Shown in pieces: positions 1-64,000 of a stretch of 64,000 nucleotides of DNA. The position numbers and the translations under genes are program-made. The stretch lies in NCBI GenBank assembly GCA_003249035.1, contig QBMK01000002.1, forward strand, positions 285,457-349,456, given 5' to 3'. How positions within the stretch are numbered: position 1 is the first letter of the stretch; every line of letters begins with the position of its first letter. Source of the DNA: Pseudanabaena sp. Its GTDB lineage: Bacteria; Cyanobacteriota; Cyanobacteriia; Pseudanabaenales; Pseudanabaenaceae. The notes beneath the pieces were generated by a model. It was given only the letters and a program-made list of their open reading frames with translations, did not search any database and was not told the origin of the DNA.

Positions 1-104
1 TATGCACTTGTTATTTAATTTTCATTCCTTACCTAAGAGAGAGATACGGCTTACCAACCGCTATATAATCCTTGGCATAGTTATTGTTGCGATCTTAAAA
101 AAGT

Positions 105-2300
105 ATGCGTGTATCATCCGCGTCCTCTCTTTTAGCTAATATATCTGCTGGCATAACGACAGGATTAGTAAATCTTGTTTATAGCATTTCGTTCGCGGCA
201 ATAATTTTTTCTGGAGATCTCGCACACTTTTTCCCTCAAGGTTTAGGTATTAGCTTAATTGGATCGACAGTAACAGCAATTATTGTTGCTTGGAGGAGTT
301 CATTCCCTTTTGCACTGGCTGGGCCAGATCCTAACTCCGCTGTCATTTTATCGTTGGTAGCAACAGAGATTGCTAGCTCTCTTCACAAGACTGATTCTGA
401 AGCATCTTTGTATCCAACTGTCTGGGCTACGATTATTTTTAGTACGCTGACAACAGGTCTATTTCTATTTGTTTTGGGCTGGTTTCGACTAGGGCGGTGG
501 GTAAGATTTATTCCCTATCCAGTAATTGGTGGGTTTCTCGCTGGAGCTGGTTGGTTAATTGCATGTAGTTCTTTCAAGGTAATGACTGGCTTTTCACTGA
601 GTATAGAAACCTTGCCTAAATTTATCCAATCAGAAACCCTATTCCAGTGGTTAGTAGGACTACTGTTTACGGTAGTACTCTTATTTGTGCTCGATCGCTA
701 TAAGCACTTTTTGGTTTTGCCTAGCCTATTGCTTGTAGGAATTGTTTGTTTTGATGGAATGTGGGGGCTGACTCATTCATTCTCTTTTCATCTCAACACT
801 GAAGAATATTTTTTTAAGCCTTTTCCGCAGGAGCAACTTTGGCAGGCTTGGCAATGGTCAACGTTAACCCATATCAATTGGTCAATCTTCATTCAGCAAA
901 GTAGCACTGTAGTTGCGATGACGGTTATTGTGATGATCTCTATCCTTTTAAATGCTACAGGCATAGAACTAGCTACTTCTAGAAGTATCGATTTAAATCG
1001 TGAGCTTCGTGCAAATGGCATCGCCAATTTGATAAATGGGTTTTGTGGTGGTGGCGTGAGCTATCTTTCCATTCACCGCAGTCTTCTTAATCAGCAAGCA
1101 GGTGCGACTAGTCCTCTTGCGGCAATTATCGCGGGTGGATTTTGTGGTGGAACGTTGTTTTTTGGTTCTTCTTTTTTAGCATATTTGCCCAAAACGATTT
1201 TGGGGGGACTACTTTTATACCTCGGTTTGCGTTTGTTAATTCGTTGGGTTTATCATGCTTGGTTCCAATTTCCTCCTGTAGATTATTTTCTCATTATTAT
1301 AATTTTAATAACTGTTGCGATTTGGGGATTTTTGCAGGGAGTAGGTGCAGGGATTTTAATTGCTTGCTTTTTCTTTATTTTTAATTACGGTCGTATTTCG
1401 GCAATCAAATATACGTTGTCGGGAGCAACATATCGTAGTAATGTGCAGCGCTCTCTCCCGCAAAGAATGTGTTTGCATGATGAAGCTGGCTGTATCTATA
1501 TCCTTGTCTTACATGGATTTATCTTTTTTGGTACGGCAAATGATTTGCTTGACGAAATTAGCGATCGCCTCAACAATCCCGATTTACCTCAGCTACAATT
1601 TGTTGTTTTTGATTTCCGCTTAGTCAATGGCATTGACTCTTCAGCAGTTCTGAGTTTTATGAAGCTAAAGCAGTTAGCGACAAATCTGCGCTTCGATTTG
1701 GTGTTTACACAACTGCAACCAGCGATCGCAGAACAACTAGAGCAAGGCGGATTAATTATGCAAGGGTCAAATATCTGCTATGTGTTTGACGATTTAGATC
1801 GGGGAATTGAATGGTGTGAAAATCGTGTTTTGGAAAATAAACACATGTATGATGATGAATCTATTCCTTTTCAAGAACAACTTCAAGAATTTATCCCTAA
1901 TGATGAATCCGTTAACAGGCTGATGGGTTATCTCGAAATATTGAAGATTCCTGAAGGAAAGTTTCTATTTCGTCAAGGTGATGTATCAAACGGGCTGTAT
2001 TTTTTGGATTCAGGTCAAGTTAGTGTGGTTCTTGAAATCTCTGATGACCAAACAAAACGGCTACGGACTTACAATCATGGGACGATCTTAGGAGAGATGG
2101 GCTTATATACTAATGCCTCTCGTTCTGCTTCTATTATCGCCGATCGCCTGAGCCATCTCTATTATCTTTCGACTCAAGCCTTTGAAAGAATCGAAATTGA
2201 AGATCCTCAATTGGCAGCCTCAGTTCATAAGTTTATTGTGAGCTTGTTGGTAGAACGATTGAAACGTTGTGAGAAGGAATTGAAAGATCTGCTTCAATAA
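105..2300 (+). CDS. SulP-family anion transporter with STAS and cyclic-nucleotide-binding domains
   Basis: Predicted inner-membrane anion (sulfate or bicarbonate type) permease of the SulP/SLC26 family. Residues 1-430 form the hydrophobic transport core, with the family-typical stretch AGPDPNSAVILSLVATE near residue 75. Residues about 460-575 look like a STAS domain (FDFRLVNGIDSSAVLSF). Residues about 605-720 are a cNMP-binding fold (FRQGDVSNGLYFLDSG, GEMGLYTNASRSASI). The soluble tail therefore carries two regulatory modules, so gating by a cyclic nucleotide is likely but inferred. The ATG at 105 follows a TATAAT-like box near 63-68. Substrate cannot be told from sequence. The gene stands alone, with a minus-strand gene downstream. 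Confidence 0.88.
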   Translation: MRVSSASSLLANISAGITTGLVNLVYSISFAAIIFSGDLAHFFPQGLGISLIGSTVTAIIVAWRSSFPFALAGPDPNSAVILSLVATEIASSLHKTDSEASLYPTVWATIIFSTLTTGLFLFVLGWFRLGRWVRFIPYPVIGGFLAGAGWLIACSSFKVMTGFSLSIETLPKFIQSETLFQWLVGLLFTVVLLFVLDRYKHFLVLPSLLLVGIVCFDGMWGLTHSFSFHLNTEEYFFKPFPQEQLWQAWQWSTLTHINWSIFIQQSSTVVAMTVIVMISILLNATGIELATSRSIDLNRELRANGIANLINGFCGGGVSYLSIHRSLLNQQAGATSPLAAIIAGGFCGGTLFFGSSFLAYLPKTILGGLLLYLGLRLLIRWVYHAWFQFPPVDYFLIIIILITVAIWGFLQGVGAGILIACFFFIFNYGRISAIKYTLSGATYRSNVQRSLPQRMCLHDEAGCIYILVLHGFIFFGTANDLLDEISDRLNNPDLPQLQFVVFDFRLVNGIDSSAVLSFMKLKQLATNLRFDLVFTQLQPAIAEQLEQGGLIMQGSNICYVFDDLDRGIEWCENRVLENKHMYDDESIPFQEQLQEFIPNDESVNRLMGYLEILKIPEGKFLFRQGDVSNGLYFLDSGQVSVVLEISDDQTKRLRTYNHGTILGEMGLYTNASRSASIIADRLSHLYYLSTQAFERIEIEDPQLAASVHKFIVSLLVERLKRCEKELKDLLQ

Positions 2301-2335
2301 GAAAATGCGAAACTGAATAGGGAATTATAAAATAC

Positions 2336-2665
2336 TTAAGCAACGCCGTAGTTGGTGTAGGGTCGCTTGTATGGGGGATGTAAGCCTAACACAATATCTG
2401 AAGCTGGCACGCCTTTTTCGACTAGCTCTTGACCAAGATCGGCTTCGGTCATATTGTGTTGAATCCAGATTTTGCCGTCTTTAATGTCTAAATGGATGTA
2501 ACAGGCATAAATGCGGTTTAGCCCTTGCCAGCCAAGATCGAGAATTTGATAGTGATCGTGTTCAGTGTCAAAGATAAGTTGACATTCGATGTTTGGCTCG
2601 TTTGTGGTGGAATGAGCAATTAGTAATTCGCGGACAATTTGGCGATATTTAGCTAGTTTTTCCAT
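2336..2665 (-). CDS. xisI: XisI family protein (fdxN element excision controlling factor)
   Basis: Small soluble protein of 109 residues, the full length usual for XisI proteins. It shows the family pattern: an N-terminal YRQIVRELL helix, DTEHDHYQILDLGW in the middle, WIQHNMTEADLGQELVEKGV, and an ending in LGLHPPYKRPYTNYGVA. XisI was named for its role with XisH and XisF in excision of the fdxN element in Anabaena. Most genomic copies are orphan pairs of unknown function that behave like mobile cargo. The partner xisH lies immediately upstream on the same strand but is decayed. No fdxN element is visible here, so this copy probably has no excision role. Confidence 0.85.
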   Translation of the reverse strand: MEKLAKYRQIVRELLIAHSTTNEPNIECQLIFDTEHDHYQILDLGWQGLNRIYACYIHLDIKDGKIWIQHNMTEADLGQELVEKGVPASDIVLGLHPPYKRPYTNYGVA

Positions 2666-2691
2666 TGAATTATCTCCTCTATATTTGGTTC

Positions 2692-2893
2692 TTAGGCTAA
2701 GGTTTTTAGGTCATACTGGACAATTGCGGCTTGGGTAAAACGTTCTTGGAAGAAGGTATTGAAAATGTCGATAGACACTGCTAAGTAAAGAATTCGATTA
2801 GATTCTGTCATTTGGAGAGCGAGGCGATAACTGAGAAATTGACTTAAAGCGTTATGAAAGTCACTAAGTATTTGGAGGGATTGATAAAAGAAT
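2692..2893 (-). pseudogene. xisH: xisH remnant (C-terminal part only)
   Basis: Reading the minus strand from about 2893 to a TAA at 2692-2694 gives a fragment matching the second half of XisH. It includes LSQFLSYRLAL, ESNRILYLAVSIDIFNTFF and ERFTQAAIVQYDLKTLA. The N-terminal half of the roughly 138-residue protein is absent, and the last dozen residues are lost to an early stop. It lies 27 bases upstream of xisI, the usual xisH-xisI order. I infer that it is non-functional. Confidence 0.75.
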
Positions 2894-3079
2894 TTACGAG
2901 CTAATACCTAATGTATGCTGGATTAAGCTATATTGTTAAGTACAAGGATATATTTAAGATGCTTCACAAAAATCTTACAATATTTTTTCATTTATTTAAT
3001 TTGATTCAACTTAAGTCAATAATATATTTATAATAATTTTTTTTATTTTTAGATTTTTGTAAGCTAAGGCTCAAACAAG

Positions 3080-5212
3080 ATGCAGAAAACCATTCGTTCT
3101 CAAAGCTTTTACTCAGATAATGCTTCTCAAGCTTTGGTTAGATATTTAGAAGCCAACGAAGAAACCTTAAATCTTAAAGATTCTATTCTGCATTACAACT
3201 TCCCTATATTTAAGAACTTTGACGAGGAGATTCAATATCCAAGTTTAACATTGATTTCTCCTGTGCACGGAATCCATATTTTTCAGTGTGACTCAAGGTC
3301 TAAAAGACAGCTAAACTCAGATATCCTAATTAAAATTGATGAAGAATTGTCTCAAATTTACAGTTCCGTACTTTCAAAGCTAATCAAAAATAAACACCTT
3401 AGAAAAGATCGTAATAATTTAACTTTCAATATAAGCGCAACCATCTATCTTCCATACATAGACAAAGCAGACCTACAAAGTATTGATTCAGAAAATTTTA
3501 TCGTATGTGATGATTCTGAGATAGATAGACTATTGAATAAAAATAATAGTGTAGAAGTAATTCCAGATAAATTATTGAATGAAGTTTTAGCTGTTCTTGA
3601 AGGTTCTAAGGGAATAATCAAACCTAAAGTTAGAAACATATCAGATAGTGATGCAAATACTAAGGGAGGAATCTTAGCTCATTTAGAAGCGGAGATAGCA
3701 AATTTTGATAGACAGCAAAAGTATGCTGCTATCACTCAACTAGAAGGTCCGCAAAGAATTAGAGGTCTTGCAGGTTCAGGTAAAACCATAGTTTTAGCAA
3801 TGAAAGCTGCGTTAATTCATTTAGAAAATCCTGATGCAGCTATCTTGTATACATTCAATACCAAAAGTCTATATGCATATATCAAACGCTTAATCACAAG
3901 ATTTTATAGACAGCAAGAAGATAGCGATCCAGATTGGTCAAAAATTCATGTTCTACATGCGTGGGGAGGCAGTTCAGTAAAAGGCGTATACTTCCAAGCC
4001 TGCAGGCAAAACAATGTTCAGCCCCTATCTTTCAACGAAGCAAAATCAATGTCTCAAGATCCATTGGATTTTGTTTGCAAAGATTTACTCGATAGACGAA
4101 ATGGAAGATTAGAGAAAGTATATGATTACGTTTTAATTGATGAAGCTCAAGATTTCAAACCCTCATTTTATCAATTATGCCGTCAAATAGTCCGTAATGA
4201 CTGCATTGTATGGGGGTACGATGAATTGCAAAATATTTTAAACGTAAAAATACAATCAACTATTGATACGTTTAAAAACGATAAGTATGGTTATTCAGGA
4301 ATAAATCTAGCTAGATTACAATCTCAGTACCCTGAAATTGATAACGATATTGTTTTACCTAAGTCTTATCGAAGCCCTAAGGAAATATTAGTACTTGCTC
4401 ATGCAATTGGCTTCGGTATTTACAATTCTACAATTATCCAAATGCTTGAGAATAAAGAGCATTGGGTTGACCTAGGCTACGAAGTTCTTCAAGGAGAGTG
4501 TAGAGAAGGAGATAGAATGATCATTAAAAGACCTGATGAAAATAGCCCTTTAACTATATCTACCAAGCAAAAGCCTGAAGATCTTATAAAATGCCATGTT
4601 GCGTCTGATATGGATGATGAAGTGCAATGGGCGTGTGAGTCAATTCGAGAAAATATAGATCAAGAAAAACTTAACCCAGAAGACATTCTCGTTGTCTGTA
4701 TAGATGATAGAGCCGTTAGGACATATTTTAGTAAGATTAGCAATTATTTAAAAGAGATAGGTATTAATTCCAATAATGTTCTTACAGATATATACAAAAC
4801 AGAATTTTTTATTGAAGGATGTGTAACTCTATCTACAGTATATAAAGCCAAAGGGAATGAAGCTGCATTAGTTTATGTAATTGGAGTAGATACTTTTTGC
4901 GATCAAAAAGATTCTAGAATAGCAAGAAATAAATTATTTACTGCATTTACCCGATCAAAAGCATGGTTAAATGTAACGGGAATGGGTGCTAAGACTAATC
5001 TGTTAGTAAATGAGATTAAAATGGCATTGAGTAAAATGCCTAATTTAGAATTTATATATCCCAATATCGAACAAATGGAAGTATTTCAAAGAGACTTAGC
5101 TCCTATAAATATAACAAAAGCTGCTTTGCGTGAAAAGGTTCAAAAACTTAGTATTGAAGCAGAGAGATTAGGAATGTCTAAGGATGAATTACGTGATTTA
5201 ATTTCTTCATAA
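3080..5212 (+). CDS. Superfamily I (UvrD-like) DNA helicase with N-terminal extension; candidate defence protein
   Basis: 710 residues. The first 200 are a divergent domain; LTLISPVHGIHIFQCD near residue 58 is reminiscent of a NERD-type nuclease strand but lacks clear catalytic residues. The helicase core follows: Walker A GLAGSGKT at 229-236, Walker B DEAQDF at 354-359, KSYRSP near 428, TVYKAKGNEA near 586, and FTAFTRSKAWL near 620. These are motifs I, II, IV, V and VI of UvrD/Rep-type ATPases. The gene is AT-rich, contains no HIP1 octamer and is followed 17 bases later by a DUF2290-like gene. Composition and pairing suggest a horizontally acquired two-gene module. A phage-defence role is inference; a repair helicase is the alternative. 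Confidence 0.8.
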   Translation: MQKTIRSQSFYSDNASQALVRYLEANEETLNLKDSILHYNFPIFKNFDEEIQYPSLTLISPVHGIHIFQCDSRSKRQLNSDILIKIDEELSQIYSSVLSKLIKNKHLRKDRNNLTFNISATIYLPYIDKADLQSIDSENFIVCDDSEIDRLLNKNNSVEVIPDKLLNEVLAVLEGSKGIIKPKVRNISDSDANTKGGILAHLEAEIANFDRQQKYAAITQLEGPQRIRGLAGSGKTIVLAMKAALIHLENPDAAILYTFNTKSLYAYIKRLITRFYRQQEDSDPDWSKIHVLHAWGGSSVKGVYFQACRQNNVQPLSFNEAKSMSQDPLDFVCKDLLDRRNGRLEKVYDYVLIDEAQDFKPSFYQLCRQIVRNDCIVWGYDELQNILNVKIQSTIDTFKNDKYGYSGINLARLQSQYPEIDNDIVLPKSYRSPKEILVLAHAIGFGIYNSTIIQMLENKEHWVDLGYEVLQGECREGDRMIIKRPDENSPLTISTKQKPEDLIKCHVASDMDDEVQWACESIRENIDQEKLNPEDILVVCIDDRAVRTYFSKISNYLKEIGINSNNVLTDIYKTEFFIEGCVTLSTVYKAKGNEAALVYVIGVDTFCDQKDSRIARNKLFTAFTRSKAWLNVTGMGAKTNLLVNEIKMALSKMPNLEFIYPNIEQMEVFQRDLAPINITKAALREKVQKLSIEAERLGMSKDELRDLISS

Positions 5213-5229
5213 CTAAATTGATAAAATAA

Positions 5230-5925
5230 ATGAGTTTAGCAATATTAGAGATTGGCTATAAACAGGTAAAAAAACTGTTAAAAGAATCTAATCTACTACT
5301 TGAAGAAAATTATTCTAAGAATTTAAATTTTAGCTCTTCTAAGTTTTCTAGTGATTTCTTTGAAGTATGTCAAGGTAATAACTACAGAGAGATTCATGAA
5401 ATAGCTCTAATTAACAAAGACTATGATTTTCTACTTAAGGACTATTCATTTTTACAGTTTTCTGGTGACTTTAATTCGAGTGAAGATGTATATAGGTACG
5501 CTTATTACGAAGTTCCTACTATTTTTCCATCTTACGAAGAATACCTAGCAAGTAATGATCTTTCATATGATGAATGTGGAGATTTATTTCGCCAAGATTA
5601 TGAGCAAGTAGCTGACGAAGGAAAACTCAATAACGCTGTAATGCCTATAAGATATGATTATGATATTAAATATTATAATCCGCCTAATCATTCGATTTCA
5701 CATTTTCATTTTGGTTTTAGAAATCAAATTAGATTGCCCGTCAATAAATTAGTTACCCCACATGCTTTCGTTTCTTTTATCATTAGACATATATATTGGG
5801 AAAAGTGGAAAAACCTAATAAAAGATCCTAATTTCCATCCTACTTATTATGTAAAAAGTACATGCCGCAAATTAGACTCTACAAAATTTTCTAGTCATGA
5901 AGAAAAAGATTTTTATCTTACTTAA
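5230..5925 (+). CDS. DUF2290-like protein paired with the helicase
   Basis: 231 residues, soluble, no signal peptide. The pattern NKDYDFLLKDYSFLQF, then RYAYY, then PIRYDYD, then ISHFHFG, then IRLPVNKLVTPHAFVSFII resembles what I remember of the DUF2290 family, for which no biochemical function is known to me. Conserved-looking polar residues include the HFHFG block and the R-Y-D trio. The ATG at 5230 is 17 bases after the helicase stop, so the two are almost certainly cotranscribed. Base composition is as AT-rich as the helicase gene. The assignment to DUF2290 is from memory of the pattern, not from a search. Confidence 0.6.
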   Translation: MSLAILEIGYKQVKKLLKESNLLLEENYSKNLNFSSSKFSSDFFEVCQGNNYREIHEIALINKDYDFLLKDYSFLQFSGDFNSSEDVYRYAYYEVPTIFPSYEEYLASNDLSYDECGDLFRQDYEQVADEGKLNNAVMPIRYDYDIKYYNPPNHSISHFHFGFRNQIRLPVNKLVTPHAFVSFIIRHIYWEKWKNLIKDPNFHPTYYVKSTCRKLDSTKFSSHEEKDFYLT

Positions 5926-6007
5926 ATATTTTATCTTCAACAAATTTAAGCTTAGCTCGAACAATTAACTTTTCTTCTGCGCTATGATACAGTAGATGTA
6001 TGCTGCT

Positions 6008-7624
6008 CTACTTCTCATAGTCGCCACCCGAACCATAGTACCATGCGTCAATCTGGCGTTGCCATTGATATTTTTGCTCAGGCAAGAGATTCCCGATCGC
6101 AGGTTCTAGTCTCCGACCAATTTGATTCAAAAAGCTATATGCACCTAAACCAAGATAATGCTTGAGCCAATCAAATAAAGTCGAAATCCCAACCTGCTGC
6201 ATAATCTTTAGGACTAAGACAGGATCGGCAATAGACATAGCAAGCATTGTTTGCGCTAGTGGAATAAACTGCACCACATCTTGCAAAAATGGATAGAGAA
6301 CCCGATCGCCTAATTTCTCCATTGAGTTAAAAGTTACACCTAATAGATAATTAATGCGATCGCTTTCGATTTGTTGATTGACAGCTACACTCATCGATTT
6401 CTGAAATAGCCATATTACAGAGAGATTGGGTTGATAGGGTTGTAGCGATCGCAGATTTTCTTTTGCTAACAAGTCACTACGCAAAGCCGTATCAATCCCT
6501 TTGGTCAATCGGGGTAAATGTCTCACCATTGCACCAAATCCACCAAAGCTAAGGGGTGATTGCATCCCTGAGCTATCACCAACTTGTAAAATCCGATCCC
6601 AAGGCGTTTGCAAAGGGTTTTGTTTGTAAGAAGGGAAAAAGCCAAAGAGAACTCGTTGAAATTCTAGTTGATTAAGTTCTATCTCTTGATATTTGGGCAA
6701 CCAAAATAGATAGTCTTCCATTAGCTCCGCAAAACTGGGACGCTTTGGATCGGCATCTACATAGGTGAACATATAGGTGGTTCTGCCATCTTTAGCAGGA
6801 AAGGCTTCCCAAAAATATTGGCATTGTTTTTGGATGGGCGTAAAGCTATAAATCAAGTCACCATAGGACTTGTCTGGCATTCCCTTTGCACAACTTCCCA
6901 CCACCATACAAACGCCATCGGGTTTAATATTTCCCTGTACTTGCGATCGCGCTTGCTTGGCGATTGGTGAGAAATGTCCCATCACATCCAATAATAATCG
7001 CCCCGTAATTTTCTTGTTTTCATCTCCTGTCGCGGATGGAACTTCCACAGCTACTCCGTCATCATAGGCGATCGCCTGTTTAAATGCAGTTTTCTCTAAT
7101 AGTATTCCCCCAGCATCTAAAAACTTCTGTTTTAGAATTTCTAATAAATAAATAGGATCAACGCCAATATTGAGAATATCACGCACCCATAGATCTTTAC
7201 CGCCCTGAAATCCAACTCTCGCAGGATTGTATATAGTTGCGATCGCAGTTTCTAGTTCAGCTTCTGTTAATAAATCTAATTCCAGAAATGCATTTAACTC
7301 CTTACGTGAAATATTCCATTCTTGCGCTCTGCCCTGCAATATGCCCTGTTCAATAATCGCCACTCGCCAGCCTCGGCGCTGCAATGCACAGGCGATAAAT
7401 ATGCCTAATGTGCCACCGCAAACGATCGCATCATAATCTTTGTCGCCTAACTTCTCTGAAGTTGTCTGAACGACCTTCGCAATTTCTTGATTGCTTTGAC
7501 GATAGCTTGTCCAGAAAGCATCCATGCATTCTAATTGCGATGGAATTTCCGCAGGCATTTGCGATCGCACAGATTCAAATAATGACATAATTTCCCGCAT
7601 AGTAGATGTCGGCTGAGCCGACAT
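6008..7624 (-). CDS. cruP: CruP-type lycopene cyclase family flavoprotein
   Basis: A 538-residue FAD-dependent oxidoreductase-like protein. The dinucleotide-binding motif VCGGTLGIFIACALQRRGW lies near residues 67-85, and there is a second flavin-fold segment QVGDSSGMQSPLSFGGFGA near 350. Length and pattern fit cyanobacterial CruP, a paralogue of the CruA lycopene cyclase. CruP has been linked to carotenoid cyclisation or limitation of oxidative damage, and its exact role is debated. The longest ORF begins at 7624 inside a perfect 37-bp palindrome. In-frame ATGs at 7600 and 7588 are at least as likely as starts, because the first eight residues are encoded by the palindrome itself. Confidence 0.72.
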   Translation of the reverse strand: MSAQPTSTMREIMSLFESVRSQMPAEIPSQLECMDAFWTSYRQSNQEIAKVVQTTSEKLGDKDYDAIVCGGTLGIFIACALQRRGWRVAIIEQGILQGRAQEWNISRKELNAFLELDLLTEAELETAIATIYNPARVGFQGGKDLWVRDILNIGVDPIYLLEILKQKFLDAGGILLEKTAFKQAIAYDDGVAVEVPSATGDENKKITGRLLLDVMGHFSPIAKQARSQVQGNIKPDGVCMVVGSCAKGMPDKSYGDLIYSFTPIQKQCQYFWEAFPAKDGRTTYMFTYVDADPKRPSFAELMEDYLFWLPKYQEIELNQLEFQRVLFGFFPSYKQNPLQTPWDRILQVGDSSGMQSPLSFGGFGAMVRHLPRLTKGIDTALRSDLLAKENLRSLQPYQPNLSVIWLFQKSMSVAVNQQIESDRINYLLGVTFNSMEKLGDRVLYPFLQDVVQFIPLAQTMLAMSIADPVLVLKIMQQVGISTLFDWLKHYLGLGAYSFLNQIGRRLEPAIGNLLPEQKYQWQRQIDAWYYGSGGDYEK

Positions 7625-7633
7625 CTACTATGC
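7597..7633. repeat. Perfect 37-bp palindrome over the cruP start
   Basis: GCATAGTAGATGTCGGCT, a single central G, then the exact reverse complement: 18-bp arms with a one-base centre. It covers the possible start codons of the minus-strand cruP reading frame, so the mRNA could fold over its own initiation region. Confidence 0.9.
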
Positions 7634-7704
7634 TATAGCAGTTTTCATTTTGGGATTGATTTTCTATTTTCAAATGAGTATGCACTCATTTGAAAGCTGC
7701 TATG
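7633..7704. repeat. MITE-like element with nested inverted repeats
   Basis: It begins CTATAGCAGTTTTCA and closes with GCTGCTAT. Inside is the hairpin TTTCAAATGAGT-ATGC-ACTCATTTGAAA at 7668-7695. The same 15 bases occur inverted at 57781-57795, which supports a dispersed repeat. The element supplies the last residues and stop codon of the neighbouring minus-strand gene. Confidence 0.6.
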
Positions 7705-8229
7705 ACGCTGATAACGAGGATCGCAATAATCTCGCAACCACCTATTTGCCGCATCAGAGATCGCCGCATCACTTACATCTACAGGTGGCGCTTGACCAAT
7801 CCGCATAAATGCCATCGACAGCCGCCAACCATTTGACGTGGGAACCACAAAGAGCCAGTAAGCTCGCTGCGATGTTTCAGTTTTACCTGTTTGCCGCTCT
7901 AATATCGACAAAAATACTTGCTGTGGAAGGCGATCTTGAGATTGTCCGGGGGCTATGGGTAAAGGCTCCAGCTCAGGCTGGCTGATGGTCATTACCACGC
8001 GATTAATCCGCAAACTAGTATAGACTCGATTAAGATAGTCTGGTAGGTCTCTAGCTAGAGCCGCACTTAAACTTGGGAAGTCCACTGGGCAAGTGCGATT
8101 ATTAATATAGGTTTCAGCTTTAACAGAATTAGGGATATAGATAAAAGTGGTTAGTGCGATCGCTGTCAGAAGCTTTGACAATTCTCCGACTGGATGTAGT
8201 GATAGTTTGAATTTTCGGTAATTTGTCAT
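7645..8229 (-). CDS. Secreted protein of unknown function
   Basis: 194 residues. A hydrophobic segment LLTAIALTTFIYIPNSVKA at about residues 20-38 reads as a signal peptide with an A-x-A-like cleavage site before ETYINN. The mature part has a cysteine at CPVDFPSLSAALARDLPDY and another at LRDYCDPRYQ, which could form a disulphide. There is also a β-rich centre (YWLFVVPTSNGWRLSMAFMRIG). This looks like a conserved cyanobacterial periplasmic protein, but I do not recognise a named family. The final 18 or so residues (SSFQMSAYSFENRKSIPK) lie in a small repeat element and are probably a late addition. Confidence 0.65.
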   Translation of the reverse strand: MTNYRKFKLSLHPVGELSKLLTAIALTTFIYIPNSVKAETYINNRTCPVDFPSLSAALARDLPDYLNRVYTSLRINRVVMTISQPELEPLPIAPGQSQDRLPQQVFLSILERQTGKTETSQRAYWLFVVPTSNGWRLSMAFMRIGQAPPVDVSDAAISDAANRWLRDYCDPRYQRHSSFQMSAYSFENRKSIPK

Positions 8230-8306
8230 AAATATCGACTTTGCGATCTCTCAGAAATTATCGTCAGAAAAAGAAAATCTCGTCCGATGATGAATATAGT
8301 TTAATG

Positions 8307-8344
8307 CCAAAGCACAAAAGTGTAACGACACTTTTGTGCTTTGG
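8307..8344. repeat. Intergenic hairpin element, 17-bp arms
   Basis: CCAAAGCACAAAAGTGT-AACG-ACACTTTTGTGCTTTGG, bordered by ATG and TAT. It resembles the larger element at 10768-10870, which shares the outer CCAA/TTGG and the AAAGTGT core. It lies between two minus-strand genes and has no T-run, so it is more like a dispersed palindrome than a terminator. Confidence 0.75.
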
Positions 8345-8391
8345 TATAAAACAGCGATCGCTCACAAAATGGTGCATTGAAGTTTTATTCG

Positions 8392-8427
8392 TAGAGTTGC
8401 GGCACTTTGCGCCGCAACTCTATTTTT
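8392..8427 (+). terminator. Hairpin followed by a T-run
   Basis: TAGAGTTGCGGC-ACTTTGC-GCCGCAACTCTA followed by TTTTT. In form it is a plus-strand rho-independent terminator, but no plus-strand gene lies just upstream. It may simply belong to the local family of palindromic elements. Confidence 0.5.
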
Positions 8428-8477
8428 GATTCAATATGACTGGCGCTAGCAAAATTCTGCATAGCGGAGTTTTGTAT

Positions 8478-9713
8478 TCATCTAGCTGGTATTTGTTCTA
8501 CTTCAGGTACTTGTTGTTCCGCTTCCCAATGACTAAGAATAATAGCATTAACGCTGTTGCCAATAATATTAACAACAGTTTTAAATCCATCAGTGAGCCG
8601 ATCGATTCCTGCGACTAAGGCGATCGCTTCTAAGGGCAATCCAGACGCTGAAAGTACTGTTGCCATCGTGATCAGTGCTGAACCAGGAACACCAGGGGTA
8701 CTGAATGAAACTAGTAAACTACTAACTGCGATCGCTGTGAGTAGGGAAGGAGTTAATGGAACTTGATAGATTTGGGCGACGAATAAAGCATTAAAGCCCT
8801 GTAAAATTGCCGCACCGTCTCTTTTGAGGGCAGTGCCCAAGGGAATTGCAAAACTGGCAATTTCTTCACGCAACCCGTAGTTCTCTTGAATATTTTGTAA
8901 TACTACTGGCAAAGCCGCATTAGAACTAGCTGTGCCAAAAGCTAAGGCGATCGCTTCTGAAAGACTCCGTAAGAATCTTAGAGGATCGGCCTTGAGGATA
9001 AACAGAGCAAGCATATCAAGGGAAATCATAATTGAAGACGCAATTACTAAACCCAATACATAAAGAAATAACTTGGCAACGAGTTCTAATCCTTGAGTAG
9101 CGATCGTCGAACTCATTAGAGCAAAAACCCCTAAAGGAGCAACATATAAAATTATGGATAGAGTCTTTTCGCTAATGTGATAGATACTTTCAATAAATTC
9201 TACGAATGGTTTTGCTTTCTCTTTAGCTAATTGAACTCCTATTCCCAATAAAACTGCTGAGAAAATGATTTGTAATAGATTACCAGTACTGAGAGCTTCT
9301 AACGGATTTACAGGAATTAAGCTAACTAGCCAAGAAATTAAGGAAGGAGCTTCGGTGATACTAATATTTTCAGATACAGAAAAGCCAGTCACCCCACTAC
9401 CTGGCTGCAAAAAATAAGCTGTACCCATACCAACGCAAAGCGCGATTGAACTGGTAATCAAGTAGCTAGTCATTAGCTTGACGGTAAATCTGCCAACTTG
9501 CCCTGCTCCTTGAATTCTGGTTAATCCCATGATTAAAGAAGAAAAAACAATGGGAACGACCACAAACTGAATTAACCTTAAAAAGGATTCACCAACCGGA
9601 GCTAAAAAACTTTGATTGATTAGTTCAATATTCTCAGGAAAAGTCGTATTTAATAAAGTTCCAAACGCAACACCAAAAGCCAGCGAAACGAGAATAAAAG
9701 TAGATAGATTCAT
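8478..9713 (-). CDS. Dicarboxylate/amino acid:cation symporter (DAACS family)
   Basis: 411 residues with about eight hydrophobic spans, and two signatures of the GltP/DctA fold. These are the serine-rich re-entrant loop (ALAFGTASSNAALPVVLQN near 245-265) and the second loop region VSFSTPGVPGSALITMATVL near 335-355, followed by DRLTDGFKTVVNIIGNSVNA. The family imports glutamate, aspartate or C4-dicarboxylates with Na+ or H+. The start ATG at 9713 precedes a normal first membrane helix. The gene is monocistronic and its substrate is undetermined. Confidence 0.88.
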   Translation of the reverse strand: MNLSTFILVSLAFGVAFGTLLNTTFPENIELINQSFLAPVGESFLRLIQFVVVPIVFSSLIMGLTRIQGAGQVGRFTVKLMTSYLITSSIALCVGMGTAYFLQPGSGVTGFSVSENISITEAPSLISWLVSLIPVNPLEALSTGNLLQIIFSAVLLGIGVQLAKEKAKPFVEFIESIYHISEKTLSIILYVAPLGVFALMSSTIATQGLELVAKLFLYVLGLVIASSIMISLDMLALFILKADPLRFLRSLSEAIALAFGTASSNAALPVVLQNIQENYGLREEIASFAIPLGTALKRDGAAILQGFNALFVAQIYQVPLTPSLLTAIAVSSLLVSFSTPGVPGSALITMATVLSASGLPLEAIALVAGIDRLTDGFKTVVNIIGNSVNAIILSHWEAEQQVPEVEQIPAR

Positions 9714-9919
9714 ATTCCAAATTGCTAATGTAAAAACCGCTCTAAAAAACTTGCAGCCCTATAGTTCAAACTAACTTAGTAAGGCAAAAAAGAAAGTCCA
9801 AAATGAACTGCGATCGCAGTTTGCTATTAACCCATGGAACCGCTCTTATGATGATCATTGCTATATAATCAAGTCAGCTTAGATTGACCCTCTTAATATT
9901 TAGTTACAAACAAGATGCT

Positions 9920-10741
9920 ATGGCGGATCGTTATGTTCGCGTTAAAACTTCCCAAGGGGAAGTCTGTTACGGGCTGTTAGAGTTGAATCAATCTATAAAG
10001 TTACTCAGTGCAGCTCCTTGGCTGGGAGGGGAGCCAAATGGCGAATTACTTGCGCCAGATACCTATCAACTTTTAGCACCTTGTGAGCCGAGCAAAATTG
10101 TAGCTGTTGGTAAAAACTATTCTGCTCATGCTGCCGAAATGGGCGGAGAAGTGCCGAAAGAGCCAATTATATTTTTAAAGCCCACTACTACAATTATCTC
10201 TCCGGAAGCGGAGATAGCTATACCGCCACAGTCTAAACGGGTGGAATATGAAGGTGAGCTAGCATTAGTGATTGGGTCGCCTTGTTTTAATCTCACCCCC
10301 AAACAAGCGATCGCCGCTATTTGGGGTTATACGATTGCCAACGATGTGACGGCGAGGGATTTACAAAGAAGTGATAGTCAATGGACTAGGGGTAAGGGTT
10401 TTGACACGTTCTGTCCTTTGGGTCCTTGGATTGTGCGCGAAATTAGTCCCACAGCAATGTTACAAACTTTTGTAAATGAAACTAAAAAGCCTTTTCAATC
10501 TACCTCAATTGAGGAGATGGTATTTTCTCCAGATTATCTCGTGGCTTACATTAGCCAAATTATGACTTTACTACCGGGAGATATTATTCTTACAGGGACT
10601 CCCGAAGGTGTGGGACCAATGCAGGAAGGCGATCGCATTTATATCGAAATTGAGGGGATTGGCAAATTGCAAAACACCGTAATTTTGCGATCGCCTTTAC
10701 CTACTGAAGAAGAACCTGAAGATAGCGATATTAATAACTAA
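9920..10741 (+). CDS. Fumarylacetoacetate hydrolase family protein
   Basis: 273 residues from the ATG at 9920 (MADRYVRVK). An upstream TTG at 9884 in the same frame adds twelve residues without family character, so I prefer the ATG. The FAH fold is clear: VAVGKNYSAHAAEMGG, KPTTTIISPEAEI, then VEYEGELALVIG with the metal-ligand E-x-E pair, NDVTARDLQR, GKGFDTFCPLGPWIV, and GTPEGVGPMQEGD. Such proteins act as acylpyruvases, oxaloacetate decarboxylases or 2-hydroxyhepta-diene-dioate isomerases. The sequence does not decide which. A TATAAT-like box lies at 9864-9869. Confidence 0.85.
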   Translation: MADRYVRVKTSQGEVCYGLLELNQSIKLLSAAPWLGGEPNGELLAPDTYQLLAPCEPSKIVAVGKNYSAHAAEMGGEVPKEPIIFLKPTTTIISPEAEIAIPPQSKRVEYEGELALVIGSPCFNLTPKQAIAAIWGYTIANDVTARDLQRSDSQWTRGKGFDTFCPLGPWIVREISPTAMLQTFVNETKKPFQSTSIEEMVFSPDYLVAYISQIMTLLPGDIILTGTPEGVGPMQEGDRIYIEIEGIGKLQNTVILRSPLPTEEEPEDSDINN

Positions 10742-10767
10742 ATTTAAAGTTATATAGCCCCTTCTTT

Positions 10768-10870
10768 ATACCAAAACTAAAAATGGCGTAGCCATTTTTA
10801 GTTTTGAAAACCCTTACTGGGTTTGGTTTTTAATCCACGAAAGTGTTGTCACACTTTCGTGGATTGGTAT
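10768..10870. repeat. 103-bp double-hairpin element with ATACCAA/TTGGTAT ends
   Basis: Two consecutive perfect hairpins: CAAAACTAAAAATGGC-GTA-GCCATTTTTAGTTTTG at 10772-10806, and AATCCACGAAAGTGT-TGTC-ACACTTTCGTGGATT at 10832-10865. The whole is bounded by ATACC and GGTAT. From memory, elements of this form are common between genes in Pseudanabaena-type genomes. The rest of the gap (10742-10767 and 10871-11048) shows nothing else. Confidence 0.8.
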
Positions 10871-11048
10871 TACTTTTTAAGTGGGAACATATTCTTTGAT
10901 AAAGGGGTCATTAATTTCTAGCCAAGATCGATGATCTTTGGTTAAAATTTGGCTCAATGTTATCAGGTGTTACCACGCCAGAGTCACAAAATAAATTTTT
11001 GGGGGGAATTTTTGATTTGATTACTAATCCCACATATCCGATAATCCT

Positions 11049-11870
11049 ATGAATTACCCAAACCGAAATTTGCAAACATCTTTAATTAAGCAACTAATTA
11101 AGCAACTTAGCTACTTTCCAGCGATCGCTTTGACTTTGCCATTGGTTGCGATGCCCAGCTTCGCTCAGATTATCCCTATTGAAACAAACCCTAGTTCGAA
11201 TCCCTCCACGCTTCCCCCCGAAAGACCGAACGACAAAGCTGCTAATCCTAGTGACAATAAAAACGCGCGTTTTAGCTGCCAATCAAGGGATGGGCAATAT
11301 ATCGTAGTCTATCAACCCAAGAGTCAACCCCAAAAATATTTTCCTTGGGCTGCTCCTAGTAATATGGGTGACGGTTGGTCACCTACGCGCCGTTGCAATG
11401 AAATTAGCCGTCGTCTAGAGCTATACCGTCCCGACGGTTTGCTAGAAATGCGAACCAGTACTGAAAATGGCTATAACGTCATTTGTGCTACCACCGATAA
11501 AAATCCGTCTTGTCGAATTGTGCTAACAGTCCCCAATGGAAAAGATCCGATCGCTACTCGCGATCAAGTATTTGGCAATCTTACTACTGCGGATAGTGGG
11601 CAACAAACTACAGCAGTGAATACCTATCGTGGACTCGATCGCTCTTTAAATGACATCAGTGGTGACCTTGGCTTAGGCATTGATCTATCAGGAATTAATG
11701 CTGTCCTTGGTTCTGTACCCACAAATCGTTCTGTATCGAATGTCCGAAGCGGCAACTTGTACTTAAAGCCATTCCTCGATCCTAGTGATGGTGGGACTGG
11801 GGCAAACTTAACCAATAGCGGTGTTACTGGCAGCAGGGGCAGAAAGCTCAATCCAAATAATTTCCGTTAA
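11049..11870 (+). CDS. COP23-domain secreted protein
   Basis: 273 residues. A signal peptide (YFPAIALTLPLVAMPSFA, residues about 22-39) is followed by a proline/serine/asparagine-rich linker. Then comes a domain with the COP23 layout: ARFSCQSRDGQYIVVYQ, PWAAPSNMGDGWSPTRRC, EISRRLELY, NGYNVICAT and CRIVLTV. The four cysteines sit at the positions expected for two disulphides. COP23 was described as a circadian-oscillating, membrane-associated protein of a cyanobacterium; its biochemical role is unknown. The C-terminus is low-complexity. The stop codon lies inside a long bidirectional terminator hairpin shared with pgk. Confidence 0.78.
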   Translation: MNYPNRNLQTSLIKQLIKQLSYFPAIALTLPLVAMPSFAQIIPIETNPSSNPSTLPPERPNDKAANPSDNKNARFSCQSRDGQYIVVYQPKSQPQKYFPWAAPSNMGDGWSPTRRCNEISRRLELYRPDGLLEMRTSTENGYNVICATTDKNPSCRIVLTVPNGKDPIATRDQVFGNLTTADSGQQTTAVNTYRGLDRSLNDISGDLGLGIDLSGINAVLGSVPTNRSVSNVRSGNLYLKPFLDPSDGGTGANLTNSGVTGSRGRKLNPNNFR

Positions 11871-11915
11871 AAAATAGGGGCGCAGTGCGCCCCTATTTTT
11901 TTAACGGAAATTATT
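11856..11915. terminator. Bidirectional terminator between the COP23 gene and pgk
   Basis: A 60-bp near-perfect palindrome. The left arm of 28 bases starts AATAATTTCCG and ends GGGGCGC, the loop is AGT, and the right arm has one extra T. GC-rich stem tips next to A and T runs fit intrinsic termination in both directions. Both flanking stop codons lie within the arms. Confidence 0.88.
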
Positions 11916-13116
11916 AAGCTTCGTTCAAAGCAGCGATACCAGGTAAGATTTTACCTTCGAGCAATTCTAAACTTGCACCACCACCAGTTGAGATGTGGCT
12001 CATCTTGTCTGCAACTCCAACTTTCTCAACAGCAGCTACGGAATCGCCGCCGCCGATGATGGTGATTGTGCCAGTGGCTGTGAGATCGGCAAGAGTATGT
12101 GCGATCGCTTCAGTACCAACAGCAAACTTATCAAACTCGAATACACCCATTGGACCGTTCCAGATTGCAGACTTGCATTCGGCAAGTGCAGCTTGGAATA
12201 CCTTTATGGAGTCAGGGCCAATATCTAAGCCCATCCAACCATCTGGAATATTGTCAATGCTAACGGTTTGAGCATTAGCATCAGGCTTGAAGTTATCAGC
12301 AACAACAACATCAGTTGGTAGTAAGAACTTTACTCCACGTTCTGCGGCTTTCTTTTCGAGCGCACGAGCCAAGTCTAGCTTATCTTCTTCAACAAGAGAC
12401 TTACCTACACTCAATCCACGAGCCTTGTAGAAAGTAAAGATCATGCCGCCGCCGAGCAGCAAATAATCAACCTTATCGAGCAAGGTTTCGATTACACCGA
12501 TCTTGCTAGAAACCTTAGAGCCACCAACGATCGCAGCGAGAGGACGCTTAGGATTGTCAATAGCACCGCTCAAGTATTGCAATTCTTTGTCTAGCAAGAA
12601 ACCAGCAACTGAGGTGCTGATGTACTTAGTTACACCTTCAGTCGAAGCATGGGCGCGGTGAGCTGTACCAAAAGCATCATTTACATAAATGTCAGCCAAA
12701 GATGCTAATTTTTTGGCGAATTCAGGATCGTTCTTTTCTTCTTCAGGATAAAAACGCACGTTTTCCAACAAAGCAACATCGCCGTTGTTGAGAGCATTAA
12801 CTTGAGCCGCAACAACTTCTCCAATGCAATCGTCGGTTTTGACAACTGGCTTGCCGAGTAACTCAGATAAACGTACTGCTACAGGATTAAGACGAAGGCT
12901 TTCGGTGACACCCTTGGGTCTGCCAAAGTGGCTAGCGAGGATTACACGAGCACCAGCTTCGATGAGGTACTTAATGGTTGGTAATGCAGCACGAATGCGT
13001 GTATCGTCGGTAATTTTGCCAGATTCGTCTTGAGGAACGTTAAAATCAACTCTTACTAAAACTTTCTTGCCTGCTAATTCCGCAGCAGTCAAACTTGCAA
13101 GACTTTTCTTCGCCAT
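11914..13116 (-). CDS. pgk: Phosphoglycerate kinase
   Basis: 400 residues, full length. It interconverts 1,3-bisphosphoglycerate plus ADP with 3-phosphoglycerate plus ATP, in glycolysis and the Calvin cycle. Signature blocks: [14 protein letters not shown] near 19-32, SHFGRPKG near 62, [15 protein letters not shown] near 147-161, [13 protein letters not shown] near 197-209, and the C-terminal GGGDSVAA and [15 protein letters not shown]. This copy lies outside the carbon-catabolic cluster at 21-42 kb, which has no pgk of its own. It ends in a terminator shared with the convergent COP23 gene. Confidence 0.97.
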
Positions 13117-13237
13117 AAATTTTTTATACTCGTAGTATATAAAGTTGCTTTTTTACTATGTCTTAATAATTTTACAGAATTCCGTCCAGTTTAAAAAAAC
13201 AAAAAACAAGAGACGATGCATAGCGTCGTCTTAATCC

Positions 13238-13305
13238 CAGTTTCGCTTGATTTTTAGTGTGCGTCGATTGGAATTATGACGCACACTAAAAATCAAGCGA
13301 AACTG
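13238..13305. repeat. 68-bp inverted repeat with perfect 28-bp arms
   Basis: The left arm (13238-13265) starts CAGTTTCGCTTGATTTTTAG and ends GTGCGTC; the right arm (13278-13305) is its exact reverse complement. The loop is 12 bases. It lies upstream of pgk beside an IS remnant. A smaller imperfect palindrome (AGACGATGC/GCGTCGTC) precedes it at about 13211-13231. I see no gene in it. Confidence 0.9.
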
Positions 13306-13312
13306 TTTTCTT

Positions 13313-13990
13313 TATAGAACCCATTTGAGATCTTAAAAAGTAGCTGCAAAACGCTAAAGCATAAGCCTGACAAAGCATAAATTGTGTCTAGCATTGGCAT
13401 TCACCAGAGTTCTGTCAAAGTTCTTAAAACCTCTCTACCCAAGCCTTGCTTCTTTCCAAAATCCAACGCATAGGAATAAGGAATAACAACAAAACCAGAT
13501 ATTCCTTGAGATTTCTTTTCATGCTTAGACATTTTCGGTGCAACCTTAAACCTAATCTTAGTAATAATCTGAGAATAGATTTTTTCTAATTCTTTGGTTA
13601 AATATTCAGGATTGAAGCTGTGATCTTCCATGACTGCGATCTTAGGAATATTGACGGGTTTGGATTTAAAGTAATCAATGTTTGCTTCAAACATCCCAAT
13701 CAATCCCTGATCATCAGAGACACTAGCCTTAGATCAATGAGTAAAGAAAGGAAAACAAGCGAATCAATATCCAAATAGCGAATCAATATCCAAATGTCGT
13801 TTGATGCCTTTAGTAGCTTTGTAGAAGCAGAAACCTTTTGACTCAACGCTTGCATTACATGTATTTTTTGTGGCTTGTGAATCAACAATAATTAAGGCTG
13901 ACATTCCGCACTTCTTAACGTAGGCAAAAGTCTTTTTACGAAAATCTGTCATTCTAGGACTCTAATTCGAAAAATATTTTCAATTGTTAA
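13313..13990 (-). mobile_element. Decayed IS5-type insertion sequence, copy 1
   Basis: Transposase pieces are readable on the minus strand in shifting frames. One at 13764-13952 contains MSALIIVDSQATKNTCNA, matching the IS5-family ALIIDSQSVKNT region. Another at 13401-13703 contains KVAPKMSKHEKKSQGISGFV, matching the later basic segment. The end at 13313 (TATAGAACCCATTTGAGATC) matches the terminal sequence of copy 2 at 19965-20572. The other end is not recognisable. Frameshifts and missing parts make it inactive. Confidence 0.7.
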
Positions 13991-14223
13991 CCTCTATTGA
14001 GAAATTTGAATACAATCCTTTACATAGCTTAGTTTTCCTACATTTTGCCATAACGCTTGCAGATAAAGGGTTACAGCTAATTTATCGGTAAAAACTCTTG
14101 GATAAATATTAAGAATTTCGGAATGTGTGTAGAAAGTATAGAGTGTGAGAAAATAGGAGCGTTGAGATTAAATCCAAAATTGATTTGGGGTCTCAATGAA
14201 CTAATAATGAAAGGTGAATTTGT
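13991..14223. other. Intergenic region upstream of the CHAD gene
   Basis: AT-rich stretch without a credible coding frame. It should hold the promoter for the plus-strand genes that follow, but I see no clear regulatory motif. Confidence 0.5.
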
Positions 14224-15218
14224 ATGAAGCACCAGCCATTAGATTTATCGATTAAGCTTGGTGAGTACAGTTATCAAATCATTCAACAAAACTTTCAGAA
14301 GATTGTCGAACAAGAGAAAGCCATCTTTGAAGATAAAGATCCTGAACCTTTACATCAGATGCGAGTCGGGATGCGGCGTTTGAGAACGGCTATTCAAGTA
14401 TTTGGCTCTGCGATCGTCTTGCCAAAAGCTGTAAGTAATCCATCTATCGGAAAAATTGCTAAAAGTTTAGGAGAAACCCGCGATTTAGATGTACTTCAAC
14501 AAGAATTGATAAACCACTATCAGCCTTTGTTAGACAATACAGAACAACTGAAGTTTGATAAAGTTTTGATGAGGTTGCAAAAAAAACGAGATCGCAGCTT
14601 TCTCGATTTACAAAAGACTCTGAATGGCGATCGCTATTACGACTTAAAGCAGGGTATTCAAACTTGGCTAGATCAGCCCCGATATAAAATGATCGGCTGA
14701 TCGGCGATCTGTCAGCTCGAGGAATTTTGCCCGACTTGCTATTACCATTAATCTGTCAACTTTTTCTCCACCAAGGGTGGCTGGTAGGAACAACTATTCA
14801 GTCAGCAAAGGTCACACCGATTTCCATTGAAAATCCTGAGGAGTTGCATCAACAACTAGAGCAATTTGGTAATATTCTCCATGACCTACGGAGACAAATG
14901 AAAGGTATTCGCTATCAAGCAGAGTTCTTTTCAGGTTTTTATGAGGCTTCATACCTTGAGAGAATTGAGGAGTTTAAGGCGATCCAAGAAATCTTGGGGC
15001 AACTTCACGATCGTGAAGTCTTGCGTAAGTTTTTAGAATCGACATTGAATGCAGATTTGGCAAAGGTGCTGCCCACTATAAACCAGACAATGGAGCAAGA
15101 GCAAATCGCATTTTGGCAAAGTTGGCAGCCGATCCAGCAGCGTTACCTCTCCTTAGAATTTCGCCAATCATTGAGATCGCTACTCTCAACACCGATAGAT
15201 ATTGCACTCAAGGCATAA
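14224..15218 (+). pseudogene. CHAD-domain protein gene split by an 8-bp tandem duplication
   Basis: Two consecutive frames (14224-14700 and about 14706-15218) together encode one CHAD protein of about 330 residues. The first has the histidine/arginine signature EPLHQMRVGMRRLRTAIQVF and GETRDLDVL. The second has HDLRRQMKGIRYQAEFF and LGQLHDREVL. The break is TGATCGGC repeated exactly at 14690-14697 and 14698-14705. The second copy creates a TGA and shifts the frame; removing one copy restores YKMIGDLSARGILPDLLLP without a gap. CHAD domains bind polyphosphate. The lesion may be recent or reversible, since everything else is intact. Confidence 0.85.
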
Positions 15219-15284
15219 CTAGCACTTCAAAGACGTTAAATCATTCGGAACTATCCTGCGAATATATAGATTTAGGAATCTTTT

Positions 15285-16850
15285 ATGATTAGTCAAATTT
15301 CACCAGTTAGTATCGATCCGCAGTTTTTATCAAGTCCCCATGTCATGCTATCGACTCTTCAAGCACTACGCCAGAAAGTTGAAAGCGAAGGAGCCATTAC
15401 CTTTAACAAATGGCAATCTGGCATTAATCGGGCTGAATTTCTTCCAAGCGCCCTGAATCTTGCTCAATACCTTGCATTACGTCAATATGACCTCCGCGAA
15501 CTCCAATCCGCATTAATGCCTTGGGGGTTGTCTTCGTTAGGAAGGATTGAAGCAAGGGTATCACCCAATCTTGATGCTGTTATTGCGGCGCTAGAAGTAA
15601 TGTGTGGCAACTACTCCACGGAAAATTTTCACCGTCAACCACTAGAATCCTTTTTTGAAGGTAATCGTTTACTTCTCCAGCATACCAAAGAATTATTTGG
15701 GATAGCCAGTCCCCATCGGCGGGTCAGAATTATGGTTACATTGCCCACGGAAGCTGCTACTGACTATGAGTTAGTACGCGAAATTATCCGACGGGGCGCA
15801 AACTCTGTGCGAATTAACTGCGCCCATGACAATCCAGAAATATGGGAAAGCATGATCGCTCATGTTCGTCGAGCAGCGCAGGAGAATGGAACATCTTGTA
15901 AAGTGATGATGGACTTAGCAGGACCCAAGATCCGCACAGGAGAAGTTCTTAAGCCACCCGATCGAAAGCGGGTATTTCGAGGGGATCGCATCTTGCTCTC
16001 GCGGTGTGCACCTAAATCTGCAAGTAAATTGTCCACAGTCGAGGCGATCTCATCACCTATAGACCAATTCCAAATTTGCTGTACGGTTCCCGAAATCCTC
16101 GATTTATTAGTGGTTGATGCACCCGTATATATTGACGATGGCAAGATTCGGACTCGTGTGGTTGACACCCAATATCGATTGCCAGATGGGCAATTAGGTC
16201 TGTTGCTTAAAGTAACCCATGCGAGCCCTAAAGGAGTCAAACTTCGTCCCGAAAAAGGATTGAACTTTCCCAAAACAATTTTATCGCTCAGTCCTCTTAC
16301 GGCAAAAGATTTAAGCGATTTGGATTTTGTCGCCAGTCACGCAGATATTATTGGTTACTCCTTTGTGCAGCAACCTGCTGATATTGATTTACTTCAACAA
16401 GAGTTAAGTCATCGCTTAGATGGAAGATCTCCTAGCCCCGCGATTGTAGCAAAGATTGAAACGGCGATCGCGGTTTCCAATCTTCCAGAATTAATCATCC
16501 ATGCAGCAAGTAAACAATCATTTGGTGTGATGATTGCTAGAGGCGACTTAGCCGTTGAAATCGGATATCAAAGGTTGACAGAGATTCAAGAAGAAATTCT
16601 CTGGATTTGCGAAGCAGCGCATGTGCCCGTGATCTGGGCTACGCAAGTGCTAGAAAGTTTGGTCAAAGATGGAGCGCCTTCACGCGGAGAGATGACCGAT
16701 GCGGCTATGGCTGAACGTGCCGAGTGCGTGATGTTAAATAAAGGTCCTTTTATTGCCGAAGCCATCACTATTCTCGATGATGTCCTAACTAGGATGGAAG
16801 CACACCAGTCGAAAAAAACGCCCCAATTGCGAGCATTACATTCTTGGTAA
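15285..16850 (+). CDS. Atypical pyruvate kinase-like protein with N-terminal extension
   Basis: 521 residues. Residues 1-135 are an α-helical extension absent from ordinary pyruvate kinases. From about 145 the TIM barrel and B domain follow: RIMVTLPTEAATDYELV, the substrate-binding arginine region NSVRINCAHD, MMDLAGPKIRTGE, KGLNFPKT, the catalytic-lysine strand AIVAKIETAIAVSNL, IARGDLAVEIG, and PVIWATQVLESLVKDGAPSRGEMTD. The usual C-terminal allosteric domain is missing; the protein stops about 35 residues after the barrel. Likely phosphoenolpyruvate-linked activity, unproven. It is distinct from the canonical pyk at 35527-36954. Confidence 0.82.
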   Translation: MISQISPVSIDPQFLSSPHVMLSTLQALRQKVESEGAITFNKWQSGINRAEFLPSALNLAQYLALRQYDLRELQSALMPWGLSSLGRIEARVSPNLDAVIAALEVMCGNYSTENFHRQPLESFFEGNRLLLQHTKELFGIASPHRRVRIMVTLPTEAATDYELVREIIRRGANSVRINCAHDNPEIWESMIAHVRRAAQENGTSCKVMMDLAGPKIRTGEVLKPPDRKRVFRGDRILLSRCAPKSASKLSTVEAISSPIDQFQICCTVPEILDLLVVDAPVYIDDGKIRTRVVDTQYRLPDGQLGLLLKVTHASPKGVKLRPEKGLNFPKTILSLSPLTAKDLSDLDFVASHADIIGYSFVQQPADIDLLQQELSHRLDGRSPSPAIVAKIETAIAVSNLPELIIHAASKQSFGVMIARGDLAVEIGYQRLTEIQEEILWICEAAHVPVIWATQVLESLVKDGAPSRGEMTDAAMAERAECVMLNKGPFIAEAITILDDVLTRMEAHQSKKTPQLRALHSW

Positions 16851-16906
16851 GTGAACAGTAATTACATCAATTTTCATTAATACACCTAGCTTTTGAGTAT
16901 CTTCTT

Positions 16907-17101
16907 ATGACTACAAAATCAATCAATATCGAAGTCGATCTTCAAAATCACAACTCAGTATCATCCCTACATCAGTCGATTCAGGATGAATTGAATAAGT
17001 ATGGAAAACCACTTAATTGGATTGTGGTTGATGCTGACAAAGAACGCCAGATAGTTCATGTTAAGGCGATTTATCCCACCCATTCGGATAATTCCCAGTA
17101 A
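16907..17101 (+). CDS. Small protein of unknown function (64 residues)
   Basis: Codes for a short acidic α/β-looking protein (SINIEVDLQNH, LHQSIQDELNKYGKPLNWIVVDADKERQIVHVKAIY) with no signal or membrane segment. It sits 56 bases after the pyruvate kinase-like gene and about 100 bases before the P-type ATPase, all on the same strand. It could be a small regulator or accessory of the transporter, but that is only positional. I do not recognise a family. Confidence 0.55.
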   Translation: MTTKSINIEVDLQNHNSVSSLHQSIQDELNKYGKPLNWIVVDADKERQIVHVKAIYPTHSDNSQ

Positions 17102-17209
17102 TTGACTATGATAATCTCCTAAGAGTGGTTTGTTTGACAAGATCAAAGCGTAACAATCTGGCATAATCTTGGAGCTTTTTCCTAATTCGAGTTTTGATTT
17201 GTGACTATC

Positions 17210-19948
17210 ATGAAACCTAGCCCCGAAAATAAAACCATATTTAGGAGTATGTGGGGATGGAAAGGAAAATCAGCTAGTCTAAATCAGACTGCCATTGCTG
17301 CTTCGCCATCGCTACCGACAAAACTAGTTCAGTTTGCTCAAGACAATGTGGAAACTGTATTGAAAACGCTCAATACATCTCCCGAAGGGTTAAGCGAGCT
17401 ACAGTCCGATCTTCGACTAGACAAAATTGGGCTAAATGAAATTGCCCATGAAAAACCTCCAAAGTGGTACGTCCAACTTTTGAAGACGTTCCAAAATCCA
17501 TTGGCAATCCTATTGATTATTTTGGCAGCGATCGCTCTATTAACGGGGGATATCAGAGCCGCCGTGATTATTATTAGCATGGTGATTTTTAGTGTGATCC
17601 TGCGCTTTTCGCAAGAATTTCGCTCCAGTGAGGCGGCAGAAAAACTACGGGAAATGGTACATACAACCGCCACAGTGAGACGGAAAGATCCCCGTAAAGA
17701 TATTTCTCCGAGTTTAGCTCAGGATATGGGATTAACCCTCAATCTTGATGTTCCCGATCGCTACGAAATTCCAATTAAATATTTAGTTCCTGGCGACGTG
17801 GTTTTGCTGGCTGCTGGCGATATGATTCCGGCGGATGTGCGATTAATTGCCGCGAAAGATTTGTTTATAAGCCAAGGCGCTTTAACTGGAGAGTCGTTGC
17901 CAATTGAGAAACAGTCCAATTTGACCAGCGATCAATTACAAATCCAAAATCCGTTGGAGTTAGCAAATCTTTGTTTCTTAGGCACAAACGTAATTAGCGG
18001 TACAGGAACCGCTGTTGTCGCCGAAACAGGTAGCAATACTTACTTGGGTTCTCTGGCAAAAACTGTGGTCGGGCGCAAGACCATGACCAGTTTTGATAAG
18101 GGGATCAACGATGTCAGCTTAATGCTTCTCCGCTTCATGTTAGTGATGGCTCCTGCTGTTTTCATGATCAATGGTTTGATCAAAAAGAACTGGGGAGAGG
18201 CTTTCTTTTTTGCCCTCTCGGTGGCGGTAGGATTAACCCCTGAGATGTTGCCGATGATCGTTACGGCAAACCTAGCTCGGGGAGCGATCGCTATGTCAGA
18301 AAAAAAGGTGATCGTCAAGAATATTGATTCCATTCAAAACTTTGGGGCAATGGATATTCTCTGTACCGATAAAACAGGGACGCTTACTCAAGACAAGATC
18401 GTTTTGGAGATGCACTTAGATGTTTATGGAGAAGAATGCGAAGAGGTTTTGGAACTTGCCTATTTGAATAGCTTTTACCAAACTGGTTTAAAGAATTTGT
18501 TGGATGTGGCAGTCTTAGAACATTATGAACTCCACGAATCTTTAAATGTTGAAAGTAAGTTCTGTAAAATTGATGAAATTCCCTTTGATTTTGTCCGCCG
18601 TCGCATGTCCGTTGTAGTTGAAGAAGAAAATCACCACCACGAACTAATTTGTAAAGGCGCGGTTGAAGAAATTCTTCAAGCCTGCACGCAGTTCAAAGCA
18701 AACGATTTGATTCAGCCCCTTGATGATTTATTTCGCGAAAAGGTCACCGAGTTAAATCAAGAACTTAACGAAGATGGGCTTAGGGTGATTGCCGTCGCCT
18801 ATAAAGAATTACCGCTCGACCAGCGCAGTTATTCCCTAGACGATGAACAGAACTTAATTCTAATTGGTTTTATAGCCTTTCTCGATCCCCCCAAAGAATC
18901 AGCATTCAAAGCGATCGCCGCTCTCAACAAAAGTGGCGTACAGGTAAAAGTGTTAACTGGCGACAACCAAATCGTTACTCGCAAAACCTGTAAGGACGTG
19001 GGTTTATACGTTCATCACATCCTATTAGGCAGCGAGATTGAAGCCCTATCCGATGAGGCACTTTCAGATCTTGCCGAAACCACTACTATTTTTGCCAAGC
19101 TGTCTCCTCTACAAAAATCGCGAATTATTCAAGTCCTACGCAGTAAAGGGCATATTGTTGGATTTATAGGCGATGGTATCAACGATGCTGCTGCATTGCG
19201 AGAAGCTGACGTTGGCATTTCTGTAGATACCGCCGTGGATATTGCCAAGGAATCTGCTGACATCATTTTGTTAGAAAAAAGTTTGATGGTATTGGAAGAA
19301 GGGCTACTCGAAGGCCGCAAAACTTTTGGCAATATTGTTAAGTACATCAAGATGGGTACGAGTTCTAACTTTGGCAATATGTTTAGCGTTTTAGGTGCTA
19401 GCGCATTGCTGCCATTTCTGCCGATGCAGCCAGTGCAAATCTTGTTTAATAATCTACTTTACGATTTTTCGCAAACGGGAATTCCTTTTGACAATGTGGA
19501 CAAAGAATATCTGACCAAACCGCGCAAATGGCAAGTAGGTGATATTCAGAAATTTATGCTTTACATTGGTCCGATGAGTTCAATTTTTGACTATGCGACC
19601 TTCGCTTTGATGTGGTTTGTGTTTGGAGCCAATACAGTTGAGCATCAAGCCTTATTTCAAACAGGTTGGTTTGTTGAAAGTCTCATGACCCAAACTTTAA
19701 TTGTTTACATCATTCGTACCCCAAAAATCCCCTTTTTGCAAAGCCGTCCGTCTCTCCCTATGCTATTAGTGACTCTAACGATTATGGCAGTAGCACTGTG
19801 TCTGCCTTTCTCACCGATTGCCCCTATATTAGGATTCGTTCCTCTACCCCCGCAATACTTCCTATGGCTGGGATTAATTTTGTCTAGTTATTGCATACTT
19901 ACACAATTGATGAAAACTTGGTTCGTCAAAAAGTATGGTTATAACTAA
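17210..19948 (+). CDS. mgtA: Magnesium-translocating P-type ATPase (MgtA/P3B type)
   Basis: 912 residues from the ATG at 17210; a GTG at 17201 is an alternative start. Order of elements: N-terminal cation-ATPase domain (SPEGLSELQSDLRLDKIGLNEI), membrane helices near 95-130, actuator loop TGES (SQGALTGESLPIEKQS), transmembrane VGLTPEMLPMIVTANLA, phosphorylation site CTDKTGTLTQ with aspartate at about 387, TGDN, hinge GDGINDAAALREADVGIS, and a six-helix C-terminus with NLLYDFSQTGIPFD. The VGLTPEMLPMI and NLLYDFSQ blocks are typical of MgtA/MgtB Mg2+ importers. No leader or riboswitch was recognised upstream. Confidence 0.88.
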   Translation: MKPSPENKTIFRSMWGWKGKSASLNQTAIAASPSLPTKLVQFAQDNVETVLKTLNTSPEGLSELQSDLRLDKIGLNEIAHEKPPKWYVQLLKTFQNPLAILLIILAAIALLTGDIRAAVIIISMVIFSVILRFSQEFRSSEAAEKLREMVHTTATVRRKDPRKDISPSLAQDMGLTLNLDVPDRYEIPIKYLVPGDVVLLAAGDMIPADVRLIAAKDLFISQGALTGESLPIEKQSNLTSDQLQIQNPLELANLCFLGTNVISGTGTAVVAETGSNTYLGSLAKTVVGRKTMTSFDKGINDVSLMLLRFMLVMAPAVFMINGLIKKNWGEAFFFALSVAVGLTPEMLPMIVTANLARGAIAMSEKKVIVKNIDSIQNFGAMDILCTDKTGTLTQDKIVLEMHLDVYGEECEEVLELAYLNSFYQTGLKNLLDVAVLEHYELHESLNVESKFCKIDEIPFDFVRRRMSVVVEEENHHHELICKGAVEEILQACTQFKANDLIQPLDDLFREKVTELNQELNEDGLRVIAVAYKELPLDQRSYSLDDEQNLILIGFIAFLDPPKESAFKAIAALNKSGVQVKVLTGDNQIVTRKTCKDVGLYVHHILLGSEIEALSDEALSDLAETTTIFAKLSPLQKSRIIQVLRSKGHIVGFIGDGINDAAALREADVGISVDTAVDIAKESADIILLEKSLMVLEEGLLEGRKTFGNIVKYIKMGTSSNFGNMFSVLGASALLPFLPMQPVQILFNNLLYDFSQTGIPFDNVDKEYLTKPRKWQVGDIQKFMLYIGPMSSIFDYATFALMWFVFGANTVEHQALFQTGWFVESLMTQTLIVYIIRTPKIPFLQSRPSLPMLLVTLTIMAVALCLPFSPIAPILGFVPLPPQYFLWLGLILSSYCILTQLMKTWFVKKYGYN

Positions 19949-19964
19949 AGCAAGTGGGTATAGA

Positions 19965-20572
19965 ACCAATTTGGTATCTTAGGAAGCCTTAGCAAGGCGC
20001 TTAAGCATAAGCCTGATAAAGCTAAGATAAATTCTCTCATTAAAAGTCTTGTCAAAGTTTTTGACAAGACTTTTAATGAGATTCATCCAAGCATTGGAAA
20101 AACCTCTTTGTGTGAGAGTTTCAAAGACCTCGTTTTTCATAATGAGAATTGCTGCTTGTAGGAGTAAAAAACTTTGGAATCAACTCTTGCATTACAGGTA
20201 TTTTTTGTGGCTTGTGATTCGACGATTAATAAGGTTGTCCACTTAGGCTTTTTTTTGGCTTGTTTTCTCACCTGTGTATGCAATGCTGTAATGATTTCCT
20301 TTAATATTCCTGATGTTCGCCATACTTGTAATGCCAATACACTGTTGAATATGGGGGCAAATCCTTTTGTAGGTCTACCCAATTACATCCATTCTTGAGT
20401 TACTAAAATATGCCGTCTAATATTTGCCGTTTTGTCCATTTTGCTGGACATGTCTTCTTCTTTGGCAACAGAGGTTCGATAATCTCCCACTCTTGATCGC
20501 TTAGGCTACTTGTATATCCTATGTTTGATAACTTTTTCTACTCTTCCTAAGAAACCAAATGGGTTCTATAAA
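19965..20572 (-). mobile_element. Decayed IS5-type insertion sequence, copy 2
   Basis: Inverted ends are still visible: AGAACCAATTTGGTATCTTA at the left and its near reverse complement (CCTAAGAAACCAAATGGGTT) at the right. On the minus strand, pieces of transposase can be read. The N-terminus is LSDQEWEIIEPLLPKKKTCP (about 20400-20515), then GILKEIITALHTQVRKQAKK and TLLIVESQATKNTCNARV (20137-20382). Stops and frame changes, and an element much shorter than a full IS, show it is dead. It lies just upstream of the phosphoketolase cluster. Confidence 0.75.
20035..20081. repeat. Perfect hairpin with 22-bp arms inside the IS5-type remnant
   Basis: TCTCATTAAAAGTCTTGTCA continues with AA, loop GTT, then the exact reverse complement. 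It is not present at the corresponding place in the other remnant, so it may be a later insertion or a local inverted duplication. Confidence 0.85.
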
Positions 20573-20925
20573 GATTCAATTCAGGGTAGAGCTAATTTTG
20601 AAACGGCTTACAGAGAAAAGTTGATGAGAGTTGATGATCCCTGAAGGAGCTAACCAAAGCATAATGTAGGATTAATCAGATCTTATTCTTGCGCCAAGCG
20701 TTTTAATGTAATAATTAAATCATGTAAAACAATATTATTTAAATATTGAAGTTAATCCCTTCCAACGCCACACAGTGAATAGCTGTTATAGAGTAAACAA
20801 TTATGCGTGTTCTTATTAGCCATTTACGCATAATTATTCTCTTGAAAGGGAGTAGTAACTTTTAAGGATAGATAATACTGCACTTAATCAAATTCATCAA
20901 TACCATTTTCTAGGAGTAATTTCCA
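20573..20925. other. Intergenic stretch before the 55-residue ORF
   Basis: About 350 AT-rich bases with no credible coding frame. A promoter for the downstream small gene and the phosphoketolase cluster could lie here; no motif is convincing. Confidence 0.4.
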
Positions 20926-21093
20926 ATGAACAATGTCAAAGAGTCTTGTTCCCCCCTCAAAAATAAGCCATCAAAGGAAAATTTGACCCCTAACAGCGAG
21001 TTTTTTGAGTTCGAGTATTGGGCAAGTGCAGTCAAAGAACAGATGCTTATTCATTTTGAGAAGCAGAGAGTGCAAGTAAGGAAGAAAGGCTAA
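20926..21093 (+). CDS. Possible small protein (55 residues) upstream of phosphoketolase
   Basis: ATG preceded by TAGGAG eight bases upstream, a good ribosome-binding site. The product is charged, with an acidic/aromatic centre (SEFFEFEYWASAVKEQM) and a basic end (HFEKQRVQVRKKG). It ends at a TAA at 21091-21093, 224 bases before xfp. It has no membrane segment and I do not recognise a family. The ribosome-binding site and patterned charge argue for translation; short length is the main doubt. Confidence 0.45.
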   Translation: MNNVKESCSPLKNKPSKENLTPNSEFFEFEYWASAVKEQMLIHFEKQRVQVRKKG

Positions 21094-21317
21094 CCGAAAT
21101 TGAGCGTAAATATTAAAAAAAAGTTTTATTAGCGCTAGATTCACTCTGCAATCGCACTTTCTTTTCAGCTAAAACCATGACTTAAGAGATTGGTAAGTGA
21201 TTGTCATCAACTTCTTGCAACTCACGGTAATAAATATTCTCTTTGAGAATCTATTACTATTAAGAGTTTTATATTTTTCTCTGCTGAAAAGGTTAACCTT
21301 TAATAAGTATCAAAATC

Positions 21318-23744
21318 ATGATAGCAACACCTGACAAGCTCACTTCTATTAGTGCCTTCGGAATAGCTAGGTCTACGGTTGAGGGCTCACCATTAAGTAA
21401 CGAAGAACTCCACAAGATGCATGCATTCTGGCGCGCTGCAAACTATTTGGCTGTTGGGATGATTTACCTTCGAGACAACCCCTTACTTAAAGAGCCCCTC
21501 AATCCCGAACAAATTAAGCTGCGATTATTAGGGCACTGGGGTTCTAGTCCCGGTATCAGCTTTCTCTACACCCACTTAAATCGAGTCATTAAGAAGTTTG
21601 ACCAAGATATGCTGTTCATGGTTGGTGCAGGACATGGCGCCCCTGGATTTCTGGGACCTTGTTACCTCGAAGGAACCTATTCTAGGTTCTACTCCAAATG
21701 CAGGGAAGACGAAGCTGGAATGAAACAATTCTTCAAGCAATTCTCTTTTCCCGGCGGCGTTGGCAGTCACTGCACGCCTGAAACTCCTGGTTCTATTCAT
21801 GAGGGTGGTGAACTAGGTTATAGTCTCTCTCATGCTTATGGCGCAGCTTTTGATAATCCAAATTTGATTGTAGTGTCCATGCCCGGTGATGGTGAGTCCG
21901 AAACAGGACCTCTCGCCACCTCTTGGCATTCCAATAAATTCATCAATCCTATTCGGGATGGTGCGGTACTCCCTGTGTTGCACCTGAATGGCTACAAAAT
22001 TAATAACCCCACGATTCTTTCTCGGATCAGCCATCGAGAACTCAAGGCATTATTTGACGGCTACGGGTATGAGCCCTACTTTGTGGAAGGTTCCGATCCC
22101 GAATCTATGCACAATGCAATGGCTGCAACTCTCGATCTATGTATATCATTAATTCACAACATTCAGCAGGAAGCCCGTTCTAGCGGCGTTGCCACCCGTC
22201 CTATATGGCCGATGATTGTGATGCGAACTCCCAAGGGTTGGACAGGTCCTGAGACAGTAGATGGTCATAAAGTTGAGGGGTTCTGGCGAGCCCACCAAGT
22301 ACCGATGGGTGGAATGCACAGCAATCCCGATCACCTGCGTAAGTTAGAAGAATGGATGCGCAGTTACAAACCCGAAGAACTGTTTGATTCCAACGGTACC
22401 TTGCTTCCTGAGATTAAAGCAATGGCACCGCTCGGTGACAAACGGCTCGGTTCCACGCCCTACGGCAATGGTGGATTATTGTTGCACGAGTTAAACATGC
22501 CCGATTTCCGGCAGTATGGGGTGCCTGTAGAGAAGCCTGGCACAATTGAAGTTGCGAACACTCAACCCTTGGGCGTTTTCTTGCGGGATGTCATGAAAAA
22601 CAACATGACTAATTTCCGTGTATTTGGACCGGACGAAAACACCTCTAACAAATTGGGTGCTGTTTACGAAGTCAGCAAGAAATTCTGGATTGCAGACTAC
22701 CTGCCAGAAGATGAAGATGGTGGCGAGCTGTCTCCCGATGGTCGCGTGATGGAGATGTTGAGCGAGCATACTCTAGAAGGCTGGTTGGAGGGTTATATAC
22801 TCTCCGGACGACATGGATTCTTCTCCACCTACGAGTCTTTTGCCCATGTGATTGATTCCATGTTCAACCAGCATGCCAAGTGGTTGTCGATCTGCAATCA
22901 CATTCACTGGCGTGAGGAGGTTGCTTCCCTAAACCTGCTGATTACCTCAACGGTTTGGCGTCAAGATCATAATGGGTTTACCCACCAAGATCCGGGCTTC
23001 ATTGATGTTGTGTTGAATAAGAGTCCAGATGTGGTTCGTATTTATATGCCGCCGGATGTCAACACATTGCTGTCGGTGGCAGACCACTGCTTGCGCAGTA
23101 AGAATTACATCAATGTGATTGTCTGTGACAAGCAATTGCACTTGCAGTATCACGACATGGATGGGGCAATTAAGAACTGCACCAAGGGGATCGATATCTG
23201 GGAGTGGGCTAGTAACGATCTAGGAGTCGAGCCAGATGTGGTACTGGTTACAGCGGGAGATATTCCCACGCAGGAATCGCTGGCGGCATCCTGTTTGTTG
23301 CGGGAGCATTTCCCCGATCTGAAGATTCGTTTTGTCAACGTAATCGATTTATTCAGGTTGCAGCCTCAATCAGAGCATCCACATGGCTTAAACGATCGCG
23401 ACTTTGACAGTCTCTTCACCCCTGACAAACCAGTCATCTTCAACTTCCATGGTTACCCTTGGCTCATTCACAGGCTCACCTACCGCCGTACCAACCACCA
23501 GAACATCCACGTGCGCGGCTACAAGGAAGCAGGTAACATCAATACCCCGTTAGATCTGGCGATTCAGAACCAGATCGATCGCTTTAGTATTGCCATTGAT
23601 GTAATTGACCGAGTTCCCCAACTCAAGATTGCAGGTGCTCACATTAAGGAAATGCTTAAAGACGAGCAAATTGCTTGCACTAACTATGCCTACGAACATG
23701 GCATCGATCGCCCAGATGTCGTGAACTGGAGGTGGCCTTACTAA
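21318..23744 (+). CDS. xfp: Phosphoketolase (xylulose-5-phosphate/fructose-6-phosphate)
   Basis: 808 residues, the usual length. A thiamine-diphosphate enzyme that cleaves xylulose-5-P to glyceraldehyde-3-P plus acetyl-phosphate, or fructose-6-P to erythrose-4-P plus acetyl-phosphate. Signatures: [20 protein letters not shown] near 75-94, GAGHGAPG near 108, [20 protein letters not shown] near 142-161, [20 protein letters not shown] (ThDP binding), and [19 protein letters not shown] near residue 500. It is the first gene of the carbon-catabolic cluster. Its product acetyl-phosphate is the substrate of the acetate kinase encoded at the other end, and erythrose-4-P or sedoheptulose units can be handled by the transaldolase. 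Confidence 0.97.
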
Positions 23745-23761
23745 CCGATCGACTCAACAGA

Positions 23762-23788
23762 GGAATTCAGAAACCATATCTGAATTCC
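23762..23788. terminator. Short hairpin after phosphoketolase
   Basis: GGAATTCAGA-AACCATA-TCTGAATTCC, 18 bases after the xfp stop. There is no T-run, so it is more likely an mRNA-stabilising or attenuating stem than a strong terminator. Confidence 0.45.
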
Positions 23789-23827
23789 CACTGTCTCGAT
23801 CGGCGATCCTGATGTCGGAGTTGATAG

Positions 23828-26884
<3,057 letters not shown>

Positions 26885-26961
26885 CCATGCACCCACAAAA
26901 CCTTAGATCGGAAAAAGTAACAGTTCCCCATCAGAACAAACGAAATTGAGAGATTAGCTAT

Positions 26962-27426
26962 ATGAATGATGACAAATTCAAGTTTGAAGTATCAGAAGTG
27001 ATAAAAGCACTGATAGCAGAGGAAAAATTAACATCGATCGTCCAGATGTTTACAAAAATTGACTCTGATCGAGATGGCAAAATCGAGATTGATGAATATC
27101 TCAACTTTGCATTAGCAAAGGAGAAAATACGTCTGACCAGAATGTTTGAAGCTGCAGATAATGACAAGGACGGATGTATTGACTTTGAAGAGTTTGCGGT
27201 TGCAAATGAACCAAACTTCAACATCCTCAAAAAGTTCCGCGAACTAGACCTCGACAAGAATGGTCTACTTTCGCTTGAGGAAGCGATTAACATTGCCGAT
27301 CGCCTAGTCTTACCAGTCAATACCGAACAAATAAAAACCATTATCAAACAAGTAGATCACGATGGTGACGGACAAATCACCTACTACGAATATCTAGAGG
27401 CGATCGCCAACATCGGGTTTCAGTAA
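26962..27426 (+). CDS. Calmodulin-like protein with four EF-hands
   Basis: 154 residues, almost entirely EF-hands. Four 12-residue loops: DSDRDGKIEIDE (34-45), DNDKDGCIDFEE (66-77), DLDKNGLLSLEE (96-107) and DHDGDGQITYYE (132-143). All keep acidic residues at positions 1 and 3, D or N at 5, glycine at 6 and glutamate at 12, so all four should bind Ca2+. No signal peptide, so it is a cytoplasmic sensor or buffer. It lies between eno and gapN, 77 and 43 bases away, inside a cluster whose transaldolase and acetate kinase carry their own EF-hand pairs. Partner enzymes are not known. Confidence 0.92.
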   Translation: MNDDKFKFEVSEVIKALIAEEKLTSIVQMFTKIDSDRDGKIEIDEYLNFALAKEKIRLTRMFEAADNDKDGCIDFEEFAVANEPNFNILKKFRELDLDKNGLLSLEEAINIADRLVLPVNTEQIKTIIKQVDHDGDGQITYYEYLEAIANIGFQ

Positions 27427-27469
27427 TTCGAGTTCTAGAACACACAATGGATTAATTCCCTCTAAATCT

Positions 27470-29131
27470 ATGATTCCCCCAATCGTCACCTCATATGCCA
27501 CTAGAGAGAAAATTCAAGATAGGGTTGAATCCCTTTTCCCAACAGCAGACAAAATCCCAGATGCCTTCCGCATTCAAACTCCTGTCAACCAAAGGCAATA
27601 TCTGATTGATGGAGAACTTCGTTACTGGGATGGTGACGTTGAAGAGGTGATTTCTCCAATTCACATCCAGACCGATGAAGGATTGGTTCCGGCTACGGTT
27701 GGGTATTTCCCCATGCTTTCCGAGCAGGAGTCCTTAGAAGCTCTAAACGCTGCCGTTGCAGCCTACAGACGAGGTCGCGGGCTGTGGCCAACGATGTCTG
27801 TTGGGCAGCGCATCGATCGCGTGCAGGAGTTCTCCTGTCGTATGAAGGAAAAACGAGATGAGGTCGTTAAGCTCCTCATGTGGGAAATCGGCAAGTCCTA
27901 TAAGGATTCGCAAAAAGAGTTTGACCGTACCGTTGGTTATATCGAAGATACGATTGCTGCCTTGAAGGATTTGGATCGGGTGTCGTCCCGGTTTGAAATT
28001 TCTGAAGGGGTAATCGGACAAATCCGGCGGGCACCGCTTGGGGTGGTACTTTGCATGGGACCATCCAACTATCCACTAAACGAAACCTTCACGCTGCTGA
28101 TTCCCGCATTGATTATGGGCAATACGGTGGTGATGAAGCTGCCCCGTCCTGGCGTGCTGCCCTGCGCCCCTTTGCTGGAAGCATTTCAGCAAGCCTTTCC
28201 CCCTGGTGTAGTGAATACAGTGTATGGCAGTGGCCGGGTGGTAACTCCACCGTTGATGGCATCGGGCGAGGTCAGTGCCTTTGCCTTCATTGGGTCGAGT
28301 CGGGCAGCCAATAGCCTGGAAAAGCAACACCCCAAGCTCAACCGACTCCGCACAGTTTACGGATTGGAGGCAAAAAATCCCGCTATTATCCTGTTCGATG
28401 CCGATCTGGATCTCGCGGTGAAAGAATGCATTCTGGGGACACTTTCTTACAACGGGCAAAGATGTACGGCGCTGAAGATTTTATTCGTCCATAGCCAGAT
28501 TGTCGACGCATTTTTGGAGAAATTGTCGAAGGAGATCTCCAACCTAGTGATTGGTATGCCCTGGGATGATGGAGTAACGATCACTCCTTTGCCCGAAGCT
28601 GGTAAGACTGAGTATTTTACGGATTTGGTAGACGACGCGATTCGCGAGGGCGCATACGTAGTAAATTCAGGCGGAGGCACAGTGAATGCAACCTTCTTCT
28701 ATCCGGCAGTGGTTTATCCTGTCACCCCAGCTATGCGGATATACTCCGAAGAACAGTTTGGTCCAGTGATTCCAGTCGTGCCCTACGATGATATCGAAAC
28801 CCCCATCAACTACATCGTCAATTCTAACTATGGGCAGCAGGTAAGCATCTTTGGGCAGGATACTGATACGATCGCCGCTCTGATCGATCCGCTAGTCAAT
28901 CAAGTCTGTCGGGTCAACATCAACAGCCAATGCCAGAGGGGACCCGATACCTTCCCCTTTACAGGTCGGAAGGATTCTGCTGAAGGCACATTGTCCGTGA
29001 GCGACGCTTTGCGATCGTTCTCGATTCGGACATTGGTTGCCGCTAAAGAAAACCACTTAAACAAGTCTTTGATTACTCAAATCGTTAAAGAACGAAAATC
29101 TAATTTCTTATCAACCGACTTTATACTCTGA
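27470..29131 (+). CDS. gapN: Non-phosphorylating glyceraldehyde-3-phosphate dehydrogenase (NADP-type)
   Basis: 553 residues, aldehyde dehydrogenase superfamily, ALDH11 type. It oxidises glyceraldehyde-3-P directly to 3-phosphoglycerate with NADP+, skipping the ATP step of pgk. Visible: the cofactor/substrate region LGVVLCMGPSNYPLNETFTL, VVMKLPRPGVLP, GSSRAANSLEKQHPK, the general-base region YGLEAKNPAIILFDAD, and the catalytic-cysteine block LSYNGQRCTALKILFVH near 325-341. Near the end are INSQCQRGPDTFPFTGRKDS and a serine/asparagine-rich tail. About 60 residues at the N-terminus precede the fold start. Its neighbours eno and pgi support a glycolytic role. Confidence 0.88.
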   Translation: MIPPIVTSYATREKIQDRVESLFPTADKIPDAFRIQTPVNQRQYLIDGELRYWDGDVEEVISPIHIQTDEGLVPATVGYFPMLSEQESLEALNAAVAAYRRGRGLWPTMSVGQRIDRVQEFSCRMKEKRDEVVKLLMWEIGKSYKDSQKEFDRTVGYIEDTIAALKDLDRVSSRFEISEGVIGQIRRAPLGVVLCMGPSNYPLNETFTLLIPALIMGNTVVMKLPRPGVLPCAPLLEAFQQAFPPGVVNTVYGSGRVVTPPLMASGEVSAFAFIGSSRAANSLEKQHPKLNRLRTVYGLEAKNPAIILFDADLDLAVKECILGTLSYNGQRCTALKILFVHSQIVDAFLEKLSKEISNLVIGMPWDDGVTITPLPEAGKTEYFTDLVDDAIREGAYVVNSGGGTVNATFFYPAVVYPVTPAMRIYSEEQFGPVIPVVPYDDIETPINYIVNSNYGQQVSIFGQDTDTIAALIDPLVNQVCRVNINSQCQRGPDTFPFTGRKDSAEGTLSVSDALRSFSIRTLVAAKENHLNKSLITQIVKERKSNFLSTDFIL

Positions 29132-29178
29132 TTTTCAATTTTTCCCTTTGCACACTTAAATGAATTGACGAGGTTTGT

Positions 29179-30792
29179 ATGGATATCAGGGAACTCTGGC
29201 AACGCTACGAAGACTGGCTTTATTACCACGAAGGTCTGGACTTGTATTTGGACGTGAGCCGGATGCGGTTTGACGACGCGCTGATTGACACCTTGAAGCC
29301 TAAGTTTGCAAGGGCGTTTAAGGATATGGAGGCACTGGAGGGAGGGGCGATCGCCAACCCCGACGAAAATCGCATGGTCGGTCACTACTGGCTGCGCGAT
29401 CCCGATCGTGCGCCTTCCCAGTTAAGAAAGGAAATCGTAGATACGCTGAATGAGATCGAAGCCTTTGTCCAGAAGGTTCACGATGGCACGATACATCCAC
29501 CGGAAGCACCCAAATTTACCGACATTCTCTCGGTTGGGATTGGCGGATCTGCTTTAGGACCGGAGTTTGTTGCGGAAGCTCTGGCTCCAGATTTCCCATC
29601 CATGGGAATTCACTTCATCGATAACACCGATCCGGCAGGCCTCGATCGCGTTCTCAATCGGCTGAAAGCTCGGCTCAAAAGTACTCTGATTATCATTACT
29701 AGCAAATCCGGCGGCACTCCCGAAACTCGGAATGGGATGCTAGAGGTGAAGCACGCCTACGAGCAGCAGGGCTTACATTTCCCGTCTCACGCCGTTGCCA
29801 TCACGGTTCCCGGCAGCAAAATGGACGAACTGGAGAGGATGGAGGGCTGGTTAGCCGAGTTTCCCATGTTTGATTGGGTGGGAGGGCGCACCTCGGAAAT
29901 GTCGGCAGTAGGACTGCTATCAGCGTCTCTGCTGGGCATTGACATTCGATCGCTGCTAGCAGGTGCCAAGGAAATGGATGCGGCAACTCGCGAGTCCGAT
30001 CTTAAGCGCAATCCTGCCGCTCTATTAGCCCTTGCCTGGTACGCTGCTGGAAATGGCAAAGGCGAGAAAGATATGGTGATGCTACCTTACAAAGACAGTC
30101 TGTTGCTGTTTTCCCGTTACCTGCAACAGTTGGTGATGGAGTCGCTGGGTAAAGAGAAAGACCTGGACGGTAACACGGTTCATCAGGGGATTGCCGTATA
30201 CGGGAATAAAGGCTCCACCGACCAGCACGCCTACGTGCAACAGCTTCGAGATGGGATTCCCAACTTTTTTGCTACATTTATTGAGGTGCTGGAAGACCGG
30301 GAGGGAACGTCGATCGAAGTTGAGCCAGAAGCGACTTCTGGGGATTTTCTCTCTGGCTTACTGATGGGAACGCGACAGGCACTGTATGAAAACCATCGGG
30401 ACTCGATTACCGTCACCATTCCCCAGGTCAATCCTCTTACTGTCGGCGCTTTGATTGCTCTTTACGAGCGAGCCGTCGGACTCTATGCATTCCTCATTAA
30501 CGTCAATGCCTATCACCAACCAGGGGTAGAAGCCGGGAAAAAAGCTGCCGCATCGGTATTGGATTTACAACGGAAAGTTCTGACAACGCTGAAAAATGAG
30601 AGTCAACCCTTGACACTGCTAAAGCTGGCAGAAAAAGCCGGAGCTGACGACCAAATTGAAATTGTTTACAAAATCGTGCGCCATTTAGCGGCGAACAAGC
30701 GGGGAGTAAACTTGCAGGGCGATCGCGCCAAACCATCGATTCTCTTGGTTTCTGCTCAGCAAGAAAACGTTTTTCTGGAGGTTGCTTTATGA
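29179..30792 (+). CDS. pgi: Glucose-6-phosphate isomerase
   Basis: 537 residues. Interconverts glucose-6-P and fructose-6-P, the latter a phosphoketolase substrate. Signatures: [19 protein letters not shown] near 115-133, [15 protein letters not shown] near 174-188, [19 protein letters not shown] near 234-252, [36 protein letters not shown], and [17 protein letters not shown]. The stop overlaps the start of the next gene by four bases (ATGA at 30789-30792), indicating translational coupling. Confidence 0.97.
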
Positions 30793-31799
30793 AAGTTGCT
30801 TTTTTTAGCACCAAATCCTACGATCGCCAATCCTTTGAAGCGGCGAATGTCAACTATCTTCACAAACTGACTTTTTTTGAAGTCCAACTTAACTGCGATT
30901 CGGCGATGCTGGCAGCAGAATTTCCAGTCGTTTGTATGTTTGTTAACGATATTGCGGATGCGGCAACCCTTGATATGCTGGCTTCTCACGGGACTCGACT
31001 GCTAGCATTGCGATCTGCCGGATTCAACACCGTCGATTTGAAACGCGCAGCCGAGTTAGGGATCAAAGTGGTACGAGTGCCTGCCTATTCTCCCTACGCC
31101 GTTGCCGAACATGCTGTTGGCTTAGTGCTGACGCTGAACCGCAAGCTCTATAGGGCATACAACCGCGTTCGAGATGATAACTTCTCTCTAGAAGGCTTAA
31201 TAGGATTCGATATACATGGCTGTAAGATAGGTGTAATTGGCACGGGCAAGATCGGCATGGTATTTGCCCAAATTATGCAGGGGTTTGGTTGCTCGTTGCT
31301 GGGTTACGATGCTTATCCGAATGCTCAATTTGAAGCGATCGGCAATACTAGGTATGTTCCACTTCCAGAACTCTTAGACAAGTCTGATATTGTCTCGCTT
31401 CATTGTCCGTTGTTGCCTGAAACGCATCATTTGATTGATGCAGAGGCGATCTCTCAAATGAAACAAGGTGTAATGCTAATTAACACCAGTCGTGGTGGTC
31501 TGATTGATACTTCTGCTGTAATTGGAGGAATTAAGTCAGGCAAAATTGGCTACCTTGGCATTGATGTATACGAACAGGAAGACGAACTTTTCTTTCAGGA
31601 TATGTCTGATACCATCATTCAAGATGATACCTTTCAGCTCCTGCAATCTTTTCCCAACGTTGTAATTACAGCGCATCAAGCATTCTTAACCCGCAATGCC
31701 CTAGAAGGAATTGCCGACACTACCCTGTCTAATATCGCTGATTTTGAGAGAGGTCAGCCTTTGAAAAATGAGGTTGCATATAGCGGAAGTCAGAAGTAG
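30789..31799 (+). CDS. D-2-hydroxyacid dehydrogenase, probably D-lactate dehydrogenase
   Basis: 336 residues; NAD-dependent, of the D-LDH/formate dehydrogenase fold. Rossmann motif [19 protein letters not shown] near 147-165. The catalytic triad positions are the arginine in NTSRGGLID, the glutamate in [13 protein letters not shown] and the histidine in [10 protein letters not shown]. The pattern [19 protein letters not shown] and the YEQEDELFF segment are typical of bacterial LdhA, which reduces pyruvate to D-lactate and regenerates NAD+ in fermentation. It overlaps pgi by four bases. The stop codon lies in a GC-rich hairpin at 31796-31824. Confidence 0.88.
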
Positions 31800-31824
31800 G
31801 GGCTGTAAAATATACAGCCCCTAC
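31796..31824. terminator. Hairpin at the end of the dehydrogenase gene
   Basis: GTAGGGGCTGTA-AAATA-TACAGCCCCTAC, a perfect 12-bp stem containing the stop codon. It has no T-run, so it may attenuate, stabilise the upstream mRNA or separate the transcript from glgP. Confidence 0.6.
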
Positions 31825-31919
31825 AGAAGCAAAAGTAAAATCTCTTAGTATGTCTAGCTTTGAAGATTACAGTGTACATCTAGAAGTTCAACAAATTATC
31901 AACAATAGGAGAAGTAATT

Positions 31920-36954
<5,035 letters not shown>

Positions 36955-36960
36955 AGGATA

Positions 36961-37656
36961 ATGTCTAAACTAATTTTGACTCGCCACGGACAGAGCCTTT
37001 GGAACGCCGAGAATAAATTTACCGGATGGGTAGATGTTCCATTGAGCGAACAGGGTCGAGCAGAGGCAACAATCGCCTCCTGCAAACTCAGAGGTTATCG
37101 AGTTCGAGTTTGCTTCACAAGTATGCTGTTCCGGGCAATTGAAACCGCAGTCATCATCTTGACGGAAGTAGATGACATTTGCGACGGCAGAATTCCCATC
37201 ATCAAACATGATATCGATGATGAAGACTGGCATGGCTGGGACAAATACAACGGCGATCCAGAACAGGAACTTCCCGTTTATACTGTTCCCGCTCTAGATG
37301 AACGTTATTATGGCGATCTGCAAGGTTTAAATAAAGCCGAAACCGCTGCAAAATTTGGTCAGGATCAGGTGCAGCTATGGCGACGATCCTACGATACGCC
37401 TCCACCGGGTGGCGAAAGCCTAGAAGATACGGTAAAGCGCACCGTCCCTTTCTTTTGCGATCGCGTTCTCAAGCATCTGATGGCGGGGGATAACGTGCTG
37501 ATTGCCGCCCATGGAAACTCTCTCCGTTCCATCATTAAGCAATTGGAAAATTTATCCGAGGAGGAGATTGTGAAAGTTGAATTAGGAACCGGAGTCCCAA
37601 TGGTATACGACATAGATGCCCAGGGGCAAGTCACTAGCAAAGTCACTCTGAACTGA
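36961..37656 (+). CDS. gpmA: 2,3-bisphosphoglycerate-dependent phosphoglycerate mutase
   Basis: 231 residues, histidine phosphatase superfamily. The phospho-histidine motif LTRHGQSLWNAENKFTGWVD is at 6-25, followed by ERYYGDLQGLNKAE, PPPGGESLEDT and the second histidine in IAAHGNSLRSIIK. It interconverts 3- and 2-phosphoglycerate. The region between the first two motifs is longer and more divergent (VDDICDGRIPIIKHDIDDEDWHG) than in the E. coli enzyme. It follows pyk by six bases and should be in the same operon. Confidence 0.94.
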   Translation: MSKLILTRHGQSLWNAENKFTGWVDVPLSEQGRAEATIASCKLRGYRVRVCFTSMLFRAIETAVIILTEVDDICDGRIPIIKHDIDDEDWHGWDKYNGDPEQELPVYTVPALDERYYGDLQGLNKAETAAKFGQDQVQLWRRSYDTPPPGGESLEDTVKRTVPFFCDRVLKHLMAGDNVLIAAHGNSLRSIIKQLENLSEEEIVKVELGTGVPMVYDIDAQGQVTSKVTLN

Positions 37657-38007
37657 TACTCAGTTTGACTCTGACAGCAGATTAATCCCTTCTTCACCGA
37701 TTCCCTGTTCCCTCGTCGATGGCTTTTACTCCATGGAACTCGAAATCACCGATCTTCTGAAAACTCATCCAGAAGAGAAGCCATAGCGATTGATTTTAAC
37801 CGAGAATTGCTGCTATCGACTGTTGGAATAGCTCAAAGCTCTAAGACTCAAAACGATAGAAGCTCCCTTGTCTTTCCATTTCATGCCAGTGAAGCACGAT
37901 CGAGCTTTAATAGCAGGGATCTATGCTTTTGCAACAGTACTCTGCGCGATCGAGGGCAGCATTATGGCGCGTTTATAAAAAAATCTTTCAGGAAGGTCAT
38001 GTAAGTT
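37657..38007. other. Gap inside the cluster
   Basis: About 350 bases without a credible gene. Only a 17-codon frame starting at 37734 is open on the plus strand. This is the widest break in the cluster and the best place for a second promoter ahead of the amylase, transaldolase and acetate kinase genes; no motif is clear. Confidence 0.5.
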
Positions 38008-39870
38008 ATGGCAACGATTATCGAAAAATTTCCCGCTCGAGCCCTAGCCGAAGCGGATCTGCGTCCCAGAGGGCGAGTCTTTCCCAGTCCTGTCACTTGG
38101 CGTGACCAAATTTTGTATCAAATTCTGCCAGATCGTTTCAGCGATGGTCGGGAGGCTCAACGCCCGTTATTCGATCGCAGCCATCCCGAACATTACAGAG
38201 CGAGTAACAAAGCGGACTGGATGGCAGCCGGAAACAAATTCAATGGCGGGACGCTAAAAGGCATTGCCAGCAAACTGGACTATTTGCAGAACTTAGGCAT
38301 CACAACTCTTTGGGTAAATCCGCCCTGGAAGCAGCGCGTCGATCTACAGACCTATCACGGGTATGGCATCCAGAATTTTTTGGACATCGATCCGCGCTTT
38401 GGAACTCGTCAGGATTTACGGGATCTGGTGGATGCGGCGCACAATCGCGACATTTACGTAATTCTAGATGTGATTTACAACCACAGTGGTAGCAACTGGT
38501 ATTACCAGGATGAGGGGGATGGTAGTCCCAAGGAAAAAATGCCCTACCGCTTCTCCCCCCCGTACCCGATTCATGGCTGGCGTTCTGCTAAGGGAAACAG
38601 CATTCCCGAACCGGTGTCGATGGATGATGGTGTATTTCCAGAGGAATTTCAGAATCCTGACTGGTACAACCGCGCTGGCATGATTACCCAGTGGGAAGCG
38701 TCGGGATGGGAAGATCCGATGAATGCGTCTGTGGAGTTCCGGCGGGGCGACTTTTTTGAATTGCGCGACCTTAACCTAGAACGAGAAGAAGTCATTGCAG
38801 CTCTAGCACGGGCTTACCAGTATTGGATTGCTTTAAGCGATTGTGATGGCTTTCGAGTTGATGCGGTCAAGCACGTCTCTCCCCTAGCTTCACGCAAGTT
38901 CTGCGATGCAATTCACGGCTATGCTCAATCGATCGGCAAAGATAATTTCCTGCTAGTCGGCGAACTGACTGATGACAGTATGGTGCGAGGTTATCTGGAT
39001 ATTTTTGGGCGCAATCTAGATGCAGTGCTGGATATTGTTGTTGCCCCCAACCGACTACCTGCCGTGGTCAAAGGCTTGACCAATCCAGTCGAGTTCTTCA
39101 GCCTGTATGATGAGAAAACCTTACCCGGCAGCTATCGGCAGTTGGGCATTTACCATGTTGCAGTATTAGATGACCACGATATGTCATCTCGTCCTCGCAA
39201 GGAGAGATTTGCCGCACACAGCGACCATTTGCCCCACTGTTACGAACAGGTGGCTCATGCAGTGGGGATGATGTTGACCATGCCCGGCATTCCCTCTATA
39301 TACTACGGCACCGAACAAGCGCTTGATGGCTCTCAGGACTATCACGACTACACCATCGAACCCAAACACGAATATATAGATCGTTATATTCGAGAATGTA
39401 TGTTTGGTGGCAAGTTTGGAGCATTCGGCACGGAAGGTTGCCACTTTTTTAATCCGGATCACCCGACCTATTTACGCATTGCCGCGATCGCTCGCATCCG
39501 CAATCGTCAAGATAGCGTCGGCAAAACCCTCCGTCGGGGTCATCTTTATCTCAGGGAGACTTCGTTTTGCGATCGCTCTTTTGCCGTTCCCCCAGCAGGC
39601 GAAGCGATCGCCTGGTCGCAGGTGCTCTACACGACTGAAGTCTTAATGGTACTTAACACAAACGGTTTAGAGCAACGGGGTGCGTTTGTCAACGTGGATC
39701 GTAGCTTGCACCCTATTGGTTCCACCATGACGATTCTGTACCAGAGCAATTGGAGCGATAGCCAACTTCGTAATCCCCCTCGAACTAAAACGTTAATGGT
39801 TCAGGAGTGTCAGGGGCGAACAGCAGTGCGGATTGACTTACCCCCTTCTGGGATGGCGATTCTGTCCTAG
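38008..39870 (+). CDS. GH13 alpha-amylase family glucan hydrolase
   Basis: 620 residues, no signal peptide, so cytoplasmic. Conserved GH13 regions: DVIYNHSG (region I, near residue 155), the nucleophile region DGFRVDAVKHV near 287-297, the acid/base region LLVGELTDDS near 313, and the region around VLDDHDM (transition-state aspartate) near 389. The N-terminal ILYQILPDRFSDG is typical of cyclomaltodextrinase- or maltogenic-type enzymes. It probably acts on glycogen-derived maltodextrins, feeding the glycogen phosphorylase route. Exact specificity is not deducible. Confidence 0.88.
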   Translation: MATIIEKFPARALAEADLRPRGRVFPSPVTWRDQILYQILPDRFSDGREAQRPLFDRSHPEHYRASNKADWMAAGNKFNGGTLKGIASKLDYLQNLGITTLWVNPPWKQRVDLQTYHGYGIQNFLDIDPRFGTRQDLRDLVDAAHNRDIYVILDVIYNHSGSNWYYQDEGDGSPKEKMPYRFSPPYPIHGWRSAKGNSIPEPVSMDDGVFPEEFQNPDWYNRAGMITQWEASGWEDPMNASVEFRRGDFFELRDLNLEREEVIAALARAYQYWIALSDCDGFRVDAVKHVSPLASRKFCDAIHGYAQSIGKDNFLLVGELTDDSMVRGYLDIFGRNLDAVLDIVVAPNRLPAVVKGLTNPVEFFSLYDEKTLPGSYRQLGIYHVAVLDDHDMSSRPRKERFAAHSDHLPHCYEQVAHAVGMMLTMPGIPSIYYGTEQALDGSQDYHDYTIEPKHEYIDRYIRECMFGGKFGAFGTEGCHFFNPDHPTYLRIAAIARIRNRQDSVGKTLRRGHLYLRETSFCDRSFAVPPAGEAIAWSQVLYTTEVLMVLNTNGLEQRGAFVNVDRSLHPIGSTMTILYQSNWSDSQLRNPPRTKTLMVQECQGRTAVRIDLPPSGMAILS

Positions 39871-39947
39871 CTGAAATGCCAATATGCAATCAAGTATTCT
39901 TCACTTTTAACCCTTAAAACCATCGAAAGCTTTACAAGGAGCCCAAT

Positions 39948-41123
39948 ATGTCAAAAAATCTACTAGATCAACTTCGAGAAATGACTATCGTCGTCGCGGA
40001 TACAGGCGATATTCAAGCTATTGAAAAATTTAAGCCCCGCGATGCAACGACGAATCCATCTCTCATTACAGCCGCAGCCCAAATGCCAGAGTATCAGGAA
40101 ATTGTGGATGAAACGCTGCTAAAGGCAAAGAAAGATTCTGGATCGGGCGCAACCGAAGCCCAAATTGTTTCCCTCGCATTCGATCGCCTCGCTGTCTCCT
40201 TTGGCAAAAAGATTCTAGAAATCGTGCCGAAGCGCGTTTCAACTGAGGTTGATGCGCGGCTCTCCTATAATACGGAAGCAACGATCGCGAAAGGACGTTA
40301 TCTGATCTCTGAATATGAGAAAGCCGGGATTCATAGCGATCGCGTGCTGATCAAAATTGCTTCTACCTGGGAGGGCATTCGTGCTGCCGAAGTCTTGGAA
40401 AATGAGGGCATTCATTGTAATCTGACACTGCTGTTTGGCTTGCATCAGGCGATCGCTTGTGCCGAAGCAGGCATAACGCTTATTTCTCCTTTTGTTGGGC
40501 GCATTCTTGACTGGCACAAAAAAGATACTGGACGAGACTATTCTTCATTCGAAGATCCAGGTGTATTATCGGTCGCTCAGATTTACAATTATTACAAGAA
40601 ATTCGGCTACAAAACCGAGGTAATGGGAGCCAGTTTTCGTAACATTGGCGAAATCACCGAATTGGCTGGCTGCGATCTGTTGACCATTTCTCCCAACTTG
40701 CTGACACAGCTACAGGAGACTGTTGAAGAACTGCCCCGTAAACTCGATCCAGCGAAGGCAGCAACAATGGAGATTGAAAAGCTTTCCCTCGACAAGGCGA
40801 CCTTCGATCGAATGCACGCCAACGATCGCATGGCTTCCGAAAAACTCAACGAAGGCATTAAAGGCTTCAGTAAAGCACTGGAAATGCTGGAAAGTTTCTT
40901 AGCAAGCCGTTTGGCAAGATTAGAAAGTGGCGCTAAAGTCGGCATTGCTGCTACCAAGATTTTCCAGAGCTACGACCTAGATGGCGATGGCTTTATCTCC
41001 AGAGAGGAGTGGATGGGTACGGATGCCGTGTTTGACGCGCTCGATCGCGATCGGGACGGCAAAATCACCCCCGAAGAAATGGAGTCAGGCTTAGGCGCGA
41101 TTCTGCAAATGGCTGATGCTTAA
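39948..41123 (+). CDS. tal: Transaldolase with C-terminal EF-hand pair
   Basis: 391 residues. Residues 1-320 are a full transaldolase: [18 protein letters not shown] near 32-49, the Schiff-base lysine in [16 protein letters not shown] near 132-147, [18 protein letters not shown], and [11 protein letters not shown]. It transfers dihydroxyacetone units between sugar phosphates. The tail holds two canonical EF-hands, [12 protein letters not shown] (343-354) and [12 protein letters not shown] (366-377), ending [11 protein letters not shown]. From memory, EF-hand-tailed transaldolases occur in other cyanobacteria. The same EF-hand module recurs inside the next gene, which starts 11 bases downstream. 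Confidence 0.95.
40965..41111 (+). repeat. EF-hand module, copy in transaldolase
   Basis: 147 bases encoding 49 residues. They align without gaps to 41324-41470 in ackA: by my count 115 of 147 bases and 40 of 49 residues are identical. Most base changes are synonymous. Confidence 0.9.
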
Positions 41124-41134
41124 CTACCAATTAT

Positions 41135-42520
41135 ATGAAAATACTGATACTCAATGCGGGTTCTAGCAGCCAAAAGAGCAGTCTCTTTGAGATAGCAGGC
41201 GATCGGCTTCCCTCTGCCCCCCCAGAGCCACTTTGGGAAGCAACTGTAGATTGGACGCACAAACAGGGCTTTGCAGAAATCAAAGTCAAAACAGCGGCAG
41301 GGGAGGTGTTGGTCGATATTTCCCAGAGTCATGATTTAGACGGCGATGGCTTTGTTTCCCGTGAGGAATGGATGGGGTCTGACGCAATGTTTGATGCAAT
41401 CGACATCGATCGCGATGGCAAAATCTCTCCCGCAGAAATGGGGTCAGGCTTAGGAGCGATTCTTCAGATGGCAAAGGAAGAAAATTCAACGCAATCTCGC
41501 TCAAAAGTCATCACTCATCTATTGGAAACGCTCTGGCAAGGCAAAACCGCTGTCATCGAGCATCCCTCTAAGATCGACGCAGTGGGGCATCGGGTGGTGC
41601 ATGGTGGACAGGAATATTGCGAAACGGTCATAGTAACTGATGCGGTGAAAGCCGCGATCTCTGGGCTCTCTGCCCTAGCTCCGGCTCACAACCCAGCCAA
41701 CCTAGAAGGTATTGAAGCAGTCGAGAGTATCTTGGGATCTGAAGTGCCGCAGTTTGCTGTTTTTGACACCGCCTTTCACAGCCATCTGCCGGATGTCGCC
41801 GCCATCTATCCCGGTCCGTTCGCTTGGGCAGAGCGAGGCATTCGTCGCTACGGGTTTCACGGCATCAGCCATCAATACTGCGCTCACCGTACCGCTCAAA
41901 TCTTGGATCGAGATCTTAAAGACCTACGGCTGATTACTTGTCATTTAGGTAATGGTTGTTCTCTTGCTGCTATTCGCAATGGTCAAAGTATTGATACCAC
42001 CATGGGATTTACTCCTTTAGAAGGCTTGATGATGGGTTCTCGATCTGGTTCCATTGACCCCAGTATCCTAATTTACCTAATGCGTCAGGAAGGTTACACT
42101 GCCGATCGCTTAGACCGAGAACTAAATAAAGAATCTGGTTTACTGGGAATCTCTGGGGTATCTGCCGATTTGCGATCTGTTTTAGCGGCGCTCGCCGAGG
42201 GCAATTCTAGAGCGCAATTGGCATTAGATATTTATATTCATCGTCTGCGCTCATGCCTCGGCTCCATGCTTATGAGTTTAGGTGGTGTAGATGCCTTGGT
42301 TTTCACGGCTGGCGTGGGAGAAAATGCGGCGATCGTGCGTGAACTTGCCTGTCAATCTCTGGAGTTTCTGGGATTAAAGCTAGACTTGGCAAAAAATCAA
42401 AATCACCCCATAGATATAGATATTGCGGCAACTGATTCTAAAATACGAGTATTAGTGATTCATACTCAAGAAGATTGGGCGATCGCTCAATCTTGCTTTC
42501 ATTGTATCTCCACCCAGTAA
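41135..42520 (+). CDS. ackA: Acetate kinase with internal EF-hand insertion
   Basis: 461 residues, about 50 longer than usual. Converts acetyl-phosphate plus ADP to acetate plus ATP. Family motifs: LILNAGSSSQKSSLFEI at the start, VGHRVVHGGQEY, FDTAFHSHLPDVAA, RRYGFHGISHQY, CHLGNGCSLAAI, MGFTPLEGLMMGSRSGSIDP and FTAGVGENAAIVRE. Between the first β-hairpin (ending about residue 61) and the downstream helix lie two canonical EF-hands, DLDGDGFVSREE (67-78) and DIDRDGKISPAE (90-101). They are part of a 49-residue block 40/49 identical to the tail of the preceding transaldolase. Catalytic residues look intact, so calcium regulation of activity or assembly is plausible. Confidence 0.95.
   Translation: MKILILNAGSSSQKSSLFEIAGDRLPSAPPEPLWEATVDWTHKQGFAEIKVKTAAGEVLVDISQSHDLDGDGFVSREEWMGSDAMFDAIDIDRDGKISPAEMGSGLGAILQMAKEENSTQSRSKVITHLLETLWQGKTAVIEHPSKIDAVGHRVVHGGQEYCETVIVTDAVKAAISGLSALAPAHNPANLEGIEAVESILGSEVPQFAVFDTAFHSHLPDVAAIYPGPFAWAERGIRRYGFHGISHQYCAHRTAQILDRDLKDLRLITCHLGNGCSLAAIRNGQSIDTTMGFTPLEGLMMGSRSGSIDPSILIYLMRQEGYTADRLDRELNKESGLLGISGVSADLRSVLAALAEGNSRAQLALDIYIHRLRSCLGSMLMSLGGVDALVFTAGVGENAAIVRELACQSLEFLGLKLDLAKNQNHPIDIDIAATDSKIRVLVIHTQEDWAIAQSCFHCISTQ
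41324..41470 (+). repeat. EF-hand module, copy inserted in acetate kinase
   Basis: The partner of 40965-41111, in the same orientation, 359 bases away. All calcium-ligand positions of both loops are kept in both copies. Confidence 0.9.
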
Positions 42521-42777
42521 ATCGAAAACTTCGATAAAATTTCGGGTGACAATCCTTTTCCTTACTTTAAGCTACTTTCCATTAGTAGGTTTGTTGTCTC
42601 AACTAAATGTCATTTGCCTTGGAATCAATTTTTTCCTTTTCTCGACCAGTTAAGTTATACCAAAACACAAAGTAAAGGCGATAGATGATTATGGGGTAGC
42701 TACAGGATACTTGGTGCGGTTCGTTTCTGAGAAACTAGTCCGAAAGGGATAGGGGATCAGAGCCTTTGCCTCGCCTT
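42521..42777. mobile_element. Degenerate region with an IS30-type end remnant
   Basis: No coding frame. The stretch 42594-42650 (GTTTGTTGTCTCAACTAAAT, then ATTTGCCTTGG and a T-rich run) resembles 52950-53005, which abuts an IS30-type transposase remnant. It marks the right border of the carbon-catabolic cluster. Confidence 0.4.
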
Positions 42778-42882
42778 GGGTTAAACGCCCATAAAGAAAG
42801 TAGAGTTAAAACTCTTATGAAAGACTTTTCTCTTTCTAAAGCCAGTGTTTATAGATATCTTGAGAAATCTATTCTGTTGTGA
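42778..42882 (+). pseudogene. Recombinase C-terminal helix-turn-helix remnant
   Basis: A 34-codon frame ending at TGA reads LNAHKESRVKTLMKDF then SLSKASVYRYLEK. This resembles the C-terminal DNA-binding helix-turn-helix of serine recombinases or invertases. No catalytic part is left. A short match only, hence modest confidence. Confidence 0.4.
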
Positions 42883-43097
42883 GATTTCAATCTGTTAAAC
42901 CTTATATGGGAGAGAATTTCAAGCGATTTTATAATCCTTAACCTACTTTTTTGTCCCGTTGCTATTCACCCCGAACTCAATCAATCTTGATGCGATCGTT
43001 CAGATGTTAAGGAAAATAAAAACAGCAATCCTGAAGTTTGAGGATGTAAATCGCTATTTCCAGCATTGTCAGTGCAAGTTTGAGCTTACTTTTCCCG

Positions 43098-43745
43098 TTA
43101 AGTATTAATTTGAGCAAGAAGCCAGCCTTGACAAAGGTTGTGCAGATTAGACCAACCACGCCAGAGGACTTGAATCCCAATGGGAGATTTCCGACGATGT
43201 TCAAGATATCCGCCAAGGAAAGCAATCGATTCGATAGCCCAAGCAACAGTTAAAACAGGAGGAGATTTTGGGAATCTGGCTTTTAAGACCTGAATTTGGA
43301 GAGGAGAAAGAACCTCAACCGCAGGAGCATCAGGCTGATTACGATGGAGATAAGTAACCTGTAAAAGTTCGACCGCACAGACACTTAAAAAGCCTAATAA
43401 AGTCTTCATCCCTTCAGCCGCCAGTCTATAGTGCTCACACTGACAGCCAGACTTAAAGATTTTATGAAAATCTTCCACTCGCCAGCGGTAAGTATACCAA
43501 CGCAAAATCTTAATCGCCGTTTCTAGGTCTTCTACAATTTCGGTGGTCAGCAGCATCCAGTCTAAAGAGGTTTCACCTTCAGGACAATCGATTTCAGTTG
43601 CATAAACAGCATAAACTTGTAATGAATCGCGATTGTCAAAACGATAGGGAACACGCAGTTGAACCTTAGAGAATCGCACTGCTAATTTCGCAATACGGGC
43701 TTTACGTCCTACATTCAGCAGGTTAAATTTAAAATAAGGTATTTT
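43098..43745 (-). mobile_element. IS4-type transposase, C-terminal fragment
   Basis: A frame open from about 43745 to 43098 encodes roughly the second half of an IS4/Tn5-type transposase: GRKARIAKLAVRFSKVQLRV, then WMLLTTEIVEDLETAI, then the catalytic-glutamate region WYTYRWRVEDFHKIFKSG, then LQVTYLHRNQPDAP. The N-terminal half carrying the first aspartates is missing, cut off where another IS fragment begins at about 43760. It should be inactive. Confidence 0.85.
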
Positions 43746-43774
43746 TATTTAAGCCGCGAATTCAAAATAGCCAA

Positions 43775-44190
43775 ATGCCCCAAATAGACTTACAAGACAT
43801 AGATCATCTAGGTATTATTGCAGGGATAATAGATGAGATCGGGATAGTGGAGATCATTGATCGAGAATTAGGAATCCATCTTCAAGAGAAAGTGAGTGCA
43901 GGACAAGTAGTGAAAGCCATGATATTGAACTGCATGGGCTTCTTAACTTCTCCACTATATCTATTCAGTGAATTCTTTACAGGAAAAGCGACAGAACATT
44001 TAATCGGATTAGGAGTGAAAGCAGAATTCCTCAACGAAAGCCGATTGGGAAGAGTGATGGATCAATTGTTTGGATATGGAATCACACTAATATTTGTAAA
44101 AATAGCCCATGAAATGTCAAAACGATTTGGTGTAAGTGTAAAGAAGTCTCATCTTGATGGGACAAGTATTTCAGTTCATGGGAAATTTCT
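43775..44190 (+). mobile_element. IS1634-type transposase, N-terminal fragment
   Basis: MPQIDLQDIDHLGIIAGIID, GQVVKAMILNCMGF, RLGRVMDQLFGYG and KKSHLDGTSISVHG are typical of the N-terminal domain and first catalytic aspartate of IS1634-family transposases. Homology stops near 44190, where the sequence becomes the 3' end of the minus-strand MscS gene. The frame runs on to 44266 only by chance. Confidence 0.82.
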
Positions 44191-45955
44191 CTTTCAGGTC
44201 AGGATCGGAGAAAGAAAGCGTTTGTTTAGGAATACCAATTTGAATCCCCTGCTCATCAAAGGTTGACTTAATACGACGACGAAATTCTCTTTCTACGTCC
44301 CATTGGCGCAGTCTTTTAACCGTAATTCGCATCATTAATTCAATCCCTGCATGGGAAACCTGGTTTACCCCAATCACGGTGACGGGTTCTAGAATGTCCT
44401 CTTGCCATTGGGGATCAACTGCCATTGTGCGGGCAACTTCTCCCATTAACGCGATCGCGGTGTTGGCATCGGTATCATAGGCAACTTCGATCATGAAATT
44501 GACCCGTGACCAATCTTTAGTGAGATTATGGGCGACCATGATTTGGTTATGGGGAATCGTCACTAAGCGTCCGTCCGTGCCAAGGCGAATTTGGGTCGCT
44601 CGCAGACTCATATTTTCCACCATCCCTGTGAATCCTTGAAATTCCAACATATCACCGACCGCATATTGATCTTCCGTAATAATGAGAAGACCATTAATCC
44701 AATCTTTTAATAAATTCTGAAAGGCGAAAGTCAGAGCCGCACCAATTAATCCTGCGCCTGTCAGCAAGGAACTGGGAAAAGCCCCCTTCCAAGCCAAAAA
44801 CCAGATAATTCCGAGACACCAGGACGAAAAGCTAATCATTCCCCGTGAAACGTCTAATAGGGTAGGAACCCGCAGGAGCCGTCGTTGGTAGTTCTCGGAA
44901 AAAAGATCGGCTTCTTCAACCCATTCTTGCAATTTATAATTGACATAAAAATTGACTAAAAGGCTAATAAAAGTTAAAACTAGCCAAATAATAAAAATTC
45001 GTAACGGAATCAATAATAAACTCCGTCCTCCTAAGCGAGTTTCGGGAAATATATGCAAAATCATCGTTATTCCCCCAAACCAAATAGACAATAGCCCTAT
45101 GCCCTCTAGTCTTCTGAGCCAAATATTCAGCGTTAACTTTTGCTGGAGGTTGGCTTGTTTGCGAAAGGCGGCTAAAAGATCCAGAGGTTGGGGGAATAAA
45201 TTGGCATTTAAGGTTGTTTCCTTCGATGGACGGTCTGATACCGAAGCAATTTCTTCCTTCAGTTTTTTTTGAAAAGTATGAAAACGTTTTTTTAAGAATT
45301 TTTGTGATCGCATTAATAACACACTGAGCAAAAAGATTCCCAAGGCGATCGCTGTCACCGAGAGAAATTGACGTTTGCGAGCTTCGGGCTGACGAGTCTG
45401 CTGAGCTTCAATCAGGGCTGTACGAATAATTTGACTCCATCTTTGCGCCAACTCCTCCACCGAGGACGGATCAATTTGGGCATCGATTTCAGTCACCGTG
45501 AGAACAACCTGCTGGGCCAAATCCGCGCGATCCGAAGCAACAATCACCGTTAAGTTATTTAGAATAGACGGCCTAACATCTAAGGTCTTGGGATCGAAGC
45601 CTAGATTAATCAAATGAAAGAGATTAGCTTCAATCCGTTGAACTCGTCTTTGAATTGGCGATAAATTATCATTTAGCTCTGCTTCTGAGAGAGAAAAGTG
45701 TGGAGAAGCAATCTGAAATAAAGCAAATCCATCTAAATGCACAGAGGCAAATTCAATATCCCCTACGGAAAAAATTCGGGGACTGGTTTGCCCCAAGGTA
45801 AAAGGGGGTGTTGAGGGAGAGAGAGAGGGCTGGGCTGTTGATGGCATTCCCCAAAAAACGACCAGGGCAACCGTTAACAAGAAACATAGGGTCAGGGCGA
45901 TTCCCTTTGCTTTTTTTTGGAATTCACAGTAACTAAAATCGAGCTTCATGGACAT
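44171..45955 (-). CDS. MscS-family mechanosensitive channel
   Basis: 594 residues. A signal-like segment (GIALTLCFLLTVALVVFWG, about 17-35) precedes a periplasmic domain of about 155 residues. Membrane helices follow at roughly 198-216, 277-300 and 310-335. The MscS core is SSLLTGAGLIGAALTFAFQN (pore helix) and LKDWINGLLIITEDQYAVGD, then the β domain (EFQGFTGMVENMSLRATQIR, VTIPHNQI) and the cytoplasmic α/β domain. It opens under membrane tension to release solutes. The last few codons and stop (…EKFPMN) run into the inverted IS1634 fragment, so the natural C-terminus may have been replaced. Confidence 0.88.
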   Translation of the reverse strand: MSMKLDFSYCEFQKKAKGIALTLCFLLTVALVVFWGMPSTAQPSLSPSTPPFTLGQTSPRIFSVGDIEFASVHLDGFALFQIASPHFSLSEAELNDNLSPIQRRVQRIEANLFHLINLGFDPKTLDVRPSILNNLTVIVASDRADLAQQVVLTVTEIDAQIDPSSVEELAQRWSQIIRTALIEAQQTRQPEARKRQFLSVTAIALGIFLLSVLLMRSQKFLKKRFHTFQKKLKEEIASVSDRPSKETTLNANLFPQPLDLLAAFRKQANLQQKLTLNIWLRRLEGIGLLSIWFGGITMILHIFPETRLGGRSLLLIPLRIFIIWLVLTFISLLVNFYVNYKLQEWVEEADLFSENYQRRLLRVPTLLDVSRGMISFSSWCLGIIWFLAWKGAFPSSLLTGAGLIGAALTFAFQNLLKDWINGLLIITEDQYAVGDMLEFQGFTGMVENMSLRATQIRLGTDGRLVTIPHNQIMVAHNLTKDWSRVNFMIEVAYDTDANTAIALMGEVARTMAVDPQWQEDILEPVTVIGVNQVSHAGIELMMRITVKRLRQWDVEREFRRRIKSTFDEQGIQIGIPKQTLSFSDPDLKEKFPMN

Positions 45956-45980
45956 TCATGCTAACCACTAATTTCTACAA

Positions 45981-46367
45981 CTATTCCAAGCTTTTGATCA
46001 CAATAATTGCAAGAAAGCCCAGTAAATTAGATAATCCCACAATGGAGCCTCCCTTGGCATAGGCTTCTGGCAACATGGTTTCTGCAATCACCGTCAACAT
46101 CGCTCCCGCCGCCATCGATTCCAACAAGGAAATAACCGATTCTGGTACACCCGCAAACACCACGCTACCCACTGCCGACAAAATCCCAGTCAAGAGCATA
46201 ATCGATGACCACATGATCAAAATTTTTGGAATCGAAAAACCCTGTTCTTTCATACCCTTGGAACTGGATAATGCTTCGGGATAATTGGCGATAAATAGTC
46301 CTGCTAATAGGGAATTACTTAGGGGCTGAGTTGCCAAATGCGCCCCGATGGTTGCTAGTTTGTACAA
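45981..46367 (-). pseudogene. Truncated duplicate of the ZIP-like transporter C-terminus
   Basis: 128 residues. From IGAHLATQPL to the end it matches the last 122 residues of the next upstream gene, about 80% identical by my count. It has the second metal-site motif NYPEALSSSKGMKEQGFSIP and GAMLTVIAETMLPEAYAKGG. The N-terminal helices and both nucleotide-binding domains are missing, so it cannot make a complete transporter. It lies 20 bases downstream of the full-length copy, the result of partial tandem duplication. Divergence shows it is not recent, so it may still be expressed. Confidence 0.75.
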
Positions 46368-46387
46368 TCGAGAAGTGGGACATTTGA

Positions 46388-48217
46388 CTATTCAAAACTT
46401 TTGATCACAACAATTGATAGAAACCCTAGCAAAGTAGACAAGCCCACAATTGAGCCACCTTTGGCATAGGCTTCAGGTAGCATAGTCTGTGCGATTACGG
46501 TTAGCATGGCTCCGGCAGCCAAAGACTCTAAAAATGAGATTGCTGAGTCTGGAGCATCAGCAAAGATTACACTCCCCAGCGCTGACAAAATTCCTGTCAG
46601 CAGCATAATTGATGTCCACATGATCAAAATCCTAGGAATAGAAAATCCTTGCTCTTTCATCCCCTTAGAACTAGATAATGCTTCTGGATAATTGGCAATA
46701 AATACACCCGCGATCAGGGTAGCACTAATCGGATGACTCGCCATATGCGCTCCAATAGTTAAGGCTTCAGGAATGCCATCCATCAATAATCCTAGCCAGA
46801 TCGACATAGGGGCATCCTTGTGTTTATTAAGTCCATCTTCCATCATCTTGATAGAAGGAATCAATCGTCCCGCATTCATATTTTCAAGGGCTTGCTTGAC
46901 CCATTGTGAAGATTTACTTGAGTCGAAATTTTGTCTTTTTTGAAGGTAGTCCCGAAGGTTTGGATTATCTAAATAGTATTTTACAGCCTCGACTAAACTT
47001 TTAGATTGGTACATTAATTCTTCAAAGTCCTGTTGCCTCAATACCCATAGACCAACATCTGTTTTCGCAATAGCGGAAACGGTATGGGTCGATCTTGTGA
47101 TAAATGCCAATTCTCCAAAAGAATCCCCTGTACTGAGTACCATAGAGGGCTTATTAAAATGAATAGGATAGAAAATTTCGACTTGACCTTGATGTAGAAA
47201 ATACAAATTGTCGGACAATTCATTGGGTTGAAAAAAAAGAGAACCACTTTGATAGTTTCGATAGATTAACCGAGCGGCAAATTCTTCAAGATCACTTTGA
47301 GGAAGATAAGTAAAGATATCGAATCTACGAATTTGACGAGCATAATGCAGAAATTCAGCTTCTTTCTGCTCTAAAGGTACCGCCGCCAAGATCTTCCTCT
47401 CTCGTTGAATATAATCCGTTGCTAAATGAGTCCATTCCTTCACTTCTAGCTGATTCAATCCCTGTCGTTTTTGGAGATAATCAACAACTTCTTGACTTTG
47501 AATATATCGCAGGGTTGCCTGGACAAAATAGGGAGAAATTTCTAGCAATTCTTCAAGATCTGTGCGGGTCAAAACAGCCAATTGGCAATCTTCAACAACA
47601 ACTGCAACCGTTTGATGTGGGCATCCGGTTAAAAATGCCAACATCCCAAAAACATCATTAGGATTGAGGTGCTTTAAGGGCATCAATTCAGCTTGGGGAT
47701 CTAGCAAATCTAGGCGACCAGCATCAATAATATAGAGGCTTTCACTGAGATCTCCTTGCCGATAGAGAGTGAATCCTTTCGGATAGTTTGCTACTCGAAA
47801 AAATTGAGTAATTTTTTTGCGCCAGTGTTGCGGTAAATTACTAAAAAAACTGAGGCGTTTTAATTGTGTAATTCTTTTTTCAAAACGAAGACTTTCTTGT
47901 TCGGTAAGATAGGTCAACAGAGTCGAAGGCTTCCGCAAAAAGCCCCCTGACTTATTGACAATATGATCAACTAAACTAAAAAATAAACTTCCAATAATTG
48001 AACCAATAATTAACTCTAAGAGATGACCTTTTTCCTTCGCACTCCCGACTAGATCGATCACCAATGCAGCTAATAGAGCGCCTCCACCAAAGGCAATCAG
48101 AAAAGCCAATGCTCGATTTCGTGGCTGCCAAAAGATAGAGGTAATAGACCCCAAGGGCATTGAACATGCACTGATGATTCCAGTTACAAAAGCATTCCAA
48201 AAAATAGTTTCAAACAT
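46388..48217 (-). CDS. ZIP-like metal transporter with two internal cyclic-nucleotide-binding domains
   Basis: 609 residues. Residues 1-95 hold three membrane helices of a ZIP-like protein (FIAFGGGALLAALVIDLVGSA type). Residues about 122-240 and 298-415 are two cNMP-binding folds (LYRQGDLSESLYIIDAGRLD; LFFQPNELSDNLYFLHQGQVE). From about 470 the remaining membrane part follows, with the metal-site helices WLGLLMDGIPEALTIGAHM and NYPEALSSSKGMKEQGFSIP. The regulatory domains thus occupy the loop between helices 3 and 4 that is variable in ZIP proteins. Transport of divalent metal gated by a nucleotide is likely but inferred. Confidence 0.8.
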   Translation of the reverse strand: MFETIFWNAFVTGIISACSMPLGSITSIFWQPRNRALAFLIAFGGGALLAALVIDLVGSAKEKGHLLELIIGSIIGSLFFSLVDHIVNKSGGFLRKPSTLLTYLTEQESLRFEKRITQLKRLSFFSNLPQHWRKKITQFFRVANYPKGFTLYRQGDLSESLYIIDAGRLDLLDPQAELMPLKHLNPNDVFGMLAFLTGCPHQTVAVVVEDCQLAVLTRTDLEELLEISPYFVQATLRYIQSQEVVDYLQKRQGLNQLEVKEWTHLATDYIQRERKILAAVPLEQKEAEFLHYARQIRRFDIFTYLPQSDLEEFAARLIYRNYQSGSLFFQPNELSDNLYFLHQGQVEIFYPIHFNKPSMVLSTGDSFGELAFITRSTHTVSAIAKTDVGLWVLRQQDFEELMYQSKSLVEAVKYYLDNPNLRDYLQKRQNFDSSKSSQWVKQALENMNAGRLIPSIKMMEDGLNKHKDAPMSIWLGLLMDGIPEALTIGAHMASHPISATLIAGVFIANYPEALSSSKGMKEQGFSIPRILIMWTSIMLLTGILSALGSVIFADAPDSAISFLESLAAGAMLTVIAQTMLPEAYAKGGSIVGLSTLLGFLSIVVIKSFE

Positions 48218-48616
48218 GAATAAATAATAATTCCTAAATCATTGGACTTTGGACAAGAATGAAGCAAAAAAGGAATTAGAGAAAAGGAATAAGGGGTAAT
48301 GACATTCTCAATCACAAAACATCATCACTAAATCTATTGTGCCAGTAATTGTTACGTCGGTCTTAATTGCACAAGCAATAGACTACTGTTTGCTAATGTT
48401 TGCAGACCGAGGAATAGCGCATCAACAGACGCAAATCAAGTACATAAAACATTACTATTCGATGTTTGAAATTATACCTAATCGCAAGTTTATTCGATGT
48501 TTGAAATTATACCTAATCGCAAGTTTAAGGATATGCACCTTGGACAATCTAATTTGTCAATTGAATATTACAACTGAATAGCTTAAAATGAAAATATAGA
48601 TTGAATTTAACTTTGC
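48218..48616. other. Intergenic region with a 35-bp tandem duplication
   Basis: No credible gene. The main feature is the perfect repeat at 48456-48525. The region separates the divergent ZIP-like gene from the pst operon and should contain both promoters. Confidence 0.6.
48456..48525. repeat. Perfect tandem duplication, 2 x 35 bp
   Basis: The unit begins TATTCGATGTTTGAAATTAT and ends AATCGCAAGTT; copies at 48456-48490 and 48491-48525 are identical. They lie about 90 bases upstream of the candidate Pho box. Confidence 0.95.
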
Positions 48617-48646
48617 TTTCATCTAATCTTAATCTTTTCATAACCA
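48617..48646 (+). promoter_or_regulatory. Candidate Pho box upstream of pstS
   Basis: Three 8-mers spaced by three bases: TTTCATCT (48617), CTTAATCT (48628) and CATAACCA (48639). The 11-base period and PyTTAAPyPy(A/T) pattern fit the PhoB/SphR-type box described in cyanobacteria; the second fits fully, the others at seven of eight positions. It lies about 80 bases before the pstS start. Confidence 0.6.
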
Positions 48647-48722
48647 AGCGATAAACTTGCCATATTAAAATTATGATTGACTAGTTTAAGGCTAAACTAA
48701 AACTTGCGAGAAAAATTGAATT

Positions 48723-49814
48723 ATGCGCTTCATGAAGAACTTAAATAGTTTGCTATTTCCCTCAAGTCTAATCGCTCTGACAGCAGTTATTACATCTTGT
48801 GCTCCTAGTCCGAGCACCCCAGGCACCCAAGTTACTGCCCCAGGCACCCAAGTTACTGGTGGTGGTATAGTTTCGATTAGTGGCGCAGGCGCTTCAGCTC
48901 CAAATTCACTATACCAGCGCTGGTTCTCTGACTATCGGAAGGTAAAACCAAATGTTCAAGTCAGTTACCAGTCAATTGGTAGCGGAGCAGGTATCAACCA
49001 GTTCTTAGCGCAAACTGTAGACTTTGGTGCAACAGATGACCCAATTAAAGAGAAGGATGCTGACAAATTTCCTAAAGAACGTGGAAAGATGATTCAAGTT
49101 CCTACTACAGGGCTTTTCGTTGTATTTGCCTACAATCTTCAAGGCGTTAAAAGCCTGAAACTCTCCCGTGAAGCTTTCTGTGGTATAGCAGATGGCTCAA
49201 TTAAAACTTGGAATGATCCAGCAATTATCAAAGATAATCCAGGAGTCACACTTCCTAGTACTCCAGTCACATTTGTCTTTCGTTCTGACGGTAGTGGAAC
49301 TACTGCAATCTTCACTAACCACTTGACAAAAGCATGCCCTAACTGGAAAGCAGGGGCAGGGAGATCCATCGAATGGCCTACAGGGACGGGTGCGAGAGGT
49401 AACGAAGGTGTTACTGCATCGATTACTCAAACTACTGGTGGTATTGGATATGTAGAGTTTACCTATGCCCGTGAGAACAAGCTTGAGATGGCTACCTTGC
49501 AAAATAAAGCAGGAGAATTTATTGTTCCTGCGCCAGAAGCTGCCGCAAAAGCATTCGATGGTGAGAAACCAAATGAAAAATTTGTGATTTCTGTCCCCGA
49601 TCCAGCTGGTAAAGGGGCATATCCGATTGTTAGTTTGACCTACATTTTGCTCTATGAAAACTATCCCGCACCAAAAGGTTCAACACTAAGGGAATTGTTC
49701 ACGTGGGCATTGAAAGACGGTAAAGCCGCAGCAACAGAACTAGGTTTTATTCCACTTCCCGATTCTCTCGTGGCAGAGGTTAAAGCCAAGATTGATACGA
49801 TTGTAGAGAAATAA
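48723..49814 (+). CDS. pstS: Phosphate ABC transporter substrate-binding protein PstS
   Basis: 363 residues. A lipoprotein signal (LIALTAVITSC, lipid-modified cysteine at 26) and a short linker with the duplicated unit PGTQVT precede the binding domain. Phosphate-ligand motifs: SGAGASAPNSLYQRW, SIGSGAGINQFL, FRSDGSGTTAIFTNHL and GNEGVTASITQT. It captures orthophosphate in the periplasm for PstCAB. First gene of the pst operon, behind a candidate Pho box. A 21-bp perfect tandem repeat at 48817-48858 encodes the linker duplication. Confidence 0.96.
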   Translation: MRFMKNLNSLLFPSSLIALTAVITSCAPSPSTPGTQVTAPGTQVTGGGIVSISGAGASAPNSLYQRWFSDYRKVKPNVQVSYQSIGSGAGINQFLAQTVDFGATDDPIKEKDADKFPKERGKMIQVPTTGLFVVFAYNLQGVKSLKLSREAFCGIADGSIKTWNDPAIIKDNPGVTLPSTPVTFVFRSDGSGTTAIFTNHLTKACPNWKAGAGRSIEWPTGTGARGNEGVTASITQTTGGIGYVEFTYARENKLEMATLQNKAGEFIVPAPEAAAKAFDGEKPNEKFVISVPDPAGKGAYPIVSLTYILLYENYPAPKGSTLRELFTWALKDGKAAATELGFIPLPDSLVAEVKAKIDTIVEK

Positions 49815-49937
49815 TTTTGTACTTCAGCAACTATAGGTATCATTACTTTGAGTTGCTGATGGTACAGAAAATATTAGATAAATCGGTTATAAGTGTATTT
49901 AAATTTAATTGCTTTACCAAAATGTAGGTTTAAGATC

Positions 49938-50897
49938 ATGTCGCTAGCAATAGCTAAAAACACAGGAATGTCCTACAAGCGTTCACAATTATCACGCAAC
50001 GTAGACATTCTCTTTAAATGGGTAACAGCAATATTTGGTTTTGGCATCGTGCTGGTTTTACTTGCGATCGCATTTGAGGTTGGGAGACAAGCAATTCCAG
50101 CAATTCAGAAATTTGGAATCATTGACTTTTTTACAAGTGTTCGTTGGAACCCAGTGGAAAATATATTCGGAGCTTGGACGCAAATTTATGGCACCCTTGT
50201 TACTTCATTTATCGCTCTACTGTTAGCAGTTCCAATTGGAGTCGGTGTTGCGATTATTCTGAGTGAAGACTTTTTGCCCCCCAAGCTCCAACAGCCCTTA
50301 GTTTTTATGGTGCAGTTACTGGCAGCAATTCCTAGCGTAATTTATGGTTTATGGGGCATTTTTGTTCTGGCTCCATTTCTGCAAGATCCAATGGTATGGA
50401 TTTATCAAACCTTCGGTTGGATTCCATTCTTCAGTTCGCAAGCAACGGGACGGGGCATATATATTGCCTCGATAATTCTAGCGATAATGATTTTACCTAT
50501 TATTGCTTCCATTTCTAGAGATGCTCTCGTAGCTGTTAATCCTACCCTGCGCCAAGCTTCCTATGGGTTAGGTGCAACACGATGGGAAACTCTCACTCAG
50601 GTAATCATTCCAACTGCTATTTCAGGAATCATCGGTGGAGTAATGTTGGCATTGGGTCGAGCAATGGGAGAAACCATGGCAGTAACAATGTTGATTGGAA
50701 ATGCAAACCGTCCATCTACATCCATATTTTCTCAAGGTTCAACTATTTCAGCTTTGTTGGCAAACCAATTTGCAGAAGCATCTGGTCTTCAAGTATCAGC
50801 CTTGATGTATGCGGCTCTAATTTTATTTTTTCTAACGCTATTGGTAAATGTTCTTGCTCAGATGATTGTCAATAAAGTTGCAATCAAGAAATTGTGA
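49938..50897 (+). CDS. pstC: Phosphate ABC transporter permease PstC
   Basis: 319 residues from the ATG at 49938 (MSLAIAKNTGMSYKRS); an upstream in-frame GTG at 49893 adds an unlikely tail. Six membrane helices and the permease signature region YGLGATRWETLTQVIIPTAI preceding the EAA-type loop, with RAMGETMAVTMLIGN near 245. Forms the membrane channel with PstA. It is 123 bases after pstS and 55 before pstA. Confidence 0.95.
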   Translation: MSLAIAKNTGMSYKRSQLSRNVDILFKWVTAIFGFGIVLVLLAIAFEVGRQAIPAIQKFGIIDFFTSVRWNPVENIFGAWTQIYGTLVTSFIALLLAVPIGVGVAIILSEDFLPPKLQQPLVFMVQLLAAIPSVIYGLWGIFVLAPFLQDPMVWIYQTFGWIPFFSSQATGRGIYIASIILAIMILPIIASISRDALVAVNPTLRQASYGLGATRWETLTQVIIPTAISGIIGGVMLALGRAMGETMAVTMLIGNANRPSTSIFSQGSTISALLANQFAEASGLQVSALMYAALILFFLTLLVNVLAQMIVNKVAIKKL

Positions 50898-50952
50898 ACT
50901 TTAAACAAATTACTTCATTTAGTTTTTTACCATACTTAATCCCTAATTTGTT

Positions 50953-51852
50953 ATGATTCCCTCAGATCTTCCTATATCCAGCAAGAAAAGAAGAAGCTTA
51001 CAGAAAACTATCTCATCCAAGGCAATTTTCTCTAACGTAATGACTTTCCTAGTATTTGCTTGTGCGATTATAGCCCTAATCCCATTGGTTGCGCTTCTTT
51101 TCTACGTTATTTCCAAGGGTTCGGTTCGATTAAGCCCACAGTTATTTACCCAATTACCACCACCTCCCTTCCCCCGCGAAAATGCTCAGTTCTATTCTGG
51201 AGGCTTTGGCAATGCAATAGTCGGAACCCTCATGACCGTTGGTATAGGTTCACTAATTAGTATTCCGTTTGGAATATTAGCAGCTATTTATGTCTCTGAG
51301 TTTGCTAGAGACACTAAAATCGCAATGGCAATCAACTTCATCACTAATGTTTTGAGTGGAGTTCCTTCTATAGTTATGGGCGTATTCGCCTATGGACTCA
51401 TTGTATTGGCAACTCGTTCTTATTCGGCAATGGCAGCTGGTTTTGCGTTGGCAATATTGATGCTGCCAACCATTGTTAGAACCTCCTCTGAGGCGCTTGA
51501 GTCGGTACCAAATATCTTGCGTCAAGCTTCTGTCGGGCTAGGAGCATCAAGCTACCAGACAGTTCTAAGAGTTATTCTGCCCTCAGCGCTCCCAGCAATT
51601 ATTACTGGTATAATTTTATCAATTGCACGTGCGGCTGGGGAAACGGCTCCAATTATCTTTACAGCGTTATTTAGTAATTTCTGGAACTTAGATCCTTCCC
51701 GCCCGACTGCTACCTTGTCAGTATTGATATATAACTTTGCGATTACCCCTTTTGCGAACTGGCAGGATCTTGCTTGGTCTGCTGCACTCATATTAGTGGT
51801 GATGGTATTAGTAGCAAACCTTCTGGCTCGTTGGGTAACACGCAAAGCCTAG
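50953..51852 (+). CDS. pstA: Phosphate ABC transporter permease PstA
   Basis: 299 residues, six membrane helices. Family motifs: SIPFGILAAIYVSEFARDTK near 103-122, NVLSGVPSIVMGVFAYGL, RQASVGLGASSYQTVLRVIL and RAAGETAPIIFTALFSNFW. The partner of PstC in the inner-membrane phosphate channel. A basic N-terminus (SSKKRRSLQKT) is cytoplasmic. It is followed 87 bases later by pstB. Confidence 0.95.
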   Translation: MIPSDLPISSKKRRSLQKTISSKAIFSNVMTFLVFACAIIALIPLVALLFYVISKGSVRLSPQLFTQLPPPPFPRENAQFYSGGFGNAIVGTLMTVGIGSLISIPFGILAAIYVSEFARDTKIAMAINFITNVLSGVPSIVMGVFAYGLIVLATRSYSAMAAGFALAILMLPTIVRTSSEALESVPNILRQASVGLGASSYQTVLRVILPSALPAIITGIILSIARAAGETAPIIFTALFSNFWNLDPSRPTATLSVLIYNFAITPFANWQDLAWSAALILVVMVLVANLLARWVTRKA

Positions 51853-51939
51853 CATTTTCTCAGATATTATGCATGTCTAGAGTATCGAACGGTTTATCTT
51901 ACTTTTATTCCACTTTCCTTTTACTTCCCACACAAACTT

Positions 51940-52746
51940 ATGAATGCTAATCCTTATAATTCGATTGAAACTGATATGGTCTTCCGTACAGAAAATGTTA
52001 ACATTTATTACGGAAGGTTTCTGGCAGTAAAAGAAGTTAATCTCGAAGTACCGAAAAATGCAATTACTGCATTCATTGGACCATCAGGTTGTGGGAAAAG
52101 TACTGTGCTTCGGTGTTTTAACCGCTTGAATGATCTGATCAAATCTTTTCATTTAGACGGTAAAATTTTCTATCACGGTCAGGATTTATATGCGCCCAAT
52201 ATTGATGCAGTTGAAGTGCGCCGACAGATCGGGATGGTATTTCAGCAGCCAAACCCTTTCCCAAAGACCATCTATGACAATATAGCCTTTGGTCCTCGCC
52301 TATTGGGCTATAAGGGTGATATGGATGAATTAGTCGAGAGTTCTCTTAGGCGTGGGGCATTATGGGATGACGTAAAAGATAAACTTAAGGCTATGGGAAC
52401 CGATTTGTCTGGGGGACAACAGCAACGTCTCTGCATTGCCAGAGCTATCTCAGTTCAACCAGAAGTAATTTTAATGGATGAGCCTTGCGCTGCTCTTGAC
52501 CCTCTTTCAACTCTAAAAATCGAAGAGTTAATGCAGGAATTGAAGAAAGATTATACCCTTATAATTGTGACTCATAATATGCAACAAGCCGCTCGCTCAT
52601 CTGATTACACCGCCTTTTTTAACGTTCAATCTAATGCAAAGGGACAGCGAACTGGATTTATTGAAGAATATAATCAAACCTCAGAAATCTTCGAAAGTCC
52701 TCAAAAAGTTGCAACTAGAGATTATGTCAGTGGACGTTTTGGTTAA
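51940..52746 (+). CDS. pstB: Phosphate ABC transporter ATPase PstB
   Basis: 268 residues. Walker [10 protein letters not shown] near 48-56, Q-loop [23 protein letters not shown] signature [16 protein letters not shown], Walker [14 protein letters not shown] and switch histidine [20 protein letters not shown]. It energises PstSCA. The usual 'FNRLND' segment CFNRLNDLI after Walker A confirms the PstB subfamily. No phoU follows; the operon ends here. Confidence 0.97.
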
Positions 52747-52761
52747 ATAATTTGCGCCAAT

Positions 52762-52945
52762 TCAAATGTGAAGTGCATCGATATCTGATGAAATTGAGGA
52801 TTCTTTGTAAGGTTTACGATAGTCAAGTGATTTTCTTGGTCTGTGATTCATAAAATCTTCGACTTTCTGAAATTCTTCATCATTTATGGTTTTGAAGTCT
52901 ATATTTTTAGGATAGAACTCTCTACTCTCTAATTTATCCATTCGT
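52762..52945 (-). mobile_element. IS30-type transposase, C-terminal remnant
   Basis: A frame ending at 52762 reads MDKLESREFYPKNIDF, then TINDEEFQKVEDFMNHRPRK, then SLDYRKPYKE. This is the conserved end of IS30-family transposases (N-RPRK-LGY--P). The rest of the gene is missing. The flanking sequence at 52950-53005 resembles 42594-42650. Nothing else is seen in the gap between pstB and the next gene. Confidence 0.7.
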
Positions 52946-53073
52946 ATGTTCGTTGTCTCAATTAATTAACAATTGCCATGGCGTTAATTATTTTTTCTTT
53001 TATCAACTACGCAATTTAATTGTCGTCCTAGGAAATTTTAGTTGATATTTAACAATCTATAAACGACTTATCT

Positions 53074-55350
53074 ATGTATAGATTTCAGCTAAAAGCACCC
53101 ACTCAAGATGGGGAAATGATTGGTGTTGTCGGCTCGATTTCTAAATTTGGATCGTGGGACTTCAAAAAGTATTTGCTTTTGCAGACATCTGCCGATCGCT
53201 ACCCATTTTGGTGGGTAGATGTGGAAATCGATCCTATATCCTTGCCCAATTCTAAGGATAAAATCGAATATAAGTATGTACGAATTGATGCTAGTGGAAA
53301 GGCGCAATGGGAATGCGAAAAAGAGACTAATCGCTGGGTTCCTATTGAAATAGAGCATATTGGCTCCAAAACTTCGACAATCATTGTTGATGATCTTGCA
53401 TTTGGGAATGCCCACCCATTCCCCTATGGATATCTAGAAAATACGATCGCTTCAGAGCCAGAGGCAAAACCTGAAACATATTCACAAAATGGACTCAAAG
53501 TATTAGTCATTGGTAGTTCTGTCGCTATGGGTTGTAGTGCTTGGTTGCTAAAAGGCTGGGCAAATCAACTAGGGCAAACTCTAAAGGAAAAATTTGGTCA
53601 TCAATTGATCAACCGATCCCAACTGGGTGCAAATGTCAGCAGTACAATTGAACGCTTCGCTTCAGTCGTTGTACCTGAGAAACCAGATCTGGTAATTATT
53701 TCGCTATCTTTAGGAAACGAAGGTTTAGCCTACTGTCGCCCCCACGATCGACGTGCTGTCCAGCGACGTTATGAAAGCGGGTTACAGCAACTGATTAAAA
53801 TGACCCAAGATTTAGGGGCAGTACCTGTGATTGGTGGTCTATACCCCAATGGAGACTACAACCCAGAACATAACTGGCTTTTGCGTGATACCCACCATCG
53901 GATGTTGCGTTGGGGCGTTCCCATTCTCGACTGGCTAGATGCTTTGGATGATGGCGATGGAGGCTGGAAATCTGGTATATCTCTGGATGTCGCACACCCA
54001 AATACCGCTGGACATAAACTAATGTTTGAGGCAATCGACCTCAATATGTTTAAGATTGATCGCGAACAGCGATCTCAATTCCTTCACTTACGATCGACTA
54101 ACAGCAGCACCGCCGAAATTTCTATCTATGATGACAAATATGGATTTCAAGTATTTGCTAACCCCGAATGTCAGACTTTGAGAATCATTAACAATTCTGA
54201 ATATGCTTACAACATCACTCCCACTTGGAAGGAATTGCAAGAAGCACTGAAGCGCAAAGCTGATTTAACTTTTGGTACGGCGTATGTCGCTAAAAATGAT
54301 GAACTAGGCATACTCCCATTGCTTTCAGTCGGATTTAACGGATCAATTGATAATACAGTTGAGATTCCGATTGGGATCGATCTGCAATATTGCTCAGCCC
54401 TTAAGCTTTTTGCCCCCCAAAATGCAGAAATCCTTTACTATGATGGTCATCTAGGGATTCTTAAGGAAGGCGATCGCAAGATTCGGATTATCAATGAATC
54501 TGATGAAGAATATAATATTCATCCAATGTGGAGAGAGATTCGGTCGGCACTAGCAGCCATGCCTTCGGGAGTTTATCACGATCCCGCCAATCCAGAAGCA
54601 GCATTTCGGACAATGATGATTGCCCAGAATGGCTTAGAGAGCCGAGTCAAGGCTCCAGGGAAATCAACGATGCTACTCCAATATAAATGCAAATTGTCAG
54701 AGATTAACCGTATTGCGATTTTGCCATTAGGCGATCGCTGTGCAGCGCGGATGTTGCTATACAAAATGGAATATGATGGACCCGCATTTCCCTTTGACTT
54801 AACTCGTTCGACTAATTTGGGAGATGTCGCTGATATAGTCGTCAATGATTTCAATGACATGTGCAATCCTGCTTATTTACATTACAATTCAGAGGAGAGA
54901 AGAATCTATCACTCCAAATGGTCAGGGCTATCATTTGCCCATGAAGTTGAAGACTCGGAAGATCCGATCAGCGATATGCAGCCGATATTTGAGCGAATGC
55001 GAACTCGTTATTCCGCTCGTGTTAAGCGATTTTTATATACCCTCGGTCATGCCGATGAGCTTCTGTTTGTGCGAACTGGTGTGACTAATCGCGACTATGT
55101 CGTAGACCTAATTGAGAAATTAAAGTTTAAATGCAAAGATAAGCCCTTTCGAGTTCTTCTTATTTCTCAGCAAATATCGGATGAATTTGTGGATATCCCC
55201 TATTTATTTCATTGCAATCTCCATTTCAGTCCTGATGGGATGTATGACAGCCAAGAATATTGGATGGAATGTACTAAAACCATGCGAGAGATTTTGAAAT
55301 CTCTAGGTATTTCTAGCCAAAATCTGTTTTGGTGTCCACCTAATCCTTAA
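53074..55350 (+). CDS. CBM20 / SGNH-hydrolase / DUF1796 three-domain protein
   Basis: 758 residues, no signal peptide. Residues 1-110 are a starch-binding CBM20 domain (GVVGSISKFGSWDF, IEYKYVRIDASGKAQWE, NRWVPI). Residues about 140-325 are an SGNH/GDSL-type hydrolase: block I VLVIGSSVAMGCSAW with the serine, block III ISLSLGNEG, and the Asp-His block DVAHPNTAGHKL. After a linker, residues about 545-758 resemble DUF1796, a predicted papain-like cysteine peptidase family (LPLGDRCAARMLL, GPAFPFDLT, YHSKWSGLSFAHE, FVRTGV). The combination suggests esterase action on glycogen or other glucans, for example removing or adding acyl or phosphate-like groups. Function inferred. Confidence 0.78.
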   Translation: MYRFQLKAPTQDGEMIGVVGSISKFGSWDFKKYLLLQTSADRYPFWWVDVEIDPISLPNSKDKIEYKYVRIDASGKAQWECEKETNRWVPIEIEHIGSKTSTIIVDDLAFGNAHPFPYGYLENTIASEPEAKPETYSQNGLKVLVIGSSVAMGCSAWLLKGWANQLGQTLKEKFGHQLINRSQLGANVSSTIERFASVVVPEKPDLVIISLSLGNEGLAYCRPHDRRAVQRRYESGLQQLIKMTQDLGAVPVIGGLYPNGDYNPEHNWLLRDTHHRMLRWGVPILDWLDALDDGDGGWKSGISLDVAHPNTAGHKLMFEAIDLNMFKIDREQRSQFLHLRSTNSSTAEISIYDDKYGFQVFANPECQTLRIINNSEYAYNITPTWKELQEALKRKADLTFGTAYVAKNDELGILPLLSVGFNGSIDNTVEIPIGIDLQYCSALKLFAPQNAEILYYDGHLGILKEGDRKIRIINESDEEYNIHPMWREIRSALAAMPSGVYHDPANPEAAFRTMMIAQNGLESRVKAPGKSTMLLQYKCKLSEINRIAILPLGDRCAARMLLYKMEYDGPAFPFDLTRSTNLGDVADIVVNDFNDMCNPAYLHYNSEERRIYHSKWSGLSFAHEVEDSEDPISDMQPIFERMRTRYSARVKRFLYTLGHADELLFVRTGVTNRDYVVDLIEKLKFKCKDKPFRVLLISQQISDEFVDIPYLFHCNLHFSPDGMYDSQEYWMECTKTMREILKSLGISSQNLFWCPPNP

Positions 55351-55522
55351 ACAAAGAAGTCGCTCTTATCTCGGCTTTTTTGTTTGTGTTCTCAATAATT
55401 TTGAATTACTCCATTCCACCTAAAAAATAGACAACACCAATTCTTGACTGAGAAGTGAGTAATAGAGATGCCCATAAGTTACTACAGTTTATGAACTTTG
55501 TCTTTTACGAAATTTAATTTAC

Positions 55523-55559
55523 AATCTGGGATTTATTTCACTGAAATAAATCCCAGATT
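55523..55559. terminator. 37-bp palindrome spanning the stop of the second phosphate-binding protein
   Basis: AATCTGGGATTTATTTCA, a one-base centre, then the exact reverse complement. It covers the last codons and stop of the minus-strand gene. Strong T-runs are absent, so it is a transcript-end stem or RNA-stability element rather than a textbook terminator. Nothing else stands out in 55351-55532. Confidence 0.7.
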
Positions 55560-56507
55560 CTGCCCAATTTGTTGCCCCTGTGGAGAAAGTGCAAACTCGA
55601 TAAATTGTTTGACAACGGGACTAGTTGTTTTCTTCGCCGCTAAAAATAAACTACGACTGATGGGGTATTTACCAGCCTTCACGCTATCAATATCTGTTGG
55701 GGCTACACCAGTAATCGGTAAAATCCTCACGATCTCTTGCTTTTCTACTTGAGTAGTAGTTGCATAACTAATACCGTAATCTCCAAGTTCGCGCAAAATT
55801 GCTGTCGTCTCGTCTAGTTTCCATGTAATAAAGTTAGCGCTATCAGGAGCAAATTGTTGCCCTGCCAAAACGATATCGAGGAAAGCTTGTCTCGTTCCAC
55901 TTGACGAAGCTCGATTGATTACTTTAATCGGTAAATTTGTGCCGCCAACCTCTGACCAGTTTGTGATTTTGCCCTGATAAATATCGCGTACTTGCTCTAT
56001 GGTTAATCCACCTTTAAACGGATTATTAATGCCGATCACTACAGCGATCGCATCTTTAGCGATTGGTACTAATTGAATACCAGCTTCTGCCTCTTCGGGT
56101 TTCAATGGCCGGGAAGTTGCCGCGATTGCTACAGAGCCATTAATCAAATTTTTTAAGCCTTGGCTCGAACCAGTAGGATTTCCGTCAGGGACACCGTAGG
56201 TTGATGGAGTATTAGGATTAACTTGACTATAAGCATTACGCAAATCTTTGACGAGGGCAACCATTGTTGTACTACCGTCAATACTCAAAATACTGGGATT
56301 CGGTAAAGATGTATCAAAGTTCAGGCTTATAGGTGATACAGGGTTATTTTGGGGATTGTTTGAGTTTACTGGGGTGGTTGATTGAGGTGTTGGCGGTGAC
56401 TGAACTTGCTTCCCTTGCTGTGAAAAGTACCAGTAACCACCACCTGCTACACCTGCTGTGATTAGCATCGATAGCACCAAAACTATTGTTTCTTTACTTT
56501 GTGACAT
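55533..56507 (-). CDS. PstS-like phosphate-binding protein, membrane-anchored
   Basis: 324 residues. An N-terminal membrane anchor (IVLVLSMLITAGVAGGGYWYF, about 8-28) and a Pro/Asn-rich linker are followed by a PBP-like domain: SILSIDGSTTMVALVKDL, VAIAATSRPLKPEEAEAG, AVVIGINNPFKGGLTIEQV, IYQGKITNWSEVGG and RASSSGTRQAFLD. These are features of the phosphate-specific binding family, of a different subgroup from the PstS at 48723. It may be a second phosphate sensor or binding protein. It is transcribed convergently with the CBM20 gene. Confidence 0.85.
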   Translation of the reverse strand: MSQSKETIVLVLSMLITAGVAGGGYWYFSQQGKQVQSPPTPQSTTPVNSNNPQNNPVSPISLNFDTSLPNPSILSIDGSTTMVALVKDLRNAYSQVNPNTPSTYGVPDGNPTGSSQGLKNLINGSVAIAATSRPLKPEEAEAGIQLVPIAKDAIAVVIGINNPFKGGLTIEQVRDIYQGKITNWSEVGGTNLPIKVINRASSSGTRQAFLDIVLAGQQFAPDSANFITWKLDETTAILRELGDYGISYATTTQVEKQEIVRILPITGVAPTDIDSVKAGKYPISRSLFLAAKKTTSPVVKQFIEFALSPQGQQIGQNLGFISVK

Positions 56508-56697
56508 ATCTTTCGGTGCTTCTAATCTTTTCTTAACGGTATCTCAAATTTGACTGCTTACTCAAAACCACCAATAAATCTCTAGGTGAGTTTTCTTTGT
56601 AATTCAAAAACTTGAGATCCATCTTCTTTTTTGCACGCTCGATCGTACCCAATCTTAGATCGAAATTGCTAGAATAAGATTTTCGTACAGATATCAA

Positions 56698-57165
56698 ATA
56701 TTTGCTCTTTTTGATTGCAATTGCTTCTACATAAGTTGTGAACGAGTTTTTAACCCATCGCTTGAGGGTAAGCCCGTGGTTGTGCTGTCGAACAATGACG
56801 GGTGTATCGTAGCCCGATCGCCTGAAGCAAAAGCATTGGGTATTCCGATGGGTGCGCCTTATCACAAATACAAACAGCAACTTCAAAATGCTGGAGCGAT
56901 CGCACTTTCATCAAACTACGAGTTGTATGGAGATCTTAGCCATCGCTTTTATGATGTGCTTTTTGCATCTGTGCCAGAAGTCGAGATTTATTCGATTGAT
57001 GAATGCTTTTTAGATTTGTCGGGCTTCGCGCATTTGGGAACTGATGGAATGATGGGATTTTGCTCGGAGCTACGCGAGAAAATACTTAAATGGACTGGCA
57101 TTCCTACAGGCGTTGGTATTGCTTCTACAAACAGGCAATTCAGGACGATCGCCTTAAGGCGCTAG
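56698..57165 (+). pseudogene. umuC: umuC remnant (Y-family polymerase, N-terminal part)
   Basis: The frame reads [18 protein letters not shown] where UmuC begins MFALVDCNNFYASCERVF, so the start codon is changed to ATA. It continues [50 protein letters not shown] and [10 protein letters not shown] before homology ends near 57130. The catalytic DE pair is kept but the remaining two thirds of the protein are gone. It is a broken translesion polymerase gene. Confidence 0.85.
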
Positions 57166-57266
57166 AGAACTGGGAAACGCCACGACAGAAACATTTAGCC
57201 CCAGATTTTCGCTATCACCTGCATCAAATGGTTTTAGCGCCATTAAAACAGCAACTAAAATCATAG
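57132..57266 (+). pseudogene. Orphan C-terminal coding fragment
   Basis: In a different frame from the umuC remnant, 44 codons end at [23 protein letters not shown] then HLAPDFRYHLHQMVLAPLKQ. The composition is protein-like, and it is probably the tail of a gene fused to umuC by deletion. Family not recognised. Confidence 0.35.
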
Positions 57267-57272
57267 GGGATT

Positions 57273-57697
57273 TCACAAATAATTTAGGCTAAGAAGATGG
57301 TCTTGTTTAGCGCCGCCAAATGCTGTCAGAGCTTGCCAACAACGGATAGAACAAATATCAGGAGTAATCGTATTGATGGGTATCCATTGGATTCCTTTTG
57401 AACCAATTTCTGGATCGAAACTGCTCAAAATGCAGGACTTCCTATCTACACAGGACTGATAAATAATATTGACATTATGCAGCAAACGACCTGCCATTAA
57501 AGGGTCTGGGAAGAAGCTATCCGTTACAGTCAACAATTGATTTATTTCAAAGGAAGTATACCAGTCTCTTCTTGAATCTCGCGTCGCAGACCATTTAGAA
57601 CGGTCTCGTGCGGTTCTAGCCCACCACCAGGTAGATCCCAACAGTCTACTTCTGGTAATGTCATTTGGTGGATCAGTAACACCTCACCTGAATCCAT
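57273..57697 (-). pseudogene. NUDIX hydrolase gene with a frameshift
   Basis: From the ATG at 57697 the minus strand reads MDSGEVLLIHQMTLPEVDC then WDLPGGGLEPHETVLNGLRR then EIQEETG, a complete NUDIX box (G-x5-E-x7-RE-x2-EE-x-G). The frame meets a TAA at 57542. In another frame the protein continues FEINQLLTVTDSFFPDP and on to SIRCWQALTAFGGAKQ, ending at 57273. A single indel near 57550 would join the two. The family hydrolyses nucleoside diphosphate derivatives. Confidence 0.7.
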
Positions 57698-57780
57698 AAA
57701 AAAGCCATTTACCTGAAAAGAGTATAGTTAAAACCTTGCTATAGACAGCTTTGATCCTATATCCCTTGCATGTTCTGAAG

Positions 57781-57795
57781 TGAAAACTGCTATAG
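57781..57795. repeat. Copy of the CTATAGCAGTTTTCA repeat end (inverted)
   Basis: TGAAAACTGCTATAG is the exact reverse complement of 7633-7647. It stands in an AT-rich stretch (57698-57896) with no gene, near a further TTGCTATAGACAGC at about 57736 that could be the other end of a small element. Confidence 0.55.
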
Positions 57796-57853
57796 AGTGT
57801 ATTTCACATAGTCAGTAGGCGATCGCATGGTTAGGGAGTGCCTTAGCCCTTAC

Positions 57854-57877
57854 TGAGTTTGGCTATAGCCAAACTCA
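57854..57877. repeat. 24-bp perfect palindrome
   Basis: TGAGTTTGGCTATAGCCAAA followed by CTCA. A symmetric element of the intergenic palindrome type; no T-run after it. Confidence 0.7.
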
Positions 57878-57896
57878 AGTATAAAAGAGTTTTTCT

Positions 57897-58049
57897 TATA
57901 TAACCCAAGTTGCTACCTATAAAAAACGTCTCAAAACAAGTTAAAAACAGCCTCTCTAAGTGCTGAACAACGCTCTTTTTGCATAAAAATCTATCATTTT
58001 TTATTTTAATTCTAGTTTTGAATGAATAGTTAGCAACTTGGGTTATATA
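57897..58049. mobile_element. 153-bp MITE with 19-bp terminal inverted repeats
   Basis: Left end TATATAACCCAAGTTGCTA (57897-57915), right end TAGCAACTTGGGTTATATA (58031-58049), exact reverse complements. The interior is AT-rich without a coding frame. The size and perfect ends fit a non-autonomous transposable element inserting at TA. Confidence 0.82.
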
Positions 58050-58118
58050 CTATTGTGTCCGGCGTGAACCGATTCCGCCGAAATAGTATCCGTGTTGGGG
58101 ACTAGTTTTACAGCGCCA

Positions 58119-58158
58119 CAAAAAACATCCTGCTAGTTAAAACTGGCAGGATGCTTTT
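58119..58158 (-). terminator. Terminator of the giant phosphatase gene
   Basis: On the minus strand GCATCCTGCCAGTT, a TTA-type loop, then AACTAGCAGGATG and a run of six T. One G-T wobble in the stem. It lies about 40 bases after the stop of the minus-strand gene at 58196. Confidence 0.85.
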
Positions 58159-58195
58159 AAGAAGGATGAATATTCGCTAAAGCAGCGAACTCAGA

Positions 58196-61100
58196 CTAGG
58201 CAAGTCTCAGATCGGCTTTAACAATCATGTCGTTAAAGTCGCGATCTCCGCCGCCACGGAAATCTTCAAAACCAAAGGTGTTGTTGCCTAACAAGCGGAT
58301 GTGATCCACCTTGTTAACATTTGCCCCTAGGTAAGAGAAGTAGACATCGGCTTCTCCGTTGAAGACTTGATCGGCTCCACCGTTGATAATGATAAACGGC
58401 GCGAAAATAGTTCCGACCTTGAAATCGATATCTTTGTATGTTGCCGTGCCATTGTTGCTCACTCGCAGGTCAGCACCTACCAAGCGATCGCGAACTGCCG
58501 CTTTGGCGTAACCCGCTTGACCTGGTAATAGATCGACGATGCCATCGCCATTGGTGTCGATACCACCTTTTTCGTCGAGCACTTGGTAGAAACCAACCAA
58601 GCTATCGTAGGAAGCTTCGCGGTTGACCGTGAAATTAGCTTTAACCGTTGCGTTCCGATCGACAGAGCGCAGGTCGAACACTTCAGCTTGAGAATTTCCT
58701 TGCAAAGCCGAACCCAACGGTAAGGATGTACTAGTAGGTCGAACGTCCACGTTGAGGAGATTCTTGAATTTAATCTCAAAACCGTTGTCTTTCGCCGTTT
58801 CCACCGAAGACAAAATCACTTTATTGGTTTTGCCTGACTTCAGGATCTCATCCGTAGAAGATTTCTGAACCACATAGAACCTGACGGTTTCACCCGTATT
58901 TAATTCCAAGATGCGATCGAGATCCTTTTGATTGAATCCGACAGGATTGCTGGAAAGCGCTGAGAAAATCACCTTAGATTTTTCTAGAGCGGCTTTGAGA
59001 TAATCTCTCGAACCTGGGAGCAAGTTCCCAATTTTGCCACTAGCATCATCTACGACAAAGTAACCCAATTCGTTGACGGTTTTGGAGTTGACATTAGTAA
59101 TGGAAACATCCAGTTTGAGCTTCGCGCCCACACCAGAGATTTTGAACGTGTCATCGCCAACTTTAGCGAGGCTGGGAGCTGCAAGTTTCAGAGGCTTGTC
59201 TAGACCGAGCACGATCATCTCGTTGTTGTCAATGCCTGGACCTCTACCCACGGAGAATGGATAGTTATTGTCATTGGCAACGAGAATAGTTTTCTCATCT
59301 AGAACCAATACGCTCTCGATGGTTTGGAAGGGGAAGGTAAATTTGGTATTGCCATCTTTATTCAAGTCGTTAGGGTCTTGAATATTCAGCAGATCGACAA
59401 TTTCCTCTTTCAAGACATAGCCATCTTTATCGAGCTTCGATAAATCGACCTTGTAGATTTTCTTGAACTTAGCGGTAGCGCCTTGACCGTTGTCGCGCTC
59501 GATTACCAAGTACTCGTTTTCGTTGATCACGGTGAAATCGCCGATCGAGTTGGAAGCAATTTCTTTGCGGTAGAAACCAAGTCTGTCTACGAACTGCTTG
59601 GACGCCACATCAAAGCGATAGATTCTGAGCGAATCTGCCGGATCGCCAAACACAGTTCCTTCGAGTAAAGGATATAAGGTCTTGCCATCGGGGGCGATCG
59701 CCAATCCTTCAAAACCGCGCGAACCGCCAAGGTTGGAGACAATCAAGTTGCCGTAGTAGGGCTTGGTGCCATCGACGTAACCAGTCCCAGCAAAGTAGTT
59801 GTTGACCAATACCGATCGCCCCGTGTCGGGGATGTCCGTAAAGAAGCCATCCACGCCGAGGTTGATAAACTGCTTGTATTCCTTGGTGGGGTCGTTCTGA
59901 TAGTCGGATGCGAGGAAGAAGGAATCGCTGCGCAGCGTGTAAAGGTGAACCAATAGACCCGCTTTGTGCGCATCTTGAATCAAAGTCGTGGGAGTTCCCA
60001 ACACGCGATCGGCATCGCTAATCTGTCCGTCGCCATTGAGGTCGTCGGGCTTGCCGTCGTTGTTTTTGTCAACGGTGCTAGCGGGAACGATTTGGCGCTT
60101 GTCGGGGCCAATTCCTGTGGCATACTTGGCAATTTCCTTCAGTCCGTTGGGGCTGACTAAATCGGCATAGGTGCGGCTGTCGTTATTGGCGACAAAGTCG
60201 TAGGGTCTGCCAGAATTTCCGGTCAGTTGGATCAGCGGAATGTTGACATTCGCCGCAGGCATGATCGAGTTTTTGAGGTTTTGCAGGTTGCTGACTTCAA
60301 AAGATTGGATAAAGACGCGGCTGGGGTCGGTGAAGTTGTTCTTCTTCAAGTTGTCGATCAACAGTTGGCTGGTGTTGAAGCCTTGTTGCGCGAAGTAGGT
60401 GGGATGCTTGGTTTCAGGGTAGATACCAATCTTAATTCCCGTCTCTAGTTCGTACTGTTTCACCAAGGCGATTACTTCATCTAAGGTGGGAACTGAGAGT
60501 CCATCCTTGTCGTAAGCCGTGCCGCGCAGGGCTGGGAGACGTTCGATTGCATTCAGCGTTTTGATTTCAGCCAGCGTGAAATCTTCGGCAAACCAACCCG
60601 TTACAGATACGCCATCTAAAATCTTGGTGGTCTTGCGATTCGCAAATTCTGGACGCAGGTAAATATCCGTACTGGTATTCGTGGTATTGACCGTACCATC
60701 TGCATTGAGAACAGCCAACATCGGTTCGTGACGGGCAATCAGAATTCCATCCTTCGTGACGACCAAATCGGGTTCGATGAAGCTTGCGCCGCCAGCGATG
60801 CCGACCTTGTATGCCGCCAGCGTGTGCTCTGGACGCTCGCCCGCCGCACCGCGATGACCGATTACCAATGGAGCCTGACCGTTTAAGGTGCCAAAACTGG
60901 GCTGTTTGAGCACGTCGGGATTTTGGGGAGAACGCACGACTGGAGATGTTATGCGATCGCGCACCAAGTCTCCCGTACCTGGGAAATCATCAAAGAATCC
61001 ATCGACACCCAAATTGATAAACTGTTGCAATTCAGCTTCGGGATTGCCGTTGTAGTTGGAAGCTAGGTAACGGGGTTCGTTGCGGAAGGTATAGGGATGT

Positions 61101-64000
61101 ACGACCAAACCTGCACCGTGAGCGTCTTGAATCAAGGAAGTGGGCGCGAGCGTCACCTTATCGGCATCGTTAATCGTGCCATCGCCATTTAAATCGTCGG
61201 CAATGCCATCGCCGTTGTTGTCTACGGTTTTTACGGAAACGATCATGCGCTTCCAAGGCCCAATGCCATCGGCATAGGTAGCAATTTCTTGCAAACCAGC
61301 CGCCGTGCGCAAATCGCCGTAGGTACGAGTGTCGCCACTCTTGACAAAATCGTAGGGTTTGATTTCGATCAGCGAACCGTCATCGCGTACGTCGTCGGCA
61401 TCCAGAAGTTGCACCAATGGAATCTTCACGCCAGCTTGGGGCATGATGTTGTCGTGCAGATCCTTGAGATTGCCCACCTCAAAGGATTGGATGAAGATGC
61501 GACTGGGGTCGGTGAAGTTGTCTTTCTTCAAGTTGTCGATCAGCAATTGGCTGGTGTTGTAGCCTTTTTCAGCGAAATAGGTAGGATGCTTGGTTTCTGG
61601 ATAGATGCCGATCTTCTTGCCCGTGTCTTTCTCAACCTGTTTGACCAGATCGATGATTTCGTCGAGGGTAGGAATTGCAAACACGCCATCAAAGGTGTGC
61701 GAGCGGAAGGACAAGCGCTCGACGGCACGAAGAGTCTTGATTTCAGCCAGAGTAAAGTCTTCGGCAAACCAGCCCGTGACGGCAACGCCATCTAGCATTT
61801 TGGTGGTTTTGCGATTGGCAAACTCGGGACGATTTTCTACATCGGTCGTACCCGTGATATCGGGTTCGTGGCGGGCGATCAGAACGCCATCTTTGGTGAC
61901 GACCAAGTCGGGTTCGATAAAATCAGCACCGTTCTGGATCGCTAGCTGATAGGAGGCAAGCGTGTGTTCGGGGCGATCGCCAGAAGCACCGCGATGTCCG
62001 ATTACGATCGGAGCTTTGCCATCTAAGGTGTTTAGTTTGACTGGGTTGGGCGTCACGACAGGAGCATCTAAAAGTTTGCCCTTCGCATCAAAGTGCAGGA
62101 GGTTGGGCCCAAACTCATCGCCGATCCAAATTGTGCCGTCTTTAGCGAAGACAAAGGATTCCACATCAAAGTCCGCGCCAGTTAAAATCCGATCTGCCGT
62201 TCCTTCGTTAACGATCTTAAAGGGAACTTTTTTGTCTGGGTCGGAGAGCTGAATGAAGTTCGAGATCTTCACGCTGCCATCGCCACCGGGTTCGTAGCCT
62301 CGGAAACTGGGATCGACATTATAGAGCCGCAAGAGGAAGTCGGCGCTATTGTTCTTGGCTCCGAAGCCGTTGTCTGGCATGAACCAGTAGGAATTATCTT
62401 TACCAAACTGGACGGCACTAAAGCCTTGTACGGGTTGGCTGGCAAATGGAACTGGTTTGCCATTGGTGTTACCCGTGATGAAATTGCCCGATGATGGCCC
62501 AGGTGCGAAGGTGTCAGCAGGCAGAGAAGCAAAGCCTTTGAGCGTGACTTTGGGCGATGCATTAATCGTCAGCGCGGTTTGGTCGTCTTCGGTCGCTTTG
62601 TGATTGTTAACGATCGAGTCTACATCCGCTTGATTTGCTGCAATAACTTCAGCTTGATTGGTAATGGCACCGACTTTATCGACCTTGCCAGTCAGTTTGA
62701 GCGTGGTAGTTCCATTCGCCGCGATCGCACCGACATTCCATTCACCAGTTTGGTTGTTGTAAGTACCTTGTCCAGCGACGGCAGACACAAAACTGAGATT
62801 GCTAGGCAAGAGATCGGCAACCTTGATGCCATCGGCGGAAATCGAACCCTTATTGGAAATTGTCAGCGTGAACGTGACATTTTCGCCGACGACAGGATTA
62901 GAAGCACTGACAGCTTGACTCAATTCCAAATCGGTGGCAGTCGGTACAACTTCAAATTGGCTGACGATCTTGGGCTTCTGGCTGGTAACTAGGCTGGGGT
63001 TTGCCTCTAGCTGGGCGCGGGTGTAAGCATCGACACCGTAGGTCGTGACCGTCAACTTTTGGGTTTGCTTGTCGATGTTAAACTCAGTCCAACCAAAGGT
63101 ATGCGCCGCGATGTAATCGCCTTGGAGCAATTTGGCGTTAATCAAACCATTCGCTTGAGGCAGGTTGTCATTCAAACCAATCGGATCGTAACCGAACGGA
63201 CTCAGTCCACCGTTCACGATTTGCTTGATGAAGTCATCTTTGTCGTTGGGAATACTGTCGGCATCACCAGCGATCGGCAGGGAATCGTAGAAGGCTTTTT
63301 GTTGGGCGTTAATCAAGCCAACTTGCTGAGCCAATTGCACTACGGTCTGACCGAAAGGTGCGTCGTAAGCCACGGAACCCGTCACTACTTCAAAAGCACT
63401 AGTGGCTTTTTGGGGCTGACCGGGAGCGGTTTGATAAGTGAGGTTGTTCACCAAAGTGCCGTGAATGTCGGCGGAAACAAAGACCACGTTGGCAATCTTG
63501 TTGTCGTCGATAAACTTGAGAATTTCCGTTCTTTCCGCAGCATAGCCTTCAAAGCGATCGCCTGCCGCTAGAACGCCAAGATTTTCAATCGGCTCGGGAA
63601 TCATAATGAACTTCCACAGCACGCCTTTGGTTTGGGCATCCAGCAAATCCTTCTTGAGATCGGCAACCTGTTGTTTGCCAAGCATCGTGCGCGTGGGGTC
63701 GAAGGATTGCGTCAAGAATTTACCAACTTGGGCGGGGTCGTTGAGATTCGTGACATCGGCCAACTCGGTATCGCGGAAAGAACGCGCGTCTAAAACATAG
63801 GTCGCGGCATCGTTCCCAAATGTGTTATAGCGATAGAGCTTGCGTTCGCCAGCCGTCTTGACATCGCCAGTTTGTCCGTAGAACTGATTTTGAATGGGAT
63901 TGTACTCTTGGAAGGCTTGCAAGCCATTCTCATAAAGCTTGCTGTCATTAATCAGCGTATTGGGGTTTTCGTTAGGGAAAGCTGCTAAGAAACGATTCGA
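58196..64000 (-). CDS. Giant multidomain phosphatase (PhoD, DUF11, phytase-like, two GDPD, DUF4114), N-terminus outside the window
   Basis: Open to the window edge, at least 1934 residues; numbering here is from the codon at 63922. Residues 1-325: C-terminal part of a PhoD-type phosphatase ([16 protein letters not shown]). 326-440: a DUF11-type repeat ([19 protein letters not shown]). About 457-630 and 1380-1580: an esterase-like phytase domain in two halves ([40 protein letters not shown]). Between them: two glycerophosphodiester phosphodiesterase domains ([40 protein letters not shown]), each with [10 protein letters not shown] and a calcium-loop-like insert ([26 protein letters not shown]). 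The end ([19 protein letters not shown]) is DUF4114. Probably secreted for scavenging organic phosphate. Confidence 0.85.

Follow-up and report, generated by a model that had tools for sequence, protein, structure and literature searches.

Why should a free protein with four EF-hands be encoded in the middle of a run of carbon-catabolic genes in a cyanobacterium, and what could calcium have to do with the use of glycogen there? Calcium transients are well recorded in cyanobacteria, to our knowledge few cytosolic calcium sensors are known in them, and no established calcium target was found in their central carbon metabolism. The locus considered here belongs to a stretch of 64,000 nucleotides of a Pseudanabaena genome (the window; the genome is G000 in the sample described below), and its gene cluster offers three concrete, testable candidates for calcium proteins: the free calmodulin-like protein (CML), a transaldolase (Tal) and an acetate kinase (AckA), the last two with EF-hand pairs of their own (Table 1). 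The best explanation, which we hold tentatively and which falls somewhat short of being probable, is that the three would form a calcium-responsive module of dark catabolism.

Table 1. Features of the window, followed by related loci elsewhere (named by locus or contig).
Feature	Position	Strand	Remarks
Second pyruvate-kinase-like gene and Mg2+-translocating P-type ATPase	15285-19948		upstream of xfp
Inverted repeat of 20 pairs, TCTCATTAAAAGTCTTGTCA, loop of 7	20035-20081		1.2 kb before xfp
xfp, phosphoketolase	21318..23744	+	apparently foreign copy
pgm, phosphoglucomutase	23858..25492	+	
eno, enolase	25586..26884	+	80% to Elainella (G109)
CML, free 154-aa four-EF-hand protein	26962..27426	+	ORF with ATG start; Pfam; family alignment A1; purifying selection
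CML EF loop 1, DSDRDGKIEIDE, residues 34-45	27061..27096	+	canonical ligands
CML EF loop 2, DNDKDGCIDFEE, residues 66-77	27157..27192	+	canonical ligands
CML EF loop 3, DLDKNGLLSLEE, residues 96-107	27247..27282	+	canonical ligands
CML EF loop 4, DHDGDGQITYYE, residues 132-143	27355..27390	+	canonical ligands here; commonest degenerate loop in the family
CML C-terminal tail YLEAIANIGFQ, residues 144-154	27391..27423	+	conserved even with loop 4 degenerate
Aldehyde dehydrogenase with GapN-type GQRCTA motif	27470..29131	+	
pgi, glucose-6-phosphate isomerase	29179..30792	+	
D-2-hydroxyacid (lactate-type) dehydrogenase	30789..31799	+	
glgP, glycogen phosphorylase	31920..34445	+	sequence reading; recurs in homologous clusters
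gap1, glyceraldehyde-3-phosphate dehydrogenase	34454..35530	+	sequence reading and homologous neighborhoods
pyk, pyruvate kinase	35527..36954	+	sequence reading and homologous neighborhoods
Phosphoglycerate mutase-type protein (gpmB; histidine phosphatase superfamily)	36961..37656	+	
Alpha-amylase family protein	38008..39870	+	
tal, transaldolase with C-terminal EF-hand pair (NF008965/PRK12309 type)	39948..41123	+	
Tal EF loop at residue 343	40974-41009		
Tal EF loop at residue 366	41043-41078		
ackA, acetate kinase with inserted EF-hand pair	41135..42520	+	
AckA EF-hand insert, residues 60-113 (54 residues)	41312..41473	+	copy of tal EF segment
AckA EF loop at residue 67	41333-41368		
AckA EF loop at residue 90	41402-41437		
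Two broken transposase-like frames	43098-44266	opposite strands	directly after ackA; named by eye
1908-aa protein with repeated glycerophosphodiester-phosphodiesterase-like segments	58196-63922		several DxNxDG calcium-type loops, by eye
Second Pseudanabaena CML	L029:9938-10399 (G000:C19:24738-25199)		77% identical; four intact loops
CML and Na+/Ca2+-exchanger pairs	L039:9724-11532 and L042:9890-11659	same strand	two genomes, one genus

The free EF-hand protein and its family

The first-pass annotation of the window had described a reading frame of 154 residues with four canonical EF-hands and no signal peptide, placed between enolase and gapN amid carbon-catabolic genes, and the present results bear this description out. 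Pfam recognizes four EF-hand stretches in CML (EF-hand_7, E=1.8e-28; EF-hand_1, E=5e-25), the ligands are canonical in all four loops, and the N-terminus (MNDDKFKFEVSEVIKALI) is charged and, read by eye, contains no signal peptide. The neighbors are eno, at 77 bp, and, at 43 bp, the gene of the aldehyde dehydrogenase with the GapN-type motif, within a same-strand run that extends from xfp (21318) to ackA (42520). The canonical 12-residue loops found by Pfam and the flanking helices of the structure model place the protein in the EF-hand superfamily; no NCBIfam family scored above its cut-off. The model (pLDDT 88.5, pTM 0.58) contains eight helices, with a continuous long helix (residues 43-65) joining loops 1 and 2, and the arrangement of its lobes is uncertain.

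CML is a member of a separate cyanobacterial family of four-EF-hand proteins, and not calmodulin proper. In a sample of the class comprising 390 cyanobacterial genomes, a match was obtained in 18 and a protein of the family in 15, two copies being present in the Pseudanabaena genome and none among 25 congeners, a sporadic distribution; three other matches (L024, L026 and L028) are calmodulin-type domains that begin large proteins, and L025 is a further, weak match. An alignment query of named genomes gave 11 cyanobacterial loci, with Elainella, Pegethrix, Kaiparowitsia and Drouetiella among the named carriers, and added Oscillatoriales RM2_1_1 (L046); a contig scan with the single CML protein as query gave no match. 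The proteins of the 17 family loci have 152-154 residues, a loop register of 32-30-36 wherever the loops are readable, and a C-terminal GFQ (GLQ in G203). All 16 homologues of CML conserve its length and each retains three or four canonical loops, and thus the reading frame is not due to chance; moreover, each of the six pairs that allowed dS to be computed has a dN far below it (0.117 vs 0.659 between the two Pseudanabaena copies), which indicates purifying selection. The second of these copies is near a DUF1345 gene and has no glycolytic neighbors. Carriage of CML on a plasmid, phage or viral contig was searched for and gave no match, and a recent transfer from a eukaryote was rejected, no close eukaryotic match being found among solved structures.

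Judged by a strict pattern, seven members (G125, G186, G227, G077, G237, G233 and G089) have a degenerate loop 4, RM2_1_1 has a degenerate loop 3 and G203 a degenerate loop 1; all four loops are intact in both Pseudanabaena copies and their nearest relatives. A single clade (support 100/99), within which the tree gives no branching order, unites both Pseudanabaena copies with G006, G149, G163, Elainella (G109) and RI_101 (G231); this clade of seven sequences holds the copies linked to xfp, and every member has four canonical loops.

These properties would also suit a different role, in which CML would be a cytosolic buffer or homeostasis protein, blunting calcium entry when the energy for export is low, and its seat in the cluster would reflect a shared need and not the regulation of enzymes. 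The protein is acidic and poor in methionine (3 residues in the window copy, 1-3 in the nearest clade, with a net charge of -14 to -18), has four loops to offer, and adjoins a Na+/Ca2+-exchanger gene in one genus, g58; furthermore, Streptomyces CabB and calerythrin, which are four-EF proteins too, have been described as buffers (PMC10574481). However, conservation of the C-terminal tail equals or exceeds that of the loops (mean column identity in the family alignment 0.76 vs 0.69-0.74), and the tail has been kept, with the rest of the protein, in the seven members that have a decayed loop 4; this speaks for a contact surface and not for ion capacity alone. Nor does a buffer account for the EF pair that AckA received as a copy. 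A buffering role is, on balance, somewhat unlikely.

Origin of the cluster and placement of the gene

Three xfp genes are carried by the Pseudanabaena genome. That of the cluster is 91-92% identical to the copies of Drouetiella (G089) and G149, members of two other cyanobacterial families, with which it groups (support 99), and 75% identical to the copy of its genus, with which the C11 xfp groups (support 100); the genus copy of enolase, to which the cluster copy is 57% identical, is present in the same genome. The cluster genes have a GC of 0.45-0.52 and a GC3 of 0.43-0.56, and the pst genes downstream 0.40-0.45 and about 0.33, respectively. With foreign xfp and eno beside native copies, and with this higher GC, the cluster looks to have been acquired horizontally, apparently from other cyanobacteria. 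The GC of CML itself is 0.394, unlike that of its neighbors, and therefore CML may have joined the cluster separately. No transaldolase with EF-hands appears among the 20 congeners listed, and the content of the cluster is highly variable between genomes. The two broken transposase-like frames that follow ackA may mark where the acquired cluster ends. As for the rest of the window, the Mg2+-translocating ATPase upstream of xfp is missing in 5 of the 7 congeners tested, and its contig carries a 69% paralogue of it as well. A promoter and terminator scan of the window gave results at or below chance, promoter-like sites falling below the chance expectation, and neither RNA elements nor tRNAs were found in it.

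It had been proposed to check whether the gene always stands next to xfp clusters, and random placement of its orthologues had been named as evidence against a calcium sensor that switches glycogen fermentation. CML lies beside xfp at 3 of the 17 family loci, in genomes of three different families (G000, G006 and G149). In both of the other genomes it directly follows xfp on the same strand, with the order xfp-CML-pgi-glgP in G006, and in G149 with two other genes, which weakly resemble a phosphate-binding protein of the window, then an ldhA-like gene, glgP and gpmB. The remaining 14 loci, among them that of the 77% paralogue carried by G000, have no link to an xfp cluster, and most of the xfp clusters examined lack CML. 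A fixed linkage thus fails, and so does plain randomness, xfp-CML being present in two other families: the placement is neither. By rough arithmetic, about 0.04 loci with CML at <=5 kb from xfp would be expected by chance among the 17, against three seen, a figure to be read with the proviso that the events may not be independent and that the three loci may represent fewer of them. In the genus g58, CML lies 5′ of the Na+/Ca2+-exchanger gene on the same strand, at 94 bp in G077 and 123 bp in Drouetiella; the exchanger was identified by Pfam in G077, and the Drouetiella gene clusters with that of G077. Beyond this exchanger in one genus, the unlinked copies share no consistent theme among their neighbors, which include genes of the ATP-grasp/succinyl-CoA-ligase type, aconitase B, an aldehyde dehydrogenase, ABC-3 and an ion channel.

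Such a pattern could also have been left by a passenger, that is, by a mobile calcium-responsive gene with its targets elsewhere, which landed in a cluster of variable content. The sporadic presence of CML, its absence from the congeners, the unlinked loci and its distinct GC would all follow from this, but not the fact that in two further families it immediately follows xfp on the same strand, nor the excess over the chance expectation, and we consider the passenger quite unlikely.

The EF-hand pairs of transaldolase and acetate kinase

The transaldolase of the cluster is a full member of the EF-hand transaldolase family NF008965 (729.3 bits; cut-off 550). AckA passes the acetate kinase model (TIGR00016/PF00871; 468.8 bits, cut-off 293.4), to which its EF insert is extra: residues 45-114 match the C-terminal part of the NF008965 model, and over 155 bases the insert is 79% identical to the EF segment of tal (40959-41113). 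Residues 60-113 are absent from the seven orthologues examined, and in the nearest of them, G088, which is 76% identical to AckA apart from the insert, residues 59 and 114 follow one another directly. When the 390 genomes were queried with the insert and its flanks, an acetate kinase with the insert appeared among the matches listed only in G000; nearly every genome gave one match, which fits Tal alone, and four (G186, G271, G306 and G331) gave two. With 21% of bases differing between the two copies, an assembly artefact is ruled out. The pair is intact, and the dN of 0.106 against a dS of 1.59 between insert and tal segment shows, as far as such a comparison of sequences goes, constraint on the sequences compared and not necessarily since the insertion, because a recent insertion from the Tal of another species would look alike. 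At the protein level the insert resembles other Tals almost as closely as it does the cluster Tal, and synonymous sites are near saturation, and hence its donor may have been either the cluster Tal or that of another species.

The count of eight canonical loops in the cluster (four in CML, two in Tal and two in AckA) thus stands, and the concentration of EF loops is stronger than had been claimed, the AckA pair being a copy of that of Tal. The calcium switch, suggested earlier as a novel type of control over bacterial metabolism, is a candidate at most, and the EF-hand transaldolase is an already named family, present in about half of the cyanobacteria. The EF-hand Tal is named and widespread; the EF-hand acetate kinase, of which no description was found in the literature searched, is new. 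Of the features of the window, the insert may be the most novel, and it constitutes a natural before-and-after experiment, as close orthologues that lack it (G088) allow the effect of the added EF pair to be measured directly. The EF-hand Tal is present in all 15 of the genomes bearing CML, against 187 of the 375 others (Fisher p=4e-5, shared ancestry ignored), an association that is weak within single families (0.08 and 0.11).

In both enzymes the loops are 23 residues apart, with a short linker of 11 residues; the AckA pair matches lanmodulin weakly (PDB, E=4e-4), and the AckA core aligns to solved acetate kinases (2iir, 1tuu and 1g99) unbroken by the insertion in its N-terminal part. That these pairs, possibly together with CML, serve for structure or docking and assemble the enzymes into a complex, with calcium as a constant structural ligand or with another metal, would agree with the linker, the lanmodulin match and the unbroken core, but is very improbable in view of the ordinary calcium pattern kept in all four loops, and we know of no docking complex of the Tal-AckA type.

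A proposed calcium-responsive module and its known relatives

The calcium-responsive module of dark catabolism would require a series of steps: (i) CML would be a cytosolic calcium-binding protein that entered the genome with the acquired cluster or joined it later; (ii) the cluster would serve the use of glycogen in the dark or at low energy, by way of glycogen phosphorylase, glycolysis, and the phosphoketolase-acetate kinase route to ATP and acetate; (iii) upon loss of light, a fall in oxygen or a shortage of nitrogen, cytosolic calcium would briefly rise; (iv) calcium would fill the loops of CML and change its shape; (v) the helices and the conserved C-terminal tail of CML would contact an enzyme or another target, with a change in flux; (vi) and simultaneously, calcium would act on the built-in EF pairs of Tal, at the transaldolase step, and of AckA, at the acetyl-phosphate step. 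The binding of calcium in the cell, the partner of CML, the effect on flux, and the reading of a dark-onset signal by the three proteins are what we infer from the genes.

Counted in favor of this module are the four canonical loops throughout the clade of seven sequences, xfp-CML in two other families, the intact EF pair copied from tal into ackA, the EF-hand Tal in all 15 carriers of CML in the sample, the exchanger linkage in g58 and the conservation of the tail. To these are added two observations from Anabaena: a calcium transient upon the shift from light to dark (PMC4284465), and the joint lowering of talB, pyk1, gap1 and xfp (all2563-all2567) in the table of SigC-regulated genes (PMC4390870). 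Counted against it are the 14 loci elsewhere, with the paralogue of the same genome among them, and the many xfp clusters without CML; the few methionines and the strongly negative charge, unlike the methionine-rich target pockets of calmodulin; the uncertain arrangement of the lobes; the scarcity of promoter-like sites, which gives no sign of a single operon; and the weakness of the association with EF-hand Tal inside single families. On account of the conserved tail and of the EF pair copied into ackA, regulation is modestly favored, with the buffer and the passenger fitting much of the same evidence. A broader form of the proposal is unlikely, although worth stating: a transferable calcium-regulated module, composed of a diffusible EF-hand sensor and of EF pairs that passed from transaldolase to the adjacent acetate kinase, in which calcium transients at the onset of darkness would decide how much glycogen carbon goes to ATP production by phosphoketolase and acetate kinase and how much to glycolysis and the pentose phosphate pathway.

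Among known systems, the best PDB matches of CML by both sequence and fold search are the calmodulin and calcineurin B of eukaryotes, like CML soluble proteins of about 150 residues with four canonical EF-hands, with about 22-30% identity in the fold matches; the global superposition on these is poor (TM about 0.3), the lobes being flexible, and no viral structure matched CML below an E of 0.001. The loops of calmodulin are spaced 36-37-36 and those of CML 32-30-36, and CML further differs in its few methionines, which make target binding through calmodulin-style methionine pockets unlikely, and in its conserved GFQ tail. The calerythrin and Cab proteins of actinobacteria (Streptomyces), of which calerythrin and CabB have been described as buffers (see above), are likewise free bacterial four-EF proteins, whereas the Streptomyces relatives compared have a register of 47-37-34 and about 30% identity. 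Another cyanobacterial sensor, CSE (asr1131) of Anabaena, tied to the balance of carbon and nitrogen (PMC7065334), is set apart by its description as a small protein with two EF-hands. Cyanobacterial calmodulin-like proteins have been reported in general terms (Schaffer, Iyer and Aravind, 2020; PMC7016017), so the kind is already known; those are domains within larger fusion proteins and closer to calmodulin, whereas CML is free and has a register of its own, and neither the free 32-30-36 family nor its catabolic linkage was found in the literature searched. Three large frames of this kind are those at L024, L026 and L028 (from nt 1381-1480 on), in which the calmodulin-type four-EF domain is the N-terminal part of a conserved cyanobacterial protein of ~800 aa, and looks nearer to calmodulin than CML does. 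Finally, the EF-hand transaldolase (NF008965, PRK12309) contains the same module as AckA, which in AckA has become an internal insert of another enzyme.
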